Part shown: piece after piece, positions 1-64,000 of the stretch
Layout: every line of letters begins with the position of its first letter
How positions within the stretch are numbered: the first letter of the stretch is position 1
From: Pseudomonas hormoni
GTDB taxonomy: Bacteria > Pseudomonadota > Gammaproteobacteria > Pseudomonadales > Pseudomonadaceae
Assembly (NCBI RefSeq): GCF_018502625.1
Contig: NZ_CP075566.1
Coordinates: forward strand, 5,645,001 to 5,709,000
Length of the DNA stretch: 64,000 nt
Direction: 5' to 3'
Made by a program: the position numbers and the translations under genes
Notes under the pieces: model-generated
What the model saw: only the letters and a program-made list of their open reading frames with translations
What the model was told of the DNA's origin: nothing
Database searches by the model: none

Positions 1-611
1 GAGGCGCCGCTTTCGCGCACCAGGTTCGCGGTGATCAACAAATCCTTGGAACGCCCGGATTGGGAAATGCAGATCGCCACGTCGGTCGGCTTCAACGTGA
101 CCGCCGACATCGCCTGCATGTGCGGGTCGGAATACGCGGCCGCCGTCAGCAGCAAACGGAAGAATTTGTGCTGGGCATCCGCAGCCACGGCACCCGAGGC
201 GCCAAAGCCATAAAACTCGACACGCTGGGCCTGGGACATCAGCGACACCGCGCGCTGCAACTCCACCGGATCGAGCTTCTCGCGAACCTCCATCAGGGTG
301 TGCAGGGTGGTGTCGAAAATTTTCAGGCTGTAGTCGGCGACCGAGTCGTCTTCATGGATCGCAAACTGGCCGAAGCTCGCACCGGCCGCGAGGCTCTGCG
401 CCAGCTTCAGTTTCAGATCCTGAAACCCGGAGCAACCAATGGCGCGGCAGAACCGCACGATGGTCGGCTCGCTGATGCCCACACTGTGGGCCAGGTCGGC
501 CATGGAACTGTGCATCACCGCCGCTGGATCAAGCAGCACGTGGTCGGCGACCTTCAGCTCCGACTTGCGTAACAGGTGGCGTGACTGGGCGATGTGTTGC
601 AGCAGATTCAA
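1..611 (-). CDS. rccR: RpiR-family transcriptional regulator, RccR-like (3' end cut by window edge)
   Basis: The window holds the first 203 codons; the C-terminus lies to the left. An N-terminal RpiR-type helix-turn-helix (about residues 1-75) is followed by the start of a SIS sugar-phosphate-binding domain. I chose the TTG at 611 because AAAGAG lies just upstream and the protein then begins MNLLQHIAQSR. It looks like P. aeruginosa PA5438 / P. fluorescens RccR, a repressor that responds to the Entner-Doudoroff intermediate KDPG and controls pyruvate and glyoxylate-shunt genes. The family and its location near uvrD support this more than hexR, which normally sits beside zwf. A palindrome 47 bp upstream suggests autoregulation. 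The identity comes from memory of the family, not from a search. Confidence 0.8.
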   Translation of the reverse strand, partial: MNLLQHIAQSRHLLRKSELKVADHVLLDPAAVMHSSMADLAHSVGISEPTIVRFCRAIGCSGFQDLKLKLAQSLAAGASFGQFAIHEDDSVADYSLKIFDTTLHTLMEVREKLDPVELQRAVSLMSQAQRVEFYGFGASGAVAADAQHKFFRLLLTAAAYSDPHMQAMSAVTLKPTDVAICISQSGRSKDLLITANLVRESGA

Positions 612-964
612 GGTCTGGACTCTTTGTTATTGGCAGGCGCCGGGGATGTAGCAAGCTTGTAGTTATACTACATGAATCGGCTTTTTGCCTGCTCAATGCG
701 TAACCGAATCCCTCGTTTTCAGGCGTGCGCGCTCCATGTAGCACTCATTGTCAGAGCGTCAGCGCAACCGAAGCGGACCCTTGAAGCAGACAATCACCCC
801 CGATCGACCTACTCGAAGCTTCCGGAGCTTAGTTGTTAGAAGAACAAACGAATGAAACACTCGTACTTACAAATACAACTAACAAGCCTCTTCCAAAAAC
901 AACTCCGCCTAGTTACTTTGATCGTGCAGGACGCAATCAAACTTAATTACAGGAGTTACACACT
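612..964. other. Intergenic region with no gene seen
   Basis: This 353-bp stretch separates the rccR-like gene from the small plus-strand gene. It carries the palindrome at 658-672. From about 835 it becomes clearly AT-rich, which fits a promoter region for the downstream gene. Reading frames in it are short, lack ribosome binding sites and do not resemble proteins. Confidence 0.6.
658..672. promoter_or_regulatory. Palindromic operator candidate for the RccR-like repressor
   Basis: TGTAGTTATACTACA is a perfect inverted repeat with 6-bp arms and a 3-bp centre, 47 bp upstream of the rccR-like TTG start. RpiR-family dimers bind such sites, and from memory RccR operators have TGTAGT/ACTACA arms. 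Autoregulation is inferred. Confidence 0.6.
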
Positions 965-1279
965 ATGAGCATTAAAACCAAAAGCTGGACCGCACAAATT
1001 GACCGCATGCCTGGCGAAGCTTCTTTCCGCACCTTTGGCACCGTAACCGTTGCACACACAGGCATTACCCCTAAACTGGTGATGACTGCGATGCAGGATA
1101 AATCCTTTGATCTGCGACTGGAGTTGCTGCTCGAAAACTCCAACGAAGTTTCGTTGCAAGTTGAAACGGACAAAGTTGTTGAATATAAAGTACCGGGGAA
1201 TTCTAATGTTTCCGGTGTGAGCATTTTCTATAAGGGTGAATTAATTCATCACATCGATGATGTTCTGATTACAAACTAA
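965..1279 (+). CDS. Small hypothetical protein, AT-rich orphan
   Basis: This 104-residue protein has AGGAG about 9 bases before its ATG, and a hairpin terminator follows the stop, so it looks like a real monocistronic gene. There is no signal peptide or membrane segment. The pattern of alternating polar and hydrophobic residues suggests a small all-beta fold. Base composition of the gene and its upstream region is visibly more AT-rich than the neighbours, a possible sign of horizontal acquisition. I do not recognise the family. Confidence 0.65.
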   Translation: MSIKTKSWTAQIDRMPGEASFRTFGTVTVAHTGITPKLVMTAMQDKSFDLRLELLLENSNEVSLQVETDKVVEYKVPGNSNVSGVSIFYKGELIHHIDDVLITN

Positions 1280-1290
1280 GTCTATAAATA

Positions 1291-1319
1291 CCTTCCCGTC
1301 ACTTTACGTGGCGGGAAGG
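1291..1319. terminator. Hairpin terminator between converging genes
   Basis: CCTTCCCGTCAC pairs with GTGGCGGGAAGG around a short TTTAC loop. It lies 11 bp after the small gene and 20 bp beyond the end of the opposing GGDEF/EAL gene, so it may serve both. The T-tract is weak on the plus strand. Confidence 0.65.
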
Positions 1320-1339
1320 CGTTATTGTGCGACGTACTT

Positions 1340-4207
1340 TCAGTCGGCGGATTGCGCTCGCAGAAGGTCCGCCAACCCACTCGCTTCTATCGGACGACTG
1401 ATCAGATACCCCTGCACTTCATCACAGCGTTCAACCTTCAAAAACTCAAGCTGCTCCGACCGCTCCACACCTTCAGCCACTACCTTCAACGACAACCCGT
1501 GAGCCATCGCAATGATCGCCTGGGTAATCGCCGCATCCACGCTACCCTCCCCCAGACCACGGATAAACGCCTGATCGATCTTCACGTAATCCACCGGAAT
1601 ACGCTTGAGGTAACTCAGGGACGAATACCCGGTGCCAAAATCGTCGATGGCCAGTTTCACCCCAAGATCACGCAACTGCTGGAAGGTAGCGATGATGTGT
1701 TCGACGCTGTCCAGCAACTGGCTTTCCGTGAGTTCCAGTTCGAGGTAGTGCGGCGCCAGGCCGGTTTCCTCCAACACCTGGCGCACCAGGCTGACCAGCT
1801 TGCCCTGCCGCAACTGATGCACCGACAAATTGACCGACACCCGAATCGGTTCCAGCCCCTGACGCTGCCATTCGCAGGCCTGCCAGCACGCCTGACGCAA
1901 CACGAACTCGCCGATCGGGCCGATCAGGCCGGTTTCCTCGGCCAGGCCGATAAAGTCGCCTGGCGGCACGCTGCCCATGGTCGGATGATCCCAGCGCACC
2001 AAGGCCTCGGCGGCATTCAGCCGGCCCGTGGCGAGGCAGAGTTTCGGTTGGTAAAACACCTTCAGCTGCTTCTCTTCTATTGCTTTACGCAGCTGGTTTT
2101 CCAGCTGCAAGCGCTGGAGCGTGCTGGCTTGCAGGCTGTCGGTGTAGAACTGGAAGTTGTTGCCGCCCAAGTGTTTGGCATGTTGCATGGCCATGTTCGA
2201 CTGGCTCACCAGCGCAGAAATTTCCCGCGCGTTGTCCGGCAACATGCTGATGCCCATGGAGGCGCTGACGACCAGCTCATGCCCTTCGACAGTCACAGGC
2301 ACACGCAATTTGGTCGACAGGCGCGTCGCCACTCGCGCCAGGCTTGAGAGGCTGCCGTAAGTATCGAACAGCACCGCGAACTCATCGCCGGACAATCGCG
2401 CAATGGTGTCCGCTTCCGGCAGCGCATTGACCAGCCGCCGGGCCATCTTCTGTAACAGCTGGTCAGCAATTTCATGGCCAAGGCTGTCGTTGAGCAACTT
2501 GAAGCGGTCCAGGTTGATGTGCAACAACGCCAGACTTCGCCCGCCCTGGCGCACGCGTTGATGGGCCTCGCGCAAGCGTTCGCGGAACAACGAACGATTG
2601 GCCAGGCCGGTCAGTTCATCGTAGTGAGTCAGATAACGCATGCGCTCTTCGGATTCGCGTCGCGCCGAGAGATCGGCGAAGAAACCGACGATATGGCTGA
2701 CATTCCCCCGCGCATCGCGCACGGTATTGAGTTGCAGCCATTGCGGATACAGCTCGCCGTTCTTGCGGGTTTCCACCAGTTCGCCCTGCCAACTGCCGTG
2801 TTGCTCCAGCGCCTGATGAATCGCCCCGTAGTGGCGACGGGCGTCGCGACTGCACGGCAACTCCACCACATTGCGCCCGAGCATGTCGTCGATGTCATAG
2901 CCCGTTAAGCGGCTGAACGCCTGGTTGACCGCGATGAGTGCGTAATTCGGATCGAAAATCATGATGCCTTCGCTGGCCGCCTCGAACACCGTCGCGGCCA
3001 ATTGCTGCTGCGCTTCCAGGCTCTTGCTGGCACTGATGTCACGACGGGTGCCGACCATGCGGATCACCCGGCCGCTTTCGCTGCGCTCAACCGCTCGACC
3101 ACGGTCCTCGATCCAGACCCAATGACCATCGCCATGGCGCACGCGGTATTCAATCTGATAATCCTCGCTGCGGCCCTTCAAATGCTCGACCAGCGCGCGC
3201 TTCAGCGACGGTAAATCCTCGGGGTGCAGGCGCGGCTTGAGGTGACGCAACATGGCCGTCACGAACTCCGGCTCCAGGCCGAACAATTCCTGAATATGGG
3301 TGTGATGGACTTCGTCGGTTTGCAGGTTCCAGTCCCATAGCCCCAGCTCACTGGCCTTCAAGGCCAGCGCCAGACGCGCTTCACTTTTGCTCAGGGCCTG
3401 GTTGGCCGCGTCCAGTTCCAGGCTGCGCTGGGCGACGCGGCTTTCGAGCCCGATCTGAATTTCACGCAACTCGTCTTCGGCGCGACGGCGCTGATCGATT
3501 TCCCTGGCCAGTTCGTGATTCAGCTGTTCGCTACGGCTTTGGGTCTGCTGCAGGTGTTCGATCAGTGCCTGATTCTGGAAACGTCGCAACAACCCTCGAT
3601 CAATCAGCCGATTGACCTGCCAGGCAACCACGCTCAACGCCCCCAGCAAGATCAGCCCGAACCAGCCCCAGCCCTGCTCCTGCTGGTCGCCGCCCCAGAA
3701 TAGATAGGCGATGGCCGGCAACAGACATGGCAAGGTAAAGGATAGAAATGCCGGCAGACTGACCGCGTAGGCCACGCTGGCCGAGAGGGCTGCCGCGCCG
3801 ATCAGGCCGAACACCCAGGCTTGCTGGATGAAATTGTCGGCGGGCACCAGGGCGATACCGGCGCCTGCCAGGGTCAGGCCAGTCATGGCCGAACCCAGCA
3901 AAAACATGCGACGCCAGATTGGATGCGCCTGACGATTGGGAATGGCCGAATCGAAAGCGGCGACCTGAATCACCCGCAACGCCACCAGCGACAGCAGCCA
4001 CACCAGCCAGACGCTGACCAGGAAGTAGCGCTGCGGACTCCAGAGCAATCCCGCGCACACCAGGCCATTGATCAGCATGAACAGCGTAGGCAGCAGCGAG
4101 CCCTGATAAAGGAGGCGCGTGCGCTCGACCGCCATTTCCATGGCGTACTGTTTGCGGATAACCCGGGGCTCCACAGTGGGGCCCGACAGGTCGGTGCTGA
4201 GGGTCAT
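1340..4207 (-). CDS. Membrane-bound PAS-PAS-GGDEF-EAL protein, c-di-GMP metabolism
   Basis: A protein of about 955 residues: N-terminal polytopic membrane region (roughly 35-210, MASE-like), coiled coil (about 215-285), two PAS domains (about 290-530), GGDEF (about 540-700) and EAL (about 710-950). The cyclase signature reads RLSGDEF, with Ser for the first Gly, a variant found in some active cyclases. The EAL half keeps EALVRW, NLS, ELTES, DDFGTGYSSL, the KID lysine and EGVE, so phosphodiesterase activity is likely. The frame is open further upstream to 4270; I prefer the internal ATG at 4207 (MTLSTDLSG), where the extra 21 residues look untypical, but no strong ribosome binding site decides it. 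It lies next to uvrD as in other pseudomonads. Confidence 0.88.
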   Translation of the reverse strand: MTLSTDLSGPTVEPRVIRKQYAMEMAVERTRLLYQGSLLPTLFMLINGLVCAGLLWSPQRYFLVSVWLVWLLSLVALRVIQVAAFDSAIPNRQAHPIWRRMFLLGSAMTGLTLAGAGIALVPADNFIQQAWVFGLIGAAALSASVAYAVSLPAFLSFTLPCLLPAIAYLFWGGDQQEQGWGWFGLILLGALSVVAWQVNRLIDRGLLRRFQNQALIEHLQQTQSRSEQLNHELAREIDQRRRAEDELREIQIGLESRVAQRSLELDAANQALSKSEARLALALKASELGLWDWNLQTDEVHHTHIQELFGLEPEFVTAMLRHLKPRLHPEDLPSLKRALVEHLKGRSEDYQIEYRVRHGDGHWVWIEDRGRAVERSESGRVIRMVGTRRDISASKSLEAQQQLAATVFEAASEGIMIFDPNYALIAVNQAFSRLTGYDIDDMLGRNVVELPCSRDARRHYGAIHQALEQHGSWQGELVETRKNGELYPQWLQLNTVRDARGNVSHIVGFFADLSARRESEERMRYLTHYDELTGLANRSLFRERLREAHQRVRQGGRSLALLHINLDRFKLLNDSLGHEIADQLLQKMARRLVNALPEADTIARLSGDEFAVLFDTYGSLSSLARVATRLSTKLRVPVTVEGHELVVSASMGISMLPDNAREISALVSQSNMAMQHAKHLGGNNFQFYTDSLQASTLQRLQLENQLRKAIEEKQLKVFYQPKLCLATGRLNAAEALVRWDHPTMGSVPPGDFIGLAEETGLIGPIGEFVLRQACWQACEWQRQGLEPIRVSVNLSVHQLRQGKLVSLVRQVLEETGLAPHYLELELTESQLLDSVEHIIATFQQLRDLGVKLAIDDFGTGYSSLSYLKRIPVDYVKIDQAFIRGLGEGSVDAAITQAIIAMAHGLSLKVVAEGVERSEQLEFLKVERCDEVQGYLISRPIEASGLADLLRAQSAD

Positions 4208-4465
4208 AGGCAATGTTCTTGTTCTTATAATGATGAGCATGAGCCCGAAACGTGAACGGAGCATACACAAGCCAATGCCCTTACCAAACTGCTCCAGATC
4301 ATAATTTCTACGAAAGCCCGGAGCCCTTTTGCCCCCTGAAAACGCTGGAAGCGAGCCCCGCCAACGCTTGCAGCCAGTGACCGACCGGTCGTCCTGCGCT
4401 TATCTTTCATCGGCTAAAGCAAAGCGGGGTTTGCCCGGTGTGACGCGGCCCCCTAGAATGCCCCG

Positions 4466-6649
4466 ATGCGCGATGATCTCTCCCTTCTGCTGAACTCCCT
4501 CAACGATGCCCAACGCCAGGCCGTAGCTGCCTCCGTGGGTCGTCAGTTGGTCCTGGCCGGTGCTGGTTCCGGTAAAACCCGAGTGCTGGTGCACCGTATC
4601 GCCTGGTTGATCCAGGTCGAAAACGCCTCGCCCCACTCAATCCTGTCGGTGACATTCACCAACAAGGCCGCTGCCGAGATGCGTCATCGCATCGAGCAGC
4701 TGATGGGTATCAACCCGGCCGGCATGTGGGTCGGCACCTTCCACGGCCTGGCGCACCGCTTGCTGCGGGCGCACTGGCAGGAAGCCGGCCTGAGCCAGAC
4801 CTTCCAGATTCTCGACAGCGACGACCAGCAACGACTGGTTAAACGCGTGATCCGCGAGTTGGGGCTGGACGAGCAACGCTGGCCGGCCCGTCAGGCCCAG
4901 TGGTTTATCAACGGGCAGAAAGACGAAGGTCTGCGCCCGCAACATATTCAAGCCAGCGGCGATCTGTTCCTGGCCACCATGCGTAGCATTTACGAAGCCT
5001 ATGAGGCCGCGTGCCTGCGCGCCGGCGTCATCGACTTTTCCGAATTGCTGCTGCGCGCCCTCGATCTGTGGCGCGATCACCCTGGGCTGCTGGCGCACTA
5101 TCAGAAGCGCTTCCGGCACATTCTGGTGGACGAGTTCCAGGACACCAACGCCGTGCAGTACGCCTGGTTGCGTCTACTGGCCAAGGGCGGCGACAGCCTG
5201 ATGGTGGTCGGCGACGACGATCAGTCGATCTACGGCTGGCGCGGCGCGAAAATCGAGAACATCTATCAGTACTCCGACGATTTCCCGGACGCCGAGACCA
5301 TCCGCCTGGAGCAGAACTACCGTTCCACCGCCGGGATTCTCAAGGCTGCCAACGCCCTGATCGCCAATAACACCGGGCGCATGGGCAAAGAGCTGTGGAC
5401 CGACGGTGGCGAAGGCGAAGCGATCAATCTGTACGCCGCGTTCAACGAACACGACGAAGCTCGTTATGTGGTGGAAACCATTGAAAGCGCGCTGAAAACC
5501 GGCCTGGCTCGCAGCGATATCGCGATTTTGTACCGCTCGAACGCCCAATCGCGCGTTTTGGAAGAAGCCTTGCTGCGTGAGCGCATTCCGTACCGCATCT
5601 ATGGTGGTCAGCGTTTCTTCGAACGAGCTGAAATCAAGAACGCCATGGCTTACCTGCGTTTGCTGGAAGGCCGTGGCAACGATGCAGCGCTGGAGCGGGT
5701 GATCAACGTTCCGGCCCGTGGCATCGGCGAGAAAACCGTTGAAGCGATTCGCGACCATGCGCGCCACAGCGATGTGTCGATGTGGGAAGCGATGCGCTTG
5801 CTGGTCGCGAATAAAGGGCTGACCGGCCGTGCCGCCGGCGCGCTTGGTGCGTTTATTGAGCTGATCGAGAACCTCGCCGCCAAGTGCGTGGAAATGCCGC
5901 TGCACTTGATGACCCAGACCGTCATCGAGCAGTCCGGACTGATTGCCTACCACGAAGCGGAAAAAGGCGAGAAAGGCCAGGCACGGGTAGAAAACCTTGA
6001 GGAACTGGTCAGCGCCGCGCGCAACTTCGAAAACTCGGAAGAGGATGAAGACCTGACGCCACTGGCGGCGTTCCTCGGCCACGCGTCGCTGGAGGCTGGC
6101 GATACTCAGGCCGACGAGCACGAAGACAGCATTCAGTTGATGACCTTGCACAGCGCCAAGGGCCTGGAATTCCCTTACGTGTTCCTGGTGGGCATGGAAG
6201 AAGGGCTGTTCCCGCACAAGATGAGCCTGGAAGAGCCGGGACGTCTTGAAGAGGAACGTCGTTTGGCCTATGTCGGTATCACCCGCGCCATGCAGAACCT
6301 GGTGATGACCTATGCTGAAACCCGACGCCTGTATGGCAGTGAGACCTACAACAAGGTGTCGCGTTTCGTACGTGAAGTACCGAAAGGCCTGATCCAGGAA
6401 GTGCGGCTGTCCAACAGCGTCAGCCGTCCGTTTGGCGGCGGTCAGCAGCAGAGTTCCAGCAGCCTGTTCGGCGGTAGTGAAATTCCGGACACCGGATTCA
6501 GCCTCGGCCAGGCCGTTCGGCATTCGGTGTTCGGCGACGGCGTGATCCTGAACTTCGAAGGCGCCGGGGCTCAGGCCCGGGTGCAGGTGAACTTCAGCGA
6601 AGGCAGCAAGTGGCTGATGCTGGGTTACGCGAAGCTGGAAGCGATCTAA
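4466..6649 (+). CDS. uvrD: DNA helicase II UvrD
   Basis: A 727-residue superfamily 1A 3'-5' helicase that unwinds DNA in nucleotide excision and methyl-directed mismatch repair. Visible motifs: Walker A GAGSGKT near the N-terminus, motif Ia TFTNKAAAEM, motif II VDEFQDTN, motif III GDDDQSIYGWRGA, motif IV QNYRST, motif V TLHSAKGLEF and motif VI VGITRA. The last 60 residues form the usual C-terminal Tudor-like segment. Length matches Pseudomonas UvrD. It is transcribed alone, divergently from the GGDEF/EAL gene across about 260 bp with no other gene. Confidence 0.97.
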   Translation: MRDDLSLLLNSLNDAQRQAVAASVGRQLVLAGAGSGKTRVLVHRIAWLIQVENASPHSILSVTFTNKAAAEMRHRIEQLMGINPAGMWVGTFHGLAHRLLRAHWQEAGLSQTFQILDSDDQQRLVKRVIRELGLDEQRWPARQAQWFINGQKDEGLRPQHIQASGDLFLATMRSIYEAYEAACLRAGVIDFSELLLRALDLWRDHPGLLAHYQKRFRHILVDEFQDTNAVQYAWLRLLAKGGDSLMVVGDDDQSIYGWRGAKIENIYQYSDDFPDAETIRLEQNYRSTAGILKAANALIANNTGRMGKELWTDGGEGEAINLYAAFNEHDEARYVVETIESALKTGLARSDIAILYRSNAQSRVLEEALLRERIPYRIYGGQRFFERAEIKNAMAYLRLLEGRGNDAALERVINVPARGIGEKTVEAIRDHARHSDVSMWEAMRLLVANKGLTGRAAGALGAFIELIENLAAKCVEMPLHLMTQTVIEQSGLIAYHEAEKGEKGQARVENLEELVSAARNFENSEEDEDLTPLAAFLGHASLEAGDTQADEHEDSIQLMTLHSAKGLEFPYVFLVGMEEGLFPHKMSLEEPGRLEEERRLAYVGITRAMQNLVMTYAETRRLYGSETYNKVSRFVREVPKGLIQEVRLSNSVSRPFGGGQQQSSSSLFGGSEIPDTGFSLGQAVRHSVFGDGVILNFEGAGAQARVQVNFSEGSKWLMLGYAKLEAI

Positions 6650-6666
6650 GGGCCACAGAGGTCTAA

Positions 6667-6692
6667 TGTGTGCGGGCTTGCCCGCTCCCACA
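6667..6692. repeat. Single REP-like palindrome
   Basis: TGTGTGCGGGCTTGCCCGCTCCCACA is a compact palindromic element of the Pseudomonas REP type, 17 bp after the uvrD stop. It could double as a weak terminator or 3'-end stabiliser. Confidence 0.55.
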
Positions 6693-6727
6693 AGGTTAGG
6701 GTTGGCTGATCTGCAAGGAAACAACCT

Positions 6728-7168
6728 ATGGGCTCAGGCTTCTTTTCTTCCTGGACATTCTGGGCCCTGATGTCAGCCGCTTTCGCGGCAATGACCGCTA
6801 TCTTCGCCAAGATCGGCATCGAAAACGTCAATTCCGATTTCGCCACCCTGCTACGTACAGTCGTGGTACTGGTCAGCCTGGCCTTGATTTTGTACGCCAC
6901 GGGCCAATATCAGTCATTAGGATCGATCTCAGCCAGGAGCTACCTGTTCCTGCTGCTGTCGGGACTGGCCACCGGCGCCTCGTGGATCTGCTACTTCCGC
7001 GCGTTGAAACTGGGGCCGGCCTCGCTGGTGGCTCCGGTAGACAAACTCAGCGTGGTTCTGGTGGCGGTGCTTGGCGTGATCCTGCTGGGCGAAAAACTTG
7101 ATCTGCGCCAGTGGGGCGGGATCGGCCTGATCACCGCCGGTGTTGTGATGCTGGCGCTGCGACGCTAG
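6728..7168 (+). CDS. Half-size EamA/DMT-family transporter
   Basis: The 146-residue product is almost entirely hydrophobic, with about five membrane helices, and matches one half of the usual ten-helix drug/metabolite transporter fold. Half-size EamA proteins probably act as dimers. It ends with the typical helix followed by a short basic tail. AAGGA precedes the ATG. Substrate cannot be predicted. Confidence 0.85.
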   Translation: MGSGFFSSWTFWALMSAAFAAMTAIFAKIGIENVNSDFATLLRTVVVLVSLALILYATGQYQSLGSISARSYLFLLLSGLATGASWICYFRALKLGPASLVAPVDKLSVVLVAVLGVILLGEKLDLRQWGGIGLITAGVVMLALRR

Positions 7169-7347
7169 ACACCCTCCCACAGAACTTATCCATTCATCCT
7201 ACAGACCAAAGTTAACAGGCCTTATTGCGCTGACTGAAGCTGAACGCAACCTGTCAGGCAAAAGCCCGAAACACTCTGCCGCTAGCCAGTAACACTTCAG
7301 CTGTGCAACATGGCGCGCGTGCCATCCACAAAATGGGAATTCCCTTT

Positions 7348-8220
7348 ATGAAACGTTTTCTTAGCATCGCCATGGCGTTGTGCATCGGCCTGACGATGAG
7401 CCTCGACGCCAACGCCAAGCGCTTTGGTGGCGGCAAGAGCTCCGGCGCTGCGCCGACTCACCAGACCAGCCAAATGGCTCCTTCTTCTGCTGCAGGCGGC
7501 GCTGCTGCCACTGCGGGCGCGGCGGGTGCCGCTGGCGCTGCCGCCAAGGCCGGCGGTGCTTCGCGCTGGCTCGGCCCTCTGGCCGGCATCGCGGCCGGTG
7601 GCCTGCTGGCTTCCATGTTCATGGGCGGCGGCTTCCAGGGCATGCAGATCTTCGACATCCTGATCATGGCGGTCATCGCCTTCCTGGTCTTCCGTTTCAT
7701 CGCCGCTCGTCGTCGCAAGCAGCAGGAGCACATGGCTCCGGCTGGCGCCCCGATGCAGCGTGAAGTATTCGAGCAGAAGCCAACCGCCATGGGTTCGATC
7801 TTCGGCGGTTCGGCCGCACCGGTTGCCGCTCGTCCGGTGATCAATGCGCCAGCCTGGTTCAATGAAAAGAACTTCATTGAAGCGGCCCGCAACCACTTCC
7901 AGTCCCTGCAGCAACACTGGGACGCCAACGAAATGGACAAGATCGCCGAGTTCGTGACCCCGCAACTGCTCGAGTTCCTCAAGCGCGAACGTGCCGATCT
8001 GGGTGAAGGTTTCCAGTCCACCTACATTGATAACCTCAATGTTCAACTGGACGGCGTCGATGATCGTGCGGACAAGACCATTGCCACCCTGACCTTCAGC
8101 GGTGTGTCGAAGACTTCGCGCTTCGACCAGGGCGAAGTGTTCAGCGAAAGCTGGAACATGGAACGTGCACAGGGCGAAAACCAGCCTTGGCTGGTTGCCG
8201 GTATCCGCCAGAACGGCTGA
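7348..8220 (+). CDS. Tim44-like domain membrane protein
   Basis: A 290-residue protein with an N-terminal signal or anchor (MKRFLSIAMALCIGLTMSLD...), an Ala/Gly-rich low-complexity stretch (about 25-75), a transmembrane segment (about 90-120) followed by basic RRRKQQ, and a C-terminal Tim44/MBA1-like domain (about 180-290). Bacterial members are membrane-associated and poorly characterised. Frames open upstream to 7303, but the signal peptide fits the ATG at 7348. A strong terminator follows. Confidence 0.85.
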   Translation: MKRFLSIAMALCIGLTMSLDANAKRFGGGKSSGAAPTHQTSQMAPSSAAGGAAATAGAAGAAGAAAKAGGASRWLGPLAGIAAGGLLASMFMGGGFQGMQIFDILIMAVIAFLVFRFIAARRRKQQEHMAPAGAPMQREVFEQKPTAMGSIFGGSAAPVAARPVINAPAWFNEKNFIEAARNHFQSLQQHWDANEMDKIAEFVTPQLLEFLKRERADLGEGFQSTYIDNLNVQLDGVDDRADKTIATLTFSGVSKTSRFDQGEVFSESWNMERAQGENQPWLVAGIRQNG

Positions 8221-8246
8221 ACCGACCCGCGTTAAATGTGTCGCAA

Positions 8247-8274
8247 TAAAACCCCGGCCTCGGCCGGGGTTTTC
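8247..8274 (+). terminator. Rho-independent terminator of the Tim44-domain gene
   Basis: Stem ACCCCGGCC/GGCCGGGGT with flanking A and T runs, 27 bp after the stop codon. It is a near-textbook intrinsic terminator. Confidence 0.9.
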
Positions 8275-8355
8275 TATTTCGCGGTTGCATCTATAGCGAG
8301 CTACTGTATAAACCGCCCCAACTAAACCGCGCCATCAAGCAAGAGGTTCCCGGAC

Positions 8356-8763
8356 GTGGAAGAAATCATCGAACAACTGCGTGAAGCCAACGAACCGGTA
8401 CCGGTCCCCTTGGAGTTGCCCGACGAAGATCTGCTGGTCGAAATCGAAGAACAACTGTTCATCGACATCCCGTTTGTCTTCAGAGAGTTTTTGCTGACCG
8501 TCAGCGACGTGGTCTACGGCAGCCTGGAACCGGTGACCGTCACCGACCCGCAATCCCACACTTACCTGCCGGACGTTGCCGCCAACGCCTGGGATGCCGG
8601 CGTTGACCGCAGCATGATCCCGATCTGCCAGGACGGTGACGACTACTACTTGGTCGAAGAAGACGGCACCGTGGTGCTGTGGCAGGCCGAAGAAGAACTG
8701 ATCGCCGAAGAAACCTGGGAATCGGTGTGGCACTGGGCGCGGGACGTCTGGCTGGAAAGCTGA
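8356..8763 (+). CDS. SMI1/KNR4 (SUKH)-family protein
   Basis: A strongly acidic 135-residue protein with the SUKH layout: an N-terminal helix, IPFVFREFLLTVSDVVYGSLEPVT, and a C-terminal beta region with DGDDYYLVEEDGTVVLW. The start is GTG with AAGAGG about 10 bases upstream. Many SUKH proteins are immunity proteins for polymorphic toxins, but no toxin gene is adjacent and this copy sits among housekeeping genes, so an immunity role is unproven. Confidence 0.82.
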   Translation: MEEIIEQLREANEPVPVPLELPDEDLLVEIEEQLFIDIPFVFREFLLTVSDVVYGSLEPVTVTDPQSHTYLPDVAANAWDAGVDRSMIPICQDGDDYYLVEEDGTVVLWQAEEELIAEETWESVWHWARDVWLES

Positions 8764-8784
8764 GCCGTCTAATACGCCGTGTGG

Positions 8785-10548
8785 TCAATGCCCGGACGAT
8801 TCCTTGTGGTTGTCCAGGGTTTCCAGCAAGGCCACCTGCATCCGCGTGTGCACGCGGATAAACCAGCGCCAGAGCAGCGCTGCCACGGCGGCCGCGACCA
8901 CGACAATCAGCACCAGTAACTTGTTGGTCGGCAGAATACTGGCCGACAAGGCTGCCAACAGCAGGAAGATCACCAGCAGCGACAGGATCGGGATCACTTC
9001 GGCGATCACCCGACGCACTCGCTGCGTGTGGCGGCCGGCCATTTCCGGTTTCACGCCCATCTCCGCCAACAGCATCGACAACGCCTTGAGCTTGCGATAG
9101 GCCGCAATCAGGAACGGCAACGACAACAGCAACGCCCCGCCCCAGATCAACGCTTTCTGCCAGCTCGGCTCGCTGATCCAGTCTTGCAGGTAAGCGGACA
9201 TTCGCTCGGCGAAATAAGCACCCGAGAAGAAAATCGCAATCACCAACGCCAGATTGACACCCACCTGTAACAGAATCCGCCGGATCATCGACGCCAGTAG
9301 CGCGCCTTCGCCCTGAGGCTGGATGCTGCGCAGCCATTCGCCGTACATCCCCAGCACGCGGCCCAGCCGCTGCGGCATCACGCCGGCCAGTTTGATCGAC
9401 AACGGGTCAGCGGCGCGGATCAGATAAGGCGTCAGCAGCGTGGTAATTACCGATACCGCCACGGCAACCGGGTAGAGGAAGTTACTGGTGACCTGAAGGG
9501 TCATGCCCAACGCCGCGATGATGAAAGAAAATTCGCCAATCTGCGAAAGTCCCATCCCCACGCGCAGTGAGGTGCGTCCGTCATTGCCGGCGATAAAGGC
9601 GCCAAGACCACAGGACAGCATCTTTCCGAGCACCACGGCCACAGTGATCACTGCGATCGGCCACGCGTACTGCAGCAAAATCATCGGATCGAGCATCAGC
9701 CCGATGGCCACAAAGAAGATCGCACTGAACAGGTCACGAACCGGCTCGATCAAGCGTTCAATCTTCAGCAACTGGCGGGATTCAGCCATGATCGCGCCGA
9801 TCAGGAACGCGCCAAGCACCATGCTGTATTCGAGCTTCACCACCAGCAGACAGAAGCCGAAACACAGCCCCAGCACAGTGATCAACAGCATCTCGTTGCT
9901 TTCGAATTTGGCCACGTAGGCCAGCAACCGCGGTACCAGCAGAATTCCGATCACCAGCGCGACGATCATGAACAACGACAGCTTGCCGACGGTGGAAAAC
10001 ACTTCGCCGGAACTGACCGTGCCGCTGACCGCGATGCTCGATAGCAAGGCAATGATGCCGATGCCGAGAATGTCCTCGACGATCAGCACGCCGAAGATCA
10101 GCTGCGCAAAACGCTCATTCTTCATCTTCAGGTCATTGAGTGCCTTGACGATGATGGTGGTCGAAGAGATCGCCAGGATCGCGCCGAGGAACAGCGAGTC
10201 CATGGTGTTCCAGTCGAACCAGCGACCGATTTCATAGCCGATCCAGATCATCAGCACGATTTCCAGGAACGCCGCGATAAACGCCGTGGCGCCAACTTTG
10301 AACAGTTTGCGCAGGCTGAACTCCAGGCCCAGGCAGAACATCAGGAAAATCACCCCGAGCTCGGCGAGAGTCTTGATGGTTTCTTCGTCGTGAATCAGGC
10401 TGAACGGCGGCGTGTGCGGGCCGATGATGAACCCGGAGACGATATAGCCGAGCACCACCGGTTGCTTGAAGCGATGAAACAGCACGGTCACCACACCCGC
10501 GACCAACATGATCACTGCCAGATCCTGAATAAAACTGATGGCATGCAT
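8785..10548 (-). CDS. CPA2-family cation:proton antiporter (YbaL/KefB-like membrane core)
   Basis: A 587-residue polytopic inner-membrane protein. Residues 1 to about 390 form the Na+/H+ exchanger core, with the typical FLMFCLGLEFSL and EDILGIGIIAL segments. The C-terminal part has three or four more helices and lacks the TrkA-N NAD-binding domain of KefB/KefC, so regulation must differ from glutathione-gated K+ efflux. The ATG at 10548 has AGGAG 9 bases upstream and is preferred over the one at 10572. The transported ion is not predictable. Confidence 0.88.
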   Translation of the reverse strand: MHAISFIQDLAVIMLVAGVVTVLFHRFKQPVVLGYIVSGFIIGPHTPPFSLIHDEETIKTLAELGVIFLMFCLGLEFSLRKLFKVGATAFIAAFLEIVLMIWIGYEIGRWFDWNTMDSLFLGAILAISSTTIIVKALNDLKMKNERFAQLIFGVLIVEDILGIGIIALLSSIAVSGTVSSGEVFSTVGKLSLFMIVALVIGILLVPRLLAYVAKFESNEMLLITVLGLCFGFCLLVVKLEYSMVLGAFLIGAIMAESRQLLKIERLIEPVRDLFSAIFFVAIGLMLDPMILLQYAWPIAVITVAVVLGKMLSCGLGAFIAGNDGRTSLRVGMGLSQIGEFSFIIAALGMTLQVTSNFLYPVAVAVSVITTLLTPYLIRAADPLSIKLAGVMPQRLGRVLGMYGEWLRSIQPQGEGALLASMIRRILLQVGVNLALVIAIFFSGAYFAERMSAYLQDWISEPSWQKALIWGGALLLSLPFLIAAYRKLKALSMLLAEMGVKPEMAGRHTQRVRRVIAEVIPILSLLVIFLLLAALSASILPTNKLLVLIVVVAAAVAALLWRWFIRVHTRMQVALLETLDNHKESSGH

Positions 10549-10831
10549 GGTGTGGGGCTCCTTGGGTGACATTGCTCAATCGCCAGACGCGGGAAAGGTC
10601 CGATCGAGCAGAGTAAAAATCCACTTTCCGCGTAGGAATTGCCCTTGGGGTGGGCTTTTGAAGGGTAACACCGCGACTTCCGGCAGAAAGGCGGTGCAAT
10701 ATATGGAAACAGATCGATCCGGCGTGACGACGATCACCCGCCCGGCGTCCCGATAACTGTGGTTTGAAAAACCGAACAGGCGCCCGCAGAGGTGCACTCC
10801 TCCGAAACCTGCCTTGAACCGTGAGAACGCT

Positions 10832-11314
10832 ATGGAACCCGGAAACGCCCAGCTGTCGATGACGGTATTGATGACCCCCGACATGGCCAACTTCTCTGGC
10901 AATGTCCACGGCGGCACGTTACTCAAGTACCTCGACGAAGTCGCCTACGCCTGCGCCAGCCGTTATGCCGGCCGCTACGTGGTGACCCTGTCGGTGGATC
11001 AGGTGATTTTTCGCGAGCCGATTCATGTCGGCGAACTGGTGACCTTTCTGGCTTCGGTCAATTACACCGGCAACACCTCCATGGAGGTGGGCATCAAGGT
11101 GGTGACCGAAAACATTCGCGAGCGCTCGGTGCGCCACACCAACAGCTGTTTCTTCACCATGGTGGCGGTGGACGACGATCGCAAACCGGCCGCGGTGCCG
11201 CCGTTGCAACCGCAGAACAGCGAGGACAAGCGCCGCTTTATGCAGGCCCAGCAGCGTCGTCAGATTCGTCAGGAACTGGAAAAGCGGTATCAGGAGATCA
11301 AGGGCGACGCTTGA
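10832..11314 (+). CDS. Acyl-CoA thioesterase, hotdog fold (YciA-like)
   Basis: A 160-residue hotdog-fold enzyme hydrolysing acyl-CoA. The signature FSGNVHGGTLLKYLDEVAYACASRYAG carries the catalytic region, and the C-terminus is a charged helix. The ATG at 10832 is chosen over an in-frame TTG at 10814. It lies divergent to the antiporter across 283 bp in which I see no gene. Confidence 0.9.
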   Translation: MEPGNAQLSMTVLMTPDMANFSGNVHGGTLLKYLDEVAYACASRYAGRYVVTLSVDQVIFREPIHVGELVTFLASVNYTGNTSMEVGIKVVTENIRERSVRHTNSCFFTMVAVDDDRKPAAVPPLQPQNSEDKRRFMQAQQRRQIRQELEKRYQEIKGDA

Positions 11315-11336
11315 TACGTTTGGCCATTAAATAGAA

Positions 11337-11455
11337 TTCGCGGGCAAGTCGGATCGCCGCACCGCTCGCTCCTACAGGTCAGCGTCGTTCACATATTTTG
11401 TGTACGGCTCGAACTTGTAGGAGCGAGCGGTGCGGCGATCCGACTTGCCCGCGAA
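11337..11455. repeat. REPIN: perfect 40-bp inverted repeat
   Basis: Arms at 11337-11376 and 11416-11455 are exact reverse complements, separated by 39 bp. Each begins or ends with the Pseudomonas REP core TGTAGGAGCGAGCGGTGCGG. The element fills the gap between the converging thioesterase and pdxY genes. REPINs are mobilised in trans by RAYT transposases; none is in this window. Confidence 0.92.
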
Positions 11456-11460
11456 GCCTT

Positions 11461-12333
11461 TTAAAGGCTGATCGCCGTCGCCTCAAACCGCACCCGCGGA
11501 TGCGCGATCCGGTCCTGCGCCCGCACCAACTCCAGTTCATAGCTGGCGCAAGCCTGGGTTTCCAGCAGCACTTCATGCACGGCAGACGCCGCGAACTCGA
11601 ACGCCTCCACCAGGCTGTCGCCCAACAGGATGCGCGCCAGAAACAGCCCGGATGTCAGGTCGCCAACGCCCACTGGCTGACGCGGAAACGCCAGCATTGG
11701 ACGTCGCAGGTGCCAGCTGCCTTCGCTCGTCACCAGCAACATCTCAAACGCATCCTCCGGTTTGCCGGGATAGGCCAGATGCTTGACCAGCACCGCTTTC
11801 GGGCCGCGCGCCAGCAACGCCCGCGCCATGGCCAGGCAATCGAACAGCGACTGCGGCTTGCGCCCTGAGAAGCTGTCCAGCTCCAGCTGGTTCGGACACA
11901 TGAAGTCCGCCACGGCAGCCGCTTCTTCCAGCAGGAAATCGCTGACTTCGGCCGGCACGCTGCAGCCCTTCTCCGGATGGCCCATCACCGGATCGCATAG
12001 ATACAGCGCCTTGGGATTCATCGATTTGATCCGCGCCACACCCGTCAGAATCGCCCGGCCCTGGGCTGCACTGCCGAGGTAACCGGACAATACGGCATCG
12101 CAATTGCCCAATTCGCCAATCGCCGCAATGCCTTCGACCAATTCGGGAATCTGGTGTGGCGACAGCACTTCACCCGCCCACTGGCCATATTGGGTGTGGT
12201 TGGAGAACTGCACGGTATTGAGCGGCCAGACATTCACCCCGACCCGCTGCATCGGGAAAACCGCGGCGCTGTTGCCAGCGTGGCCGAACACCACGTGGGA
12301 CTGAATGGCGAGCAGATGGGGCGTACGTTTCAT
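11461..12333 (-). CDS. pdxY: Pyridoxal kinase PdxY
   Basis: A 290-residue ribokinase-superfamily enzyme that phosphorylates pyridoxal in the vitamin B6 salvage pathway. Visible: N-terminal [13 protein letters not shown], the VLSGYLGS segment, [10 protein letters not shown], and the anion-hole region [12 protein letters not shown] with the catalytic Asp. Length equals that of known PdxY proteins. The REPIN lies immediately downstream of its stop. Confidence 0.95.
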
Positions 12334-12451
12334 GCGGTGAGTTCCGTAAAACGATTGAAATTCGAGCCGCGCAGTATGCGACTAAACGCAGCCTGTACGA
12401 CAGACCGGCGACGCAGTTAAGCTGGCACTATCTTGTTGGAGCACTCTGTTG

Positions 12452-12865
12452 ATGCTGACCCTCGGAAATATCTTCGTGCTGATGCTGCTCGCTACCGCTG
12501 GCGCGTGGCTGTGGCACAACCATGGCTTGCGCGAGCGCGCGCTGGAGCGGGTCAAGCAGCATTGCAGCAATCTCGGGATCGAGTTGCTGGATGGCAACGT
12601 AGCGCTGAAAAAAATTGCATTCATCAAGGATGCCAATGGTCGGCGACGTCTGGCCCGTGTGTATAACTTCGAATTCACGGTGACCGGCGAAACCCGCCAT
12701 AACGGCACCATCACCCAATTCGGCGCCCACAGCGCGCAGATCGAACTGGCCCCCTACCCGATGCCCTTCGACGACACGCCTCCGGTGGTCGACGTGGTGA
12801 AACCGCGCGCAGAAGTGATTGAGCTTAGTCAGTGGCGGCAAGAACACACCAAATGGCGTCCTTAA
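12452..12865 (+). CDS. DUF3301-domain protein
   Basis: A 137-residue protein with one N-terminal membrane helix (about 4-22) and a cytoplasmic DUF3301 domain that includes GIELLDGNVALKK and the YNFEFTVTGE strand. Function is unknown. GGAG precedes the ATG; a TTG one codon earlier is an alternative. Its stop overlaps the stop of the converging COG0523 gene by 3-4 bp. Confidence 0.82.
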   Translation: MLTLGNIFVLMLLATAGAWLWHNHGLRERALERVKQHCSNLGIELLDGNVALKKIAFIKDANGRRRLARVYNFEFTVTGETRHNGTITQFGAHSAQIELAPYPMPFDDTPPVVDVVKPRAEVIELSQWRQEHTKWRP

Positions 12866-13827
12866 CTCGACCGGCAGTCGGCCAGATCTCTTTGCAGTGA
12901 ATCAACCTCCTGCGATTCACTGAAAATCAATTCGATACGCGAATCGCGGCGCCATTCGCTGGGCTGCCACGCCAATGCCGAGTTATCCAGTGCATTCGCC
13001 GAAACCCAACCATCACTGCTGTGGATAACCAGCTTCGCCCGCCGCCAGGCAAGGCTTTCGAGCCACCGGCCAACGCGCGCTGAATCGAACGTCTGGCTCG
13101 GATGCCAGCGCCAGCCGATGCTCCAGCCGTCGTCCTGTTCCTGGCTCAGGCAAATCGGCAACCCGGGATCGGTCCAGACGGCCGGCATCTGCGCCACTCC
13201 TTTGGGTGCGATGAAGTTATCCACACCCGCCACAGCCTGCACCTTAAGACCTGGTAACTTTTTCAAAGGGAGGTTGGCCTGCTGCGTCCAATACAAGGGA
13301 TGTGGTGGCAACTGCGCGACGACTCGCAGCCGGTCACCCTCCTCGAGATTTTCCGATTTGTTCAACAGCAACAACCCAGCGCTGTTCAACGCCTCCTGCT
13401 GGGTCACCGGCAACGATTTGCCAGCGGCGAGCGCCTGGGCATCCAGCACCACCACGCAGGGCTGCACCGCCAGCACGCCGACCCACGGCGCCTCATTCAA
13501 CTGCCTGAGCAATTGTGCCGGGTGGCCGAGCCCTGACGGTTCGATAAACAACCGATCCGGCCGTGCCTTGCGCAGCAAACGCCCGAGGCCGATCTGAAAC
13601 GGCGCACCATTGACGCAACACAAACAGCCCCCGGCCACTTCACCCAGTGCGATACCATCGGCGTCCCGGGTCAGCAACGCAGCATCGAGGCCGATCTGGC
13701 CGAACTCGTTGATCAGCACCGCCCAACGCTCATTCGCCGGCCGCTGCGCCAGCAGGTGCTTGATCAAACTGGTCTTGCCTGCGCCCAATGGGCCGGCAAT
13801 GACGTGAGTGGGAATGTTCTGCAGCAT
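12862..13827 (-). CDS. COG0523 (CobW-family) GTPase, putative zinc chaperone
   Basis: A 321-residue G3E GTPase: Walker A GPLGAGKTSL at about 13-22, the metal-binding GGCLCCVNG motif, EPSGLGHP and the NKSE base-recognition segment. These GTPases deliver metal to client proteins. PAO1 PA5532 is probably the orthologue, and it belongs to the zinc-starvation response. The ORF runs open to 14130, but the family start MLQNIPTHVIAG fits 13827. It is head-to-head, 27 bp apart, with the small secreted-protein gene, so its promoter would have to lie inside that gene, or it is read from upstream. Confidence 0.88.
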   Translation of the reverse strand: MLQNIPTHVIAGPLGAGKTSLIKHLLAQRPANERWAVLINEFGQIGLDAALLTRDADGIALGEVAGGCLCCVNGAPFQIGLGRLLRKARPDRLFIEPSGLGHPAQLLRQLNEAPWVGVLAVQPCVVVLDAQALAAGKSLPVTQQEALNSAGLLLLNKSENLEEGDRLRVVAQLPPHPLYWTQQANLPLKKLPGLKVQAVAGVDNFIAPKGVAQMPAVWTDPGLPICLSQEQDDGWSIGWRWHPSQTFDSARVGRWLESLAWRRAKLVIHSSDGWVSANALDNSALAWQPSEWRRDSRIELIFSESQEVDSLQRDLADCRSS

Positions 13828-13854
13828 GGTCGGTGTTTTCTGAGGAGTGAAAGG

Positions 13855-14211
13855 ATGCGGTTGATTGGCTGGACGTTGCTCTTGGCCCTGGTTTGCGGCG
13901 AAGCGCTGGCCCAGGCTTGCGTGGTACATAGCACGGCTGAGCGACTGGACGTGCAAGTCTGTCAGCAGAACCGAAACATCCCGGAAAAACTCTTCGCCGA
14001 TGGCTTCTGTCAGCCGAACCTTCCTGGTCAGAAGGTCGAAGTGCAGTACGTCGACCAATGCCCCGGCGGCGCATTCGGCGTGTGCAGCAATGCTCAAGTC
14101 GCCAATATGCCTTACCGGCAGGATATTCACTATTACGGCGTGGCCACCGATGCGGCGTACCTGAAGCCGTTTTGCGAAGGCCAGAGCCAGGGCAACTGGC
14201 TCAAGCCTTGA
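13855..14211 (+). CDS. Small secreted cysteine-rich protein of the zinc cluster
   Basis: A 118-residue protein with a signal peptide (MRLIGWTLLLALVCGEALAQ) and six cysteines after the predicted cleavage site, so it is probably a disulfide-bonded periplasmic protein. A TGAGGAG ribosome binding site precedes the ATG. Function is unknown; a similar protein sits at this place in other Pseudomonas zinc clusters. It lies on the strand opposite both neighbours, ending 4 bp from the DUF1826 gene. Confidence 0.75.
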   Translation: MRLIGWTLLLALVCGEALAQACVVHSTAERLDVQVCQQNRNIPEKLFADGFCQPNLPGQKVEVQYVDQCPGGAFGVCSNAQVANMPYRQDIHYYGVATDAAYLKPFCEGQSQGNWLKP

Positions 14212-14215
14212 TCCG

Positions 14216-14866
14216 CTAACTCAGCCAATCGAGGGTCAGCATCAAACGACGCTCGCCCGGCGCGAGCTGCGGCGAGCGGTGAATCAGGCCAAAACCTTCG
14301 TTGCCGTGCCATTTCTCGCCCTTGAGTAATGCGACGGCGCCGCTGCCGATTTGCTGGATCAGCGAACTGTCCGTGGGTTCGGCTCCGGGCTGGCTCAACT
14401 GGCGACGATCCATCGCGCCATCTTTCAGCCACTGACTGCCAACACCGGCATACGTGGTAATCAAACGCACCGGCACATGATCGACATGAAAGCGCGGGCA
14501 CATGGCTTTATCCAGAACCCGCAAACGCACGCCAATACGCTTGGCACCGAGCAGGCAGGCAAAGGCGCTGACCAGCCAGGAAACGTCGGCGATAAAACCT
14601 TCATAGCTTTCGAGATCGCTGAAGCCCGAGGCCAATCCGCGGAGGTTGGGTTCGGTGTCTTCGTTGGCGATTTCCAGCGATAACGACTCGGCCAATGGCT
14701 CGTTCAAGGACAGCAGCAGTCTGCCAAAATCGGCGATGTGTACCGGGAGTTGGCGCTGCCAGATGGCGAGGTTCACGCCGTCATCGAGAATTCGGGCGAG
14801 GGTTTGCGGCGTCTCGCCCTGAACCTGAGACATGAACGGCCGAAGCTTCAAGGTCGGTGCCAACAT
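14216..14866 (-). CDS. DUF1826 protein of the Zur regulon
   Basis: A 216-residue soluble protein of the DUF1826 family, which is found next to COG0523 GTPases and is induced by zinc starvation in P. aeruginosa (PA5534). Conserved histidines are visible in PRFHVDHVPVR and near the C-terminus (KWHGNEGFGLIHRSP), a pattern that could bind metal in a cupin-like or 2OG-oxygenase-like fold; that is inference. Its ATG overlaps the stop of zigA by one base (TGATG), which indicates translational coupling. Confidence 0.85.
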   Translation of the reverse strand: MLAPTLKLRPFMSQVQGETPQTLARILDDGVNLAIWQRQLPVHIADFGRLLLSLNEPLAESLSLEIANEDTEPNLRGLASGFSDLESYEGFIADVSWLVSAFACLLGAKRIGVRLRVLDKAMCPRFHVDHVPVRLITTYAGVGSQWLKDGAMDRRQLSQPGAEPTDSSLIQQIGSGAVALLKGEKWHGNEGFGLIHRSPQLAPGERRLMLTLDWLS

Positions 14867-16074
14867 CACGCCGCTTCCTCTTCAAACCAGGGACCGAACG
14901 GATCAGGCAGCAATCGCCAGCCCTCGACGCCAGATGCCATTTCATCATCGGTCAGCAGGCAATCGTCCAGCTCTGCGGTGAGTAGAGTGAAGTCGATGTT
15001 CTGGCCGATGAACACCAGTTCCTGGCGGCAATCACCGGTGGTGGCGGTCCAGTTTTCCATGATCGCGGTAGTGCTTTCTTCGTCCTGCGGCCATTGGGCT
15101 TTCGGCACGAATCGCCACCAGCGTCCGGCAAAACCATGGCGCATCAAACCACCCGCCTGGGACCAGCTGCCCGCGTCCATCGGTTTGCTCGCCAGCCAGA
15201 AAAATCCTTTGGAGCGCAGCAGTTTGCCGTTCACCCATGGCCGCTCGATAAAGCTGAAGAAGCGCTGCGGGTGGAAGGGCCTGCGTGCTCGGTAGGCCGT
15301 GGAGGCGATGCCGTACTCCTCGGTTTCCGGCACGTGCTCGCCGCGCAGTTCCTGCAACCAGCCGGGTGCCTGCGCAGCCTTCTCGAAGTCGAAGCGACCG
15401 GTGTTGAGGATTTTCTTCAGGGGAATTTCACCCATGACCATCGGGATGATGTCGGCTTGCGAGTTCAATCGTTCGAGGATCGCGATCAGCTCCTGACGCT
15501 CGCGGCTGCTGATCAAGTCGATCTTGCTGATCAGGATCACGTCGGCGAATTCGATCTGCTCGATCAACAAGTCAGTGATCGAGCGCTCGTCCTCCTCGCC
15601 GAGGGTTTCGCCACGAGAAGCGAGGCTTTCGGCGGCCTGATAGTCGAGCAGGAAGTTCATGCCGTCGACCACAGTGACCATGGTGTCGAGCCGTGCGATG
15701 TCGGCAAGGCTTTGCCCTTCTTCGTCACGGAAAGTGAAGGTTTCCGCCACGGGCAGTGGCTCGGAGATGCCCGTGGATTCAATCAGCAAGTAATCAAAGC
15801 GGCCGTCCCTGGCGAGTTTGCTGACTTCTTCGAGCAGGTCTTCACGCAACGTGCAGCAGATGCAGCCGTTACTCATTTCCACGAGTTTTTCTTCGGCGCG
15901 GTTCAGAGTGACGTCACGCTGAACTTCGCTGCCATCGATGTTGATCTCGCTCATATCGTTGACGATCACCGCGACTCGCAGGTTTTCGCGGTTACGCAGC
16001 ACATAGTTGAGCAACGTGCTTTTGCCGGCGCCGAGAAAGCCCGACAGGACGGTCACGGGGAGACGATTGGGCAT
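14866..16074 (-). CDS. zigA: COG0523 zinc-starvation GTPase ZigA
   Basis: A 402-residue G3E GTPase with Walker [10 protein letters not shown], the [11 protein letters not shown] metal motif, ESTGISEP and SKID, plus a C-terminal CobW_C domain (about 270-390). The longer C-terminus and the DUF1826 partner match ZigA (PA5535), proposed to supply zinc to enzymes under starvation. GAGGAATTCCTG precedes the ATG at 16074, preferred over 16104. The divergent promoter region holds a perfect Zur-type palindrome 50 bp upstream. Confidence 0.9.
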
Positions 16075-16123
16075 CAGGAATTCCTCACGGGGATGCCCGG
16101 TCACAGTGTCGGGCTTAATTCAA

Positions 16124-16138
16124 TGTTATAGTATAACA
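16124..16138. promoter_or_regulatory. Zur box between zigA and a divergent secreted-protein gene
   Basis: TGTTATAGTATAACA is a perfect 15-bp palindrome that matches the Pseudomonas Zur operator core GTTATAnTATAAC. It contains -10-like TATAGT on the plus strand and TATACT on the minus strand, so one bound Zur dimer could repress both directions. Confidence 0.88.
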
Positions 16139-16217
16139 ATGCGTTCAAGCCACTCTCCTATTGCCCATCATCACAAAGGGCAGGATGCTGGAGCCCGTTC
16201 GGTTCGTGAGAAATCCC

Positions 16218-16595
16218 ATGCGCACTGCCCTCAAATTAACGCTGATGAGCGTTTCGCTGCTGCTCGCCGTAGACGCCTGGGCGCAAATCCCGAGCCTGGC
16301 AAAATGCACCCGAAGCGCCAACCTGCTGGCCTGCGTGGATGCCGACGGCAACGCCTACAGCGTCAACACCGTCGGCAACACGATCTATTTGCGGGGTTTC
16401 GAACGGGCGGGAAAGCGCTACTGGGCGCAGACCAACAGTCGCTACGGACAACTGACGTTTTTCACCGGCATCGCTTCCGACGGTGAAGCCTGGGTCGGCT
16501 ATAACCGTCGGGTTGGCTGGACCACCCTCAATCGGTTTTCCAGCTCCGGCGGTAGCAGCGCCAAGTTCACCTGCAGCAGGATCACCGGATGCTAG
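16218..16595 (+). CDS. Small secreted protein, divergent from zigA
   Basis: A 125-residue protein with a clear signal peptide (MRTALKLTLMSVSLLLAVDAWAQ) and four cysteines in the mature part, two of them in the C-terminal FTCSRITGC. It is rich in Tyr, Asn and Gly and looks beta-rich. I do not recognise a characterised family. The ATG at 16218 is chosen because the signal peptide starts there. The shared Zur box upstream suggests zinc control. Confidence 0.75.
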   Translation: MRTALKLTLMSVSLLLAVDAWAQIPSLAKCTRSANLLACVDADGNAYSVNTVGNTIYLRGFERAGKRYWAQTNSRYGQLTFFTGIASDGEAWVGYNRRVGWTTLNRFSSSGGSSAKFTCSRITGC

Positions 16596-16654
16596 ACCTG
16601 CTGATATCTGTGCAGGACGAAAGCCGTTCGTGAAAAAGGCGTAGTCGATTTTAA

Positions 16655-16669
16655 TGTAATAACATAACA
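16655..16669. promoter_or_regulatory. Zur-box-like palindrome upstream of folE2
   Basis: TGTAATAACATAACA differs from the perfect 15-bp Zur core at one base in each half. It lies 32 bp before the folE2 start, a place suited to repression of the folE2-ABC-carbonic anhydrase-dihydroorotase operon. Confidence 0.72.
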
Positions 16670-16700
16670 TGCAGATCCGACTTCCACGATGGACCTGCTC

Positions 16701-17597
16701 ATGAATGCGCTGACTCTGCCGGATATCGCCGCGCAGGCCTCACGCCAAGCCCTGCCACTTGAATGGGTGGGCATGTGCGGCATTGCTCTTCCCATTTTCT
16801 TCGATGGCCAGCGATTGAGCGCGAAGGCCGACGCTGGCGTGAGCCTCGACGATGGAGGAGCGCGGGGCATTCATATGTCGCGGCTGTACCTGGCGCTGGA
16901 AATGCTCGAGCAGGAACACCTGACGCCAGCCCTAATGCGGCGTGTCTTGCAGCGATTTCTCGATACGCATGAGGGTCTGTCCAACAGCGCTCACCTGAAC
17001 ATCCACGCTGATTTACTGCTCAAACGGCCGGCGCTCATCAGTCCATTGTCCGGCTGGAAAAACTATCCGGTTAGCATCGAAGCGCGTTTGAAAAACGCAA
17101 TGTTCCACGTGGAACTAAAAATCGAAATCCCTTATTCCTCAACCTGTCCTTGTTCAGCCGCACTGTCACGGCAGTTGATTCAACAACAATTCGTCGATGA
17201 CTTCGCCAACAAGTCACTGCAACACGCTGAAGTTTTGGCTTGGCTCGGCTCCACAAAAGGTATCGTTGCGACGCCTCATAGCCAGCGCAGCAACGCGCAT
17301 TTAAAGCTGCGTCTCGATGACTATCTGGATGACCTGCCACTGATTGCGCTGATCAACGATGCCGAAGCAGCCCTCGGCACCGCCGTGCAAACCGCCGTAA
17401 AGCGCGCCGACGAACAAGCCTTCGCCCTGGCCAATGGGCAAAACCTGATGTTCTGCGAAGACGCTGTTCGACGCTTGAATCTGGCGTTGAAACGCTCTCC
17501 CGGCATCAACGCCTTCCACCTGAAAGTCGTCCACGCAGAAAGTCTGCACGCCCACGATGCCGTCGCCGAAAGTCGATGGAACTGGGAGGCCGCATGA
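16701..17597 (+). CDS. folE2: GTP cyclohydrolase FolE2 (type IB)
   Basis: A 298-residue GCYH-IB enzyme making 7,8-dihydroneopterin triphosphate from GTP, the first step of folate synthesis. Type IB can work with metals other than zinc and replaces FolE when zinc is scarce. The metal and catalytic cysteine region IPYSSTCPCSAAL is present. The ATG at 16701 (MNALTLPDIA) matches family starts; 16689 is possible. The gene contains a ParB site at 17101 and overlaps the ABC ATPase gene by ATGA. Confidence 0.94.
   Translation: MNALTLPDIAAQASRQALPLEWVGMCGIALPIFFDGQRLSAKADAGVSLDDGGARGIHMSRLYLALEMLEQEHLTPALMRRVLQRFLDTHEGLSNSAHLNIHADLLLKRPALISPLSGWKNYPVSIEARLKNAMFHVELKIEIPYSSTCPCSAALSRQLIQQQFVDDFANKSLQHAEVLAWLGSTKGIVATPHSQRSNAHLKLRLDDYLDDLPLIALINDAEAALGTAVQTAVKRADEQAFALANGQNLMFCEDAVRRLNLALKRSPGINAFHLKVVHAESLHAHDAVAESRWNWEAA
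17101..17116. other. parS partition site (inside folE2)
   Basis: TGTTCCACGTGGAACT holds the full 14-bp palindrome GTTCCACGTGGAAC that ParB binds in Pseudomonas. It is about 39 kb from parAB, within the origin-proximal domain where parS sites cluster. Confidence 0.85.
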
Positions 17598-18262
17598 TTC
17601 GCTGCGAGGCTTTGCGCTGGGGAGCGCCCGGACAACCGCTCACGCCGCCGGTGGATTTCGAATTGCCCAAGGGCAGCCTGACCGCCGTAATCGGGGCCAA
17701 CGGTTCGGGAAAAAGTAGTCTGCTGAAAGTCATCGCCGGCCTGCAAAAACCACTGACCGGTAAAGTGATCCTTGATGTTCCACGCAAAGGTTCGCTCTCA
17801 TTCCTCCCCCAGCAACAACACCTCGATCGGCAATTCCCGATCAGTCTGCAAGAGTTGGTGGCCGCCGGTTTCTGGGGCAGCAAACAATCACCCGAAGTCC
17901 GAAGCCAACGTCTCAAAGCCACGCTGGAAAATTGGTGCCTGACCGGTCTGGAACAGCGCCCACTGATGGCCCTCTCCGGCGGTGAATTGCAGCGTGCCCT
18001 GCTCGCTCGTTTAAGCCTCGCTGAAGCCCCCTTGCTGTTACTCGACGAACCCCACGCCGCCCTCGACGAACTCGGTCAGTCACTGCTGTGGAAACACATC
18101 CACGCATGGCACGCCCAAGGCCGAACCCTGGTCGTCGTGTGTCACAACCTGGCCGCCGTTCGCCAACATATTCCTCAAACACTGTTGATCAAAAGTAGCG
18201 GCTGCGTCCTCGGCCCAAGCGCCGACCTGATTCGCCAACAACCCCAAACGCAGGTGGCCTGA
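17594..18262 (+). CDS. Metal ABC transporter ATPase (ZnuC-like)
   Basis: A 222-residue ABC ATPase with Walker A GANGSGKSS, signature LSGGELQR, Walker B LLLLDEP and switch His in VVCHN. It should power import through the following permease. GGGAGG precedes the ATG, which overlaps the folE2 stop. The start at 17594 is preferred over 17576. This is a second metal ABC set, separate in organisation from canonical znuA-zur-znuCB, which is not in this window. Confidence 0.9.
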   Translation: MIRCEALRWGAPGQPLTPPVDFELPKGSLTAVIGANGSGKSSLLKVIAGLQKPLTGKVILDVPRKGSLSFLPQQQHLDRQFPISLQELVAAGFWGSKQSPEVRSQRLKATLENWCLTGLEQRPLMALSGGELQRALLARLSLAEAPLLLLDEPHAALDELGQSLLWKHIHAWHAQGRTLVVVCHNLAAVRQHIPQTLLIKSSGCVLGPSADLIRQQPQTQVA

Positions 18263-19128
18263 TGCTCGCTGCCGCTCAACTTTGGCAACCCTTCCACGAG
18301 TTCGTGTTCATGCGCAGGGCACTGCTCGGTGGATTGGTGTTGGCATGCAGCACGGCACCGCTCGGGGTGTTTCTGATCCTGCGGCGCATGAGCCTGATTG
18401 GCGATGCAGTCGCACACGGCATCCTGCCCGGCGCGGCGCTTGGCTTCTGGTTCGCCGGACTGAGTCTGCCGGCGCTGACCCTCGGCGGCCTCGGCGCCGG
18501 CCTGAGCATGGCCGGGCTCGCCGCGTGGATCACCCGCCGCACCGGGCTGCGAGAAGACGCGAGCCTCGCTGCGATCTACCCGATTTCCCTCGCCAGTGGT
18601 GTGCTGATCCTCGGCATTGCCGGCAAACGTCTGGACCTGCTGCACCTGCTCTTTGGTTCGGCGCTGGCGGTCGACGGTCCCACGTTAACCGGCATGGTGT
18701 GGGTCTCTGGTTTGAGTCTTGTCGCCATGGCACTCATCTACAAGCCGCTGCTACTGGACACCCTCGACCCACTCTTTTTGCAAACCGTCAGCCGGCTCGG
18801 TCCGTTGGCCCACGGCGTGTTTCTGACGCTGGTGGTGCTGAATCTGGTGATCGGTTTTCAGGCCATCGGGGCGCTGATGGTCGTCGGCCTGATGATGTTG
18901 CCCGCCGCCGCATCACGCTTCTGGAGCCGTCGCTTGCCTGTGTTGATTGGGATCGCCGCCCTGCTCGGCTGCCTCTCGGTGTGGCTCGGATTATTGCTGT
19001 CGTTCTACTACTCACTGCCCAGCGGCCCGGCCATCGTACTGGTGGCTGGCGGTCTGTATCTGCTGTCCGTGGTGCTCGGACCGGTGCACGGTTTGCTGCG
19101 CCGCCCGCCTTTGCTCACATCCCAATGA
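18262..19128 (+). CDS. Metal ABC transporter permease (ZnuB-like, ABC-3 family)
   Basis: A 288-residue inner-membrane permease with about eight helices. It has the ABC-3 motif RRMSLIGDAVAHGILPGAALG near residues 35-55 and the typical LMVVGLMMLPAAASRFW segment, which contacts the ATPase. The ATG overlaps the preceding TGA (TGATG). Context and family point to zinc import. Confidence 0.92.
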   Translation: MLAAAQLWQPFHEFVFMRRALLGGLVLACSTAPLGVFLILRRMSLIGDAVAHGILPGAALGFWFAGLSLPALTLGGLGAGLSMAGLAAWITRRTGLREDASLAAIYPISLASGVLILGIAGKRLDLLHLLFGSALAVDGPTLTGMVWVSGLSLVAMALIYKPLLLDTLDPLFLQTVSRLGPLAHGVFLTLVVLNLVIGFQAIGALMVVGLMMLPAAASRFWSRRLPVLIGIAALLGCLSVWLGLLLSFYYSLPSGPAIVLVAGGLYLLSVVLGPVHGLLRRPPLLTSQ

Positions 19129-19139
19129 GGTGTTGCCCG

Positions 19140-20015
19140 ATGCGCGCTTTACTCGTGCTGTTCAGTTTGATGCTGTCGATGTCGCTGTCCGCTGCGGAAA
19201 AACTGCAGGTGGTCACCAGCTTCAGCATCCTTGCCGACCTGACTCATCAAGTCGGCGGCGAGCATATCCAGATCACCAACATGGTCGGCCCGGACGCCGA
19301 TGCCCACACGTACGAGCCGACACCGGACGATGCCAAGGCGCTGCTCAAAGCCAGACTGATCATCAAAAACGGCCTGGGTTTCGAGCAATGGCTGGACCGC
19401 CTGGTGACCAGCACCGAGACCAAAGCCTCGGTCATCAACGCGAGCCGTGGTGTCATTCCGCGCTCGCTGGATGAAGACGGCGAGACCGTTCCCGATCCTC
19501 ACGCCTGGCACAATCTGGCGAACACCGAGCTGTACATCAGCAACATCACCAAGGCCCTGATCGCCGCCGACCCGGCGAACCAAACCGACTACGAACGCAA
19601 CAGCCAGGCCTACCTGAAACAGATCTACGCGCTGCTCGCCGAAGCAAAAGCCAAGCTCGGTTCACTGCCACCGGGCAACCGCAAGATCGTAACGTCCCAT
19701 GATGCCTTCGGTTATCTCGGTCAGGCCTATGGCATCGACTTCATGGCGCCACAAGGTCTGTCCACCGAACGCGAGCCTTCGGCCGCGGAAGTCGCTGCGC
19801 TGATCACCCAGATTCGTCAGGCCAAGGTCAAAGCGGTGTTCATGGAAAACATCAAGGACGCCCGTCTGCTCAAGCAGATCGCCGATGAAAGCGGCGCGCA
19901 CATTGGTGGCACGCTGTACTCCGATGCCCTCGCCGCCAGCGGTCCGGCCAGCACTTTTGCCGGCCTGTTCGAATACAACCTCAACACGCTATACGAGGCG
20001 TTGAGCAAGCCATGA
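19140..20015 (+). CDS. Metal ABC transporter substrate-binding protein (ZnuA/TroA-like)
   Basis: A 291-residue cluster A-I periplasmic binding protein with signal peptide (MRALLVLFSLMLSMSLSAA). By eye the metal ligands are His in DAHTYEP (residue 56), His in PDPHAWHN, His in TSHDAFGY and Asp in LYSDAL. The His at the third position is the zinc-type pattern, where manganese binders have Glu. The His-rich loop typical of ZnuA is absent. The stop overlaps the carbonic anhydrase ATG by 4 bp. Confidence 0.9.
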   Translation: MRALLVLFSLMLSMSLSAAEKLQVVTSFSILADLTHQVGGEHIQITNMVGPDADAHTYEPTPDDAKALLKARLIIKNGLGFEQWLDRLVTSTETKASVINASRGVIPRSLDEDGETVPDPHAWHNLANTELYISNITKALIAADPANQTDYERNSQAYLKQIYALLAEAKAKLGSLPPGNRKIVTSHDAFGYLGQAYGIDFMAPQGLSTEREPSAAEVAALITQIRQAKVKAVFMENIKDARLLKQIADESGAHIGGTLYSDALAASGPASTFAGLFEYNLNTLYEALSKP

Positions 20016-20560
20016 TCCGCAAGAACCCTTCAGGCGATTTGCCGCTGATTGCCGAGTCTGCGTACGTCGATAAAACCGCGATCATCTGCGGCAAAGTGGT
20101 GATCGGCGAGAACGTTTTCGTCGGCCCCTACGCCGTGATCCGCGCCGATGAAGTGGATGCTTCGGGCGCCATGGAGCCGATCACCATCGGCGCCAATTCG
20201 AACATCCAGGATGGCGTGGTGATTCACTCCAAGTCCGGCGCAGCGGTGACCATCGGCGAGTTCAGTTCGATCGCCCACCGCTCCATCGTTCATGGCCCGT
20301 GCACGGTCGGCGACCGGGTGTTTATCGGCTTCAACAGTGTGCTGTTCAACTGCGCGGTCGGTGATGGCTGCGTGGTGCGGCACAACTCGGTGGTCGACGG
20401 CCGCGACTTGCCCACGGATTTCTACGTGCCCTCCACCACCCGCATCGGGCCCAACACCGACCTGTCGCAGTTCCCGCCGGTCAGCGTCAGCGCCTCGGAA
20501 TTTTCCGAGGATGTGGCGCGCACCAATGTTGATCTGGTGCGTGGCTACAAAGCCCTGTAA
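20012..20560 (+). CDS. Gamma-class carbonic anhydrase-like protein
   Basis: A 182-residue left-handed beta-helix protein with repeated hexapeptides such as VVIGEN and VTIGEF. The three metal histidines of gamma-carbonic anhydrases are seen in VVIHSKSG, IAHRS and VHGPC. Such enzymes can use iron or cobalt, which would explain their place in a zinc-starvation cluster beside beta-class enzymes that need zinc. PAO1 PA5540 is the likely orthologue. Enzymatic activity is not certain, because this fold also contains acyltransferases. Confidence 0.87.
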   Translation: MIRKNPSGDLPLIAESAYVDKTAIICGKVVIGENVFVGPYAVIRADEVDASGAMEPITIGANSNIQDGVVIHSKSGAAVTIGEFSSIAHRSIVHGPCTVGDRVFIGFNSVLFNCAVGDGCVVRHNSVVDGRDLPTDFYVPSTTRIGPNTDLSQFPPVSVSASEFSEDVARTNVDLVRGYKAL

Positions 20561-20574
20561 AACGAGTTCTGACT

Positions 20575-21912
20575 ATGAGCAGCGTGCTGATTCGCAATGC
20601 CCGGCTGGTGAATGAAGGTCGTGAATTTGACGGTGATCTTCTGGTCAGCCATGGCCGCATCGTCAAGATCGCCCGCAGCATTGAAGGCGAAAATGCGACC
20701 GTGGAAATCGATGCTGACGGCCAGTGGCTGTTGCCAGGAATGATCGATGATCAGGTGCACTTCCGCGATCCCGGCTCGCCCGACAAGGGCAGTTTCTACA
20801 CCGAATCCCGAGCAGCGGTGGCCGGTGGCATCACCAGTTTCATGGACATGCCCAACACCCATCCGGCGACACTGACCCTTGCCACACTCGCCGACAAGAA
20901 GCGTCGAGCGGCGATCAATTCGGTGGCCAACTACGGCTTCCATTTCGGCGTGAGCAACGACAATCTCGACACCGTCGCCGCACTCAATCCTTGCGAAGTG
21001 GCCGGCGTAAAAGTGTTCATGGGTGCATCCACGGGCAACATGCTGGTGGACGATCCGAGGGTTCTCGAGCGGCTGTTCGCCGAGGTGCCGACGATTCTGT
21101 TGGCCCACTGCGAACACACGCCCAGCATCGACGCCAACGCTACGAATCTGCGAGCGCTGTTGGGCGAACACATTTGCGCCGCGGCGCATCCTGTAATCCG
21201 CAATGCCGAGGCCTGCTTTCGCTCGTCCTCAATGGCGGTGGAACTGGCCAAGCGTCACTGCACACGACTTCACGTTTTGCACCTGACCACCGCACGCGAA
21301 CTGGCATTGTTCGAAGACAAACCGCTGTCGCAGAAACACATCAGCGCCGAAGTCTGCCTGCACCACTTGCTCTTCGATGATCGTGATTACGCGGACCTCG
21401 GCAACCAGATCAAATGCAACCCGGCAATCAAGACTCAGGCTGACCGCGACGCCTTGCGTAACGCCTTGCTGAGCCATCGACTGGACGTCATCGGCAGCGA
21501 TCATGCGCCGCACACCTGGGCCGAAAAGCAACGCGCCTACAGCCAGGCACCGTCCGGTCTGCCGCTGGTCCAGCACGCCCTCCCCGCGCTGCTGGAGTTG
21601 GTGGCAGACGGGCTGTTGCCAATCACTGTGCTTGTGGCCAAGACCAGTCACCGTGTCGCTGATCTGTTTGCTATTCCCGACCGTGGCTATTTGCGCGAAG
21701 GTTACTGGGCAGACCTGGTGCTGATCAAACCCGAGCCTGACGGCGTTGCCGTCTCTCAGCAGCCGATTCTGTCTCAATGCGGCTGGACGCCCTTTGCCCG
21801 ACGACGCTTTCGCCACAGCGTCAACACCACGCTGGTGTCCGGACAAGTCGCATGGCGAGACAAATGTCTTAATGACAACTGTCAGGGTTTACCACTACGG
21901 TTTATGCGCTAG
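20575..21912 (+). CDS. Dihydroorotase paralogue of the Zur regulon (PyrC-type)
   Basis: A 445-residue amidohydrolase. Visible metal-site elements: DDQVHFRDPG near residue 60, the lysine in GVKVFMGAS, His in LLAHCE and HVLHLTT, and Asp in GSDHAPHTW. The usual HxH motif here is QxH, so one zinc ligand is Gln, as in a class that reads DDQVHFREPG. It catalyses ring closure of carbamoyl aspartate in pyrimidine synthesis and presumably backs up the main enzyme when zinc is low (compare PA5541, pyrQ). It ends with the normal barrel-capping C-terminus. Confidence 0.9.
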   Translation: MSSVLIRNARLVNEGREFDGDLLVSHGRIVKIARSIEGENATVEIDADGQWLLPGMIDDQVHFRDPGSPDKGSFYTESRAAVAGGITSFMDMPNTHPATLTLATLADKKRRAAINSVANYGFHFGVSNDNLDTVAALNPCEVAGVKVFMGASTGNMLVDDPRVLERLFAEVPTILLAHCEHTPSIDANATNLRALLGEHICAAAHPVIRNAEACFRSSSMAVELAKRHCTRLHVLHLTTARELALFEDKPLSQKHISAEVCLHHLLFDDRDYADLGNQIKCNPAIKTQADRDALRNALLSHRLDVIGSDHAPHTWAEKQRAYSQAPSGLPLVQHALPALLELVADGLLPITVLVAKTSHRVADLFAIPDRGYLREGYWADLVLIKPEPDGVAVSQQPILSQCGWTPFARRRFRHSVNTTLVSGQVAWRDKCLNDNCQGLPLRFMR

Positions 21913-21929
21913 CACTCGAGAGCACCAAC

Positions 21930-22826
21930 ATGATTCACATCACCCTGAGCGATGGTTCATTGCGTGAATACGACCAACCGTTGTCGGTGTACGAACTCGC
22001 CGCGAGTATCGGTCCCGGGCTGGCCAAAGCGGCTGTCGCGGGAAGGGTTGACGGCGTTTTGGTGGATTGTGAATTCATGCTCGAAGCCGATGCCCGGGTC
22101 AACATCGTCACGCCGCAAGAGCCCGACGGGCTGGAGATTCTTCGCCGGTCCTGCGCGTTGGTGTTGGCGATGGCCGTGAAACAGCTTTATCCAAAAGCGC
22201 ATTTGCAGACAGGCTCGGCGTTGGGTGATGGCTTCTTCCTTGAATTCGAGTTTGAGCGTCATTTAAACCTGGTCGACCTTGCCACCATTGAAGCGCGCAT
22301 GAAGACACTGGCGGCTACCAATCATTCGATCCGCCGCCGCAAGACGCCTACGCCAACAGAGCAGTTATCCTCCTACCTTCTGGGGGGGTTCGAGTGTGTC
22401 TCGTCGGGTCCGCATGTTCCCGCCACCCGAGTATTGCAGGCCTTCGCGCTCGAACACATCAGCGGCACATCACCACAACGGATCTATGGCACCTGCTGGT
22501 CCTGCCAGGAGGAACTGGACAACTGGCGGGCACCGCCGCACGTGATGATCGTCAGCATGGATGATCGTCAGGCAGAGTACGCACAGTCGGTGACTGAAGC
22601 GTTGCGCCGAAGCGGTGTACGCGCTCGCGCCGATCTGCGTAACGAGAAAATCCGCCACAAGATTCGCGAGCACAGTCAGCAAGTGCCGTATCTGGTGGTG
22701 ATCGGGGAGAAAGAAAAAGAAGGCGGATTTGTCAGTGTGCGCAGTCGTACCGGGGAGGATTTTGGCAGGATGGCGGTTGATGCGGTTTGCAATTGGCTGA
22801 GGTCAATAGGGATTGCGGGGGTTTGA
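21930..22826 (+). CDS. Threonyl-tRNA synthetase relic without catalytic core (TGS, editing-like and anticodon-binding domains)
   Basis: 298 residues in an intact frame. Residues 1-62 match the ThrRS TGS domain, 63 to about 195 a degraded N2 editing domain, and about 203-298 the anticodon-binding domain (IVSMDDRQAEYAQSV, ADLRNEKIRHKIREH). The roughly 290-residue class II catalytic core, which holds the zinc site, is missing: the sequence passes from IYGTCWSCQEELDNW straight to the domain normally after the core. In the editing site HSCAH has become RSCAL and MCRGPH has become VSSGPH. It cannot aminoacylate. It may be a decaying Zur-regulated ThrRS2 or a repurposed tRNA- or ribosome-binding protein. 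Confidence 0.85.
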   Translation: MIHITLSDGSLREYDQPLSVYELAASIGPGLAKAAVAGRVDGVLVDCEFMLEADARVNIVTPQEPDGLEILRRSCALVLAMAVKQLYPKAHLQTGSALGDGFFLEFEFERHLNLVDLATIEARMKTLAATNHSIRRRKTPTPTEQLSSYLLGGFECVSSGPHVPATRVLQAFALEHISGTSPQRIYGTCWSCQEELDNWRAPPHVMIVSMDDRQAEYAQSVTEALRRSGVRARADLRNEKIRHKIREHSQQVPYLVVIGEKEKEGGFVSVRSRTGEDFGRMAVDAVCNWLRSIGIAGV

Positions 22827-22835
22827 AGTGACGCC

Positions 22836-22902
22836 TTCGCGAGCAAGCTTCGCTCCTACAGGGACGATATAAATCCTGTAGGAGCGAGGCTTGCCCGCGA
22901 AG
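22836..22902. repeat. REPIN, imperfect inverted pair
   Basis: Left arm TTCGCGAGCAAGCTTCGCTC (from 22836) pairs with the right arm ending GAGGCTTGCCCGCGAAG (22902), with AT-rich spacer. It lies between two converging genes. Confidence 0.85.
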
Positions 22903-22905
22903 CTT

Positions 22906-23427
22906 TTATGCTCTTGGCTTAACAGTCCCGCAATCCTGCCCCAACCAGACAGCGCGAGTATCAAGGCTACCCTTCTGCTGAATGCCCGTAGCGTTGAACG
23001 TGCCATTCACCTTGGTGGTGAACTCACGATCACTCAAGAAAGTAGCCACACCCGCGCCCTGCGCTTTCGGGCAGCTGAAGCGGAATTTCCACTGGTTGCC
23101 GGTGCGCTCGGTGATTTCCTGCTTGCAGCCCGACTGCGGATCCGTCAGCGGGATGTTGTCGCTCTTAACCTGCTCCGGCGTCAGGCAAGCGCGAATGCCC
23201 TTGCCGCCCATCGTGATGCCCTGCTTCTCCAGCTGCGCCCGCTGTTCAGGGGTCATCTGACTTTGTATCTGGCCTAGGATCAATTGCAGATCCGGCAGGT
23301 TCTGGTCATCGACCTTCATGTTGCTCGAGGTCAATTCCCACAAGCCCGGCTGCAGCATCTGCGCCTGAGCGGCCACAGGAAGAGCCAAACCAAAAGCCAC
23401 GGCCAAACCCAGCAGACGAACGTTCAT
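22906..23427 (-). CDS. DUF3617-domain periplasmic protein
   Basis: A 173-residue protein with a signal peptide (MNVRLLGLAVAFGLALPVAAQA) followed by the DUF3617 signature QPGLWELTSS and paired cysteines (ACLTPEQ, SGCKQE, FSCPKA, QDCG). Function is unknown. CAGGAG lies 8 bases before the ATG at 23427, preferred over 23445. Confidence 0.85.
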   Translation of the reverse strand: MNVRLLGLAVAFGLALPVAAQAQMLQPGLWELTSSNMKVDDQNLPDLQLILGQIQSQMTPEQRAQLEKQGITMGGKGIRACLTPEQVKSDNIPLTDPQSGCKQEITERTGNQWKFRFSCPKAQGAGVATFLSDREFTTKVNGTFNATGIQQKGSLDTRAVWLGQDCGTVKPRA

Positions 23428-23558
23428 CGTGTAACTCCTGATCATTAGTGGCCGTTAGACGTCAGCCACAGGCTTCGGTTCATGGGCCAATTAAATAGCG
23501 ACATTCTGCACGGAACATGGTCTGTTAAGCACTGAATCTTCAGGAGCAAGGCTGCCCC

Positions 23559-24998
23559 ATGGATTATTTTGGACCGCATGTTTTCGGTTATCTGATCGCA
23601 CTGTTGCACTCGTTAGGGCTGATCGCCGCCATCCATGCCGTATTGACCGTTCGGACCGCCCAGGGCTCGATCGCCTGGGCCCTGTCGTTGCTGTTCATTC
23701 CCTACCTCACGCTTATCCCGTATCTGGTCTTCGGCCGCAGCACCTTCGATGGTTATATCAAGGCGCGGCGACAGGCCAACGAGGAAATGCGCAAGGCCAT
23801 CTCCGAGTTGAACTGGCGGCCCTGGGTCGAAGAGGCCCTGACGGCACGCGCTTCCAACGCTTACGCTTCATTAAGGGCAATGCCGAAGCTGGGACGCATG
23901 CCGTGTCTGGCGAACAATGAGGTCCGCCTGCTGATCAACGGCCCGGCCACTTTCGAGGCGATTTTCGAAGCCATCAGCCACGCCAAGGAAGCCGTGCTGA
24001 TCCAGTTCTTTATCATCCACGACGATCGCCTCGGCCAGCGCCTGCAAACCCTGCTGTTGAAAAAAGCCGCGGAAGGCGTCGCCGTTTATCTGTTGTACGA
24101 CCGCATCGGCAGCCACTCCCTGCCCCACAGTTACGTGCAGCCGTTGCGCGAGGCGGGTGTCGAGGTCAAAGCGTTCGCGACGCGCAGCGGCTGGCTCAAT
24201 CGCTTCCAGGTCAACTTTCGCAACCACCGCAAGATCGTCGTGGTCGACGGTGTGCTCGGCTTCGTCGGCGGACATAACGTTGGCGACGAGTACATGGGCG
24301 AGAAACCACCTCTGGCGCCGTGGCGCGATACCCACGTTCGCGTGCGCGGGCCGGTGGTGGCCTGCATGCAGGAGTCTTTCGCCGAAGACTGGTTCTGGGC
24401 GGCGCGGTCGTTGCCGCCGTTGATACTGCCGGACGTTTATCCCGACGACGGCGTACTCTGCCAATTGCTCGCCAGCGGCCCAGCCGATTCCTACGAAACC
24501 TGTTCACTATTCTTTGTCGAAGCCATCCACGCGGCGACGGAACGGGTGTGGATCACCAGCCCCTATTTCATCCCTGACGAAGCAGTGTTCGCGGCGTTAC
24601 GACTGGCGGTGCTGCGAGGTGTCGATGTGCGAATTCTGCTGCCGTCCCGGCCCGACCACCGGATTGTCTACGCCGCCTCCAGCCTGTACGCCTTCGAAGC
24701 CGTACGTGCCGGCGTACGGATGTTCCGCTACGAACCCGGTTTCTTGCATCAGAAAGTGGTGTTGATCGACAGCGAAATCAGCGCCATCGGCAGCGCCAAC
24801 CTGGACAACCGTTCGTTCCGGCTGAATTTCGAAGTGATGTTGCTGACGGTCGACAGTGTGTTTGCCGGCGAAGTGGAACAGATGCTCAACGACGATTTTG
24901 CGCAGGCCCATGAAGTCGCCAAAGAAGAAAGCCGGGAAATGCACCGTCTGCAACAGGTCGGCATGCGGATCGCCCGGCTCATTTCTCCGATACTTTAA
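23559..24998 (+). CDS. cls: Cardiolipin synthase (phospholipase D superfamily)
   Basis: A 479-residue membrane enzyme that makes cardiolipin from phosphatidylglycerol. Two N-terminal membrane helices are followed by two PLD domains with HKD motifs: HRKIVVVDG near 223 and HQKVVLID near 397, with the second completed by [15 protein letters not shown] precedes the ATG. The stop overlaps that of the converging cyclopropane synthase gene by 3-4 bp; both enzymes modify the membrane lipid pool. Confidence 0.94.
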
Positions 24999-26179
24999 GG
25001 GGTGTAGATGTCGTCGCGGGTCCATGGCAGTTCATGGCTACCATCGGGGTGCGCTTTCACCGCGAGGATCTGGTGCAGGTTGATCCAGCCCTTGGCGAAC
25101 GCATAAGCGCATCCCGCCAGGTACAGCCGCCAGATACGCAGTGCCTGCTCAGGCACGAGCTTGCCGGCGGCTTCCAGATTGTCTTCCAAATGTTCACTCC
25201 AGTGGTCCAGAGTGCGCGCGTAATGCAGGCGCAGACTCTCGACATCGACGATCTCCAGACCCGCTTCGCTGATCTCGGCAGAAATCATCGACAGGTGCGG
25301 TAGCTCACCATTGGGGAACACATACTTCCCGATGAAATCCCCGGCACCGCGCCCCACCGGACGGCCATCGGTGTGCTTGGCGGTGATCCCGTGGTTCATC
25401 ACCAGACCACCCTCTTTCACCGCGCCGAACAACGTTTTGCAGTACTCCGAAAGGTTCTCGTGCCCCACATGTTCGAACATGCCGACGCTGACCACTTTAT
25501 CGAAGCGCCCATCCTGAGGCAGATCGCGGTAGTCCAGCAGTTGCAGCTCGACCAGATCGTCGAGGCCTTCGGCCGTTACCCGTTCACGGGCCAGGGCCAG
25601 TTGCTCTTTGCTCAGCGTGATCCCGAACACTTTCGCGCCGAACTCACGCGCCGCATAGCGCGCCAAACCGCCCCAACCGCAACCGACATCCAGCAGATAC
25701 TCGCCAGGTTGCAGTCGTAACTTACGACACAAGTGGCGGAATTTGGCTTGCTGGGCCTGTTCCAGCGTCTCGCTTCCGGTCTCGAAATAGGCGCATGAAT
25801 ACGCCATGTCACTGTCGAGCCACAGCTGATAAAACGCATTGGACAAGTCGTAATGATAGGAAATTGCGCTGGCGTCAGTTTCCTTATCGTGGGTGGTGCG
25901 CACGGGCTGACTGTCCATGTCCCCCAGCAACGCATGGCTCCATTCATCGCAAACGCGGATCACGTCGCTGATGGAGCCTTCGAGCTCGAGTTTGCCCTCG
26001 ACAAACGCCGCTCCGAGCGCGTCCAGGCTTGGATGAGTGAACTGGGTAACCATTTGTGGGTCCTTGACCACAATCGTGACGCTGGGCGTCGGCCCCAGAT
26101 TGAATTCATGGCCGTCCCAGAGTCGCAGGCGTAACGGTAGCTGCAGATTCTGTAAGGCCGGTGGAAGTTGCGCGAGCAT
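24995..26179 (-). CDS. cfaB: Cyclopropane-fatty-acyl-phospholipid synthase CfaB
   Basis: A 394-residue SAM-dependent methyltransferase that adds a methylene bridge to unsaturated acyl chains of membrane phospholipids. The SAM site [10 protein letters not shown] is at about 165-174, followed by [12 protein letters not shown] and [12 protein letters not shown]. Start and length match P. putida CfaB, an RpoS-dependent stationary-phase enzyme. The 190-bp upstream gap is AT-rich and has no gene; I did not find a decisive promoter. Confidence 0.93.
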
Positions 26180-26369
26180 GGAATATCCCCCTTGTTTCAG
26201 ACGTCTGATGTGAGGTTAGACCATCCTTGAAAAATAGCAGGCTATCGATTTAATAGCCCTTTTCTATGACCCGCAGCGTTTAAACCAACCCGTCACAATT
26301 CACAGAAGTGATTGCCCTTACCCTAGATGACTACGAATCGGACGCACAGTTCTGAAAAGTTGAACCCCC

Positions 26370-28280
26370 TCAAATATCGTCCTTCAGTTTGAGCAATGGC
26401 TCCTGAAAGCGCAGCAGCCGCCCGGCATTACCCAGTACCAGTAAAGTACTCAGGTTATGCAGCAACGCCGCAATCATCGCCCCGGCCGCGCCAAGCCAGC
26501 CGAATGCGGCGAAGGCCACAATTGCCAACGTCCAGCCCAGACCGATGATCACGTTGACCTGCAACGTGTTCCGGCACTGGCGACTCAAACGCACGCAGGT
26601 GCCGAGCCGACGCAGATCACTGCCGATCAGCACGATGTCGGCGGAAGCCAAGGCAATGTCAGCCCCGCCCGCCCCCATGGCAACGCCGACCACGCCCGCC
26701 TTGAGCGCCAGCGAATCATTGATGCCGTCACCGACGACCATCGGCCGGAAGCCGCTGTCGATCTCCTTGAGCACGCGTTTGAGTTTGTCCTCGGGCAAAG
26801 CCTGGGCCTCGACATCGACGATCCCGACGTCCCCAGCCAAGGTATTTGCGACACTCTGGCGATCACCGGTGAGCAATAGCTGCCGGCCCAGCCCGAGTTC
26901 ACGCAACTCGTTCAAGGCAAACCGCGCTTCGGGTTTGACGCTGTCCGCCAGCAACAGCCAAGCGAGAAATTCACCATCAAGCGCGAGCCCGGCAATCGGG
27001 CCATCGTGTTCGGGAACGGCTGACGTGGGAATGCCCAGTTGTGCAAACAATTCTGGCCGACCGAGTGCCGCTTCGCCCTGCTCCGTCATCGCCACCACGC
27101 CCAGACCCTGCCGTTCGTGAATGTTCGAGAGCAGCATAAAATGTTCCTGAGTGACCAACCCGGCGAGTGCGCGACTGACCGGGTGACTGCTGGCGGAACC
27201 GAGGCTGGCGGCGAGTTTCAATACGTGACCGCGATCTTCCAGCGGACTGTCGATGGATTGCAGGCGCAAGGTGCCGAAGGTCAGCGTCCCGGTCTTGTCG
27301 ACCACCAGCGAGGTCAGGTCTGCCAGCTCTTCGAGAAACGCCGAACTGCGAATCAGAATCCCGTGGCGAGCAGCAACCGCAACCCCGGCAATCGCCGTGG
27401 CCGGTGCCGACAACACCAGCGCACACGGACAGGCTGCCACCAACACCGCGAGCATCGCCTGCGCATCGTTGGTGATGAACCAGGTGACGGCGGCCAGCAG
27501 CAACACCAACACCATGTAGCTGCCAGCGTAGCGTTCCAGCAATCGGGTAATCGGCGGTTTTGAACGCTCGGCGCTTTGCATCAGCGCAATGACTTTGCCG
27601 AGGGTCGACTCGCTGCCCGTACGCGTCACTTCGATACGCAGCAGGCCGTCGAGGTTGATCGCCCCGCCGAACACGGACATCCCGACACCCGCCTCCACCG
27701 GCACCGACTCGCCGGTGATCGAAGCCGTGTCGAGACTCGCCTGACCGGAGAGCACGCGGCCATCGGCCGGCACTCGGTCGCCAGCGCGAACTTCCACCCG
27801 GTCACCGGCCTTGAGCGTACCGTTGTCGACTTCGACGATGGAGCCGTCTGCCTGAATCTTGCGCGCATGGCTGCGCGTCAGTTTGCCCAGCGCGTGAATC
27901 GCTTCCTGGGAACCGATCACGCTGCGCTCTTCCAGCACGTGGCCGAAGATCATGATGATCGGCAGCAACGCAGCGGTCAGCAGATCGCCGGTCGCCCAGG
28001 CACCGAGCATGGCCAGGGCGATCAATTGATCGGTGATCCCGTGCAAGCTCGGATAACGCAAGCTGTACCAGGCCGAACGCATCACCGGCACAGCCACCAG
28101 CAATGAGGCAAAACCCAACAGCAATTGACTGACACCGGTTTGCTCCGGCGACCACCAGCGCCAGATCAAACCCAGCGCCAACAAACCCAATGCAAGCATG
28201 GCCAGGGTCAGCTGGCGGGCGGCGCTGCGTTGTTCGGCCGAGGACAACAGGCTCGGCGCGGCGGCGTTTTGCGCAGTCAT
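26370..28280 (-). CDS. hmtA: P1B-type heavy-metal ATPase, HmtA-like
   Basis: A 636-residue metal-translocating P-type ATPase without an N-terminal HMA domain. Motifs: SITGESVP, ACPCALVLSAPA in the transport helix, DKTGTLT phosphorylation site, the SSHPVSRAL HP motif, MVVGDGINDS and the C-terminal pair of helices with HNLSTLLVLGNAGRLL. P. aeruginosa HmtA (PA2435) is an unusual importer of zinc and copper and lies in a zinc-starvation-induced operon with HflK/HflC-like proteins, the same arrangement as here. Its start overlaps the preceding SPFH gene by 4 bp. Import rather than export is inferred from context. Confidence 0.85.
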   Translation of the reverse strand: MTAQNAAAPSLLSSAEQRSAARQLTLAMLALGLLALGLIWRWWSPEQTGVSQLLLGFASLLVAVPVMRSAWYSLRYPSLHGITDQLIALAMLGAWATGDLLTAALLPIIMIFGHVLEERSVIGSQEAIHALGKLTRSHARKIQADGSIVEVDNGTLKAGDRVEVRAGDRVPADGRVLSGQASLDTASITGESVPVEAGVGMSVFGGAINLDGLLRIEVTRTGSESTLGKVIALMQSAERSKPPITRLLERYAGSYMVLVLLLAAVTWFITNDAQAMLAVLVAACPCALVLSAPATAIAGVAVAARHGILIRSSAFLEELADLTSLVVDKTGTLTFGTLRLQSIDSPLEDRGHVLKLAASLGSASSHPVSRALAGLVTQEHFMLLSNIHERQGLGVVAMTEQGEAALGRPELFAQLGIPTSAVPEHDGPIAGLALDGEFLAWLLLADSVKPEARFALNELRELGLGRQLLLTGDRQSVANTLAGDVGIVDVEAQALPEDKLKRVLKEIDSGFRPMVVGDGINDSLALKAGVVGVAMGAGGADIALASADIVLIGSDLRRLGTCVRLSRQCRNTLQVNVIIGLGWTLAIVAFAAFGWLGAAGAMIAALLHNLSTLLVLGNAGRLLRFQEPLLKLKDDI

Positions 28281-29335
28281 TGTGCAGCTCCCTGAATGAT
28301 CAGGCGGGAATCGTCTTTCGGATTGACCGTGGTCACCGAGCCGGCCTGACCGAGAATTTTCGGCATGCGCTCGCGGTAGAGGCGCAGCAGCATTTGCGGG
28401 TCGGTGCCCTGTTGTTGCGCCTTGGCCAGACTCAACACGGTGGCCGTGTCGGCGGACGCTTTAGCCAGTCGTTCACTCGCTTGAGCGTGGGCGACCTGCA
28501 ACGTACGGTCGGCTTGTTCGTTGGCGGTTTGCGTGAGCTTCTCGGCTTCGGTGCGTGCGTTTGCCACCGCCTTATCCGCTTGCTGACTCGCCGTCAGAAC
28601 CGCGTTGAAGGCGTTGACCGCCGGCCCCGGCAGACTCGATTGCACATCGACTCGCGCCACTTCGATCCCCAGGCCCTGCCCGGTCGCCGCAAGATCAGCG
28701 AGTCGCTGATTGATGCCTTGCACCAGATCTCCACGCAGGCGCTCACGTCTTTCGGCGGCCTGGCTACCCGCGCCAATCAGTTCCGGTCGCGCCACCAGGA
28801 TGGTGTCCAGATCCCGGGCGGCCGTCAGCGCCACGGCACTGCGAGTCACAAGGCGATCCAGTGCCGGCAGGACATGTTCGCCTTGAAGCACGAACGCATA
28901 GGGTTCGGTGACTTTGTAAAAGACTCGCACATCCAGTTGCACCACACCGGCGTCACCGGTCAGCAAATAACCGGACCCCGCGAGCGCATCACTGAGCGGC
29001 GTGGCGAATGTGGCGACTCGGTCGGCCTGTAACGCGGCATCACTGCGCAGCAGATTTTCCACCCGCCGCTCGATCACCCGATCGGCCGCCGGCAACAAAA
29101 TGACCTGCTCGAACGGTCGCGGCCATGCCAAAAGCAGACCGGCATTCTGGATGCGATCCAGCGCCCCAAAGTGCAACACCACCGCGCGATTCTGCGGGTC
29201 GATTTGCCGAACATTGGAAAACGCCCAGGCCAACGCGGCCAGCACCGTCACCGCGTACAGTGCGAGAAAAGCCAATCGCCCGGCCTGAATCCAGGGGCTG
29301 CTCAACTCATTTGTTCCACGTGGAACCAAACTCAT
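28277..29335 (-). CDS. SPFH/Band 7 protein, HflC-like
   Basis: 352 residues: one N-terminal membrane helix (about 18-40), an SPFH domain (IDPQNRAVVLHFGALDRIQNAGLLLAWPRPFEQV...) and a long Ala/Gln-rich coiled coil (about 245-310). SPFH proteins form large cage-like membrane assemblies; classical HflKC regulates FtsH. FtsH is not encoded here, and the coupling by 4-bp overlaps to two other SPFH genes and the P-type ATPase suggests a separate metal-related complex. The first codons contain a parS site, which dictates residues VPRGT. Confidence 0.85.
   Translation of the reverse strand: MSLVPRGTNELSSPWIQAGRLAFLALYAVTVLAALAWAFSNVRQIDPQNRAVVLHFGALDRIQNAGLLLAWPRPFEQVILLPAADRVIERRVENLLRSDAALQADRVATFATPLSDALAGSGYLLTGDAGVVQLDVRVFYKVTEPYAFVLQGEHVLPALDRLVTRSAVALTAARDLDTILVARPELIGAGSQAAERRERLRGDLVQGINQRLADLAATGQGLGIEVARVDVQSSLPGPAVNAFNAVLTASQQADKAVANARTEAEKLTQTANEQADRTLQVAHAQASERLAKASADTATVLSLAKAQQQGTDPQMLLRLYRERMPKILGQAGSVTTVNPKDDSRLIIQGAAQ
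29312..29327. other. parS partition site (start of the HflC-like gene)
   Basis: TGTTCCACGTGGAACC is a full match to the Pseudomonas parS sequence bound by ParB. It lies in codons 3-8 of the minus-strand gene, about 26 kb from parAB. Confidence 0.9.
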
Positions 29336-30393
29336 GGCTGCGACCCGGACTTGGTATCGAGGGTCGGCGGACCGTCAACCAGTACTCGAAATGGCGCAGC
29401 GTCGGTGCGCAGAATCAGTTTAGTGCCAGGCGTAACGATGGTGCCCAAGGTGTCGAGGGAGCGCAGCAAGTTATACAGCTGCGGTGATCCGGCGTAGGCG
29501 CGTCCGTAAATCTGCGCGGCTTCGACGCGGGACTGGGCTTCAATGTCGGCAGATTTAACAGTGGCATCGGCCTGAACGATTCGCGCATCACGTTCGGCGG
29601 CAGAACGGATTTGCGCCGCTTCGCGTTTACCGATGGCCGTGCGTTCAGTGGCGATTGTTTCACGCTCGGCACGCATGCGATCGACCGTGGCGGACAGGGT
29701 TACCGACGGCAAGGTCAAACGCTCGATGCCGACTTGCAGCACGCGAACGCCATACGTGGTGAGCAACTGCTGATCGATTTGCTGGCGCAGTTGCGCTTCG
29801 AAATCGGCAATGTGCACCTGGTTGGCATCGGTGTTCACTAGATTGGCCAGATCGAAACTGCTGGCCGTGGTCTCCAGCGCCGAGCCGACAAAGGTGCGAA
29901 TCTGCCGCGCCGCTTCGTCGGGCTGATTCTGCACCGCGCGCATGAAGCGCTGCACATTGTCCGGATCACCTTGAACCTGCCACGCCACGTAAGCCTGAAC
30001 GATGATACGCAAACCGTCGCGCGTGCCCACATCCTGCAAACCGCTGGACGTGGTGCGCAGACGCAAGTCGACAGGAATCGCCGCTTCAAACGGTGCGGGC
30101 CAACGCCAGCCCAGGCCCGGCTCCAGCAACACACGCGACGGATTGCCGAAGCGCGTGATAACCGTGGCTTCGCCGGAACGCACTTGCACCAGGCTCGCCG
30201 CCGCGATGGCAAACGCCACCAACAACGCTGCCCAACCCATACGCCGCCAAGGGAAGGGACCGGCTACTTGTGGATCGCCGTGGTGATGATGGTGATGCCC
30301 GTGGTGATGCCCGCCATGGTCGTGATCGTGCCCGGCGTGGTCGTGATCGTGCCCGGCGTGGTCAGCATGATCGTGAGTGTGCGACTGGCTCAT
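29332..30393 (-). CDS. SPFH/HflK-like protein with histidine-rich N-terminal tail
   Basis: 353 residues. Residues 5-38 contain 19 histidines interspersed with Asp and Gly, then one membrane helix (about 50-70), an SPFH domain (TVITRFGNPSRVLLEPGLGWRWPAPFE) and a C-terminal coiled coil (about 235-300). The tail precedes the membrane helix, so it is probably cytoplasmic, and it should bind several zinc or copper ions. Gene overlaps of 4 bp on both sides tie it to the hmtA operon. Role as a metal store, sensor or docking site for the ATPase is inference. Confidence 0.86.
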   Translation of the reverse strand: MSQSHTHDHADHAGHDHDHAGHDHDHGGHHHGHHHHHHGDPQVAGPFPWRRMGWAALLVAFAIAAASLVQVRSGEATVITRFGNPSRVLLEPGLGWRWPAPFEAAIPVDLRLRTTSSGLQDVGTRDGLRIIVQAYVAWQVQGDPDNVQRFMRAVQNQPDEAARQIRTFVGSALETTASSFDLANLVNTDANQVHIADFEAQLRQQIDQQLLTTYGVRVLQVGIERLTLPSVTLSATVDRMRAERETIATERTAIGKREAAQIRSAAERDARIVQADATVKSADIEAQSRVEAAQIYGRAYAGSPQLYNLLRSLDTLGTIVTPGTKLILRTDAAPFRVLVDGPPTLDTKSGSQP

Positions 30394-32348
30394 TTGGCAG
30401 CTCCTGGCTGAGCGGTTTGACGCGCCGGCGCGGGGTCAGCCGGCAGCGTGAACGTACGGAGGTCGATGGTCGGCGCGTTGTTGCTGCCGCCCAAACGATG
30501 ATCGAGAACCAGCAACCTTGTGTTAGCCAGTCCTTGGGAAAGTTGGCTGAAATACTGCTCCAGCACGAAAGCCTGGCCGGCGCTGGCATAGGCTTTTTGC
30601 TCGGCGCTGAATTTCAGATCCGCTGCTTGCGCCGCTGCATTGATTTCACGCGCGTTGGCCGTCGCCTGGTCGCGAGCGATGCTGGCCTGCATTTGCGCTT
30701 GATTGGTCGCCTCTGCCGCCGCGCCGCGTTCGCGTGAGATCAATGCCTGCGCACCAATCTGTGCCGCTTGCACGCCGTGATAAGCGTTGGCTGCGCCGGC
30801 CGGAGGATGAATCGCCTCGACCACGGTCGCGAGAATTTCCACGCCGCTGCCGAGTGTTTGCAGGTCCGCCTGCACCGCGCGGCCTATCTCATCGGCGAGC
30901 CCTACCCTGTCTTCGCCGAGCAAACCGTCGAGGGTTCGCGAGGCGAAATCGTGAACCAGAATCCGGCTGGCGGTGCTGCGGATCAGCGTCGGTACATCGG
31001 CATTGTTGTAGGTCGCGGCCATCGCCGCTTGATCCGTCAGGCCGATGCGGTAAACGAACCTCACGTCCATGTTGACGATCTGGAAGCTCTGCCTGTCGGC
31101 ACGGCTGCTGGCGATGACCTGGGATTTGTCATTCACATGGCTGGCGTCCCACAAGCGATTGGCAACTGCCGGCGCTGGACCTTCAGCGGGCGCCGCCGCA
31201 ATGGGCGCCGCTGCTTCGCCGACACTCGTGGCCAACTCATGGACCACGCCGTTCTCGACACGCAACACTCGACCCAGCGGCCACGGCAAACCTGCGTGTA
31301 AACCGGGACCGAACACCTCAACCGGTTTGCCGAAGCGCTCGTAGATGCCCCGCCCCTGCAGAGGTATTTCGTGAATACCGGTCAGTGACCAGCCAACAAT
31401 AGCGACCACCGCCAGCACCGGCACAAACGCGCGACGCATGTAGGTGAACGCCCAGATTTGCCGCAGATCGATGCCGAAGCGGTTATGCAGTTCATGCTGC
31501 AACGCCAACAGGGGCTGGGGTGGCCAGCGCAGCATGTCGGCGACGAAGCTTCGGGCGAGCAATGCAGGTTCCAGTTGTTCGCGCCGGGGACTGAACAATG
31601 ACAGCACTGCACGCAGCAGCAGTTCGACCGCGACGAGACCCGGCAGCAGCCCGATCAGCACAGCCAGTCGCACCGGCCAGACCGACACCTCGCTGCCGAA
31701 CAGCAGACACAACGCGCTCAACACAAGGCTGATGATTGCCACGCGAGTCAGCTGCGCCAACTGCCCAGCTTCAGGCCACTGGGCCACGTTTTCCTGGGCA
31801 AGCTGCCGCTCCACCACCAGCAAACCGAAAGCCAGCAGCAACGACAATGCAGCACCGACATTGGCCGAAAAACCTGGCGCGGCAGGTGGCAGCGCCAGGT
31901 TCCAGACCTGGTTGATGCTGAACAGCGCCAACAACGCCCAGCCACCGAGCCACAGCGTCGGTGCGCCGATCTGCGCCAGCATCCGCGTCGATCGTTGGCC
32001 GATCCGCTCCAGCAGTTGTTCATACCAGCCAACCGCAGCGTCAGCGACTTCGATCTCCACTGGCGGCGCTGGGGGATTCATCGCCCGTGCGCGCCATTGC
32101 GTCACCCACCACGCCGATTGCAGCCCGGCGATCAGCACCAGCAGACCGGCGCTCTGATTGACCAGCAACGCCGGCCAAAACGATTGCGACGCAAACAGCC
32201 CGGCAAAAAACGCCAGCACCAGCCCTGTCGCCGCGAGCGCGCCGAGGCCGATTGCCAACTGTCGCAATCGTCGCCCTTGAAAGACTGCCTGCTGAAAACG
32301 CGGCAGCCCGGCTACCGCGGCTCCCTCAACTTCGAGATCGACTTGCAT
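30390..32348 (-). CDS. Large polytopic SPFH/HflK-like protein
   Basis: 652 residues, roughly twice the size of a normal SPFH protein. The first 310 residues hold about six to eight membrane helices; a further helix (about 308-325) leads into the SPFH domain (IPLQGRGIYERFGKPVEVFGPGLHAGLPWPLGRV) and an Ala/Gln-rich coiled coil (about 545-600). First gene of a four-gene operon with hmtA last. The N-terminal membrane module is unlike HflK of E. coli; I do not recognise it. A Zur-like box lies 35 bp upstream. Confidence 0.83.
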   Translation of the reverse strand: MQVDLEVEGAAVAGLPRFQQAVFQGRRLRQLAIGLGALAATGLVLAFFAGLFASQSFWPALLVNQSAGLLVLIAGLQSAWWVTQWRARAMNPPAPPVEIEVADAAVGWYEQLLERIGQRSTRMLAQIGAPTLWLGGWALLALFSINQVWNLALPPAAPGFSANVGAALSLLLAFGLLVVERQLAQENVAQWPEAGQLAQLTRVAIISLVLSALCLLFGSEVSVWPVRLAVLIGLLPGLVAVELLLRAVLSLFSPRREQLEPALLARSFVADMLRWPPQPLLALQHELHNRFGIDLRQIWAFTYMRRAFVPVLAVVAIVGWSLTGIHEIPLQGRGIYERFGKPVEVFGPGLHAGLPWPLGRVLRVENGVVHELATSVGEAAAPIAAAPAEGPAPAVANRLWDASHVNDKSQVIASSRADRQSFQIVNMDVRFVYRIGLTDQAAMAATYNNADVPTLIRSTASRILVHDFASRTLDGLLGEDRVGLADEIGRAVQADLQTLGSGVEILATVVEAIHPPAGAANAYHGVQAAQIGAQALISRERGAAAEATNQAQMQASIARDQATANAREINAAAQAADLKFSAEQKAYASAGQAFVLEQYFSQLSQGLANTRLLVLDHRLGGSNNAPTIDLRTFTLPADPAPARQTAQPGAAK

Positions 32349-32382
32349 ACCACCCCAGTGTTGTTCTTTGCTCAGGTCGCAA

Positions 32383-32401
32383 TTCGTTACGATATAACGA
32401 A
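32383..32401. promoter_or_regulatory. Zur-box-like operator before the SPFH-hmtA operon
   Basis: TTCGTTACGATATAACGAA is a 19-bp inverted repeat with 7 of 9 arm positions paired. On the minus strand the core GTTATATCGTAAC matches the Zur core GTTATAnTATAAC except for two bases. It lies 35 bp before the first SPFH start, a position expected for repression. Confidence 0.68.
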
Positions 32402-32565
32402 AGTCGTGAAATTTTTGTACTCAATTGCTCTATCTAAAGATGCTTAACCTGTCGCTTGGCTGAAGCCTTGACCGAAAGACCGAGGAGCGCACATATTACG
32501 CTCGTAATTTTCTCCACGGACTACGTTTATCCAGCCCGATTCCCATTCAATCCAGGAGCAAATCC

Positions 32566-33966
32566 ATGAGCAGCTATGACGTCGTGATTCTGGGCGGAGG
32601 CCCCGGTGGTTACAACGCGGCGATCCGCGCTGGCCAGTTAGGCCTGAAAGCCGCTTGCGTCGAAGGCCGCGCCACCCTCGGCGGCACCTGTCTGAACGTC
32701 GGATGCATGCCGTCCAAGGCGCTGCTGCATGCTTCCGAACTGTACGACGCAGCCATGGGCGCGGAATTCGCCAACCTGGGGATCGAGGTCAAACCCACGC
32801 TCAACCTCGCGCAAATGATGAAGCAGAAGGATGAAAGCGTGACCGGGCTGACCAAAGGCATCGAGTTTTTGTTTCGAAAAAACAAGGTCGACTGGATCAA
32901 GGGTTGGGGGCACATCGACGGCCCGGGCAAAGTCACGGTAACGGATAGCGAGGGTGGCAAAACCGAGCTGAGCGCCAAGGACATCATCATTGCCACGGGT
33001 TCGGAGCCCACTCCCCTGCCCGGCGTAGAAATCGACAACCAACGCATCCTCGATTCCACAGGTGCGCTGTCTTTATCCGAAGTGCCCAAGCATCTGGTGG
33101 TGATTGGCGCCGGGGTCATTGGCCTGGAACTGGGTTCAGTTTGGCGACGTCTGGGTGCACAGGTGACGGTCGTCGAATTTCTCGACAGGATCTGCCCCGG
33201 TGTGGACGCTGAAGCAGGCAAAACCCTTCAACGTTCATTGAGCAAGCAAGGCATCAGTTTCAAGTTGAGTTCGAAAGTCACCAGCGCCACTACCTCGGCA
33301 AATGGCGTGCAACTCAGCGTTGAACCGGCCGCCGGCGGTACCGCCGAGTTACTGGAAGCCGATTACGTGCTGGTGGCCATCGGGCGCCGGCCTTACACCC
33401 AGGGTTTGGGCCTGGAGAACGTCGGCCTCAGCACGGACAAGAGCGGCATGCTTGCCAACAGGGGCCATCGCACTGAAGCGGCCGGCGTGTGGGTCATTGG
33501 TGATGTCACGTCCGGGCCGATGCTCGCGCACAAGGCTGAAGATGAAGCCATGGCCTGCGTCGAGCAGATCGTCGGCAAGGCCGGCGAGGTCAATTACGAC
33601 CTGATTCCCAACGTCATTTACACCCGACCGGAACTCGCCAGCGTCGGCAAGACCGAAGAGCAACTCAAGGCTGAAGGCCGCGCGTACAAGGTCGGCAAAT
33701 TCCCGTTCACCGCCAACAGCCGGGCGAAGATCAACCATGAGACCGAAGGCTTTGCCAAAGTGCTGGCCGACGAGCGCACCGACGAAATTCTCGGTGTGCA
33801 CCTGGTGGGCCCGAGTGTCAGCGAAATGATTGGCGAATATTGCGTGGCCATGGAGTTCAGCGCCTCTGCGGAAGACATCGCGCTGACGTGTCACCCACAC
33901 CCGACCCGCTCCGAGGCGTTGCGCCAGGCGGCGATGAATGTGGAGGGGATGGCTACGCAGATGTAG
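32566..33966 (+). CDS. lpdA: Dihydrolipoyl dehydrogenase
   Basis: A 466-residue FAD-dependent disulfide oxidoreductase, the E3 component of 2-oxoacid dehydrogenase complexes. FAD site GGGPGGYNAA near the N-terminus, redox pair GGTCLNVGCMPS (about 40-51), NAD site VIGAGVIGLELGSVW (about 180-195) and active-site CHPHPTRSE near the C-terminus. It stands alone without E1/E2 genes, so it is one of several Pseudomonas E3 paralogues (Lpd3-like). AGGAG-like CAGGAGC precedes the ATG. The upstream gap also holds a small palindrome ATTACGCTCGTAAT of unknown role. Confidence 0.93.
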   Translation: MSSYDVVILGGGPGGYNAAIRAGQLGLKAACVEGRATLGGTCLNVGCMPSKALLHASELYDAAMGAEFANLGIEVKPTLNLAQMMKQKDESVTGLTKGIEFLFRKNKVDWIKGWGHIDGPGKVTVTDSEGGKTELSAKDIIIATGSEPTPLPGVEIDNQRILDSTGALSLSEVPKHLVVIGAGVIGLELGSVWRRLGAQVTVVEFLDRICPGVDAEAGKTLQRSLSKQGISFKLSSKVTSATTSANGVQLSVEPAAGGTAELLEADYVLVAIGRRPYTQGLGLENVGLSTDKSGMLANRGHRTEAAGVWVIGDVTSGPMLAHKAEDEAMACVEQIVGKAGEVNYDLIPNVIYTRPELASVGKTEEQLKAEGRAYKVGKFPFTANSRAKINHETEGFAKVLADERTDEILGVHLVGPSVSEMIGEYCVAMEFSASAEDIALTCHPHPTRSEALRQAAMNVEGMATQM

Positions 33967-33997
33967 GGGCTGGAGATGTGCTGGGGCCGGTCGACCG

Positions 33998-34070
33998 CCT
34001 TCGCGAGCAAGCCAACATTGGTTTTGTGTACGCCACAGATCTAATGTGGGAGCGAGCCTGCTCGCGAAGG
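33998..34070. repeat. REPIN, inverted pair
   Basis: CCTTCGCGAGCAAGCC at 33998 is matched by the reverse complement ending CTGCTCGCGAAGG at 34070, with about 35 bp between arms. It lies between converging genes. Confidence 0.85.
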
Positions 34071-34083
34071 GGGGCAACTCGGT

Positions 34084-34557
34084 CTAAAGCGGTAAATGCT
34101 CTAAAGGCAACGCTCCCGGCGTTTTCACCGTGTGAATCGCAAAGTTGCTGCGGATGTCGCTCACGCCCGGCAATTTCAGCAATCGCCCGGTGAGAAAACG
34201 GTCGTACGCACGCAAATCCGGTACCACCACCTGCAGCAAAAAATCCGATTCCCCGGACACCAGAAACGCCGAAACCACCTCGGGCAAAGCCGTCACGGCC
34301 AGACGAAAAGCCTCGGCCTGCTCGTCGTTGTGGCGCTCAACCTTGACCCCGACAAACACCGTCAGCCCAAGCCCGACTTCATCGCGATCCAGATTAGCCT
34401 GATAGCCGCGAATCACCCCCGCCTCTTCAAGCATTCGTACCCGACGCAGACAGGGCGACGCGGACAGACCGATCTCGTCAGCCAGTTGCACGTTGCTCAA
34501 CCGACCATCCCGTTGCAGGGCCGCGAGAATCTTGCGGTCGTAGGCGTCCAGTTTCAT
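34084..34557 (-). CDS. Lrp/AsnC-family transcriptional regulator
   Basis: A 157-residue regulator: N-terminal winged helix-turn-helix (LSNVQLADEIGLSASPCLRRVRMLEEAGVIRGY) and a C-terminal RAM ligand-binding domain. It is divergent from a LysE-type exporter across 132 bp, the common arrangement in which the Lrp-type protein responds to an amino acid and controls its export. The effector is not predictable. Confidence 0.93.
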   Translation of the reverse strand: MKLDAYDRKILAALQRDGRLSNVQLADEIGLSASPCLRRVRMLEEAGVIRGYQANLDRDEVGLGLTVFVGVKVERHNDEQAEAFRLAVTALPEVVSAFLVSGESDFLLQVVVPDLRAYDRFLTGRLLKLPGVSDIRSNFAIHTVKTPGALPLEHLPL

Positions 34558-34689
34558 GTTTGGCAGATCCTGATGGTTTAGTAGTCATTGAATGGCAGGT
34601 TATGCCAACCAAAAACTAATTAGAAGCAAACTACGCAACCACCTGCCCTGACCTTCCGCCCTAGACTGGCCCTACCGAATCGACAACGA

Positions 34690-35331
34690 ATGGGGTGCAT
34701 CGTGGCAGGACTCTGGCTGTTTTTCATGGCATTGGCGGTGGTTTACCTGTTGCCAGGCCCGGACATGATTCTGCTGCTACAGACCGGCGCACGCCAAGGC
34801 AAAGGCGCGGCGCTGGCGACGGCCGTGGGTTTGGGCATCGCACGGGGTTGCCACGTGTTACTGGCGGCGTTGGGGCTGGCGGCGCTGTTCAAGGCTGCGC
34901 CCTGGACCTTCGATGTGGTGCGCCTGGCGGGAGCCGCCTACCTGTTGTGGATCGGCATTCAGTGCCTGCGAACCACGATGCTGCCGAACCTGAACGATGC
35001 AGAGGCAACCTGTGGAAAACCACGTTGGCGCGAAGCGATCCAGCGCGGATTGCTGACCAACCTGCTTAACCCCAAGGCGCTGTTGTTCTGCTCGGTGTTG
35101 TTGCCGCAGTTCATCGATCCGCACGCAGGGCCGGTGCTCGCTCAATTCACGACCCTGGGTGTGGTGCTGGTCGGTGTCGGTTTGGTGTTCGACAGCGCCT
35201 ACGCATTGGCCGGCGCCGCGCTTGGCCGCTGGCTGCAACGCAGTCCCTCGGCCCAGCGCTTCCAGCAATGGTTATTTGGCAGCTTGCTGATTGGCTTCGC
35301 GGTGCGACTGACCTTTGTTCAACAGGCCTGA
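34690..35331 (+). CDS. LysE/RhtB-family amino-acid exporter
   Basis: A 213-residue inner-membrane protein with about six helices and the family signatures LPGPDMILLLQTGARQGKGAAL and RGLLTNLLNPKALLFCSVLLPQF. Likely exports an amino acid or homoserine lactone-like compound under the divergent Lrp regulator. The start is uncertain: ATG at 34690, or GTG at 34702 (MAGLWLFF). The stop abuts that of the next minus-strand gene. Confidence 0.9.
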   Translation: MGCIVAGLWLFFMALAVVYLLPGPDMILLLQTGARQGKGAALATAVGLGIARGCHVLLAALGLAALFKAAPWTFDVVRLAGAAYLLWIGIQCLRTTMLPNLNDAEATCGKPRWREAIQRGLLTNLLNPKALLFCSVLLPQFIDPHAGPVLAQFTTLGVVLVGVGLVFDSAYALAGAALGRWLQRSPSAQRFQQWLFGSLLIGFAVRLTFVQQA

Positions 35332-37455
35332 TTACTGGCGTGCCTTACGCTTGTGACGATTGATCAGCAGCAGCGCGAGCGCTGTAAACATCACGACACC
35401 TCCTATTTCCAGCCACTTTTTGTAAGGTCGCAAGGTTGCCCGGATCGGGCTCAATGCTTGAGTGACGTAGCGTTTGTCTGCGTTCAGGAAGTCAGGATAA
35501 GCACAGTGCTCGCCGAAAAAACCTCCCAGGTTCATATAAGGCCCTTCTTTCACGTAGCGTTGATAGAAGGCGCTTTTTTCTTCCGGGCCGCTGTTCCACC
35601 CCGTCGCCGCACACAGCACCATGGCAAAGGCCTGACTGGTATGAGGCAAGTGATCGGCAGCGCGGCTGGCCAATGCATTGGCGACATAACGATAGTGGTA
35701 ACGCTGATCGGGTTGAGCTGCGCTGGCCTGCTGACGCTTGACCTCCTCTTCAGCCACTAGTGGACCGACCTTGAGTTCGGTGCTTTCGAGACTGTAATTG
35801 CCACCGAACGTAGCGTAATCCGGGGACATCTCGTAGCCCAACAGCTCCATTCCATCGAAACGGGCCAGTGTGGCGGCGTGGAAGTAAGCGAACGCTCGTT
35901 TGGTCGGCCACCATTTCGATTCGGCATCGTGGCGCAACTCTGCGTACCACTTGGCCTTGGCTTGCAGTTCGGCGTTGTCGAAATACACAGGTGCTGCTTC
36001 GTAACGCTCTTCACGCAGCAATCGCCGCCCCAGCAAGTTGCGCAACTTCGCCGCCACCGGCAACGGCACATAGTTATCCAGATCCTGCTGAGTCAGCGAC
36101 GGCGGTGCCGGCACCTGAGTGTCGACGTAATGCTTGAGCTCATCGACAGTCAGCACGCGCTCGGCGACAGTCGCCGCGTCGAACCAGTAAATGTCGTTGC
36201 TGCGATAGAGCTGATCGAACGCTTGCAGATAATCCCCGCGTTGCAACGCCAGGATTGCGCTTTCGCCTTCGACCCGGCACTTGGGCTGCAGCGATTCAAA
36301 GTCCCAGTCCGGCGTTCGCCGCTGACCCCAGGATTCATTCTGCGGAAAGGCCTGAGCCGCTTTGGCGTACGCCGCGGCGGCGGCGGTTTTATCGCCCTCG
36401 CGCATCGCCAGTTTCGCCCGCAGCCACCACGCCAGGCCACCGTCGCCAGCGTGTTCCAGGAAAGCCTTGGCGCTGGCGTAGTCGCCCTGTTGATAATTCA
36501 TCGCCGCCAGTCGATCGGCGTTATCCAGACTGCCGCGGGTGCTGGCTTGTAGCAACTTGATCAGTTTTTTTTCGTTCGACGGTTGATCACCAAATGACCA
36601 ACCTAACCGGCTGATCAGAGATGCAGTGACCAGTTGCTGCACCGGTTTGCCCTTGAGCAACGCAGTCAATTGCTCGTCGGGCATCGCCGTCAGATCCGCC
36701 ACCAATAGTTTCAGCGAGGTGTATCCCACCGCTGAACCGTGGAGGTTTTGCGTGGCATAGAGCTCAATGGCACGGTTCCAGTCACCCGCCGTGCGCGCCA
36801 CGCGTGCTTCTTCGCCAAGGCTGGCGACGCCCAGTTCCAGCGGGTCGCTGAAACCGTCGATGCTCAGTTGCCGGGTCTGCTCGAAGGCTTTGCGCGATTG
36901 CGTCAGCAGGTCGGGCGTCGCGTCCGCTTCAGCGCTCATGGCAAACAGTGCGCGGCCCAGCGAATACGCGGCCCAGGTGCTGCGTAACGCGCGTTGATCC
37001 GCCGGGAGCGCCAGCACTTTCTGGAAGTAGTCGGCGGCCAATCCATGGTCACCCGCGTTGAACGCCACGGCACCCGCCAGATAGAGCACGAGTTCAGTCG
37101 GCAAACTCGCGCCCTGTGCTTCTACCTGATGAGCATCGGTCAAACTGCGCAACTGTGTTACCTGCGCTTGCTGCTCCACGGTCAAACCCGCCTGCTCGAC
37201 CTTGTCCCGCTGCTCGGCGTAGTCGGACGCGTCCATGCTGCTGTAGACGACTTCGGTGACGTTCTTCAGCCCCGCAATCGCATGCCCGAGACGATTGATC
37301 TCGAACTGAAAATTGCCTTCCGGCAGTTCCGCCAGCGACTGGCCCCGGTTGTCGAGCAGGCGCATGGGAAAATCCGGCCCGCAGGCCAATGCCGAGCCCA
37401 GCGGCAAGCTGAGGCTCAGGCAGAGCAAATGGCGGGGCCAGTTACGGGTGAACAT
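35332..37455 (-). CDS. Large TPR-like exported protein with C-terminal membrane anchor
   Basis: A 707-residue protein with signal peptide (MFTRNWPRHLLCLSLSLPLGSALA), many helical repeats resembling TPRs (for example GDHGLAADYFQKVLALPADQ, GDYASAKAFLEHAGD) and a C-terminal helix (about 685-702) followed by a basic tail. Topology suggests a periplasmic body tethered to the inner membrane. AGGAGG precedes the ATG at 37455. It overlaps the upstream DUF3142 gene by 14 bp, so the two are probably translated and function together. Function is unknown. Confidence 0.8.
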   Translation of the reverse strand: MFTRNWPRHLLCLSLSLPLGSALACGPDFPMRLLDNRGQSLAELPEGNFQFEINRLGHAIAGLKNVTEVVYSSMDASDYAEQRDKVEQAGLTVEQQAQVTQLRSLTDAHQVEAQGASLPTELVLYLAGAVAFNAGDHGLAADYFQKVLALPADQRALRSTWAAYSLGRALFAMSAEADATPDLLTQSRKAFEQTRQLSIDGFSDPLELGVASLGEEARVARTAGDWNRAIELYATQNLHGSAVGYTSLKLLVADLTAMPDEQLTALLKGKPVQQLVTASLISRLGWSFGDQPSNEKKLIKLLQASTRGSLDNADRLAAMNYQQGDYASAKAFLEHAGDGGLAWWLRAKLAMREGDKTAAAAAYAKAAQAFPQNESWGQRRTPDWDFESLQPKCRVEGESAILALQRGDYLQAFDQLYRSNDIYWFDAATVAERVLTVDELKHYVDTQVPAPPSLTQQDLDNYVPLPVAAKLRNLLGRRLLREERYEAAPVYFDNAELQAKAKWYAELRHDAESKWWPTKRAFAYFHAATLARFDGMELLGYEMSPDYATFGGNYSLESTELKVGPLVAEEEVKRQQASAAQPDQRYHYRYVANALASRAADHLPHTSQAFAMVLCAATGWNSGPEEKSAFYQRYVKEGPYMNLGGFFGEHCAYPDFLNADKRYVTQALSPIRATLRPYKKWLEIGGVVMFTALALLLINRHKRKARQ

Positions 37456-38638
37456 TTGAACCTCCTTGATCAATGTGTGTGCAGCGCGCCCAACCGATGG
37501 CGCGCTGCCCGCCGGCCGGTATTCGCCCGTCGCGCAGGCGGGTGAAGGTAAGCAGATCCGGGCTCTGTTGCAACGCATAACCGGCGAGGGCATCGGCGCC
37601 ATCACAGCCTCGCACCGCGAGTGTCAGACGCTCGGGCCAGACGCTGTCGAGGTTGCCTTGATTGCTGATGCTGACGTCATAGAGGCCATCCTGCGACGAG
37701 AGTTTCAGCGTCAGGCGACTGTCGAGGGTGTCGCCGCGGGCTACGGCGCCCAAGGTCGTCAGGCTCCAGGCCCGGCGATCATTGGCCAGGGGCAAGCGAA
37801 ACCAGATCAGGCCGGCCAGATGCGCCGGCGGATCGTTGCGTAATTCAGCGGCCAGTGTTCGCAGTTGCTGCGGATCGGCCAGCAGTTCCCGACGTTCGCC
37901 GCCGCGTTCAACCGGCACTTCGCTCTCCACCAGCGGTGCACCGCCGGTCTGCGGCAACAACGCCACGCCATAGGCCGGCAGCGCCAGATAAAAAGGTTTC
38001 GAAGTGATGCGGCTCCAGGCCTTCGCCCATTTTTGCGCCTGATCCGGGTCAAACAAGCCCCTGCGCGGATCGCTCACCGCATGCACCTGCAACACGCTGC
38101 TATCGACTGTGGATAACAACGTCGGCAGTTCGGGGCTGTCGAGCCAGGCGGGTAATGCCGTAATACTGAGCGGCATGGGGGCCGGAAGAACCGCGCGCAA
38201 AGCCGTGAGAAATTTCCGATAGGCCGGTAGTCGGGCGCTGCCGGCATCGTGGTCGATTTCCACACCGGCGAGGATCAGCCCCTGCGCTTGCCAATCATCA
38301 AGCACCTGGCGGATCTGCGTGGTCACTTCGTCCTGGTCCAGCGACTTGAGCTGGCCATCGAGACGAATCACCGCGATAAGCGGCCGGCCATCCTGTTTGA
38401 GCAGCGCCGCATCGATTCGCGCCCGGCTCCAACCCGCCCGGGGGAAGGCCTGCAAGGCCAGCACTCGTAGAGTGGAAAAGTCCGCGCGACTGTCTTTGAG
38501 TGCAGCTTCGTGGGCCGGCGTCCATTGCCGTTGCCAGACGTAGAGTTGTTGATCAAGCGGCGGCGCGTCCTGTCGTTCGCAACCAGCAAGCAGCGCCACC
38601 ATCACCAGCAAGCCCGACAGGCGAGCGAGAAAAACCAT
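37442..38638 (-). CDS. DUF3142 lipoprotein
   Basis: A 398-residue protein with lipobox LLAGC at residue 19, so a lipoprotein. The body matches DUF3142, with a TIM-barrel look (LILAGVEIDHDAGSARLPAYRKFLTAL, FYLALPAYGVALL) reminiscent of glycoside hydrolases; the EIDHD segment could hold acidic catalytic residues, which is inference. It is coupled to the downstream TPR-like gene. Confidence 0.83.
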   Translation of the reverse strand: MVFLARLSGLLVMVALLAGCERQDAPPLDQQLYVWQRQWTPAHEAALKDSRADFSTLRVLALQAFPRAGWSRARIDAALLKQDGRPLIAVIRLDGQLKSLDQDEVTTQIRQVLDDWQAQGLILAGVEIDHDAGSARLPAYRKFLTALRAVLPAPMPLSITALPAWLDSPELPTLLSTVDSSVLQVHAVSDPRRGLFDPDQAQKWAKAWSRITSKPFYLALPAYGVALLPQTGGAPLVESEVPVERGGERRELLADPQQLRTLAAELRNDPPAHLAGLIWFRLPLANDRRAWSLTTLGAVARGDTLDSRLTLKLSSQDGLYDVSISNQGNLDSVWPERLTLAVRGCDGADALAGYALQQSPDLLTFTRLRDGRIPAGGQRAIGWARCTHIDQGGSNVHP

Positions 38639-38680
38639 AAAGCATCCTTTGTAGCTGCTGAAGGCAGCGTCCGTCAGATG

Positions 38681-40711
38681 CTACAGGTCGAGCACCAAAG
38701 GCTGCGAGCCCTGCGCCGGAATCGCACAACAAATCAGGACGCTTCCTTCGTCCGGCACTTCCGCTGGCGGCTGTGGATAATTCACCTGGCCGCTGATCAG
38801 GCGAGTCTTGCAGGTCCCGCAGGAGCCGCCGCGGCAACTGAATTCCGGACGCAAGCCACGGCTTTCCGCCAACTCAAGCAAACTGCCGCCATCGGGTTGC
38901 CAGCGGGCTTCTTTGGCCGAGCGCTGGAACACCACCGGCACCGAGGTGGTTGCGGCGGGCGGTTGCTCGATGACCACCGCGTCGGGGTCCGGCTGGCGAC
39001 GCAAGGTCGACGGGCCGAAGGTCTCTGCGTGAATCCTGCTGTCACGGATGTCCAGTCCCCGAAGACTGTCGTACAACCCCTGGGTAAAACTGCCCGGGCC
39101 GCAGAGGACAAAGTCCAGCTGATCGTAGTCCTCCACCTCAAGGATGGACTGGAGCAAAGCCGTGTCGATCCGTCCGGTCAAATCAAAGTCTTCGCCCTCA
39201 TGAGCATCGGCCTCCGGCTGACTGAGCAGACGCAGCACCCGCACCGCCTCACCCGCACTCTCGAGCAAGCGATCCAGCTCGGGACGAAACGGTTGATCGG
39301 CCAGCGTGCGCGAACTCTGGAAAAACCATGTAGGCCGAATGTATCGGGTGCGAAGTCCTTGATACACCACCTCCCGCACCATCGACAGCAACGGCGTAAT
39401 GCCTACCCCGGCGGCCAACAACACCAGCGGCCGACGTTCATGGGTTGTCACGGTGAAATGCCCCTGCGGTGCGCGGGCTTCCAGCAGATCACCGACACGA
39501 ACCTGCTCATGCAGGTGCGAAGACACCAGCCCTTCACGCTTCACGCTGATGCGGAAAAAGTCGTCGGACGGCGCGCTCGACAGGCTGTAAGTGCGGATAT
39601 GCACCCCACCGCCAATGGTGAACCGCAGCGGCAAATGCTGCCCAGCCTGAAACACCGGCAACCCGGCGCCATCGGCAGGCTCCAGATAGATCGAGCGAAT
39701 GTTGTGGCTTTCCGCTTCGATCCGCGTCACTCGCAGCGGCCGCCAACGATCGCCCAGCGCCTGGGCTTGCAGACGGGCGTTGGCCTGTTCCCAGGTGCCG
39801 GTTAGCAGACTGGTGGGTGATACGCCATCGAAGCGCCAACGCAAAGCCAACGCTGCGGGCCGACGCACCACCTGCTCCACCTCGAATGTCCACAGACGCT
39901 CGGCGCCTTGAAAGGCTTCGACCTGCGGGCCTTCAAGTATGACTTCGGCGCGACCGCTGAGGTGCAGCAGGTCGCCCGAGTTGAAATCGATAAACAGCAA
40001 ACCCGCCCGGGGATTGATCAGCAAGTTACCCAGGGTATTGAAGAACAGGTTGCCGGCGAAGTCCGGGATGGTCAGGCGATTACCTTCCACCTGTACGAAA
40101 CCGGACTGGCCGCCACGGTGTGAAACGTCCACGGAGCGCTGGCCATCAATATCCACATAACTCGCGACGAAGAAGGTGTCGGCGCCAGCGATCGTGGCTT
40201 TGGCTGCGTCATCCAGAGCGTTCAGGTGTTGAGCAATGCGCGTCGCCGGATCTGCCAGCGGCACCGAGCGAAACTGCCGCAATTGAATGTATTGCGGACA
40301 GTTGCCGAAGGACTGTTCGACCGTTACAGCAAAACCCTTTGCCGTTACGGCGCCGACGCGACCATTGAGGCGGTTGCGCCGCCGGGTATGCAGTTCTATC
40401 CCCAACAGACCGATCGCCGCGCCATCGACCAATTGCGCAGGATCATCCGCCCCCGGCAGGCTGTTGAACAACAGCGCTCCCGGCTCGGGCGAATGAGCGA
40501 AACCCGGTGGTCCTTCAAGAATGCTGGCCCAAGGATTACCGTCGGCGTCCACCGCGCCGTACAGCATGAACGGCAGTTGCTCATAGAATGTGCGGTGCTG
40601 GTCCGGCATCTCAGTGCGAACCACCCTACGACCCAACGTCTCCATTCGCTCGGCAACACCGACGTGTGCCTGCAACTGTTTCTCGCCAGCGTGCCAAGGT
40701 GAACGGTCCAT
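38681..40711 (-). CDS. PNPOx-FNR-ferredoxin fusion flavoprotein
   Basis: 676 residues with three modules: an N-terminal pyridoxamine-phosphate-oxidase-like flavin domain (about 30-300), a ferredoxin-NADP reductase module (about 325-570; RTYSLSSAP and GVGITPLLSM) and a C-terminal plant-type 2Fe-2S ferredoxin (CRGGSCGTCKTRLISG plus a final Cys in LICCAIP). Electrons likely pass from NAD(P)H through flavin to the iron-sulfur centre and the N-terminal domain; the substrate is unknown. The frame is open to 41014, but the ATG at 40711 fits the protein start. It follows a GST gene in the same direction. Confidence 0.88.
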   Translation of the reverse strand: MDRSPWHAGEKQLQAHVGVAERMETLGRRVVRTEMPDQHRTFYEQLPFMLYGAVDADGNPWASILEGPPGFAHSPEPGALLFNSLPGADDPAQLVDGAAIGLLGIELHTRRRNRLNGRVGAVTAKGFAVTVEQSFGNCPQYIQLRQFRSVPLADPATRIAQHLNALDDAAKATIAGADTFFVASYVDIDGQRSVDVSHRGGQSGFVQVEGNRLTIPDFAGNLFFNTLGNLLINPRAGLLFIDFNSGDLLHLSGRAEVILEGPQVEAFQGAERLWTFEVEQVVRRPAALALRWRFDGVSPTSLLTGTWEQANARLQAQALGDRWRPLRVTRIEAESHNIRSIYLEPADGAGLPVFQAGQHLPLRFTIGGGVHIRTYSLSSAPSDDFFRISVKREGLVSSHLHEQVRVGDLLEARAPQGHFTVTTHERRPLVLLAAGVGITPLLSMVREVVYQGLRTRYIRPTWFFQSSRTLADQPFRPELDRLLESAGEAVRVLRLLSQPEADAHEGEDFDLTGRIDTALLQSILEVEDYDQLDFVLCGPGSFTQGLYDSLRGLDIRDSRIHAETFGPSTLRRQPDPDAVVIEQPPAATTSVPVVFQRSAKEARWQPDGGSLLELAESRGLRPEFSCRGGSCGTCKTRLISGQVNYPQPPAEVPDEGSVLICCAIPAQGSQPLVLDL

Positions 40712-40747
40712 AACGGCTTCTCCCTGCGCAACGAGCGCAGTGTGGTC

Positions 40748-40766
40748 GGCCCGACAATGTCGGGCC
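40748..40766 (-). terminator. Perfect hairpin between GST and flavoprotein genes
   Basis: GGCCCGAC and GTCGGGCC flank a three-base loop. No T-run follows, so it may be an attenuator or RNA-processing element rather than a true terminator. Confidence 0.4.
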
Positions 40767-40772
40767 GCAGCA

Positions 40773-41399
40773 TCAGGCAGTTTTTTGCAGGCCGACGACG
40801 GTGCGCGGCATACCGACAAAACCAGGCAAAGCTTCGATACGCGCCAGCCAGGCTCGTACGTTGGCGTAGTCCTCCAGCGACACATTGCCCTCAGGAGCAT
40901 GGGCGATGTAGCTGTAGGCCGCGACGTCGGCAATGGTCGGTTCGGAGCCAACCAGATAAGGCGAAGCAGCCAGCTCCTGATCGATCTGTTTGAGCCAGAT
41001 GTGAGAGTAAGCAATCACTTCTTCAGCGTTATAAGCCGCACCAAACACAGTGATCAGTCTTGCCCTGGCCGGACCAAAGGCAATCGGGCCGGCAACCACA
41101 GACAGCCAGCGTTGAACCTTCGCCGCGCCAACCGGGTCGGCCGGCAACCAGCGGCCGTTGCCATATTTTTGCGCCAGGTAAACCAGGATCGCGTTGGAAT
41201 CAGCCAGCACCACGCCTTGATCGTCGATGGCCGGAACCTGCCCAAACGGGTTGATCGCCAGGTACTCCGGCTGTTTGTGCGCACCTTTGGCCAGATCAAC
41301 CAAGATAAGCTCGGTCGGCAGTTGCAGCAGGGACAACATCAGTTCCACACGGTGCGCATGGCCGGAGCGCGGGAAGTTATAGAGTTTGATCGCTTGCAT
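40773..41399 (-). CDS. Glutathione S-transferase family protein
   Basis: 208 residues: thioredoxin-like N-terminal domain ([19 protein letters not shown]; cis-Pro in [16 protein letters not shown]) and an all-helical C-terminal domain. The Ser of PRSGH is the probable glutathione-activating residue. TGGAG precedes the ATG at 41399. It lies between a LysR regulator and the flavoprotein, both on the same strand, suggesting a detoxification or redox unit. Confidence 0.92.
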
Positions 41400-41529
41400 G
41401 GTCGACTCCACTAGGTGGTGGCGCCGTTCAGGAATGATCAGCACCGATGGCCGCTATCTTCCACCCGCAACCAAAACAACAGAATAGTCAGCAAACGCAA
41501 TCCATTGTTTCACCCAGTGAAATAAATCA

Positions 41530-42432
41530 TCAGCCCAGCAAGTCCGGGTGTTCCCGCAAGGCTTTCACGGTGAAGTCCACAAAACTGCGAATCCGCACGG
41601 GGGCGTTGCGCCCGCCCTGATAGACGACATGGATGGGCAGCGGTGGCAGTTCGAAGTCGGCGAGTACGATTTCCAACTCTGCGGACGCGACTTTGCTGGC
41701 GACCTGATAAGACAGAACGCGGGTGAATCCCAGCCCCAGGCTCGCGGCGGTAATGGCCGCCTGATTCGCCGTCACCACCAGGCGCGGTTCCGGTCGAACA
41801 TTCAGCAGCTCTCCGGCTTCAAGGAAAGGCCAGCTTCTCTGCTGGCCGATAGCGGACGTCGCAATAACCGGTGCGCGGGCCAGATCCTGAGGATGTAATG
41901 GCCTGCCATGCGCCTTAAGAAATCGCGGAGAAGCACAAATCACCCGGCGTACTTCGCCGACACGGATCGCATGCTGATTACTGTCGGGCAACTCACCGAT
42001 GCGCACCGCCACATCGATCCCCTCCTCGACCATGCTCACCACTCGATCAACCAGCAACCCATTGATGCAGACTTCAGGAAACTGCGTCAGATAATTCACC
42101 ATCACCGGCGTGACAAACAACTCGCCAAACAGTACCGGCGCCGTGATCGTCAGTTGCCCACGGGGCTCTGCGTGACTGCCCGCCGCCGAATCCTCCGCTT
42201 CCTGTACCTCGGCGAGAATTCTCCGACAATCCTCGAGATACCGCTGACCCGCCTCACTCAAATGCACACTGCGGGTGGTGCGCGTCAGCAACAACGTGCC
42301 AATGCGTTTTTCCAGCGCGGCCACTGCACGGGTGACACTGGCCGCCGACAGGCCCAAACGCCGTGCCGCCGCCGAGAAACCCTGTTCCTGGGCAACGGCA
42401 GCGAAGACCTGCATTTCCTGGAATCGGTCCAC
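41530..42432 (-). CDS. LysR-family transcriptional regulator
   Basis: 300 residues: winged HTH at the N-terminus (FSAAARRLGLSAASVTRAVAALEKRIGTLLLTRTTRSVHLSEAG shortened here in description) and a type 2 periplasmic-binding-like effector domain. The GTG at 42432 has GGAGG 9 bases upstream and starts at the usual LysR position. It is divergent from ppk2 and upstream of the GST gene, its most likely target. Confidence 0.91.
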   Translation of the reverse strand: MDRFQEMQVFAAVAQEQGFSAAARRLGLSAASVTRAVAALEKRIGTLLLTRTTRSVHLSEAGQRYLEDCRRILAEVQEAEDSAAGSHAEPRGQLTITAPVLFGELFVTPVMVNYLTQFPEVCINGLLVDRVVSMVEEGIDVAVRIGELPDSNQHAIRVGEVRRVICASPRFLKAHGRPLHPQDLARAPVIATSAIGQQRSWPFLEAGELLNVRPEPRLVVTANQAAITAASLGLGFTRVLSYQVASKVASAELEIVLADFELPPLPIHVVYQGGRNAPVRIRSFVDFTVKALREHPDLLG

Positions 42433-42542
42433 TGGGCATGTCCTCCATTCAAATAAAAATCGCAACCGTCAGGCTGCAATTTTGAGCGCGATGTCGAAAA
42501 CGACCTAGTCTGACATGACCGGGAAACAGTGAGGTCTTGGTC

Positions 42543-43364
42543 ATGGCAAAGGATAAGAAGTGGGCACAAAAGCAGCCAATGGCTGACAGCTCGAAAATGA
42601 ACAACAAAGACTACCTGAAAGCGCTACGCGAACTGCACGTCGAAACCGTCAAGCTGCAGGAATGGGTGCGGCACAAGGGCATCAAGGTGTGCATCGTTTT
42701 TGAGGGGCGCGACGGCGCTGGCAAGGGCGGCACCATCAAGGCGTTGACCGAGCGGGTGAGCCCACGCATCTTCCGGGTGATAGCGCTAAGTGCACCTACT
42801 GAACGCGAGAAAAGTCAGATGTATGTGCAGCGTTACCTGCCGTATCTGCCGGCGGCTGGCGAAGTGGTGATCTTTGATCGCAGTTGGTACAACCGCGCCG
42901 GCGTGGAGCGGGTGATGGGGTTCTGCACCAAAGACCAGGTCGCCCGTTTTCTGAAGTCTATCCCCTCGGTGGAACGTTCAATCGTCGATTCGGGCGTCAT
43001 CCTGATCAAGTACTGGCTGGAAGTCAGCCAGGAAGAGCAGACACGACGGCTCCAGGCTCGCATCAAGGACGGACGCAAAATCTGGAAGCTCACCGGCATG
43101 GACCTCAAGTCCTACAGTCGCTGGTATGACTATTCACGCGCACGTGACGACATGTTCAAGATGACCGACACCGAACATGCCCCGTGGTTGGTGGCCAACT
43201 CGAATGACAAGCGACGGGCTCGCCTGAACATCATCACCGACCTGCTCAGTCGCATTCCCTATGAGGATGTTCCGAGAGAAGCCGTGAAGTTGCCCAAACG
43301 CCAGAAGCCGGGCAGCTATAAAGAACCGAATTATCCACTGCGGTTGATTGCGGAAAAATTCTGA
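42543..43364 (+). CDS. ppk2: Polyphosphate kinase 2
   Basis: A 273-residue class I PPK2, which transfers phosphate between polyphosphate and nucleoside diphosphates. Walker A GRDGAGKGGTIK (about 55-66), the FDRSWYNRAGVERVMGF lid region and the C-terminal DDMFKMTDTEHAPW segment are all present. GAGG precedes the ATG at 42543. A strong hairpin follows, shared with the converging glmS. Confidence 0.94.
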   Translation: MAKDKKWAQKQPMADSSKMNNKDYLKALRELHVETVKLQEWVRHKGIKVCIVFEGRDGAGKGGTIKALTERVSPRIFRVIALSAPTEREKSQMYVQRYLPYLPAAGEVVIFDRSWYNRAGVERVMGFCTKDQVARFLKSIPSVERSIVDSGVILIKYWLEVSQEEQTRRLQARIKDGRKIWKLTGMDLKSYSRWYDYSRARDDMFKMTDTEHAPWLVANSNDKRRARLNIITDLLSRIPYEDVPREAVKLPKRQKPGSYKEPNYPLRLIAEKF

Positions 43365-43375
43365 GCTGAATGAAA

Positions 43376-43415
43376 AAGGGGCAAGGTCCTGTCAATGACA
43401 GCGACCTCGCCCCTT
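43376..43415. terminator. Bidirectional terminator between ppk2 and glmS
   Basis: AAGGGGCAAGGTC pairs with GACCTCGCCCCTT, with one mismatched position, and is flanked by A's on the left and TTGTTT on the right. A smaller CTGTC/GACAG stem forms in the loop. It can terminate both converging genes. Confidence 0.85.
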
Positions 43416-43470
43416 GTTTCAGCTGTGGATAACTTATTCCACCGTCACCGACTTCGCCAGGTTACGCGGC
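43409..43470 (-). other. attTn7 (unoccupied)
   Basis: The conserved 3' end of glmS (about 43434-43470) is the TnsD recognition sequence in Gram-negative bacteria. Insertion normally occurs about 25 bp after the stop, here near 43409-43411, inside the right arm of the terminator hairpin. No Tn7-like ends are present. Confidence 0.7.
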
Positions 43471-45281
43471 TGGTCAACGTCCGTGCCTTTAAGCACCGCG
43501 ACGTAGTACGAGAGCAACTGCAGCGGGATGGTGTAGAGGATCGGCGACAGGATGTCGTGGATGTGCGGCATGTGCACAACATGGGTGCCTTCGCCGTTGG
43601 TCATGCCGGCCTGCTCGTCGGCGAAGACGATCAGTTGGCCGCCACGGGCGCGGACTTCCTGGAGGTTGGACTTCAACTTCTCCAGCAGTTCGTTGTTCGG
43701 CGCCACGGTCACCACGGGCATGTCGTTATCCACAAGCGCCAACGGGCCGTGTTTCAGCTCGCCGGCCGGATAGGCCTCGGCGTGGATGTAGGAGATTTCC
43801 TTGAGTTTCAAGGCACCTTCCATCGCTACCGGGAATTGCGCGCCACGACCGAGGAACAGCGTGTGATGCTTCTCGGCGAACAGCTCGGCGATTTTTTCCA
43901 CGGTGCTGTTCATCGCCAGAGCTTCACCAAGACGCGTTGGCAGGCGACGCAGTTCTTCGACCAGGGTGGCTTCGATGCCTTTGGCCAATGTACCGCGAAC
44001 CTGACCCAGGGACAGGGTCAACAACAGTAGGCCGACCAGCTGAGTGGTAAACGCTTTGGTCGATGCCACACCGATTTCGCGACCGGCTTGGGTCAGCAGA
44101 GTCAGGTCGGATTCACGCACCAGCGAGCTGATGCCGACGTTGCAGATGGCCAGGCTGGCGAGGTAGCCCCCTTCTTCTCTTGAAAGCTCCTTGGCGTTAC
44201 GCAGTGCAGCCAAAGTGTCAGCGGTTTCGCCGGACTGGGAAATGGTCACGAACAGGGTGTCGGGCTGCACCACCACTTTGCGGTAGCGGAATTCGCTGGC
44301 GACTTCGACCTGGCAAGGAATGCCGGCCAGCTCTTCGAGCCAGTAACGGGCAACCATGCCGGCGTGGTAGCTGGTGCCGCAAGCGACGATCTGCACGTTA
44401 CGCACTTTGGCGAACAGCTCGGCGGCCTGTGGGCCGAACGCCTGCACCAGCACGCCGTTCGGGCTCAGGCGACCTTCGAGGGTGCGCTGCACAACAGCCG
44501 GTTGCTCGTGGATTTCCTTGAGCATGAAGTGGCGGAACTCGCCCTTGTCAGCCGCTTCGGCGCCGTCGCGGTACTGCACGGTTTCACGTACGACTTCTTT
44601 GCCGCTGACGTCCCAGATCTGCACGCTATCGCGACGAATTTCGGCGATATCGCCTTCTTCCAGGTACATGAAGCGGTCAGTGACCTGACGCAGGGCCAAC
44701 TGGTCGGAGGCAAGGAAGTTTTCCCCCAGGCCCAGACCGATTACCAACGGGCTGCCACTGCGCGCAGCGACCAGGCGATCCGGTTGATCGGCACTGATCA
44801 CAGCCAGACCGTAAGCACCGTGCAGCTCTTTAACGGTGGCCTTGAGCGCCACGGTCAGATCCTGCAGATCCTTGAGTTTGTGGTTCAACAGGTGGGCGAT
44901 GACTTCGGTGTCGGTGTCCGAGGTGAACACGTATCCCAGCGCCTTGAGTTGTTCGCGCAGGGCTTCGTGGTTTTCGATGATGCCGTTGTGCACCACTGCC
45001 AGATCACCGGAGAAATGCGGGTGAGCATTACGCTCGCACGGCGCACCGTGTGTGGCCCAGCGAGTGTGAGCGATACCGAGGCGACCGATCAGCGGCTCGG
45101 CTTCGAGTGCCAGTTCCAGCTCGCTGACTTTGCCAGGGCGGCGCATGCGCTCGAGCTTTGCGTCATTGGTGAAAACCGCCACACCGGCGCTGTCATAGCC
45201 ACGGTATTCCAGGCGTTTGAGGCCTTCGAGCAGGATGGCGGTGATATTACGTTCTGCGACTGCGCCGACAATTCCACACAT
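43434..45281 (-). CDS. glmS: Glucosamine-6-phosphate synthase GlmS
   Basis: 615 residues: N-terminal glutaminase with nucleophile Cys2 ([12 protein letters not shown]), then two SIS domains of the isomerase ([17 protein letters not shown]) and the conserved C-terminus [13 protein letters not shown]. It makes glucosamine-6-phosphate for peptidoglycan and LPS. The segment [15 protein letters not shown] carries about five more residues than the remembered P. aeruginosa sequence at this place. AGGAG in the end of glmR serves as its ribosome binding site; only one base separates the genes. No glmS ribozyme is present. Confidence 0.97.
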
Positions 45282-45282
45282 G

Positions 45283-46059
45283 CTATTTCTCCTGACTGAC
45301 AGCCGCGCATATCAAAGTGATGCCGCGGGCCTGAATCTGATCCCGTGCCTCAAGCGGCAGGCGATCATCGGTAATAAGGGTATGGACACTGCTCCAGGGC
45401 AGTTCCAGGTTGGGAATCTTGCGGCCGATCTTGTCGGCCTCCACCATAACGATCACTTCGCGGGCTACATCGGCCATGACCCGGCTCAGTCCCAGCAACT
45501 CATTGAAGGTGGTGGTACCGCGCACCAGGTCGATGCCATCGGCACCGATGAACAACTGGTCGAAATCGTACGAACGTAGAACCTGCTCGGCGACTTGCCC
45601 CTGAAAGGATTCGGAGTGCGGATCCCAGGTGCCGCCCGTCATCAACAACACCGGTTCGTGTTCGAGTTCGCTCAGGGCGTTGGCGACGTGCAGGGAATTG
45701 GTCATCACCACCAAGCCTGGTTGCTGACCCAGTTCGGGGATCATCGCAGCGGTGGTGCTCCCGCTGTCGATGATGATCCGTGCATGCTCGCGAATCCGCG
45801 TGACGGCAGCGCGAGCGATGGCCTGCTTATATTTGGAGACTGGCTGACCGATGTCGGCCACCAATTCCTGAGGCATGGTGACGGCACCGCCATAACGGCG
45901 CAGCAACAAGCCATTGCTTTCGAGCGCCGCCAGATCCTTGCGAATCGTAACTTCCGAGGTTTCGAAGCGCTTGGCCAACTCATCCACACTGACTTCGCCC
46001 TGCTCATTGAGCAAGGCGAGAATATTGTGGCGACGTTGAGGTGTATTGCGTTTCGACAT
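45283..46059 (-). CDS. glmR: DeoR-family regulator GlmR
   Basis: 258 residues: DeoR-type HTH ([37 protein letters not shown]) and a sugar-phosphate-sensing domain ([24 protein letters not shown]). It sits directly before glmS as PA5550 (glmR) does in PAO1, so it probably controls amino-sugar synthesis. The ATG at 46059 ([10 protein letters not shown]) is chosen over 46101 because it gives the standard family start. Confidence 0.9.
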
Positions 46060-46157
46060 GACTTGGTAAGTTTCGATTCGAAAGATAACGGAAGCAATCA
46101 AAACCTATCGGCGAAACTTCGTCAAGCGGGAGGCGATAAAAAGATCTGTGGATAACC

Positions 46158-46257
46158 TGTAGGAGCGAGCTTGCTCGCGATGGTCGTTAACGATAACGCG
46201 GAAAAGCAGGCAACCCGCGGCGTTCTCAAGTTCATCGCGAGCAAGCTCGCTCCTACA
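46158..46257. repeat. REPIN: perfect 25-bp inverted repeat
   Basis: Arms at 46158-46182 and 46233-46257 are exact reverse complements beginning TGTAGGAGCGAGCTTGCTCG. Two perfect DnaA 9-mers, at 46147 and 46263, flank it. It occupies the gap between glmU and glmR, which read in the same direction. Confidence 0.92.
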
Positions 46258-46272
46258 AGGGCTGTGGATAAC

Positions 46273-47640
46273 TCAGCTCTTCTTGATCTTCTCCGGCCGC
46301 TTCCAGCCATCGATGTTCTTCTGGCGCGCACGGCCCACCGCTAACTGTGCGTTATCCACATTCTGCGTAATGGTCGATCCGGCAGCGGTAGTTGCACCGC
46401 TAGAGATATCCACAGGCGCCACCAACGAGTTGTTGGAACCGATGAACACATCTTCACCCAAGACGGTTTTCCACTTGTTGGCGCCGTCATAGTTGCAGGT
46501 GATGGTGCCCGCGCCGATGTTGGTGCGCGCACCGATTTCGGCATCGCCCAGGTAGGTCAGGTGACCGGCTTTGGCACCTTCGCCCATATGCGCATTTTTC
46601 AGCTCGACAAAGTTACCCACATGGGCGCGAGCCTCCAGCACTGTGCCGGGACGCAGACGGGCGAACGGCCCGGCATCGCTGCCTTCACCGAGAATTGCGC
46701 CTTCGATATGACTGTTGGCCTTGATCACCACGCCTTTACGCAGGGTGCTGTCCTTGATCACGCAGTTCGGGCCAATCACCACATCGTCTTCGATGACGAC
46801 TTTGCCTTCCAGGATCACGTTGATGTCGATCAGCACATCGCGGCCGACGGTGACTTCACCGCGTACGTCGAAACGCGCCGGGTCACGCAGGGTCACGCCT
46901 TGGGCCATCAAACGGCGGCCCGCGCGCAATTGATAGTGACGCTCGAGTTCGGAAAGCTGCTTGCGATCGTTGGCGCCCTGCACTTCCATCGCATCGTGAG
47001 GCTGCTCGGTCTCCACCACCAGACCATCGCTGACCGCCATGGCAATCACGTCAGTCAGGTAGTACTCGCCTTGGGCGTTGTTGTTGGAGAGACGACTCAT
47101 CCAGCCACCCAACTGCGCGAACGGCAGCGCCAGGATGCCGGTATTGCCTTCAGTGATCGCGCGCTCGGTTTCGTTGGCGTCTTTCTGCTCGACGATCGCA
47201 GTGACCTTGCCGTCGGCATCACGGACGATGCGGCCATAGCCGGTCGGGTCGTCCAGTTCGACGGTCAGCAAGCCCAATTGCTGCGGCGTTACCTGCTTGA
47301 GCAGGCGCTGAAGGGTCTCGACTTCGATCAATGGCACGTCGCCGTAGAGAATCAAAACGGTGTCGGACTCAATGAATGGCACCGCTTGAGCTACCGCATG
47401 GCCAGTACCCAGCTGTTTGTCCTGCAGGACAAAATTCAGATCATCCGCCGCCAGACGCTCACGAACAACATCGGCACCGTGGCCAATCACCACGTGGATG
47501 CGCTGTGGATCAAGTTGCCGCGCGCTGTGGATAACATGGCCAAGCATCGAATTGCCGGCAATCGGGTGCAGCACTTTCGGCAACGCCGAACGCATGCGAG
47601 TGCCCTGACCAGCAGCGAGAATAACGATTTCAAGAGACAT
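46273..47640 (-). CDS. glmU: Bifunctional GlmU (GlcN-1-P acetyltransferase / UDP-GlcNAc pyrophosphorylase)
   Basis: 455 residues: N-terminal uridylyltransferase with [20 protein letters not shown], and a C-terminal left-handed beta-helix acetyltransferase rich in hexapeptide repeats ([26 protein letters not shown] region). It makes UDP-GlcNAc for peptidoglycan and LPS. It follows the atp operon after a terminator and precedes glmR/glmS. Confidence 0.97.
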
Positions 47641-47700
47641 GACTGGCTACCAATCCTGGGTGGTCAGCGGCTGCGACCAGGTTATGAAAATCGGAAAAGA

Positions 47701-47729
47701 AAAAAGGGTAGCCGAGGCTACCCTTTTTA
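47701..47729 (-). terminator. Terminator of the atp operon
   Basis: AAAAAGGGTAGCC, loop GAG, GGCTACCCTTTTT: a perfect 13-bp stem with A/T runs on both sides, 28 bp past the atpC stop. Confidence 0.95.
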
Positions 47730-47756
47730 ATCAATCGCGCAACAAGTGATGGCCTG

Positions 47757-48182
47757 TTAGTGGCCGAACTTCTTGCGGATCTGCTGGACGGTGCGCAGCT
47801 GAGCTGCAGCCTCGGCCAGACGTGCGGCGGCAGAACCGTAATCGAATTCCGCGCCCCGCTCATGCAAGGCCTTCTCGGCAGCCTTAACGGCTTCCTGAGC
47901 GGAGGCTTCGTCCAGGTCGGCAGCACGTTGCACGGTGTCGGCAAGAACCTTGACCATGTTCGGCTGAACCTCGAGGAAACCACCGGAGATGTAATACACC
48001 TCCTCTTCCCCGCCCTGCTTGACCAGGCGGATCGGGCCAGGCTTGAGATTAGTGATCAGCGGCGCGTGGCCCAGGGCGATACCAAGATCACCCAGTGCAC
48101 CGTGCGCAATCACCATCTCGACCAGGCCGGAAAAGATTTCTCCTTCCGCACTGACGATATCGCAATGGACTGTCATAGCCAT
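47757..48182 (-). CDS. atpC: ATP synthase epsilon subunit
   Basis: 141 residues, standard length, with the beta-sandwich start [17 protein letters not shown] and the C-terminal helical hairpin that inhibits rotation. Part of the F1 central stalk; last gene of the operon. Confidence 0.97.
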
Positions 48183-48227
48183 CTGATTGCCTCAACCTAA
48201 ATTAGCGCCCGTTGCCGGGCGCCGGGA

Positions 48228-49634
<1,407 letters not shown>

Positions 49635-50495
49635 TTAAACCGCGGCAGCGCCGCCGACGATTTCCGAGATCTCTTGGGTGATCGCAGCCTGACGCGCCTT
49701 GTTGTAGACCAGCTGCAAATCGCTGATCAAATCACCGGCGTTGTCGGTAGCGTTCTTCATCGCGATCATCCGCGCAGCTTGCTCAGCCGCGTTGTTCTCG
49801 ACCACCGCCTGGTAGACCTGCGACTCCACGTAGCGGACCATCAAGCCGTCAAGCAGCTCTTTGGCGTCCGGTTCGTACAGATAATCCCAGTGGTGCTTGA
49901 GTTCTTGATCCGGGGTTGCCACCAGTGGAATCAACTGCTCCACGGTTGGCGTTTGCGTCATGGTGTTGATGAACTTGTTGGACACCACGGACAGGCGATC
50001 AATACGGCCGTCCAGGTAGGCATCCAGCATCACCTTGACGCTGCCGATCAGGTCATTGATCGACGGCTCTTCACCCAGGTGGCTGATAGCTGCTACGACG
50101 TTACCGCCGAAGTTGCGGAAGAAAGCCGCACCCTTGCTACCAACAACACACAGATCGATCTCGACGCCGTTTTCACGGTTTTTCGCCATGTCCTTGACCA
50201 AGGCCTTGAACAGGTTGGTGTTCAAGCCACCACACAGACCACGGTCACTGCTCACCACAACGTAACCGACGCGCTTTACTTCACGGTCGATCATGAACGG
50301 GTGGCGATATTCCGGGTTAGCGTTGGCCAAATGACCAATAACCTGGCGGATGCGCTCCGCGTAAGGACGGCTAGCAGCCATGCGCATTTGTGCCTTGCGC
50401 ATTTTACTGACCGCCACTTTTTCCATGGCGCTGGTAATCTTTTGCGTGCTTTTGATGCTCGCAATCTTACTGCGAATCTCTTTTGCGCCTGCCAT
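49635..50495 (-). CDS. atpG: ATP synthase gamma subunit
   Basis: 286 residues forming the rotating central shaft of F1. N-terminal helix [20 protein letters not shown], internal [13 protein letters not shown] and the C-terminal [12 protein letters not shown] / [12 protein letters not shown] helices are typical. Confidence 0.98.
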
Positions 50496-50545
50496 GTAAC
50501 ACCTATCAGGTTAGCAAGCGGGAGCCTTGCGGCCCCCGCTGCGGC

Positions 50546-52090
50546 TTACCAGGTTTGGGTGGCCTTGAACTTCTCGATACCGGCTTTCATGCCAGCGTCG
50601 ATTTCGTCATTGAAGTCACCCTTCACGTTGATCTTCGCCATCAAATCGGCGTGATCGCGGTTGAAGAAAGCAATCAGCGCTTGTTCGAAGCTGCCGATCT
50701 TGGCGATTTCAACGTCAGTCAGGAACCCACGCTCAGCGGCATACAGCGACAGCGCCATGTCAGCGATCGACATTGGTGCGTATTGCTTCTGCTTCATCAG
50801 CTCGGTAACGCGCTGACCATGCTCAAGTTGCTTACGGGTCGCTTCGTCCAGGTCAGAAGCGAACTGGGCGAATGCCGCCAGTTCACGGTACTGAGCCAGA
50901 GCGGTACGGATACCACCGGAGAGCTTCTTGATGATCTTGGTCTGAGCGGCACCACCCACACGGGATACCGAAACACCGGCGTTCACAGCAGGACGGATCC
51001 CGGAGTTGAACATGGCCGATTCCAGGAAGATCTGACCGTCGGTGATGGAAATCACGTTGGTCGGAACGAACGCGGAAACGTCGCCAGCCTGGGTTTCGAT
51101 GATCGGCAGTGCGGTCAGGGAACCGGTTTTGCCGGTCACTGCGCCGTTGGTGAACTTCTCTACGTATTCTTCCGAAACGCGGGATGCGCGCTCCAGCAGA
51201 CGGGAGTGGAGATAGAACACGTCGCCTGGGTAAGCTTCACGGCCTGGTGGACGGCGCAGCAGCAGGGAAATCTGGCGGTAAGCCACTGCTTGCTTGGACA
51301 GATCGTCATAAACGATCAGCGCGTCTTCACCGCGGTCGCGGAAGAATTCACCCATGGTGCAACCGGAGTACGGTGCCAGGAATTGCAGTGCTGCAGATTC
51401 CGAAGCGCTCGCTGCCACGACGATGGTGTTAGCCAGTGCGCCGTTTTCTTCCAGCTTGCGAACCACGTTGGCGATGGTCGATTGTTTCTGACCGATTGCA
51501 ACGTAGACGCAGAAAATGCCGCTGTTTTTCTGGTTGATGATCGCGTCGATCGCCAGAGCGGTTTTACCGATCTGACGGTCACCGATGATCAGCTCACGCT
51601 GGCCACGGCCGACAGGGATCATGGCATCGACAGCCTTGTAGCCAGTCTGTACAGGCTGGTCTACCGACTTACGCCAGATCACGCCTGGAGCAACTTTCTC
51701 GACCGCATCGGTCTCGGTGTTGTTCAGCGGACCTTTGCCGTCAACAGGGTTACCCAGTGCGTCGACTACGCGACCCAGCAGTTCCTTACCAACCGGAACT
51801 TCGAGGATACGGCCGGTGCACTTGGCGCTCATGCCTTCAGCCAGAGACTGGTAGGAGCCCAAAACTACGGCACCTACGGAGTCTTGCTCCAGGTTGAGAG
51901 CCATACCGAAGACGCCGCCCGGAAACTCGATCATCTCGCCGTACATAACGTCGGCCAGACCGTGAATCCGCACGATACCGTCAGATACGCTGACGACAGT
52001 GCCTTCGTTACGGGCTTGGGAGGTCACATCGAGCTTGTCGATGCGGCCCTTGATAATTTCACTTATTTCGGAAGGATTGAGTTGCTGCAT
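50546..52090 (-). CDS. atpA: ATP synthase alpha subunit
   Basis: 514 residues, the nucleotide-binding non-catalytic subunit of F1: Walker [10 protein letters not shown], the [25 protein letters not shown] signature and the full C-terminal domain. A 693-codon open frame on the opposite strand is a codon-bias shadow. Confidence 0.98.
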
Positions 52091-52111
52091 TGCTCTGCTG
52101 CCCCTTCAAAC

Positions 52112-52648
52112 TCAAGATTTCAATGCTTCGGCAAGATTCGCGAGTTTCCCGCGAACCGAGCCATCGATAACCAGGTCGCCGGCGCGGATGACAATGCCCC
52201 CAATAAGGGATTTGTCTTCCTCGACTTGCAGGCGCACTTCCCGGTTGAGTCGTGCACTGAGAACCTTGGCGAGTTTGTCTTGCTGTTCTTGGTTCAATGC
52301 AAAAGCACTGGTCACTTCAACGTCTACCGACTTCTCTTGTTCGGCCTTGTACAGGTCGAACAGAGCCGATATCTCCGGCAACAGCGGGAGACGGTCGTTT
52401 TCGGCAACGACGTTGATGAAGTTCTGTGCCTTGGCATCAAACTTGTCGCCGCACACGTCAATAAACGTGGCGGCCTTGTCTGCGCTCGTCAGTCGCGGGG
52501 CCTTGAGCACGCGCTGCATGGTGTCGTCTTGCGACACTGCTGCAGCCAGGCCGAGCATGGCTGACCAAGAGGCCAGTTGCTGGTGGGCCTGGGCGTGCTC
52601 GAAGGCTGCCTTAGCGTAAGGTCGGGCCAACGTGGTCAATTCTGCCAT
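52112..52648 (-). CDS. atpH: ATP synthase delta subunit
   Basis: 178 residues, connecting F1 to the peripheral stalk. Typical N-terminus [12 protein letters not shown] and the C-terminal segment [21 protein letters not shown]. Confidence 0.97.
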
Positions 52649-52660
52649 GATCGCCCTCGC

Positions 52661-53131
52661 TTAAATTTCAGCAGCCAGTTTGTTTACCAGCTCCGCGTGC
52701 GCGTTTTGATCGATTGTGGCACCCAGGATCTTCTCGGCGCCGCCGACGGCCAGTGCACCCAGTTGGGCACGCAGCGCGTCTTTGACACTGTTCAGTTCCT
52801 GCTCGATCTCGGCCTGAGCCTGAACCTTCACACGGTCAGCGTCGATACGGGCTTTTTCAACAGCCTCTTCAACGATCTGGTTACCGCGTTTCTTGGCTTG
52901 CTCAATGATTTCAGCTGCCTGAGCCTTAGCTTCGCGCAGTTGTTGACCCGCTTTATCTTGGGCCAACTCCAGGTCGCGAGCTGCTCGGGCGGCAGCGTCC
53001 AGTCCATCCGCGATCTTCTTCTGACGTTCGTGCAAAGCCGCGATGACCGGAGGCCACACGAACTTCATGCAAAACAGTACAAAAATGAAGAACGCAACGG
53101 ACTGGCCAATCAGGGTTGCATTAATGTTCAC
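52661..53131 (-). CDS. atpF: ATP synthase b subunit
   Basis: 156 residues: one N-terminal membrane helix ([24 protein letters not shown]) and a long charged coiled coil that forms the peripheral stalk. The start is GTG with a GAGGTG ribosome binding site. Confidence 0.97.
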
Positions 53132-53187
53132 GCCAACACCTCGCTCGTTCGTTGCACATCAAACCAATCACTCGAAGGTTCGAGTGA

Positions 53188-53460
<273 letters not shown>

Positions 53461-53532
53461 TTACGTCGTATGGTTTAGGTTTTTTAGATTTTAAAGCGGT
53501 AAAACAAATCGTTTCATAGCCCTGTTCGGGCA

Positions 53533-53554
53533 CCCACCCGTTTGACCGGGTGGG
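53533..53554 (-). other. Intercistronic hairpin between atpB and atpE
   Basis: CCCACCCG and CGGGTGGG form a strong 8-bp stem within the 133-bp atpB-atpE gap, without a T-run. It may stabilise the downstream mRNA or mark a processing site, raising c-subunit output. Confidence 0.55.
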
Positions 53555-53578
53555 ACATCAGACTAGTCGAGACTGGTC

Positions 53579-54872
<1,294 letters not shown>

Positions 54873-55020
54873 CACAATTACTCCCCAATGGTCGGCTGCC
54901 AGAATTCAATAACTTGGCATAATTTGTGCCGACAAAATGCGCGCAGAGTATAGGGGCGGTTCTGCCCCTATTCAACTGTCAGGTAGTGATTTCCGACTGC
55001 ACGCTACATGAGGAAATGTT

Positions 55021-55893
55021 TCAGCGAATGTGTGCAAGCACACCCTGAAGCTCATCGAGGGAGTTGTAACCGATCACCAACTGCCCCTTCCCCTTCTTTC
55101 CGTGTCGGATCTGCACCGCAGAGCCTAGGCGCTCAGCCAGGCGCTGCTCGAGTCGGGCGATATCCGGGTCCGGTTTTACCGGTTCGGCAGGCTCCTGTTT
55201 GCCACTCAACCACTGGCGAACCAGTGCCTCAGTCTGGCGCACAGTCAGCCCCCGTGCGACAACATGTCGCGCCCCTTCAACCTGTTGATTTTCCGGCAAA
55301 CCAAGCAAAGCTCGCGCATGACCCATTTCCAGATCACCGTGGGACAGCATGGTTTTGATAACTTCCGGCAACGCGATCAAGCGTAGCAGGTTGGCCACGG
55401 TCACGCGGGACTTGCCCACCGCTTCGGCCACTTGTTGCTGAGTCAGCTGGAATTCCTGCTGCAAACGCTGCAGGGCGACCGCTTCCTCGATCGGATTGAG
55501 GTCTTCGCGCTGGATGTTCTCGATCAGCGCCATGGCGATGGCGGTTTCATCCGGCACATCGCGAACCATCGCCGGGATGGTTTCCTGGCCAGCCTGCTGG
55601 CTAGCCCGCCAGCGGCGTTCGCCGGCAATGATTTCGAAGCGTCCGCTGCCGATCGGACGAACCACGATCGGCTGCATCACGCCTTGGGCCTTGATCGACT
55701 GCGCCAGTTCTTCCAGCGCTTGCGGGTCCATGTCCCGACGCGGCTGGTACTTGCCGCGCTGGATCAGGTCCAGGGGCAAATGCTGCAGCTCACGCTGATC
55801 GGCTTGTACCGCCTGCTCTTCCAGCGAGCTGACAGTCGGACCGCTCAGCAGTGCATCCAGTCCACGTCCGAGACCTCGTTTCTTGACGGCCAT
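55021..55893 (-). CDS. parB: Chromosome partitioning protein ParB
   Basis: 290 residues: N-terminal box KKRGLGRGLDALLSG, CTPase motif region with GERRWRAS (ParB box II), a central HTH (LTQQQVAEAVGKSRVTVANLLRL) that reads parS, and a C-terminal dimerisation domain. It loads on the parS sites seen in this window and spreads to organise the origin region. It starts 9 bp after parA. Confidence 0.97.
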   Translation of the reverse strand: MAVKKRGLGRGLDALLSGPTVSSLEEQAVQADQRELQHLPLDLIQRGKYQPRRDMDPQALEELAQSIKAQGVMQPIVVRPIGSGRFEIIAGERRWRASQQAGQETIPAMVRDVPDETAIAMALIENIQREDLNPIEEAVALQRLQQEFQLTQQQVAEAVGKSRVTVANLLRLIALPEVIKTMLSHGDLEMGHARALLGLPENQQVEGARHVVARGLTVRQTEALVRQWLSGKQEPAEPVKPDPDIARLEQRLAERLGSAVQIRHGKKGKGQLVIGYNSLDELQGVLAHIR

Positions 55894-55902
55894 GGGGATT
55901 CC

Positions 55903-56700
55903 TTAAGTTGCCTGAGCAGCGGCGGTGCGTGAGTTTTTGCGTTGACGGCGAACCATCTCGCCCGCCAATGCCAGATAGGCAATGGCGCCCCGTGATGTTT
56001 TGTCGTACGCCAGCGCCGGCATGCCATAGCTTGGTGCTTCGGCCAGGCGGATGTTGCGCGGAATGACGGTGTCGTAGAGCTGCTCGCCGAAGTGTTCCTT
56101 GAGCTGAGCCGACACGTCGTTCATCAGGCTCAGGCGCGGGTCGTACATCGTGCGCAACAAGCCTTCGACTTTGAGGTTCGGGTTCAACAGTTCAGCGATG
56201 CGCTTGATGTTATCCACAAGGTCGCTCAAGCCTTCGAGCGCGAAGTACTCGCACTGCATGGGGATAATTACCCCGTCAGCCGCGACCAGAGCGTTTAGTG
56301 TCAGCATCGACAGCGACGGCGGGCAGTCGATCAAAATGTAATCGTAGTTTTCACGGATCGGCGCCAACGCGCTGCGCAAGCGGCTTTCCTTCATCTGCAT
56401 TTCCAGCAGAACCACTTCGGCCGCGGTCAGGTCACGGTTGGCCGGCAACAACTGGTAACCACCGTGCTCGGAGTAGTGCATGGCCTGGGCCAGGTCGCAC
56501 TCGCCGATCAGCAAGTCGTAAACCGAATTTTCCAGACCGTGTTTATCCACACCGCTACCCATGGTGGCGTTGCCCTGTGGATCGAGATCGATCAACAGCA
56601 CCCGTCGCTTGGTAGCGACCAAGGAAGCTGCGAGGTTGATGCAGGTGGTGGTTTTGCCCACACCACCCTTTTGGTTCGCTATCGCGAATACCTTAGCCAT
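55903..56700 (-). CDS. parA: Chromosome partitioning ATPase ParA
   Basis: 265 residues, deviant Walker A KGGVGKTT at about 11-18, DCPPSLSMLTLNAL Walker B region. It moves ParB-parS complexes during segregation. ATG at 56700 (MAKVFAIANQKGG) fits the family better than the TTG at 56718. The gene contains two perfect DnaA boxes (56210 and 56543). Confidence 0.97.
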   Translation of the reverse strand: MAKVFAIANQKGGVGKTTTCINLAASLVATKRRVLLIDLDPQGNATMGSGVDKHGLENSVYDLLIGECDLAQAMHYSEHGGYQLLPANRDLTAAEVVLLEMQMKESRLRSALAPIRENYDYILIDCPPSLSMLTLNALVAADGVIIPMQCEYFALEGLSDLVDNIKRIAELLNPNLKVEGLLRTMYDPRLSLMNDVSAQLKEHFGEQLYDTVIPRNIRLAEAPSYGMPALAYDKTSRGAIAYLALAGEMVRRQRKNSRTAAAQAT

Positions 56701-56718
56701 TCTTGCTTGTGTTCCCAA

Positions 56719-57363
56719 TCATGCCGTGCGGCGCAGTATCAGCAGATGGCGTTGGCCTTGGCAACCAGGTACGGCCAGGGCGTGTTCGCTATCGAGGTGG
56801 AAGTCTGCCGGCAATGCTACCAGCTCATCAGCCGGATGAACGCCCTTCATTGCCAGCCAGCGTGTATCGGCATCGCCCAAGTGGCGAGTCCAGTTGCTGA
56901 AGTTCTCCATGCTGCTGAACGCCCGAGAAATAATCCCGTTGAAAGGCTGTGCAGGCTGGAAGGCTTCGACGCGACTGTGGATAACTTGCAGGTTATCCAG
57001 TTTGAGTTCGAGTTTGACCTGAGTCAGGAAGCGGGTTTTCTTGCCGTTGCTGTCCAGGCAGGTCACTTGCGACTCTGGAAACAGGATGGCCAGCGGAATA
57101 CCCGGCATGCCGCCGCCGCTGCCAACGTCCAGCCAGCGTCCGTTCTCGATGAACGACATCACGCTCAAACTATCGAGCAGGTGACGCGAGACCATTTCGT
57201 TCGGGTCGCGCACAGCGGTCAGGTTGTAGGCCTTGTTCCATTTGATCAACAGGGCCAGATAGCCCAGCAACTGCGCGTGCTGGGTTTCGGTCAGTGTGAC
57301 ACCGAGCTGGCGAGCACCTGTGGATAACTCTTCGGCGTGTTGCGAGGTGACCAACGAACTCAA
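56719..57363 (-). CDS. rsmG: 16S rRNA m7G527 methyltransferase RsmG (GidB)
   Basis: 214 residues with SAM site [17 protein letters not shown]. It methylates G527 of 16S rRNA, and its loss gives low-level streptomycin resistance. Start is TTG at 57363, overlapping the mnmG stop and preceded by TTGGAG at 9 bases. Confidence 0.95.
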
Positions 57364-59261
57364 GCGCTTTGCTCCAACTGACGGCCCGCGCCGCGTTTTT
57401 TCAAATGAATCATCAACAGCGAAATCGCTGCTGGCGTAACGCCCGGAATACGCGACGCCTGGCCCAGGGTCTCTGGACGGGTCGCACCGAGCTTGCTCTG
57501 GATCTCTTTGGAGAGACCGGAAATGTTCGTGTAATCGATATCCACAGGCAGTTTTGTGTCTTCACTGGCCCGCAAACGCGCGATTTCATCCTGTTGACGA
57601 TCGATGTAACCGGCGTATTTGGTCTTGATTTCGACCTGCTCGGCGACTTGTGGATCTTCTGCACCACCGCCGGTCACGGCGATCAGACCAGCGTAGTCGA
57701 TTTCCGGACGACTCAGCAGGTTGAGCAAGTTGTATTCGTGGGTCAGCGGCGTACCGAATTTTTCGGAAATCGCATCGCCCTGCTCGGTGCCCGGGCGAAC
57801 CCAGGTGCTTTTCAAACGTTGTTCTTCCACAGCGATGCTTTCGCGTTTGGTGCAGAAAGCCGCCCAGCGCGCATCATCGACCAGACCCAGTTCGCGACCT
57901 TTTTCGGTCAAGCGCAGATCGGCGTTGTCTTCGCGCAGGATCAGGCGGTATTCGGCGCGGGATGTGAACATCCGGTACGGTTCCTGAGTACCCAATGTAA
58001 TCAGGTCGTCGACCAAAACGCCGATGTACGCCTCGTCGCGACGCGGGCACCAGGCGTCTTTGCCCTGAGCGCGCAGTGCGGCGTTGGCCCCGGCCAGCAA
58101 ACCTTGGGCGCCGGCCTCTTCATAACCGGTGGTGCCATTGATCTGTCCAGCGAAAAACAGACCGCCGATCACTTTGGTTTCCAGGCTGTACTTCAGGTCA
58201 CGCGGGTCGAAGTAGTCGTATTCAATGGCGTAGCCCGGACGCACGATGTGCGCGTTCTCCATGCCGCGGATCGATTGCACGATCTGCAATTGCACGTCGA
58301 ACGGCAGGGATGTGGATATCCCGTTCGGGTACAGCTCGTGCGTGGTCAAACCTTCCGGCTCGATGAAGACCTGATGGCTTTCCTTGTCGGCAAAGCGGTG
58401 GATCTTGTCTTCGATCGACGGGCAGTAACGCGGGCCGATGCCTTCGATCAACCCTGCATCGGAATACATCGGCGAACGGTCGAGGTTCGCTGCGATGATC
58501 TCGTGAGTCCGTGCGTTGGTGTGGGTAATCCAGCAGCTCACCTGTTTCGGATGCTGCTCTTTGGAACCCATGAACGACATCACCGGGATTGGCGTATCGC
58601 CGGCTTGCTCGGTCATCACCGAGAAATCCACGGATCGACCGTCGATGCGCGGCGGTGTTCCTGTTTTCAAGCGGCCAACACGCAGTGGCAATTCACGCAG
58701 GCGGTGAGCTAGAGCAATCGATGGCGGATCGCCGGCGCGACCACCGGAATAATTCTGCATGCCTATGTGGATAAGTCCGCCGAGGAAGGTGCCAGTGGTC
58801 AATACCACGGAATCCGCGAGGAAACGCAGGCCCATTTGGGTGACAACACCACGCACTTGTTCCTGTTCGACGATCAGGTCATCGGCGGCTTGTTGAAATA
58901 TCCACAGGTTCGGCTGGTTTTCCAATGCTTCGCGGACAGCGGCCTTGTACAGAACCCGGTCTGCCTGAGCGCGAGTTGCACGCACGGCCGGGCCTTTGCG
59001 GCTGTTCAGAACGCGAAACTGGATACCACCTTTATCGGTTGCCATGGCCATCGCGCCGCCGAGGGCATCGATTTCTTTCACCAGATGGCTTTTGCCGATC
59101 CCGCCAATGGCCGGGTTGCAACTCATGGCACCGAGGGTTTCCACGTTATGCGTCAGCAACAGGGTTTTTGCACCCATGCGTGCTGACGCCAGTGCTGCCT
59201 CGGTACCGGCATGACCGCCGCCGATGACGATCACTTCAAAACGGGAAGGGAAATCCACCAC
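57360..59261 (-). CDS. mnmG: tRNA uridine-5-carboxymethylaminomethyl enzyme MnmG (GidA)
   Basis: 633 residues with FAD site [14 protein letters not shown], the [14 protein letters not shown] segment, and the C-terminal helical domain that meets MnmE. With MnmE it modifies U34 of tRNAs. Start is GTG; 59261 or 59258 are both possible. Its partner mnmE is the next gene upstream, across the DnaA-box-rich gap. Confidence 0.97.
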
Positions 59262-59339
59262 GCACCTCGTGCCTGCTTCAGTTAGGTAATCAGGAATAGT
59301 TTGAGCTCAGGTTTTTGGACCTGGGCGGCAAGTATAGGG

Positions 59340-59680
59340 ACTTCGCCCTTCCTAAAGAACCCTTTGCACAAAATTTAACCAGCTGTGGAGAAGTCGGGGT
59401 TATAGAAATTAAAAAGAGAGAAATTTATTAAATCTTTGTTTTTATGTTTATTTCTACTGAGGTGCCTTTCTGTGGATAGATCTCTACAGGCCTTTATATT
59501 CAATATGTACAGAGATTCAAAACCCTGTGGTCATGTGCCAATGAGGCCCTTGGATAACCGGTTTAAGCCTGTGGATGAAAGGGGTGGTTATCCACAGAGG
59601 CGGTTATCTTCAGTTTTGAGGCCCTGTTATCAACTGCCCTTAGTGGCAGTTATTCACAGGGCTTAATCCACAGAAAAGCG
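59340..59680. other. DnaA-box-rich, AT-rich gap between mnmG and mnmE (second-origin-like)
   Basis: Part of the 548-bp gap between mnmG and mnmE, which contains no credible gene. It has an AT-rich block at 59400-59455 and a series of DnaA-box-like 9-mers: 59384 (TGTGGAGAA), 59471 (TGTGGATAG), 59570 (TGTGGATGA), 59588 (perfect TTATCCACA), 59604, 59650 (TTATTCACA), 59664 and, further on, 59793. A second autonomously replicating region beside gidA has been reported in pseudomonads; whether this copy fires is unknown. Confidence 0.7.
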
Positions 59681-59809
59681 GCGATTGACCAAATCCCGGG
59701 CACGGGAAATCCGCCCAGGCAGAAAGAATCTGCTCGGCACAGGAGACAATTCATGAAAAGGGATGAGAACAGACAGGCGCGAATGGCCTGTCTGTGGACA
59801 ACAGAAGGA

Positions 59810-61180
59810 CTATTTGCCGATACAGAAGCTGGAAAAGATCCGGCCCAGCAGATCATCGGAGCTGAATGCGCCGGTTATTTCACCCAAAGCGTGCTGTGCC
59901 TGGCGCAAATCCTCTGCCAGCAATTCACCGGCACCTGCCAGGGTCAGCTGTGCACGACCGTGCTCGAGGGAAGCACTGGCATGACGCAATGCTTCAAGGT
60001 GACGCCTGCGAGCACTGAAGCTGCTTTCCGAGGTCTGCTCATAGCCCATGCAGGCCTTGAGGTGGTCACGCAGCAACTCCAGGCCCTCACCTGCAGATTT
60101 GGCGCTGAGGCTGATGGTGACGTGGCCATCCTCGCTGACTTCCAGGGCAATAGCTTCACCGGTCAGGTCTGCCTTGTTTCGGATCAGCGTGACTTTGGCC
60201 GGATCCGGGCGGCTCTCCAGGAATTCCGGCCATAGCGCGAATGGATCAAGTGCTTCAGGGGCGGTGGCATCGACGACCAGCAGCACGCGATCTGCCTCAC
60301 CGATGGCTTTCAACGCCCGTTCCACACCTATTTTTTCCACATGGTCATCGGTATCTCGCAGACCAGCGGTATCCACCACGTGCAACGGCATGCCATCGAT
60401 GTGGATATGTTCGCGAAGAATGTCCCGGGTCGTGCCGGCAATCTCGGTCACGATCGCGGCTTCTCGCCCAGCCAGAGCGTTCAGCAAGCTGGATTTGCCG
60501 GCATTCGGCCGACCGGCGATGACCACCGTCATACCATCGCGCAACAAGGCACCCTGCCCGGCTTCTCGCAGTACGGTGGATAACTCGTCGCGTACTTTGT
60601 CGAGCATGCTCAACACGTGGCCATCGGCAAGGAAGTCGATTTCTTCTTCCGGAAAGTCGATCGCCGCTTCGACATAGATTCGCAAGCCAATCAGTTGCTC
60701 GGTGAGGTTATGCACGCGTTCGGAAAAGGCACCCTGCAAGGAACGCAGTGCATTTCGCGCAGCCTGTGCAGAACTTGCCTCGATCAAATCGGCAATAGCT
60801 TCGGCCTGGGCGAGGTCGAGTTTGTCGTTGAGGAACGCACGCTCACTGAATTCACCCGGACGGGCCAGACGGCAACCCAATTCCAGACAACGTTTGAGCA
60901 GTATATCGAGAACGATCGGGCCGCCATGGCCCTGGAGTTCCAGCACATCTTCGCCGGTGAACGAGTTCGGTCCGGGGAAATAAAGCGCGATGCCCTGATC
61001 AAGCACCTCATCGTTTTCACTCAGGAACGGGCCATAGTGGGCAAATCGCGGCTTGAGTTCACGACCACTGAACGCTTTGGCCGCAACGCTCGCCAACGGC
61101 CCGGAAATACGGACGATGCCCACACCGCCGCGACCTTGAGCGGTGGCAACGGCGGCGATGGTTTCACGAGGAACGCTCAT
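59810..61180 (-). CDS. mnmE: tRNA modification GTPase MnmE (TrmE)
   Basis: 456 residues: N-terminal folate-binding domain ([22 protein letters not shown]), helical domain, inserted G domain ([22 protein letters not shown]) and the C-terminal FCIGK with the conserved Cys. ATG at 61180 ([10 protein letters not shown]) is chosen over 61198. Confidence 0.97.
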
Positions 61181-61212
61181 AAACCGGTATCCAGACAAAA
61201 GTGACAGATAGC

Positions 61213-61237
61213 AAAACGCCCCACTAGGGGGCGTTTT
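61213..61237. terminator. Terminator between yidC and mnmE
   Basis: AAAACGCCCC and GGGGCGTTTT form a 10-bp stem, 23 bp after the yidC stop. It ends the rpmH-yidC operon. Confidence 0.92.
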
Positions 61238-61259
61238 GAGTGGTTACCCACAGAGTAAG

Positions 61260-62948
61260 TTACGCCTCGGCTTTTTTGGTAGCCGCTTCGATCTTACGCG
61301 TGATGTACCACTGTTGGGCGATGGACAGGCAGTTGTTCACTACCCAGTACAGCACCAGACCAGCCGGGAACCACAGGAAGAAGAAGGTGAAGATGATAGG
61401 CATCAGCTTCATTACCTTGGCCTGCATCGGATCCGGAGGAGTCGGGTTCAACTGCTGCTGGATGAACATGGTTGCACCCATGATGATCGGCAGAATGAAG
61501 AACGGGTCCTTGATCGACAGGTCAGTAATCCACAGCATGAACGGAGCCTGGCGCATTTCAACGCTTTCAAGCAGAACCCAGTACAGCGAAAGGAAAACCG
61601 GCATTTGCACGAGGATTGGCAAGCAACCACCCAGCGGATTGATCTTCTCTTTCTTGTACAGCTCCATCATGGCTTGCGACATTTTCTGCCGGTCATCGCC
61701 ATGTTGCTCTTTCAGCGCAGCCAGTTTCGGAGCCACTGCACGCATACGGGCCATGGATTTGTAGCTGGCTGCCGACAGCGGGAAGAAAATCCCTTTGATC
61801 AGCATGGTCAGGAAGATGATCGACCAGCCCCAGTTACCGACCAGCGCGTGGATGTGTTGCAGCAACCAGAAGATTGGCTGGGCAATGAACCACAGAATGC
61901 CGTAGTCGACAGTCAGCTCCAGACCTGGGGACAACTCTTTCAGCACAGCCTGGCTTTTCGGACCGGCGTACAGAACGGCGCTGGTTTCGGCTTTCGCACC
62001 AGGGGCAACAGTCATTGCCGGGGCGGTGTAGCCGATGATGTAGTTGCCTTTGCTGTCTTTGCGGGTCTGGACGACGTTGTTTTCGCCCTTCGCCGGAATC
62101 CATGCGGTCACGAAGTAGTGTTGCAACCAGGCAACCCAACCACCGCTGACGGTTTCTTTCAGCTGAGCCTTGTCCATGTCCTTCATCGACACTTTCTTGT
62201 ACGGCTCGTTACTTGTCCACAGGGCGGCGCCCAGGTAAGTCGCGGTGCCAGTGGCGGTGCTGGAAGAAGGATCGGAGCTGGCGTCACGCTTCAATTGCGC
62301 GAACATCGCACCGGACCAGGGCTGTGCACTCTGGTTGTCGATCAGGTAGGAAACGGTTACGTCGTACAAGCCACGTTTCAGGGTGAAACGCTTGATGTAG
62401 TTGACGCCGTCCTTGCTGAACTTCAGGTCCACGACCAATTGGTCCTGACCGTCAGCCAGTTGGTAAATCTTCTTCTCCGAGGCGAAAACCGGACGACCGG
62501 CAGGACTTGCGTCCGGACCGTTGGTGCCGATCAAACCGCTTTGAGCCAGATAAGTCCGCTCGTTGCCGTTATCGAACAGCTGGAATGGAATTTCCGGATG
62601 GTCCTGGCGACGTGGATACAGCGGCAGCGTCAACTGGGCAACATCACCACCTTGTGGATCGATAGCCAGGTTGAGCACATCCGTTTTGATCTGGATGAGG
62701 TCTTTGCTTGCAGCTACTGGCGTTTCAGCAGGAGCAGTAGCACTGGTATCGCTTGCGGCGCGTGGAATGTCGTCACTGACAGAAGCATTATTGCCAGTCG
62801 CCGTATCCGGTAGGCCCGGTGCGGTAGTACTGGAAGCAACATTCTGAGTCGGCAGGGCAGCCTGGCCATAGTCCTGGTTCCATTTAAGAACCATAACGTA
62901 GGACACGATTGCCAGGGCGACGATCAGGATCGTGCGTTTGATATCCAT
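61260..62948 (-). CDS. yidC: Membrane protein insertase YidC
   Basis: 562 residues: N-terminal signal-anchor helix, a variable Ala/Thr/Ser-rich linker (about 30-80), periplasmic beta-domain (to about 345) and the conserved five-helix Oxa1 core (LMIKGIFFPLSAASYKSMARMRAV onward). Inserts membrane proteins alone or with SecYEG, including ATP synthase c subunit encoded nearby. Confidence 0.97.
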   Translation of the reverse strand: MDIKRTILIVALAIVSYVMVLKWNQDYGQAALPTQNVASSTTAPGLPDTATGNNASVSDDIPRAASDTSATAPAETPVAASKDLIQIKTDVLNLAIDPQGGDVAQLTLPLYPRRQDHPEIPFQLFDNGNERTYLAQSGLIGTNGPDASPAGRPVFASEKKIYQLADGQDQLVVDLKFSKDGVNYIKRFTLKRGLYDVTVSYLIDNQSAQPWSGAMFAQLKRDASSDPSSSTATGTATYLGAALWTSNEPYKKVSMKDMDKAQLKETVSGGWVAWLQHYFVTAWIPAKGENNVVQTRKDSKGNYIIGYTAPAMTVAPGAKAETSAVLYAGPKSQAVLKELSPGLELTVDYGILWFIAQPIFWLLQHIHALVGNWGWSIIFLTMLIKGIFFPLSAASYKSMARMRAVAPKLAALKEQHGDDRQKMSQAMMELYKKEKINPLGGCLPILVQMPVFLSLYWVLLESVEMRQAPFMLWITDLSIKDPFFILPIIMGATMFIQQQLNPTPPDPMQAKVMKLMPIIFTFFFLWFPAGLVLYWVVNNCLSIAQQWYITRKIEAATKKAEA

Positions 62949-62950
62949 GA

Positions 62951-63196
62951 TTACTCGGCCATCGAAGAAGAACGGGAGGTAGGGATAGGTGGAACCGGGT
63001 CATAACCACCGGGATTCCACGGATGACAGCGACCTAAACGACGAAAGGTCAGCCAGCCACCGCGCAGAAGGCCATGATTTTCTATGGCTTCCAACGCGTA
63101 GCAGGAACAACTGGGGTAGAAACGACAGTGACTGGCCATCAGAGGACTAATGGCATAGCGATAAAACTGGATCGGAACGAGTGCCAGTTTACGCAT
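62951..63196 (-). CDS. yidD: Membrane protein insertion efficiency factor YidD
   Basis: 81 residues, amphipathic N-terminus and the Cys-containing signature [19 protein letters not shown]. It overlaps rnpA by 8 bp and ends 2 bp before yidC, the normal coupled arrangement. Confidence 0.95.
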
Positions 63197-63590
63197 CGGG
63201 ACTGTCTACCCCTACAGTTTCGGTTTTGACTGCTGGGACCGGCGTGCTGCGTGCCAGACGTTTCCAGAGTTTGCCGAAATGCTGAATCAATTCGGGGTTT
63301 TCTACGTCACCCAAACCTTTGCGCGCGACGATAACGATGTCCCAGCCGGCCAGTGAATCCTGGTTCAGACGGAACGATTCGCGCATCAGACGTTTGAGGC
63401 GATTGCGCTCGACGGAGAGCTTTACGCTCTTTTTCCCGATAACCAGCCCGAGACGGGGGTGATCAAGATCGTTGTTGCGCGCAAGGAGCAGGAGATTTTT
63501 CCCCGGAACCTTGCCGGTAGGGGAGTCAAAGACTGCCTTGAAATGCCGGGGAGTAAGCAGACGCTTTTCCCGACTGAAGTCCTGACTCAC
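63189..63590 (-). CDS. rnpA: Ribonuclease P protein component
   Basis: 133 residues, with the RNR signature [19 protein letters not shown]. It assists the catalytic RNA in tRNA 5' processing. GTG at 63590 ([12 protein letters not shown]) matches the family; GGAG is unusually close to it. The frame is open upstream into rpmH without a homologous start. Confidence 0.94.
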
Positions 63591-63606
63591 CTCCAGTGCC
63601 GGCTTA

Positions 63607-63741
63607 TCAAACTGCCAGACGCGCACGACCTTTGGCGCGACGACGCGACAGAACGGCACGACCGTTCTTGGTAGCCATGCGAGCACGGAAACCGTGGGTA
63701 CGAGCGCGTTTGATAGTGCTTGGTTGGAAAGTACGTTTCAT
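63607..63741 (-). CDS. rpmH: 50S ribosomal protein L34
   Basis: 44 residues starting [19 protein letters not shown] and ending GRARLAV, the complete family sequence. First gene of the rpmH-rnpA-yidD-yidC operon. Confidence 0.97.
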
Positions 63742-63802
63742 TGTCGTGTTACCTGGTTCGTCCACAACGGGCCGGAATGGCCCCCGTTTTAAGAGACCGG
63801 GG

Positions 63803-63831
63803 ATTCTAGAGAAAGCAAGCCTCTAGGTCAA
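63803..63831 (-). promoter_or_regulatory. Sigma-70 promoter of the rpmH operon
   Basis: Read on the minus strand: -35 TTGACC (63831-63826), 17-bp spacer, -10 TAGAAT (63808-63803), about 60 bp before the rpmH ATG. The match to consensus is strong and its orientation is correct. Confidence 0.85.
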
Positions 63832-63841
63832 TTTCCAACCA

Positions 63842-64000
63842 GCGTTTCCTTATAAATAGATCTCCAGTGGTTTTGCTCGCCTTCAACCTTGGCCAAATAT
63901 AAAAATAAAGAAGGAAAGTATTTAAAGCTTTTCTGTAAAGCTTATAAAAGCTAGGGCACCGATCATCTGTGGATAACTGCCTTCAGGCCTTCTACGCCTT
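63842..64000. other. Left part of the chromosomal oriC (rpmH-dnaA intergenic)
   Basis: AT-rich DNA at 63895-63955 and a perfect DnaA box TGTGGATAA at 63968-63976 beside rpmH. In pseudomonads oriC lies between rpmH and dnaA; dnaA is expected just beyond the window. Confidence 0.75.

Follow-up and report, generated by a model that had tools for sequence, protein, structure and literature searches.

The locus described here raises the question of whether three membrane proteins of the SPFH family and a P-type ATPase, encoded together behind a Zur-type box, work as a single machine for zinc acquisition. The genes lie in a 64-kb window from Pseudomonas hormoni (the window being the whole stretch of DNA that was analyzed).

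A four-gene unit behind a Zur-type box

Inspection of the ORF coordinates revealed four minus-strand ORFs, S1, S2, S3 and then AT, with a 4-bp overlap at each junction (Table 1), in agreement with the initial annotation, which had read them as one unit. With start codons picked to overlap wherever possible, the 4-bp overlap between S3 and the ATPase gene was found in 89 of 96 operons, and 87 of these 89 had ATG starts. The locus set includes contigs fetched twice, giving 95 distinct ATPases among 97, and an internal stop is present in one S2 (L060) and one S3 (L156). The promoter scan gave no sigma-70-like promoter before S1 on the minus strand, and the single terminator-like hairpin, found on both strands (two rows) against a mean of 0.2 in shuffles, is weak evidence.

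Table 1. Features of the operon, with positions in the window
Feature	Position	Strand	Basis or remark
S1, polytopic SPFH protein, 652 aa	30390..32348	-	ORF, Pfam, predicted topology
S1 six-helix membrane domain, residues 18-256	31581..32297	-	possibly CDF/ZnT-like predicted fold, without conserved metal ligands
S1 SPFH domain, residues 331-543	30720..31358	-	Pfam PF01145
S2, HflC-like SPFH protein with His-rich N-terminal tail, 353 aa	29332..30393	-	
S2 His-rich N-terminal tail, residues 1-38, predicted cytoplasmic	30280..30393	-	sequence reading
S3, HflK-like SPFH protein, 352 aa	28277..29335	-	
AT, P1B-type ATPase, HmtA kind by gene order, 636 aa	26370..28280	-	
AT Thr102 codon	27975..27977	-	aligned with M2 Glu of sCoaT and ZntA; positions counted by eye
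AT CPC motif, residues 284-286	27423..27431	-	sequence; kept 97/97
AT HNLST motif, residues 608-612	26445..26459	-	aligned with sCoaT HEGST and the ZntA Asp714 region
Zur-type box, 19-bp near-palindrome	32383..32401	.	13-bp core 32386-32398
Terminator-like hairpin 3' of the AT gene, weak	26239..26259	-	consensus scan

The near-palindrome, TTCGTTACGATATAACGAA, is positioned 34 bases 5' of the S1 ATG. Its strict core, GTTATANNRTAAC, a pattern drawn after this site had been seen, occurs at four distinct sites in the 6.48-Mb genome, and the reversed pattern at none. A looser box pattern returned the same four sites (five rows) against 14 reversed-control matches, and the count it gives is therefore uninformative. 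Conservation across upstream regions is a better test of the box than whole-genome counts. In Pseudomonas-type upstream regions the strict core was present in 74/88 and the relaxed core in 83/88 (absent in five), with 0/88 for the reversed control of either, bearing out the earlier reading of a Zur-type site. No Zur-type core was detected before the module in 14 Rhizobium copies or three beta/Klebsiella copies. Judged by a conserved promoter box, assignment to the Zur regulon thus holds for the Pseudomonas-type copies and not for these 17. A candidate palindrome, GATACGTAATAACGTATC, was observed before some Rhizobium copies.

The surroundings of the module were also inspected. Within the window there is a zinc-starvation island, and zigA is preceded by a perfect box; a Paraburkholderia copy of the module adjoins a Fur-family gene, zigA and a zinc ABC transporter. 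The flanks of another copy (L059), encoding TamA/TamB-like and CNNM/CorC proteins, gave no functional hint.

A survey of genomes for linkage of the four genes, which the initial annotation had proposed as a check, gave a clear result. At the thresholds used, and with weak partial S1 matches left out, 88 of 149 Pseudomonas genomes contained both S1 and the ATPase, 61 contained neither, and none had one alone; the spacing of the two was 2017-2220 bp. Among 398 genomes sampled from the phylum, S1 and the ATPase were detected in an identical set of 11. One further S1 row (G671) was set aside as an ordinary SPFH pair, being a partial match at 26% with no ATPase or S3 beside it. Among the best 80 of 456 stretches from named genomes, the order S1-S2-S3-ATPase was kept in 79, the remaining locus being a 3.3-kb contig. 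The four-gene unit was also present in Rhizobium, in Burkholderiales and on plasmids. Ten plasmid records carried S1; these included every one of the nine in which the ATPase matched at E up to 1e-150, and the tenth also had the ATPase next door to S1. These observations support a dedicated partnership of the SPFH genes with the pump.

Judged by synteny, the locus corresponds to one already known, the PA2439-PA2434/hmtA cluster of P. aeruginosa, S1 being the counterpart of PA2439 by position, and it is this published gene order that upholds the HmtA resemblance claimed in the initial annotation. There, too, HflK-, HflC- and HflC-family genes precede a P-type ATPase gene, and published work describes a weak Zur site and induction when zinc is depleted. 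The present locus differs in consisting of four abutting genes, with nothing that corresponds to PA2436 or PA2434; in one relative (L062), a 150-aa ORF between S3 and the ATPase occupies the place of PA2436. As far as the available text of three papers goes (PMC4542158, PMC8531726 and PMC11761036, taken as a group), the P. aeruginosa cluster is raised 5.6-14.4-fold in a znuA mutant, the PA2439 promoter is gel-shifted by Zur with zinc, and zinc depletion raises the proteins, significantly per the authors for PA2438 and PA2439. Neither the zinc response nor in vitro Zur binding is therefore a new observation. A review, in the portion available, names hmtA as the exception to Zur binding.

Because the genes co-occur behind a conserved zinc-regulator-like site, one zinc-uptake machine for conditions of scarcity is suggested. 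The best explanation of the locus, with a probability of roughly 55%, is zinc uptake by an SPFH-ATPase complex under Zur control.

The ATPase ion path and the direction of transport

AT scored above the Pfam cut-offs for E1-E2_ATPase and Hydrolase, and its TIGR01525 score of 516 bits (cut-off 346) places it among the P1B (heavy-metal) ATPases. Residues C284-P285-C286, D328 and H366-P367 were kept in 97/97 ATPases. Equally invariant were H608 and three residues, T102, T584 and N609, that stand where zinc exporters have M2 Glu, M5 Lys and M6 Asp/Glu. The pump of the same genome labeled here as CadA-like (L162) has E, K and D at these positions.

Assignment of AT to an established subclass was attempted and rejected in each case. 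The ZntA type (P1B-2), with its M2 Glu, does not fit the three replacements, which also cover M5 Lys and M6 Asp, in all 97 sequences. CPC and HNxST/HNxGT stand in place of the SPC and HEGxT of the CoaT type (P1B-4). The CopA type (P1B-1) has YN (seventh transmembrane segment) and MxxSS (eighth), motifs that were seen in CopA-like pumps of the same genome, and AT has WT and HNLST instead. ZntA and sCoaT are the closest solved ATPases by sequence and share with the AT kind CPC or SPC, DKTGT and HP; in contrast to them, the AT kind lacks the M2, M5 and M6 residues, has HNxST instead of Asp or HEGST, and has an N-terminus that is short or His-rich.

The claim that HmtA imports metal rests on a 2009 study (Lewinson). 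In the parts of the literature available, one review states that HmtA import needs confirmation, another states that all P1B pumps export, and PMC3781045 at one point also lists HmtA with efflux systems. A pump that moves zinc or copper out to the periplasm, perhaps to supply a metalloprotein or to avoid mis-metallation when zinc uptake is derepressed, with an SPFH cage receiving the metal, would agree with these statements. It would also agree with the names of the nearest solved P1B relatives, which describe exporting or translocating pumps, and with one study, seen in part, in which hmtA mRNA was low and unresponsive to added zinc, without a fall. We nevertheless consider export unlikely, given the Zur-type control, the induction seen when zinc is depleted, the module copy beside zinc-uptake genes in Paraburkholderia, and replacement of the M2, M5 and M6 residues to which metal release and the counter-ion function are assigned in exporters, according to the text available (for the role of sCoaT E120, the M2 Glu, see PMC8880997). 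These replacements, read from aligned sequences, do not prove the direction of transport.

The three SPFH proteins and the membrane domain of S1

All three proteins matched SPFH/Band 7 (PF01145) above the cut-off of 23.6 bits, with 68.3 bits for S1, 112 for S2 and 63.9 for S3. None reached the cut-off of an NCBIfam HflK or HflC equivalog: S2 scored 91.7 bits with TIGR01932 (HflC; cut-off 134.4), and S3 and S1 scored 91.9 and 54.6 bits, respectively, with TIGR01933 (HflK; cut-off 159.4). The count of three SPFH genes given in the initial annotation stood; its labels required revision, the His-tailed protein being HflC-like and the third HflK-like. The His-rich stretch was likewise real and is an N-terminal tail. 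At least six His residues were present in the first 50 residues of S2 in 114/115 homologues, and at least four on the N-terminal tail of either S2 or the ATPase in 96/96 operons with both proteins complete.

S1 has seven predicted transmembrane segments, and its SPFH domain is predicted to be periplasmic. The predicted fold of its residues 18-256 may resemble that of CDF/ZnT zinc transporters. A Foldseek search with the full-length model, which is weak in its SPFH half (mean pLDDT 65), retrieved YiiP at E 0.044; with the domain-only model, no E below 0.35 was obtained, which is not significant. Sequence homology to CDF proteins of relatives (23 CDF rows) was not detected, the hhalign probability being 0.3-0.4% with and without two wrong-frame ORFs, and 0.2% in the reversed control. 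TM2 and TM5 of CDF transporters hold a metal site made of Asp and His. Neither residue is conserved in TM2 or TM5 of the S1 domain, and PF01545 had no match in the four domains scanned, such that a CDF transporter as judged by metal site or family was rejected. S1 further differs from YiiP in having SPFH in place of the cytosolic domain.

The solved HflC was the best solved relative of S2 (profile match at 5.3e-26), and the locus shares with HflK/HflC-FtsH an N-terminal transmembrane anchor followed by a predicted periplasmic SPFH domain; it differs in its third, polytopic subunit and in having a P1B ATPase as partner gene. The SPFH trio might thus modulate the zinc protease FtsH in zinc starvation, as HflK/HflC do, the ATPase being merely a co-regulated neighbor. 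The HflC- and HflK-like character of S2 and S3 favors this possibility, as does a transcriptome paper whose available text assigns PA2437-2439, raised by N-acetylcysteine, to the zur regulon and interprets them as modulators of FtsH; the available part of a proteome paper makes this connection too. Against it stand the scores below the HflK/HflC cut-offs and the tie of S1 to the ATPase gene in Pseudomonas, in other classes and on plasmids. Moreover, four more SPFH matches were found elsewhere in the genome, two of them ∼0.5 kb apart, as expected for hflK-hflC. Modulation of FtsH is accordingly held to be improbable.

The SPFH genes have also been described as PaFlo5-7 (PA14_33070/33080/33110) in PMC13086221 (2026), the same loci as PA2439/2438/2437 by the mapping in PMC9431628, in the text available of each. 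There, as here, three SPFH genes form one predicted operon, which was reported in 2/10 other Pseudomonas species, versus 88/149 genomes in this work. A search of the available text gave no match for ATPase, HmtA or chelation and one for zinc, about FtsH; deletion of all three genes in PA14 is described there as causing slight phenotypes only. Those phenotypes, and accounts of SPFH proteins as general scaffolds in sources seen in part, would fit a general microdomain or chaperone that stabilizes the pump and has no direct metal role, a reading of very low probability because a dedicated trio per pump, the S2 His tail (114/115) and the extra membrane domain of S1 suggest more than generic scaffolding.

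A proposed assembly for zinc acquisition

The favored explanation, a Zur-controlled SPFH-ATPase complex, can be described by the following model. The Zur-repressed, translationally coupled operon would yield one inner-membrane assembly that acquires zinc, and perhaps also copper, under zinc scarcity. S1, S2 and S3 would form a mixed ring or cage with SPFH walls in the periplasm, as in HflK/HflC, enclosing the HmtA-type ATPase in place of FtsH. The ATPase, without the acidic residues of the release path and the lysine counter-ion, may be an importer or a pump altered in some other way. In the periplasm, the cage could limit or feed metal; in the cytoplasm, metal may be bound by the His-rich tails of S2, of the ATPase or of both.

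More tentatively, the module may represent a new primary metal importer, in which a P1B ATPase has a remodeled ion path and is enclosed by a periplasmic cage of three dedicated SPFH subunits, one of which would use a dead CDF-like domain as membrane scaffold, and interchangeable His-rich tails would be cytoplasmic metal receivers; this single four-gene module would move between classes and be Zur-controlled at least in Pseudomonas.

What is new here is the S1-ATPase linkage, the conservation of the box, the residue replacements, the His-rich tails and the S1 membrane domain. Within the open-access literature searched, as far as its text was available, none was found that treats the SPFH trio and the pump as one system. 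The module joins two lines of work, that on zinc uptake by HmtA, in which the trio appears as HflK/HflC-family genes in the text available, and that on PaFlo5-7. It points to zinc starvation as a specific condition for SPFH proteins with only slight reported phenotypes. True metal import by any P1B ATPase is disputed, and the module offers a handle on the question in two respects: the SPFH trio accompanies the pump in sampled genomes, and three residue positions distinguish every one of the 97 sequences of the clade from zinc exporters. If there is such a cage, a transporter would join the protease among the partners that SPFH assemblies serve.

Organization and Distribution of the Four-gene Unit

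ORF reading revealed that S1, S2, S3 (the trio), and AT (the pump) overlap by 4 bp at each junction, in agreement with the initial annotation, which had taken the four genes as one unit. Family profile searches found SPFH domains in ORFs 1–3 and identified ORF 4 as a P1B ATPase. The same type of search identified the divergent upstream neighbor as dihydrolipoyl dehydrogenase and the gene downstream of AT as cfaB; a weak terminator-like hairpin lies in the AT-cfaB gap. The closed 6.48-Mb host chromosome, assigned to Pseudomonas from its nearest named relatives, yielded seven SPFH matches, three of them in the operon. It also has two FUR-family matches; the lower-scoring one (44.8 bits) is a candidate Zur.

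The initial annotation had proposed a survey of gene linkage. S1 (long matches, at least 52% identity) was present in 88 of 149 Pseudomonas genomes and AT (E ≤ 1e-150) in the same 88, with no genome containing only one; the other 61 contained neither at the thresholds used. One counted S1 copy (L045, genome G034) is split over two overlapping ORFs, in this genome only. S1 and AT shared a contig in all 88 and were 2017–2220 bp apart, approximately the space occupied by S2 and S3. Both genes occurred in the same 11 genomes of a 398-genome phylum sample, and the only match in a class sample of 369 was the window's own genome; the module is therefore rare outside Pseudomonas and Rhizobium. Among the best 80 of 456 stretches, the full S1-S2-S3-AT order was found in 79 named loci, the eightieth being a 3.3-kb contig.

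Pairwise distances of the four proteins correlated at 0.92–0.985 across 87 loci, consistent with a unit travelling together; shared ancestry alone gives the same result. Plasmid-borne copies were present in Rhizobium, Paraburkholderia sprentiae, Burkholderia ubonensis, and Klebsiella aerogenes; typing classed the plasmid with the K. aerogenes copy (L071) as conjugative. Rhizobium rhizogenes strain 17-2069-2c has two copies on separate contigs (L086 and L092). In L062, an ORF with a signal-like N terminus and no match in a Pfam search occupies the place of PA2436 in the P. aeruginosa hmtA locus (PA2439-PA2434).

The Zur-type Box and the Zinc-starvation Island

The strict core of the Zur-type box matched four distinct sites in the host genome, and the reversed pattern matched none. 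The ORF behind site 4, with its heparan-α-glucosaminide N-acetyltransferase-like domain, is possibly an unrecognized zinc-responsive gene. Because the pattern was drawn up after the S1-operon site had been seen, conservation is a better test of the box than the genome count. Upstream of S1, the strict core was present in 74 and the relaxed core in 83 of 88 Pseudomonas-type regions; a core was found in two of the three regions from copies L059, L060, and L128, in none of 14 Rhizobium regions, and in none of three beta/Klebsiella regions. Reversed-pattern controls gave zero in every upstream group tested. In a smaller upstream set, the box-to-start distance ranged from 25 to 110 bases with the core retained. 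Rhizobium copies L058, L083, L085, L086, L090, and L096 carry the palindrome GATACGTAATAACGTATC or variants upstream of S1, perhaps a Zur box of a different form or the site of another regulator. Two of these copies, L058 and L090, lie on contigs of equal length that look like a single contig.

The zinc-starvation island of the window comprises zigA, a second CobW GTPase gene, folE2, a dihydroorotase gene, a γ-carbonic-anhydrase-like gene, and AztA/AztC-like zinc ABC genes that score below the AztA/AztC cut-offs. Genes of this kind are described as zinc-responsive at PA5532-PA5541. The threonyl-tRNA-synthetase-like ORF at the end of the island has its best family stretch limited to residues 198–291 and possibly represents a short paralogue lacking the catalytic core.

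Features of the window and of compared stretches
Feature	Position	Strand	Remarks
Operon S1-S2-S3-AT	32348 to 26370	minus	four ORFs
Zur-type box TTCGTTACGATATAACGAA	32383-32401		ends 34 bases before S1 start; direct reading
Strict-core site 1			upstream of S1 operon
Strict-core site 2	window 16125-16137		perfect Zur-type box; zigA
Strict-core site 3	L080 4673-4685 (host genome 6397172)		~70 bp before TonB-dependent receptor gene; PepSY_TM gene on opposite side
Strict-core site 4	L079 4328-4340 (host genome 2147327)		just before ORF with HGSNAT_cat match (PF07786)
Zinc-starvation island	window 12862-22826
Threonyl-tRNA-synthetase-like ORF	window 21930-22826		298 aa
ORF between S3 and AT	L062 12142-12594		150 aa

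ATPase Residues, His-rich Tails, and SPFH Topology

The best alignment partners of AT among solved structures were sCoaT and ZntA. Thr-102, Trp-583, Thr-584, His-608, Asn-609, and the CPC motif were unchanged in all 97 AT sequences (the window and 96 others; 95 distinct). By our reading of the alignments, Thr-102 occupies the position of the M2 glutamate, Asn-609 that of the ZntA M6 aspartate or sCoaT glutamate, Thr-584 that of the ZntA M5 lysine, and His-608 that of the sCoaT histidine. In PMC8880997, sCoaT Glu-120 and Glu-658 are assigned a role in metal release, and ZntA Lys-693 and sCoaT His-657 are described as built-in counter-ions. By contrast with AT, the CadA-like pump of the host genome has Glu, Lys, and Asp at the positions of Thr-102, Thr-584, and Asn-609. 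With these invariant replacements, the AT clade has kept CPC and lost the acidic path of exporters, which agrees with altered transport but is no proof of import.

The module carries His-rich tails in place of a folded metal-binding domain. At least six His residues lie within the first 50 residues of S2 in 114 of 115 sequences, and at least four precede the first motif of AT in 43 of 96; at least four were present on the S2 or AT tail in all 96 operons with both proteins complete. The sole tailless S2 belongs to the K. aerogenes plasmid copy, whose ATPase has a His tail.

Hydropathy alone predicts seven transmembrane segments in S1 and one each in S2 and S3. The charge pattern predicts a cytoplasmic N terminus and a periplasmic SPFH domain for S1; given the single predicted segment of S2, its His-rich residues 1–38 should be cytoplasmic. 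By family profiles, S2 is HflC-like and S3 HflK-like, both below curated cut-offs.

A Proposed SPFH-ATPase Assembly

The P. aeruginosa counterpart has already been described in print. PA2434, hmtA, and PA2437-2439 were induced 5.6–14.4-fold, with a weak Zur site (PMC4542158), and protein levels rose under zinc depletion (PMC11761036). N-Acetylcysteine induces PA2437-2439 (PMC9431628). Zur shifted the PA2439 promoter in a gel, yet hmtA mRNA was flat (PMC8531726); a review that lists hmtA as an exception to Zur binding (PMC10393844) conflicts with this gel shift. Deletion of the trio in strain PA14, where it is named PaFlo5-7, had slight effects, with ~20% less biofilm and attenuation in Galleria (PMC13086221), and a search of that text found no mention of an ATPase or of chelation. 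No treatment of trio and pump as one system was found in the open-access literature searched.

Because the trio and pump are translationally coupled, Zur-boxed, and never apart in the samples, the most economical reading is that they form one membrane assembly for zinc acquisition, in which we infer both the complex and import. The SPFH proteins would stand around the pump in a cage, as HflK and HflC stand around FtsH, with the difference that the enclosed partner would be a P1B ATPase rather than FtsH.
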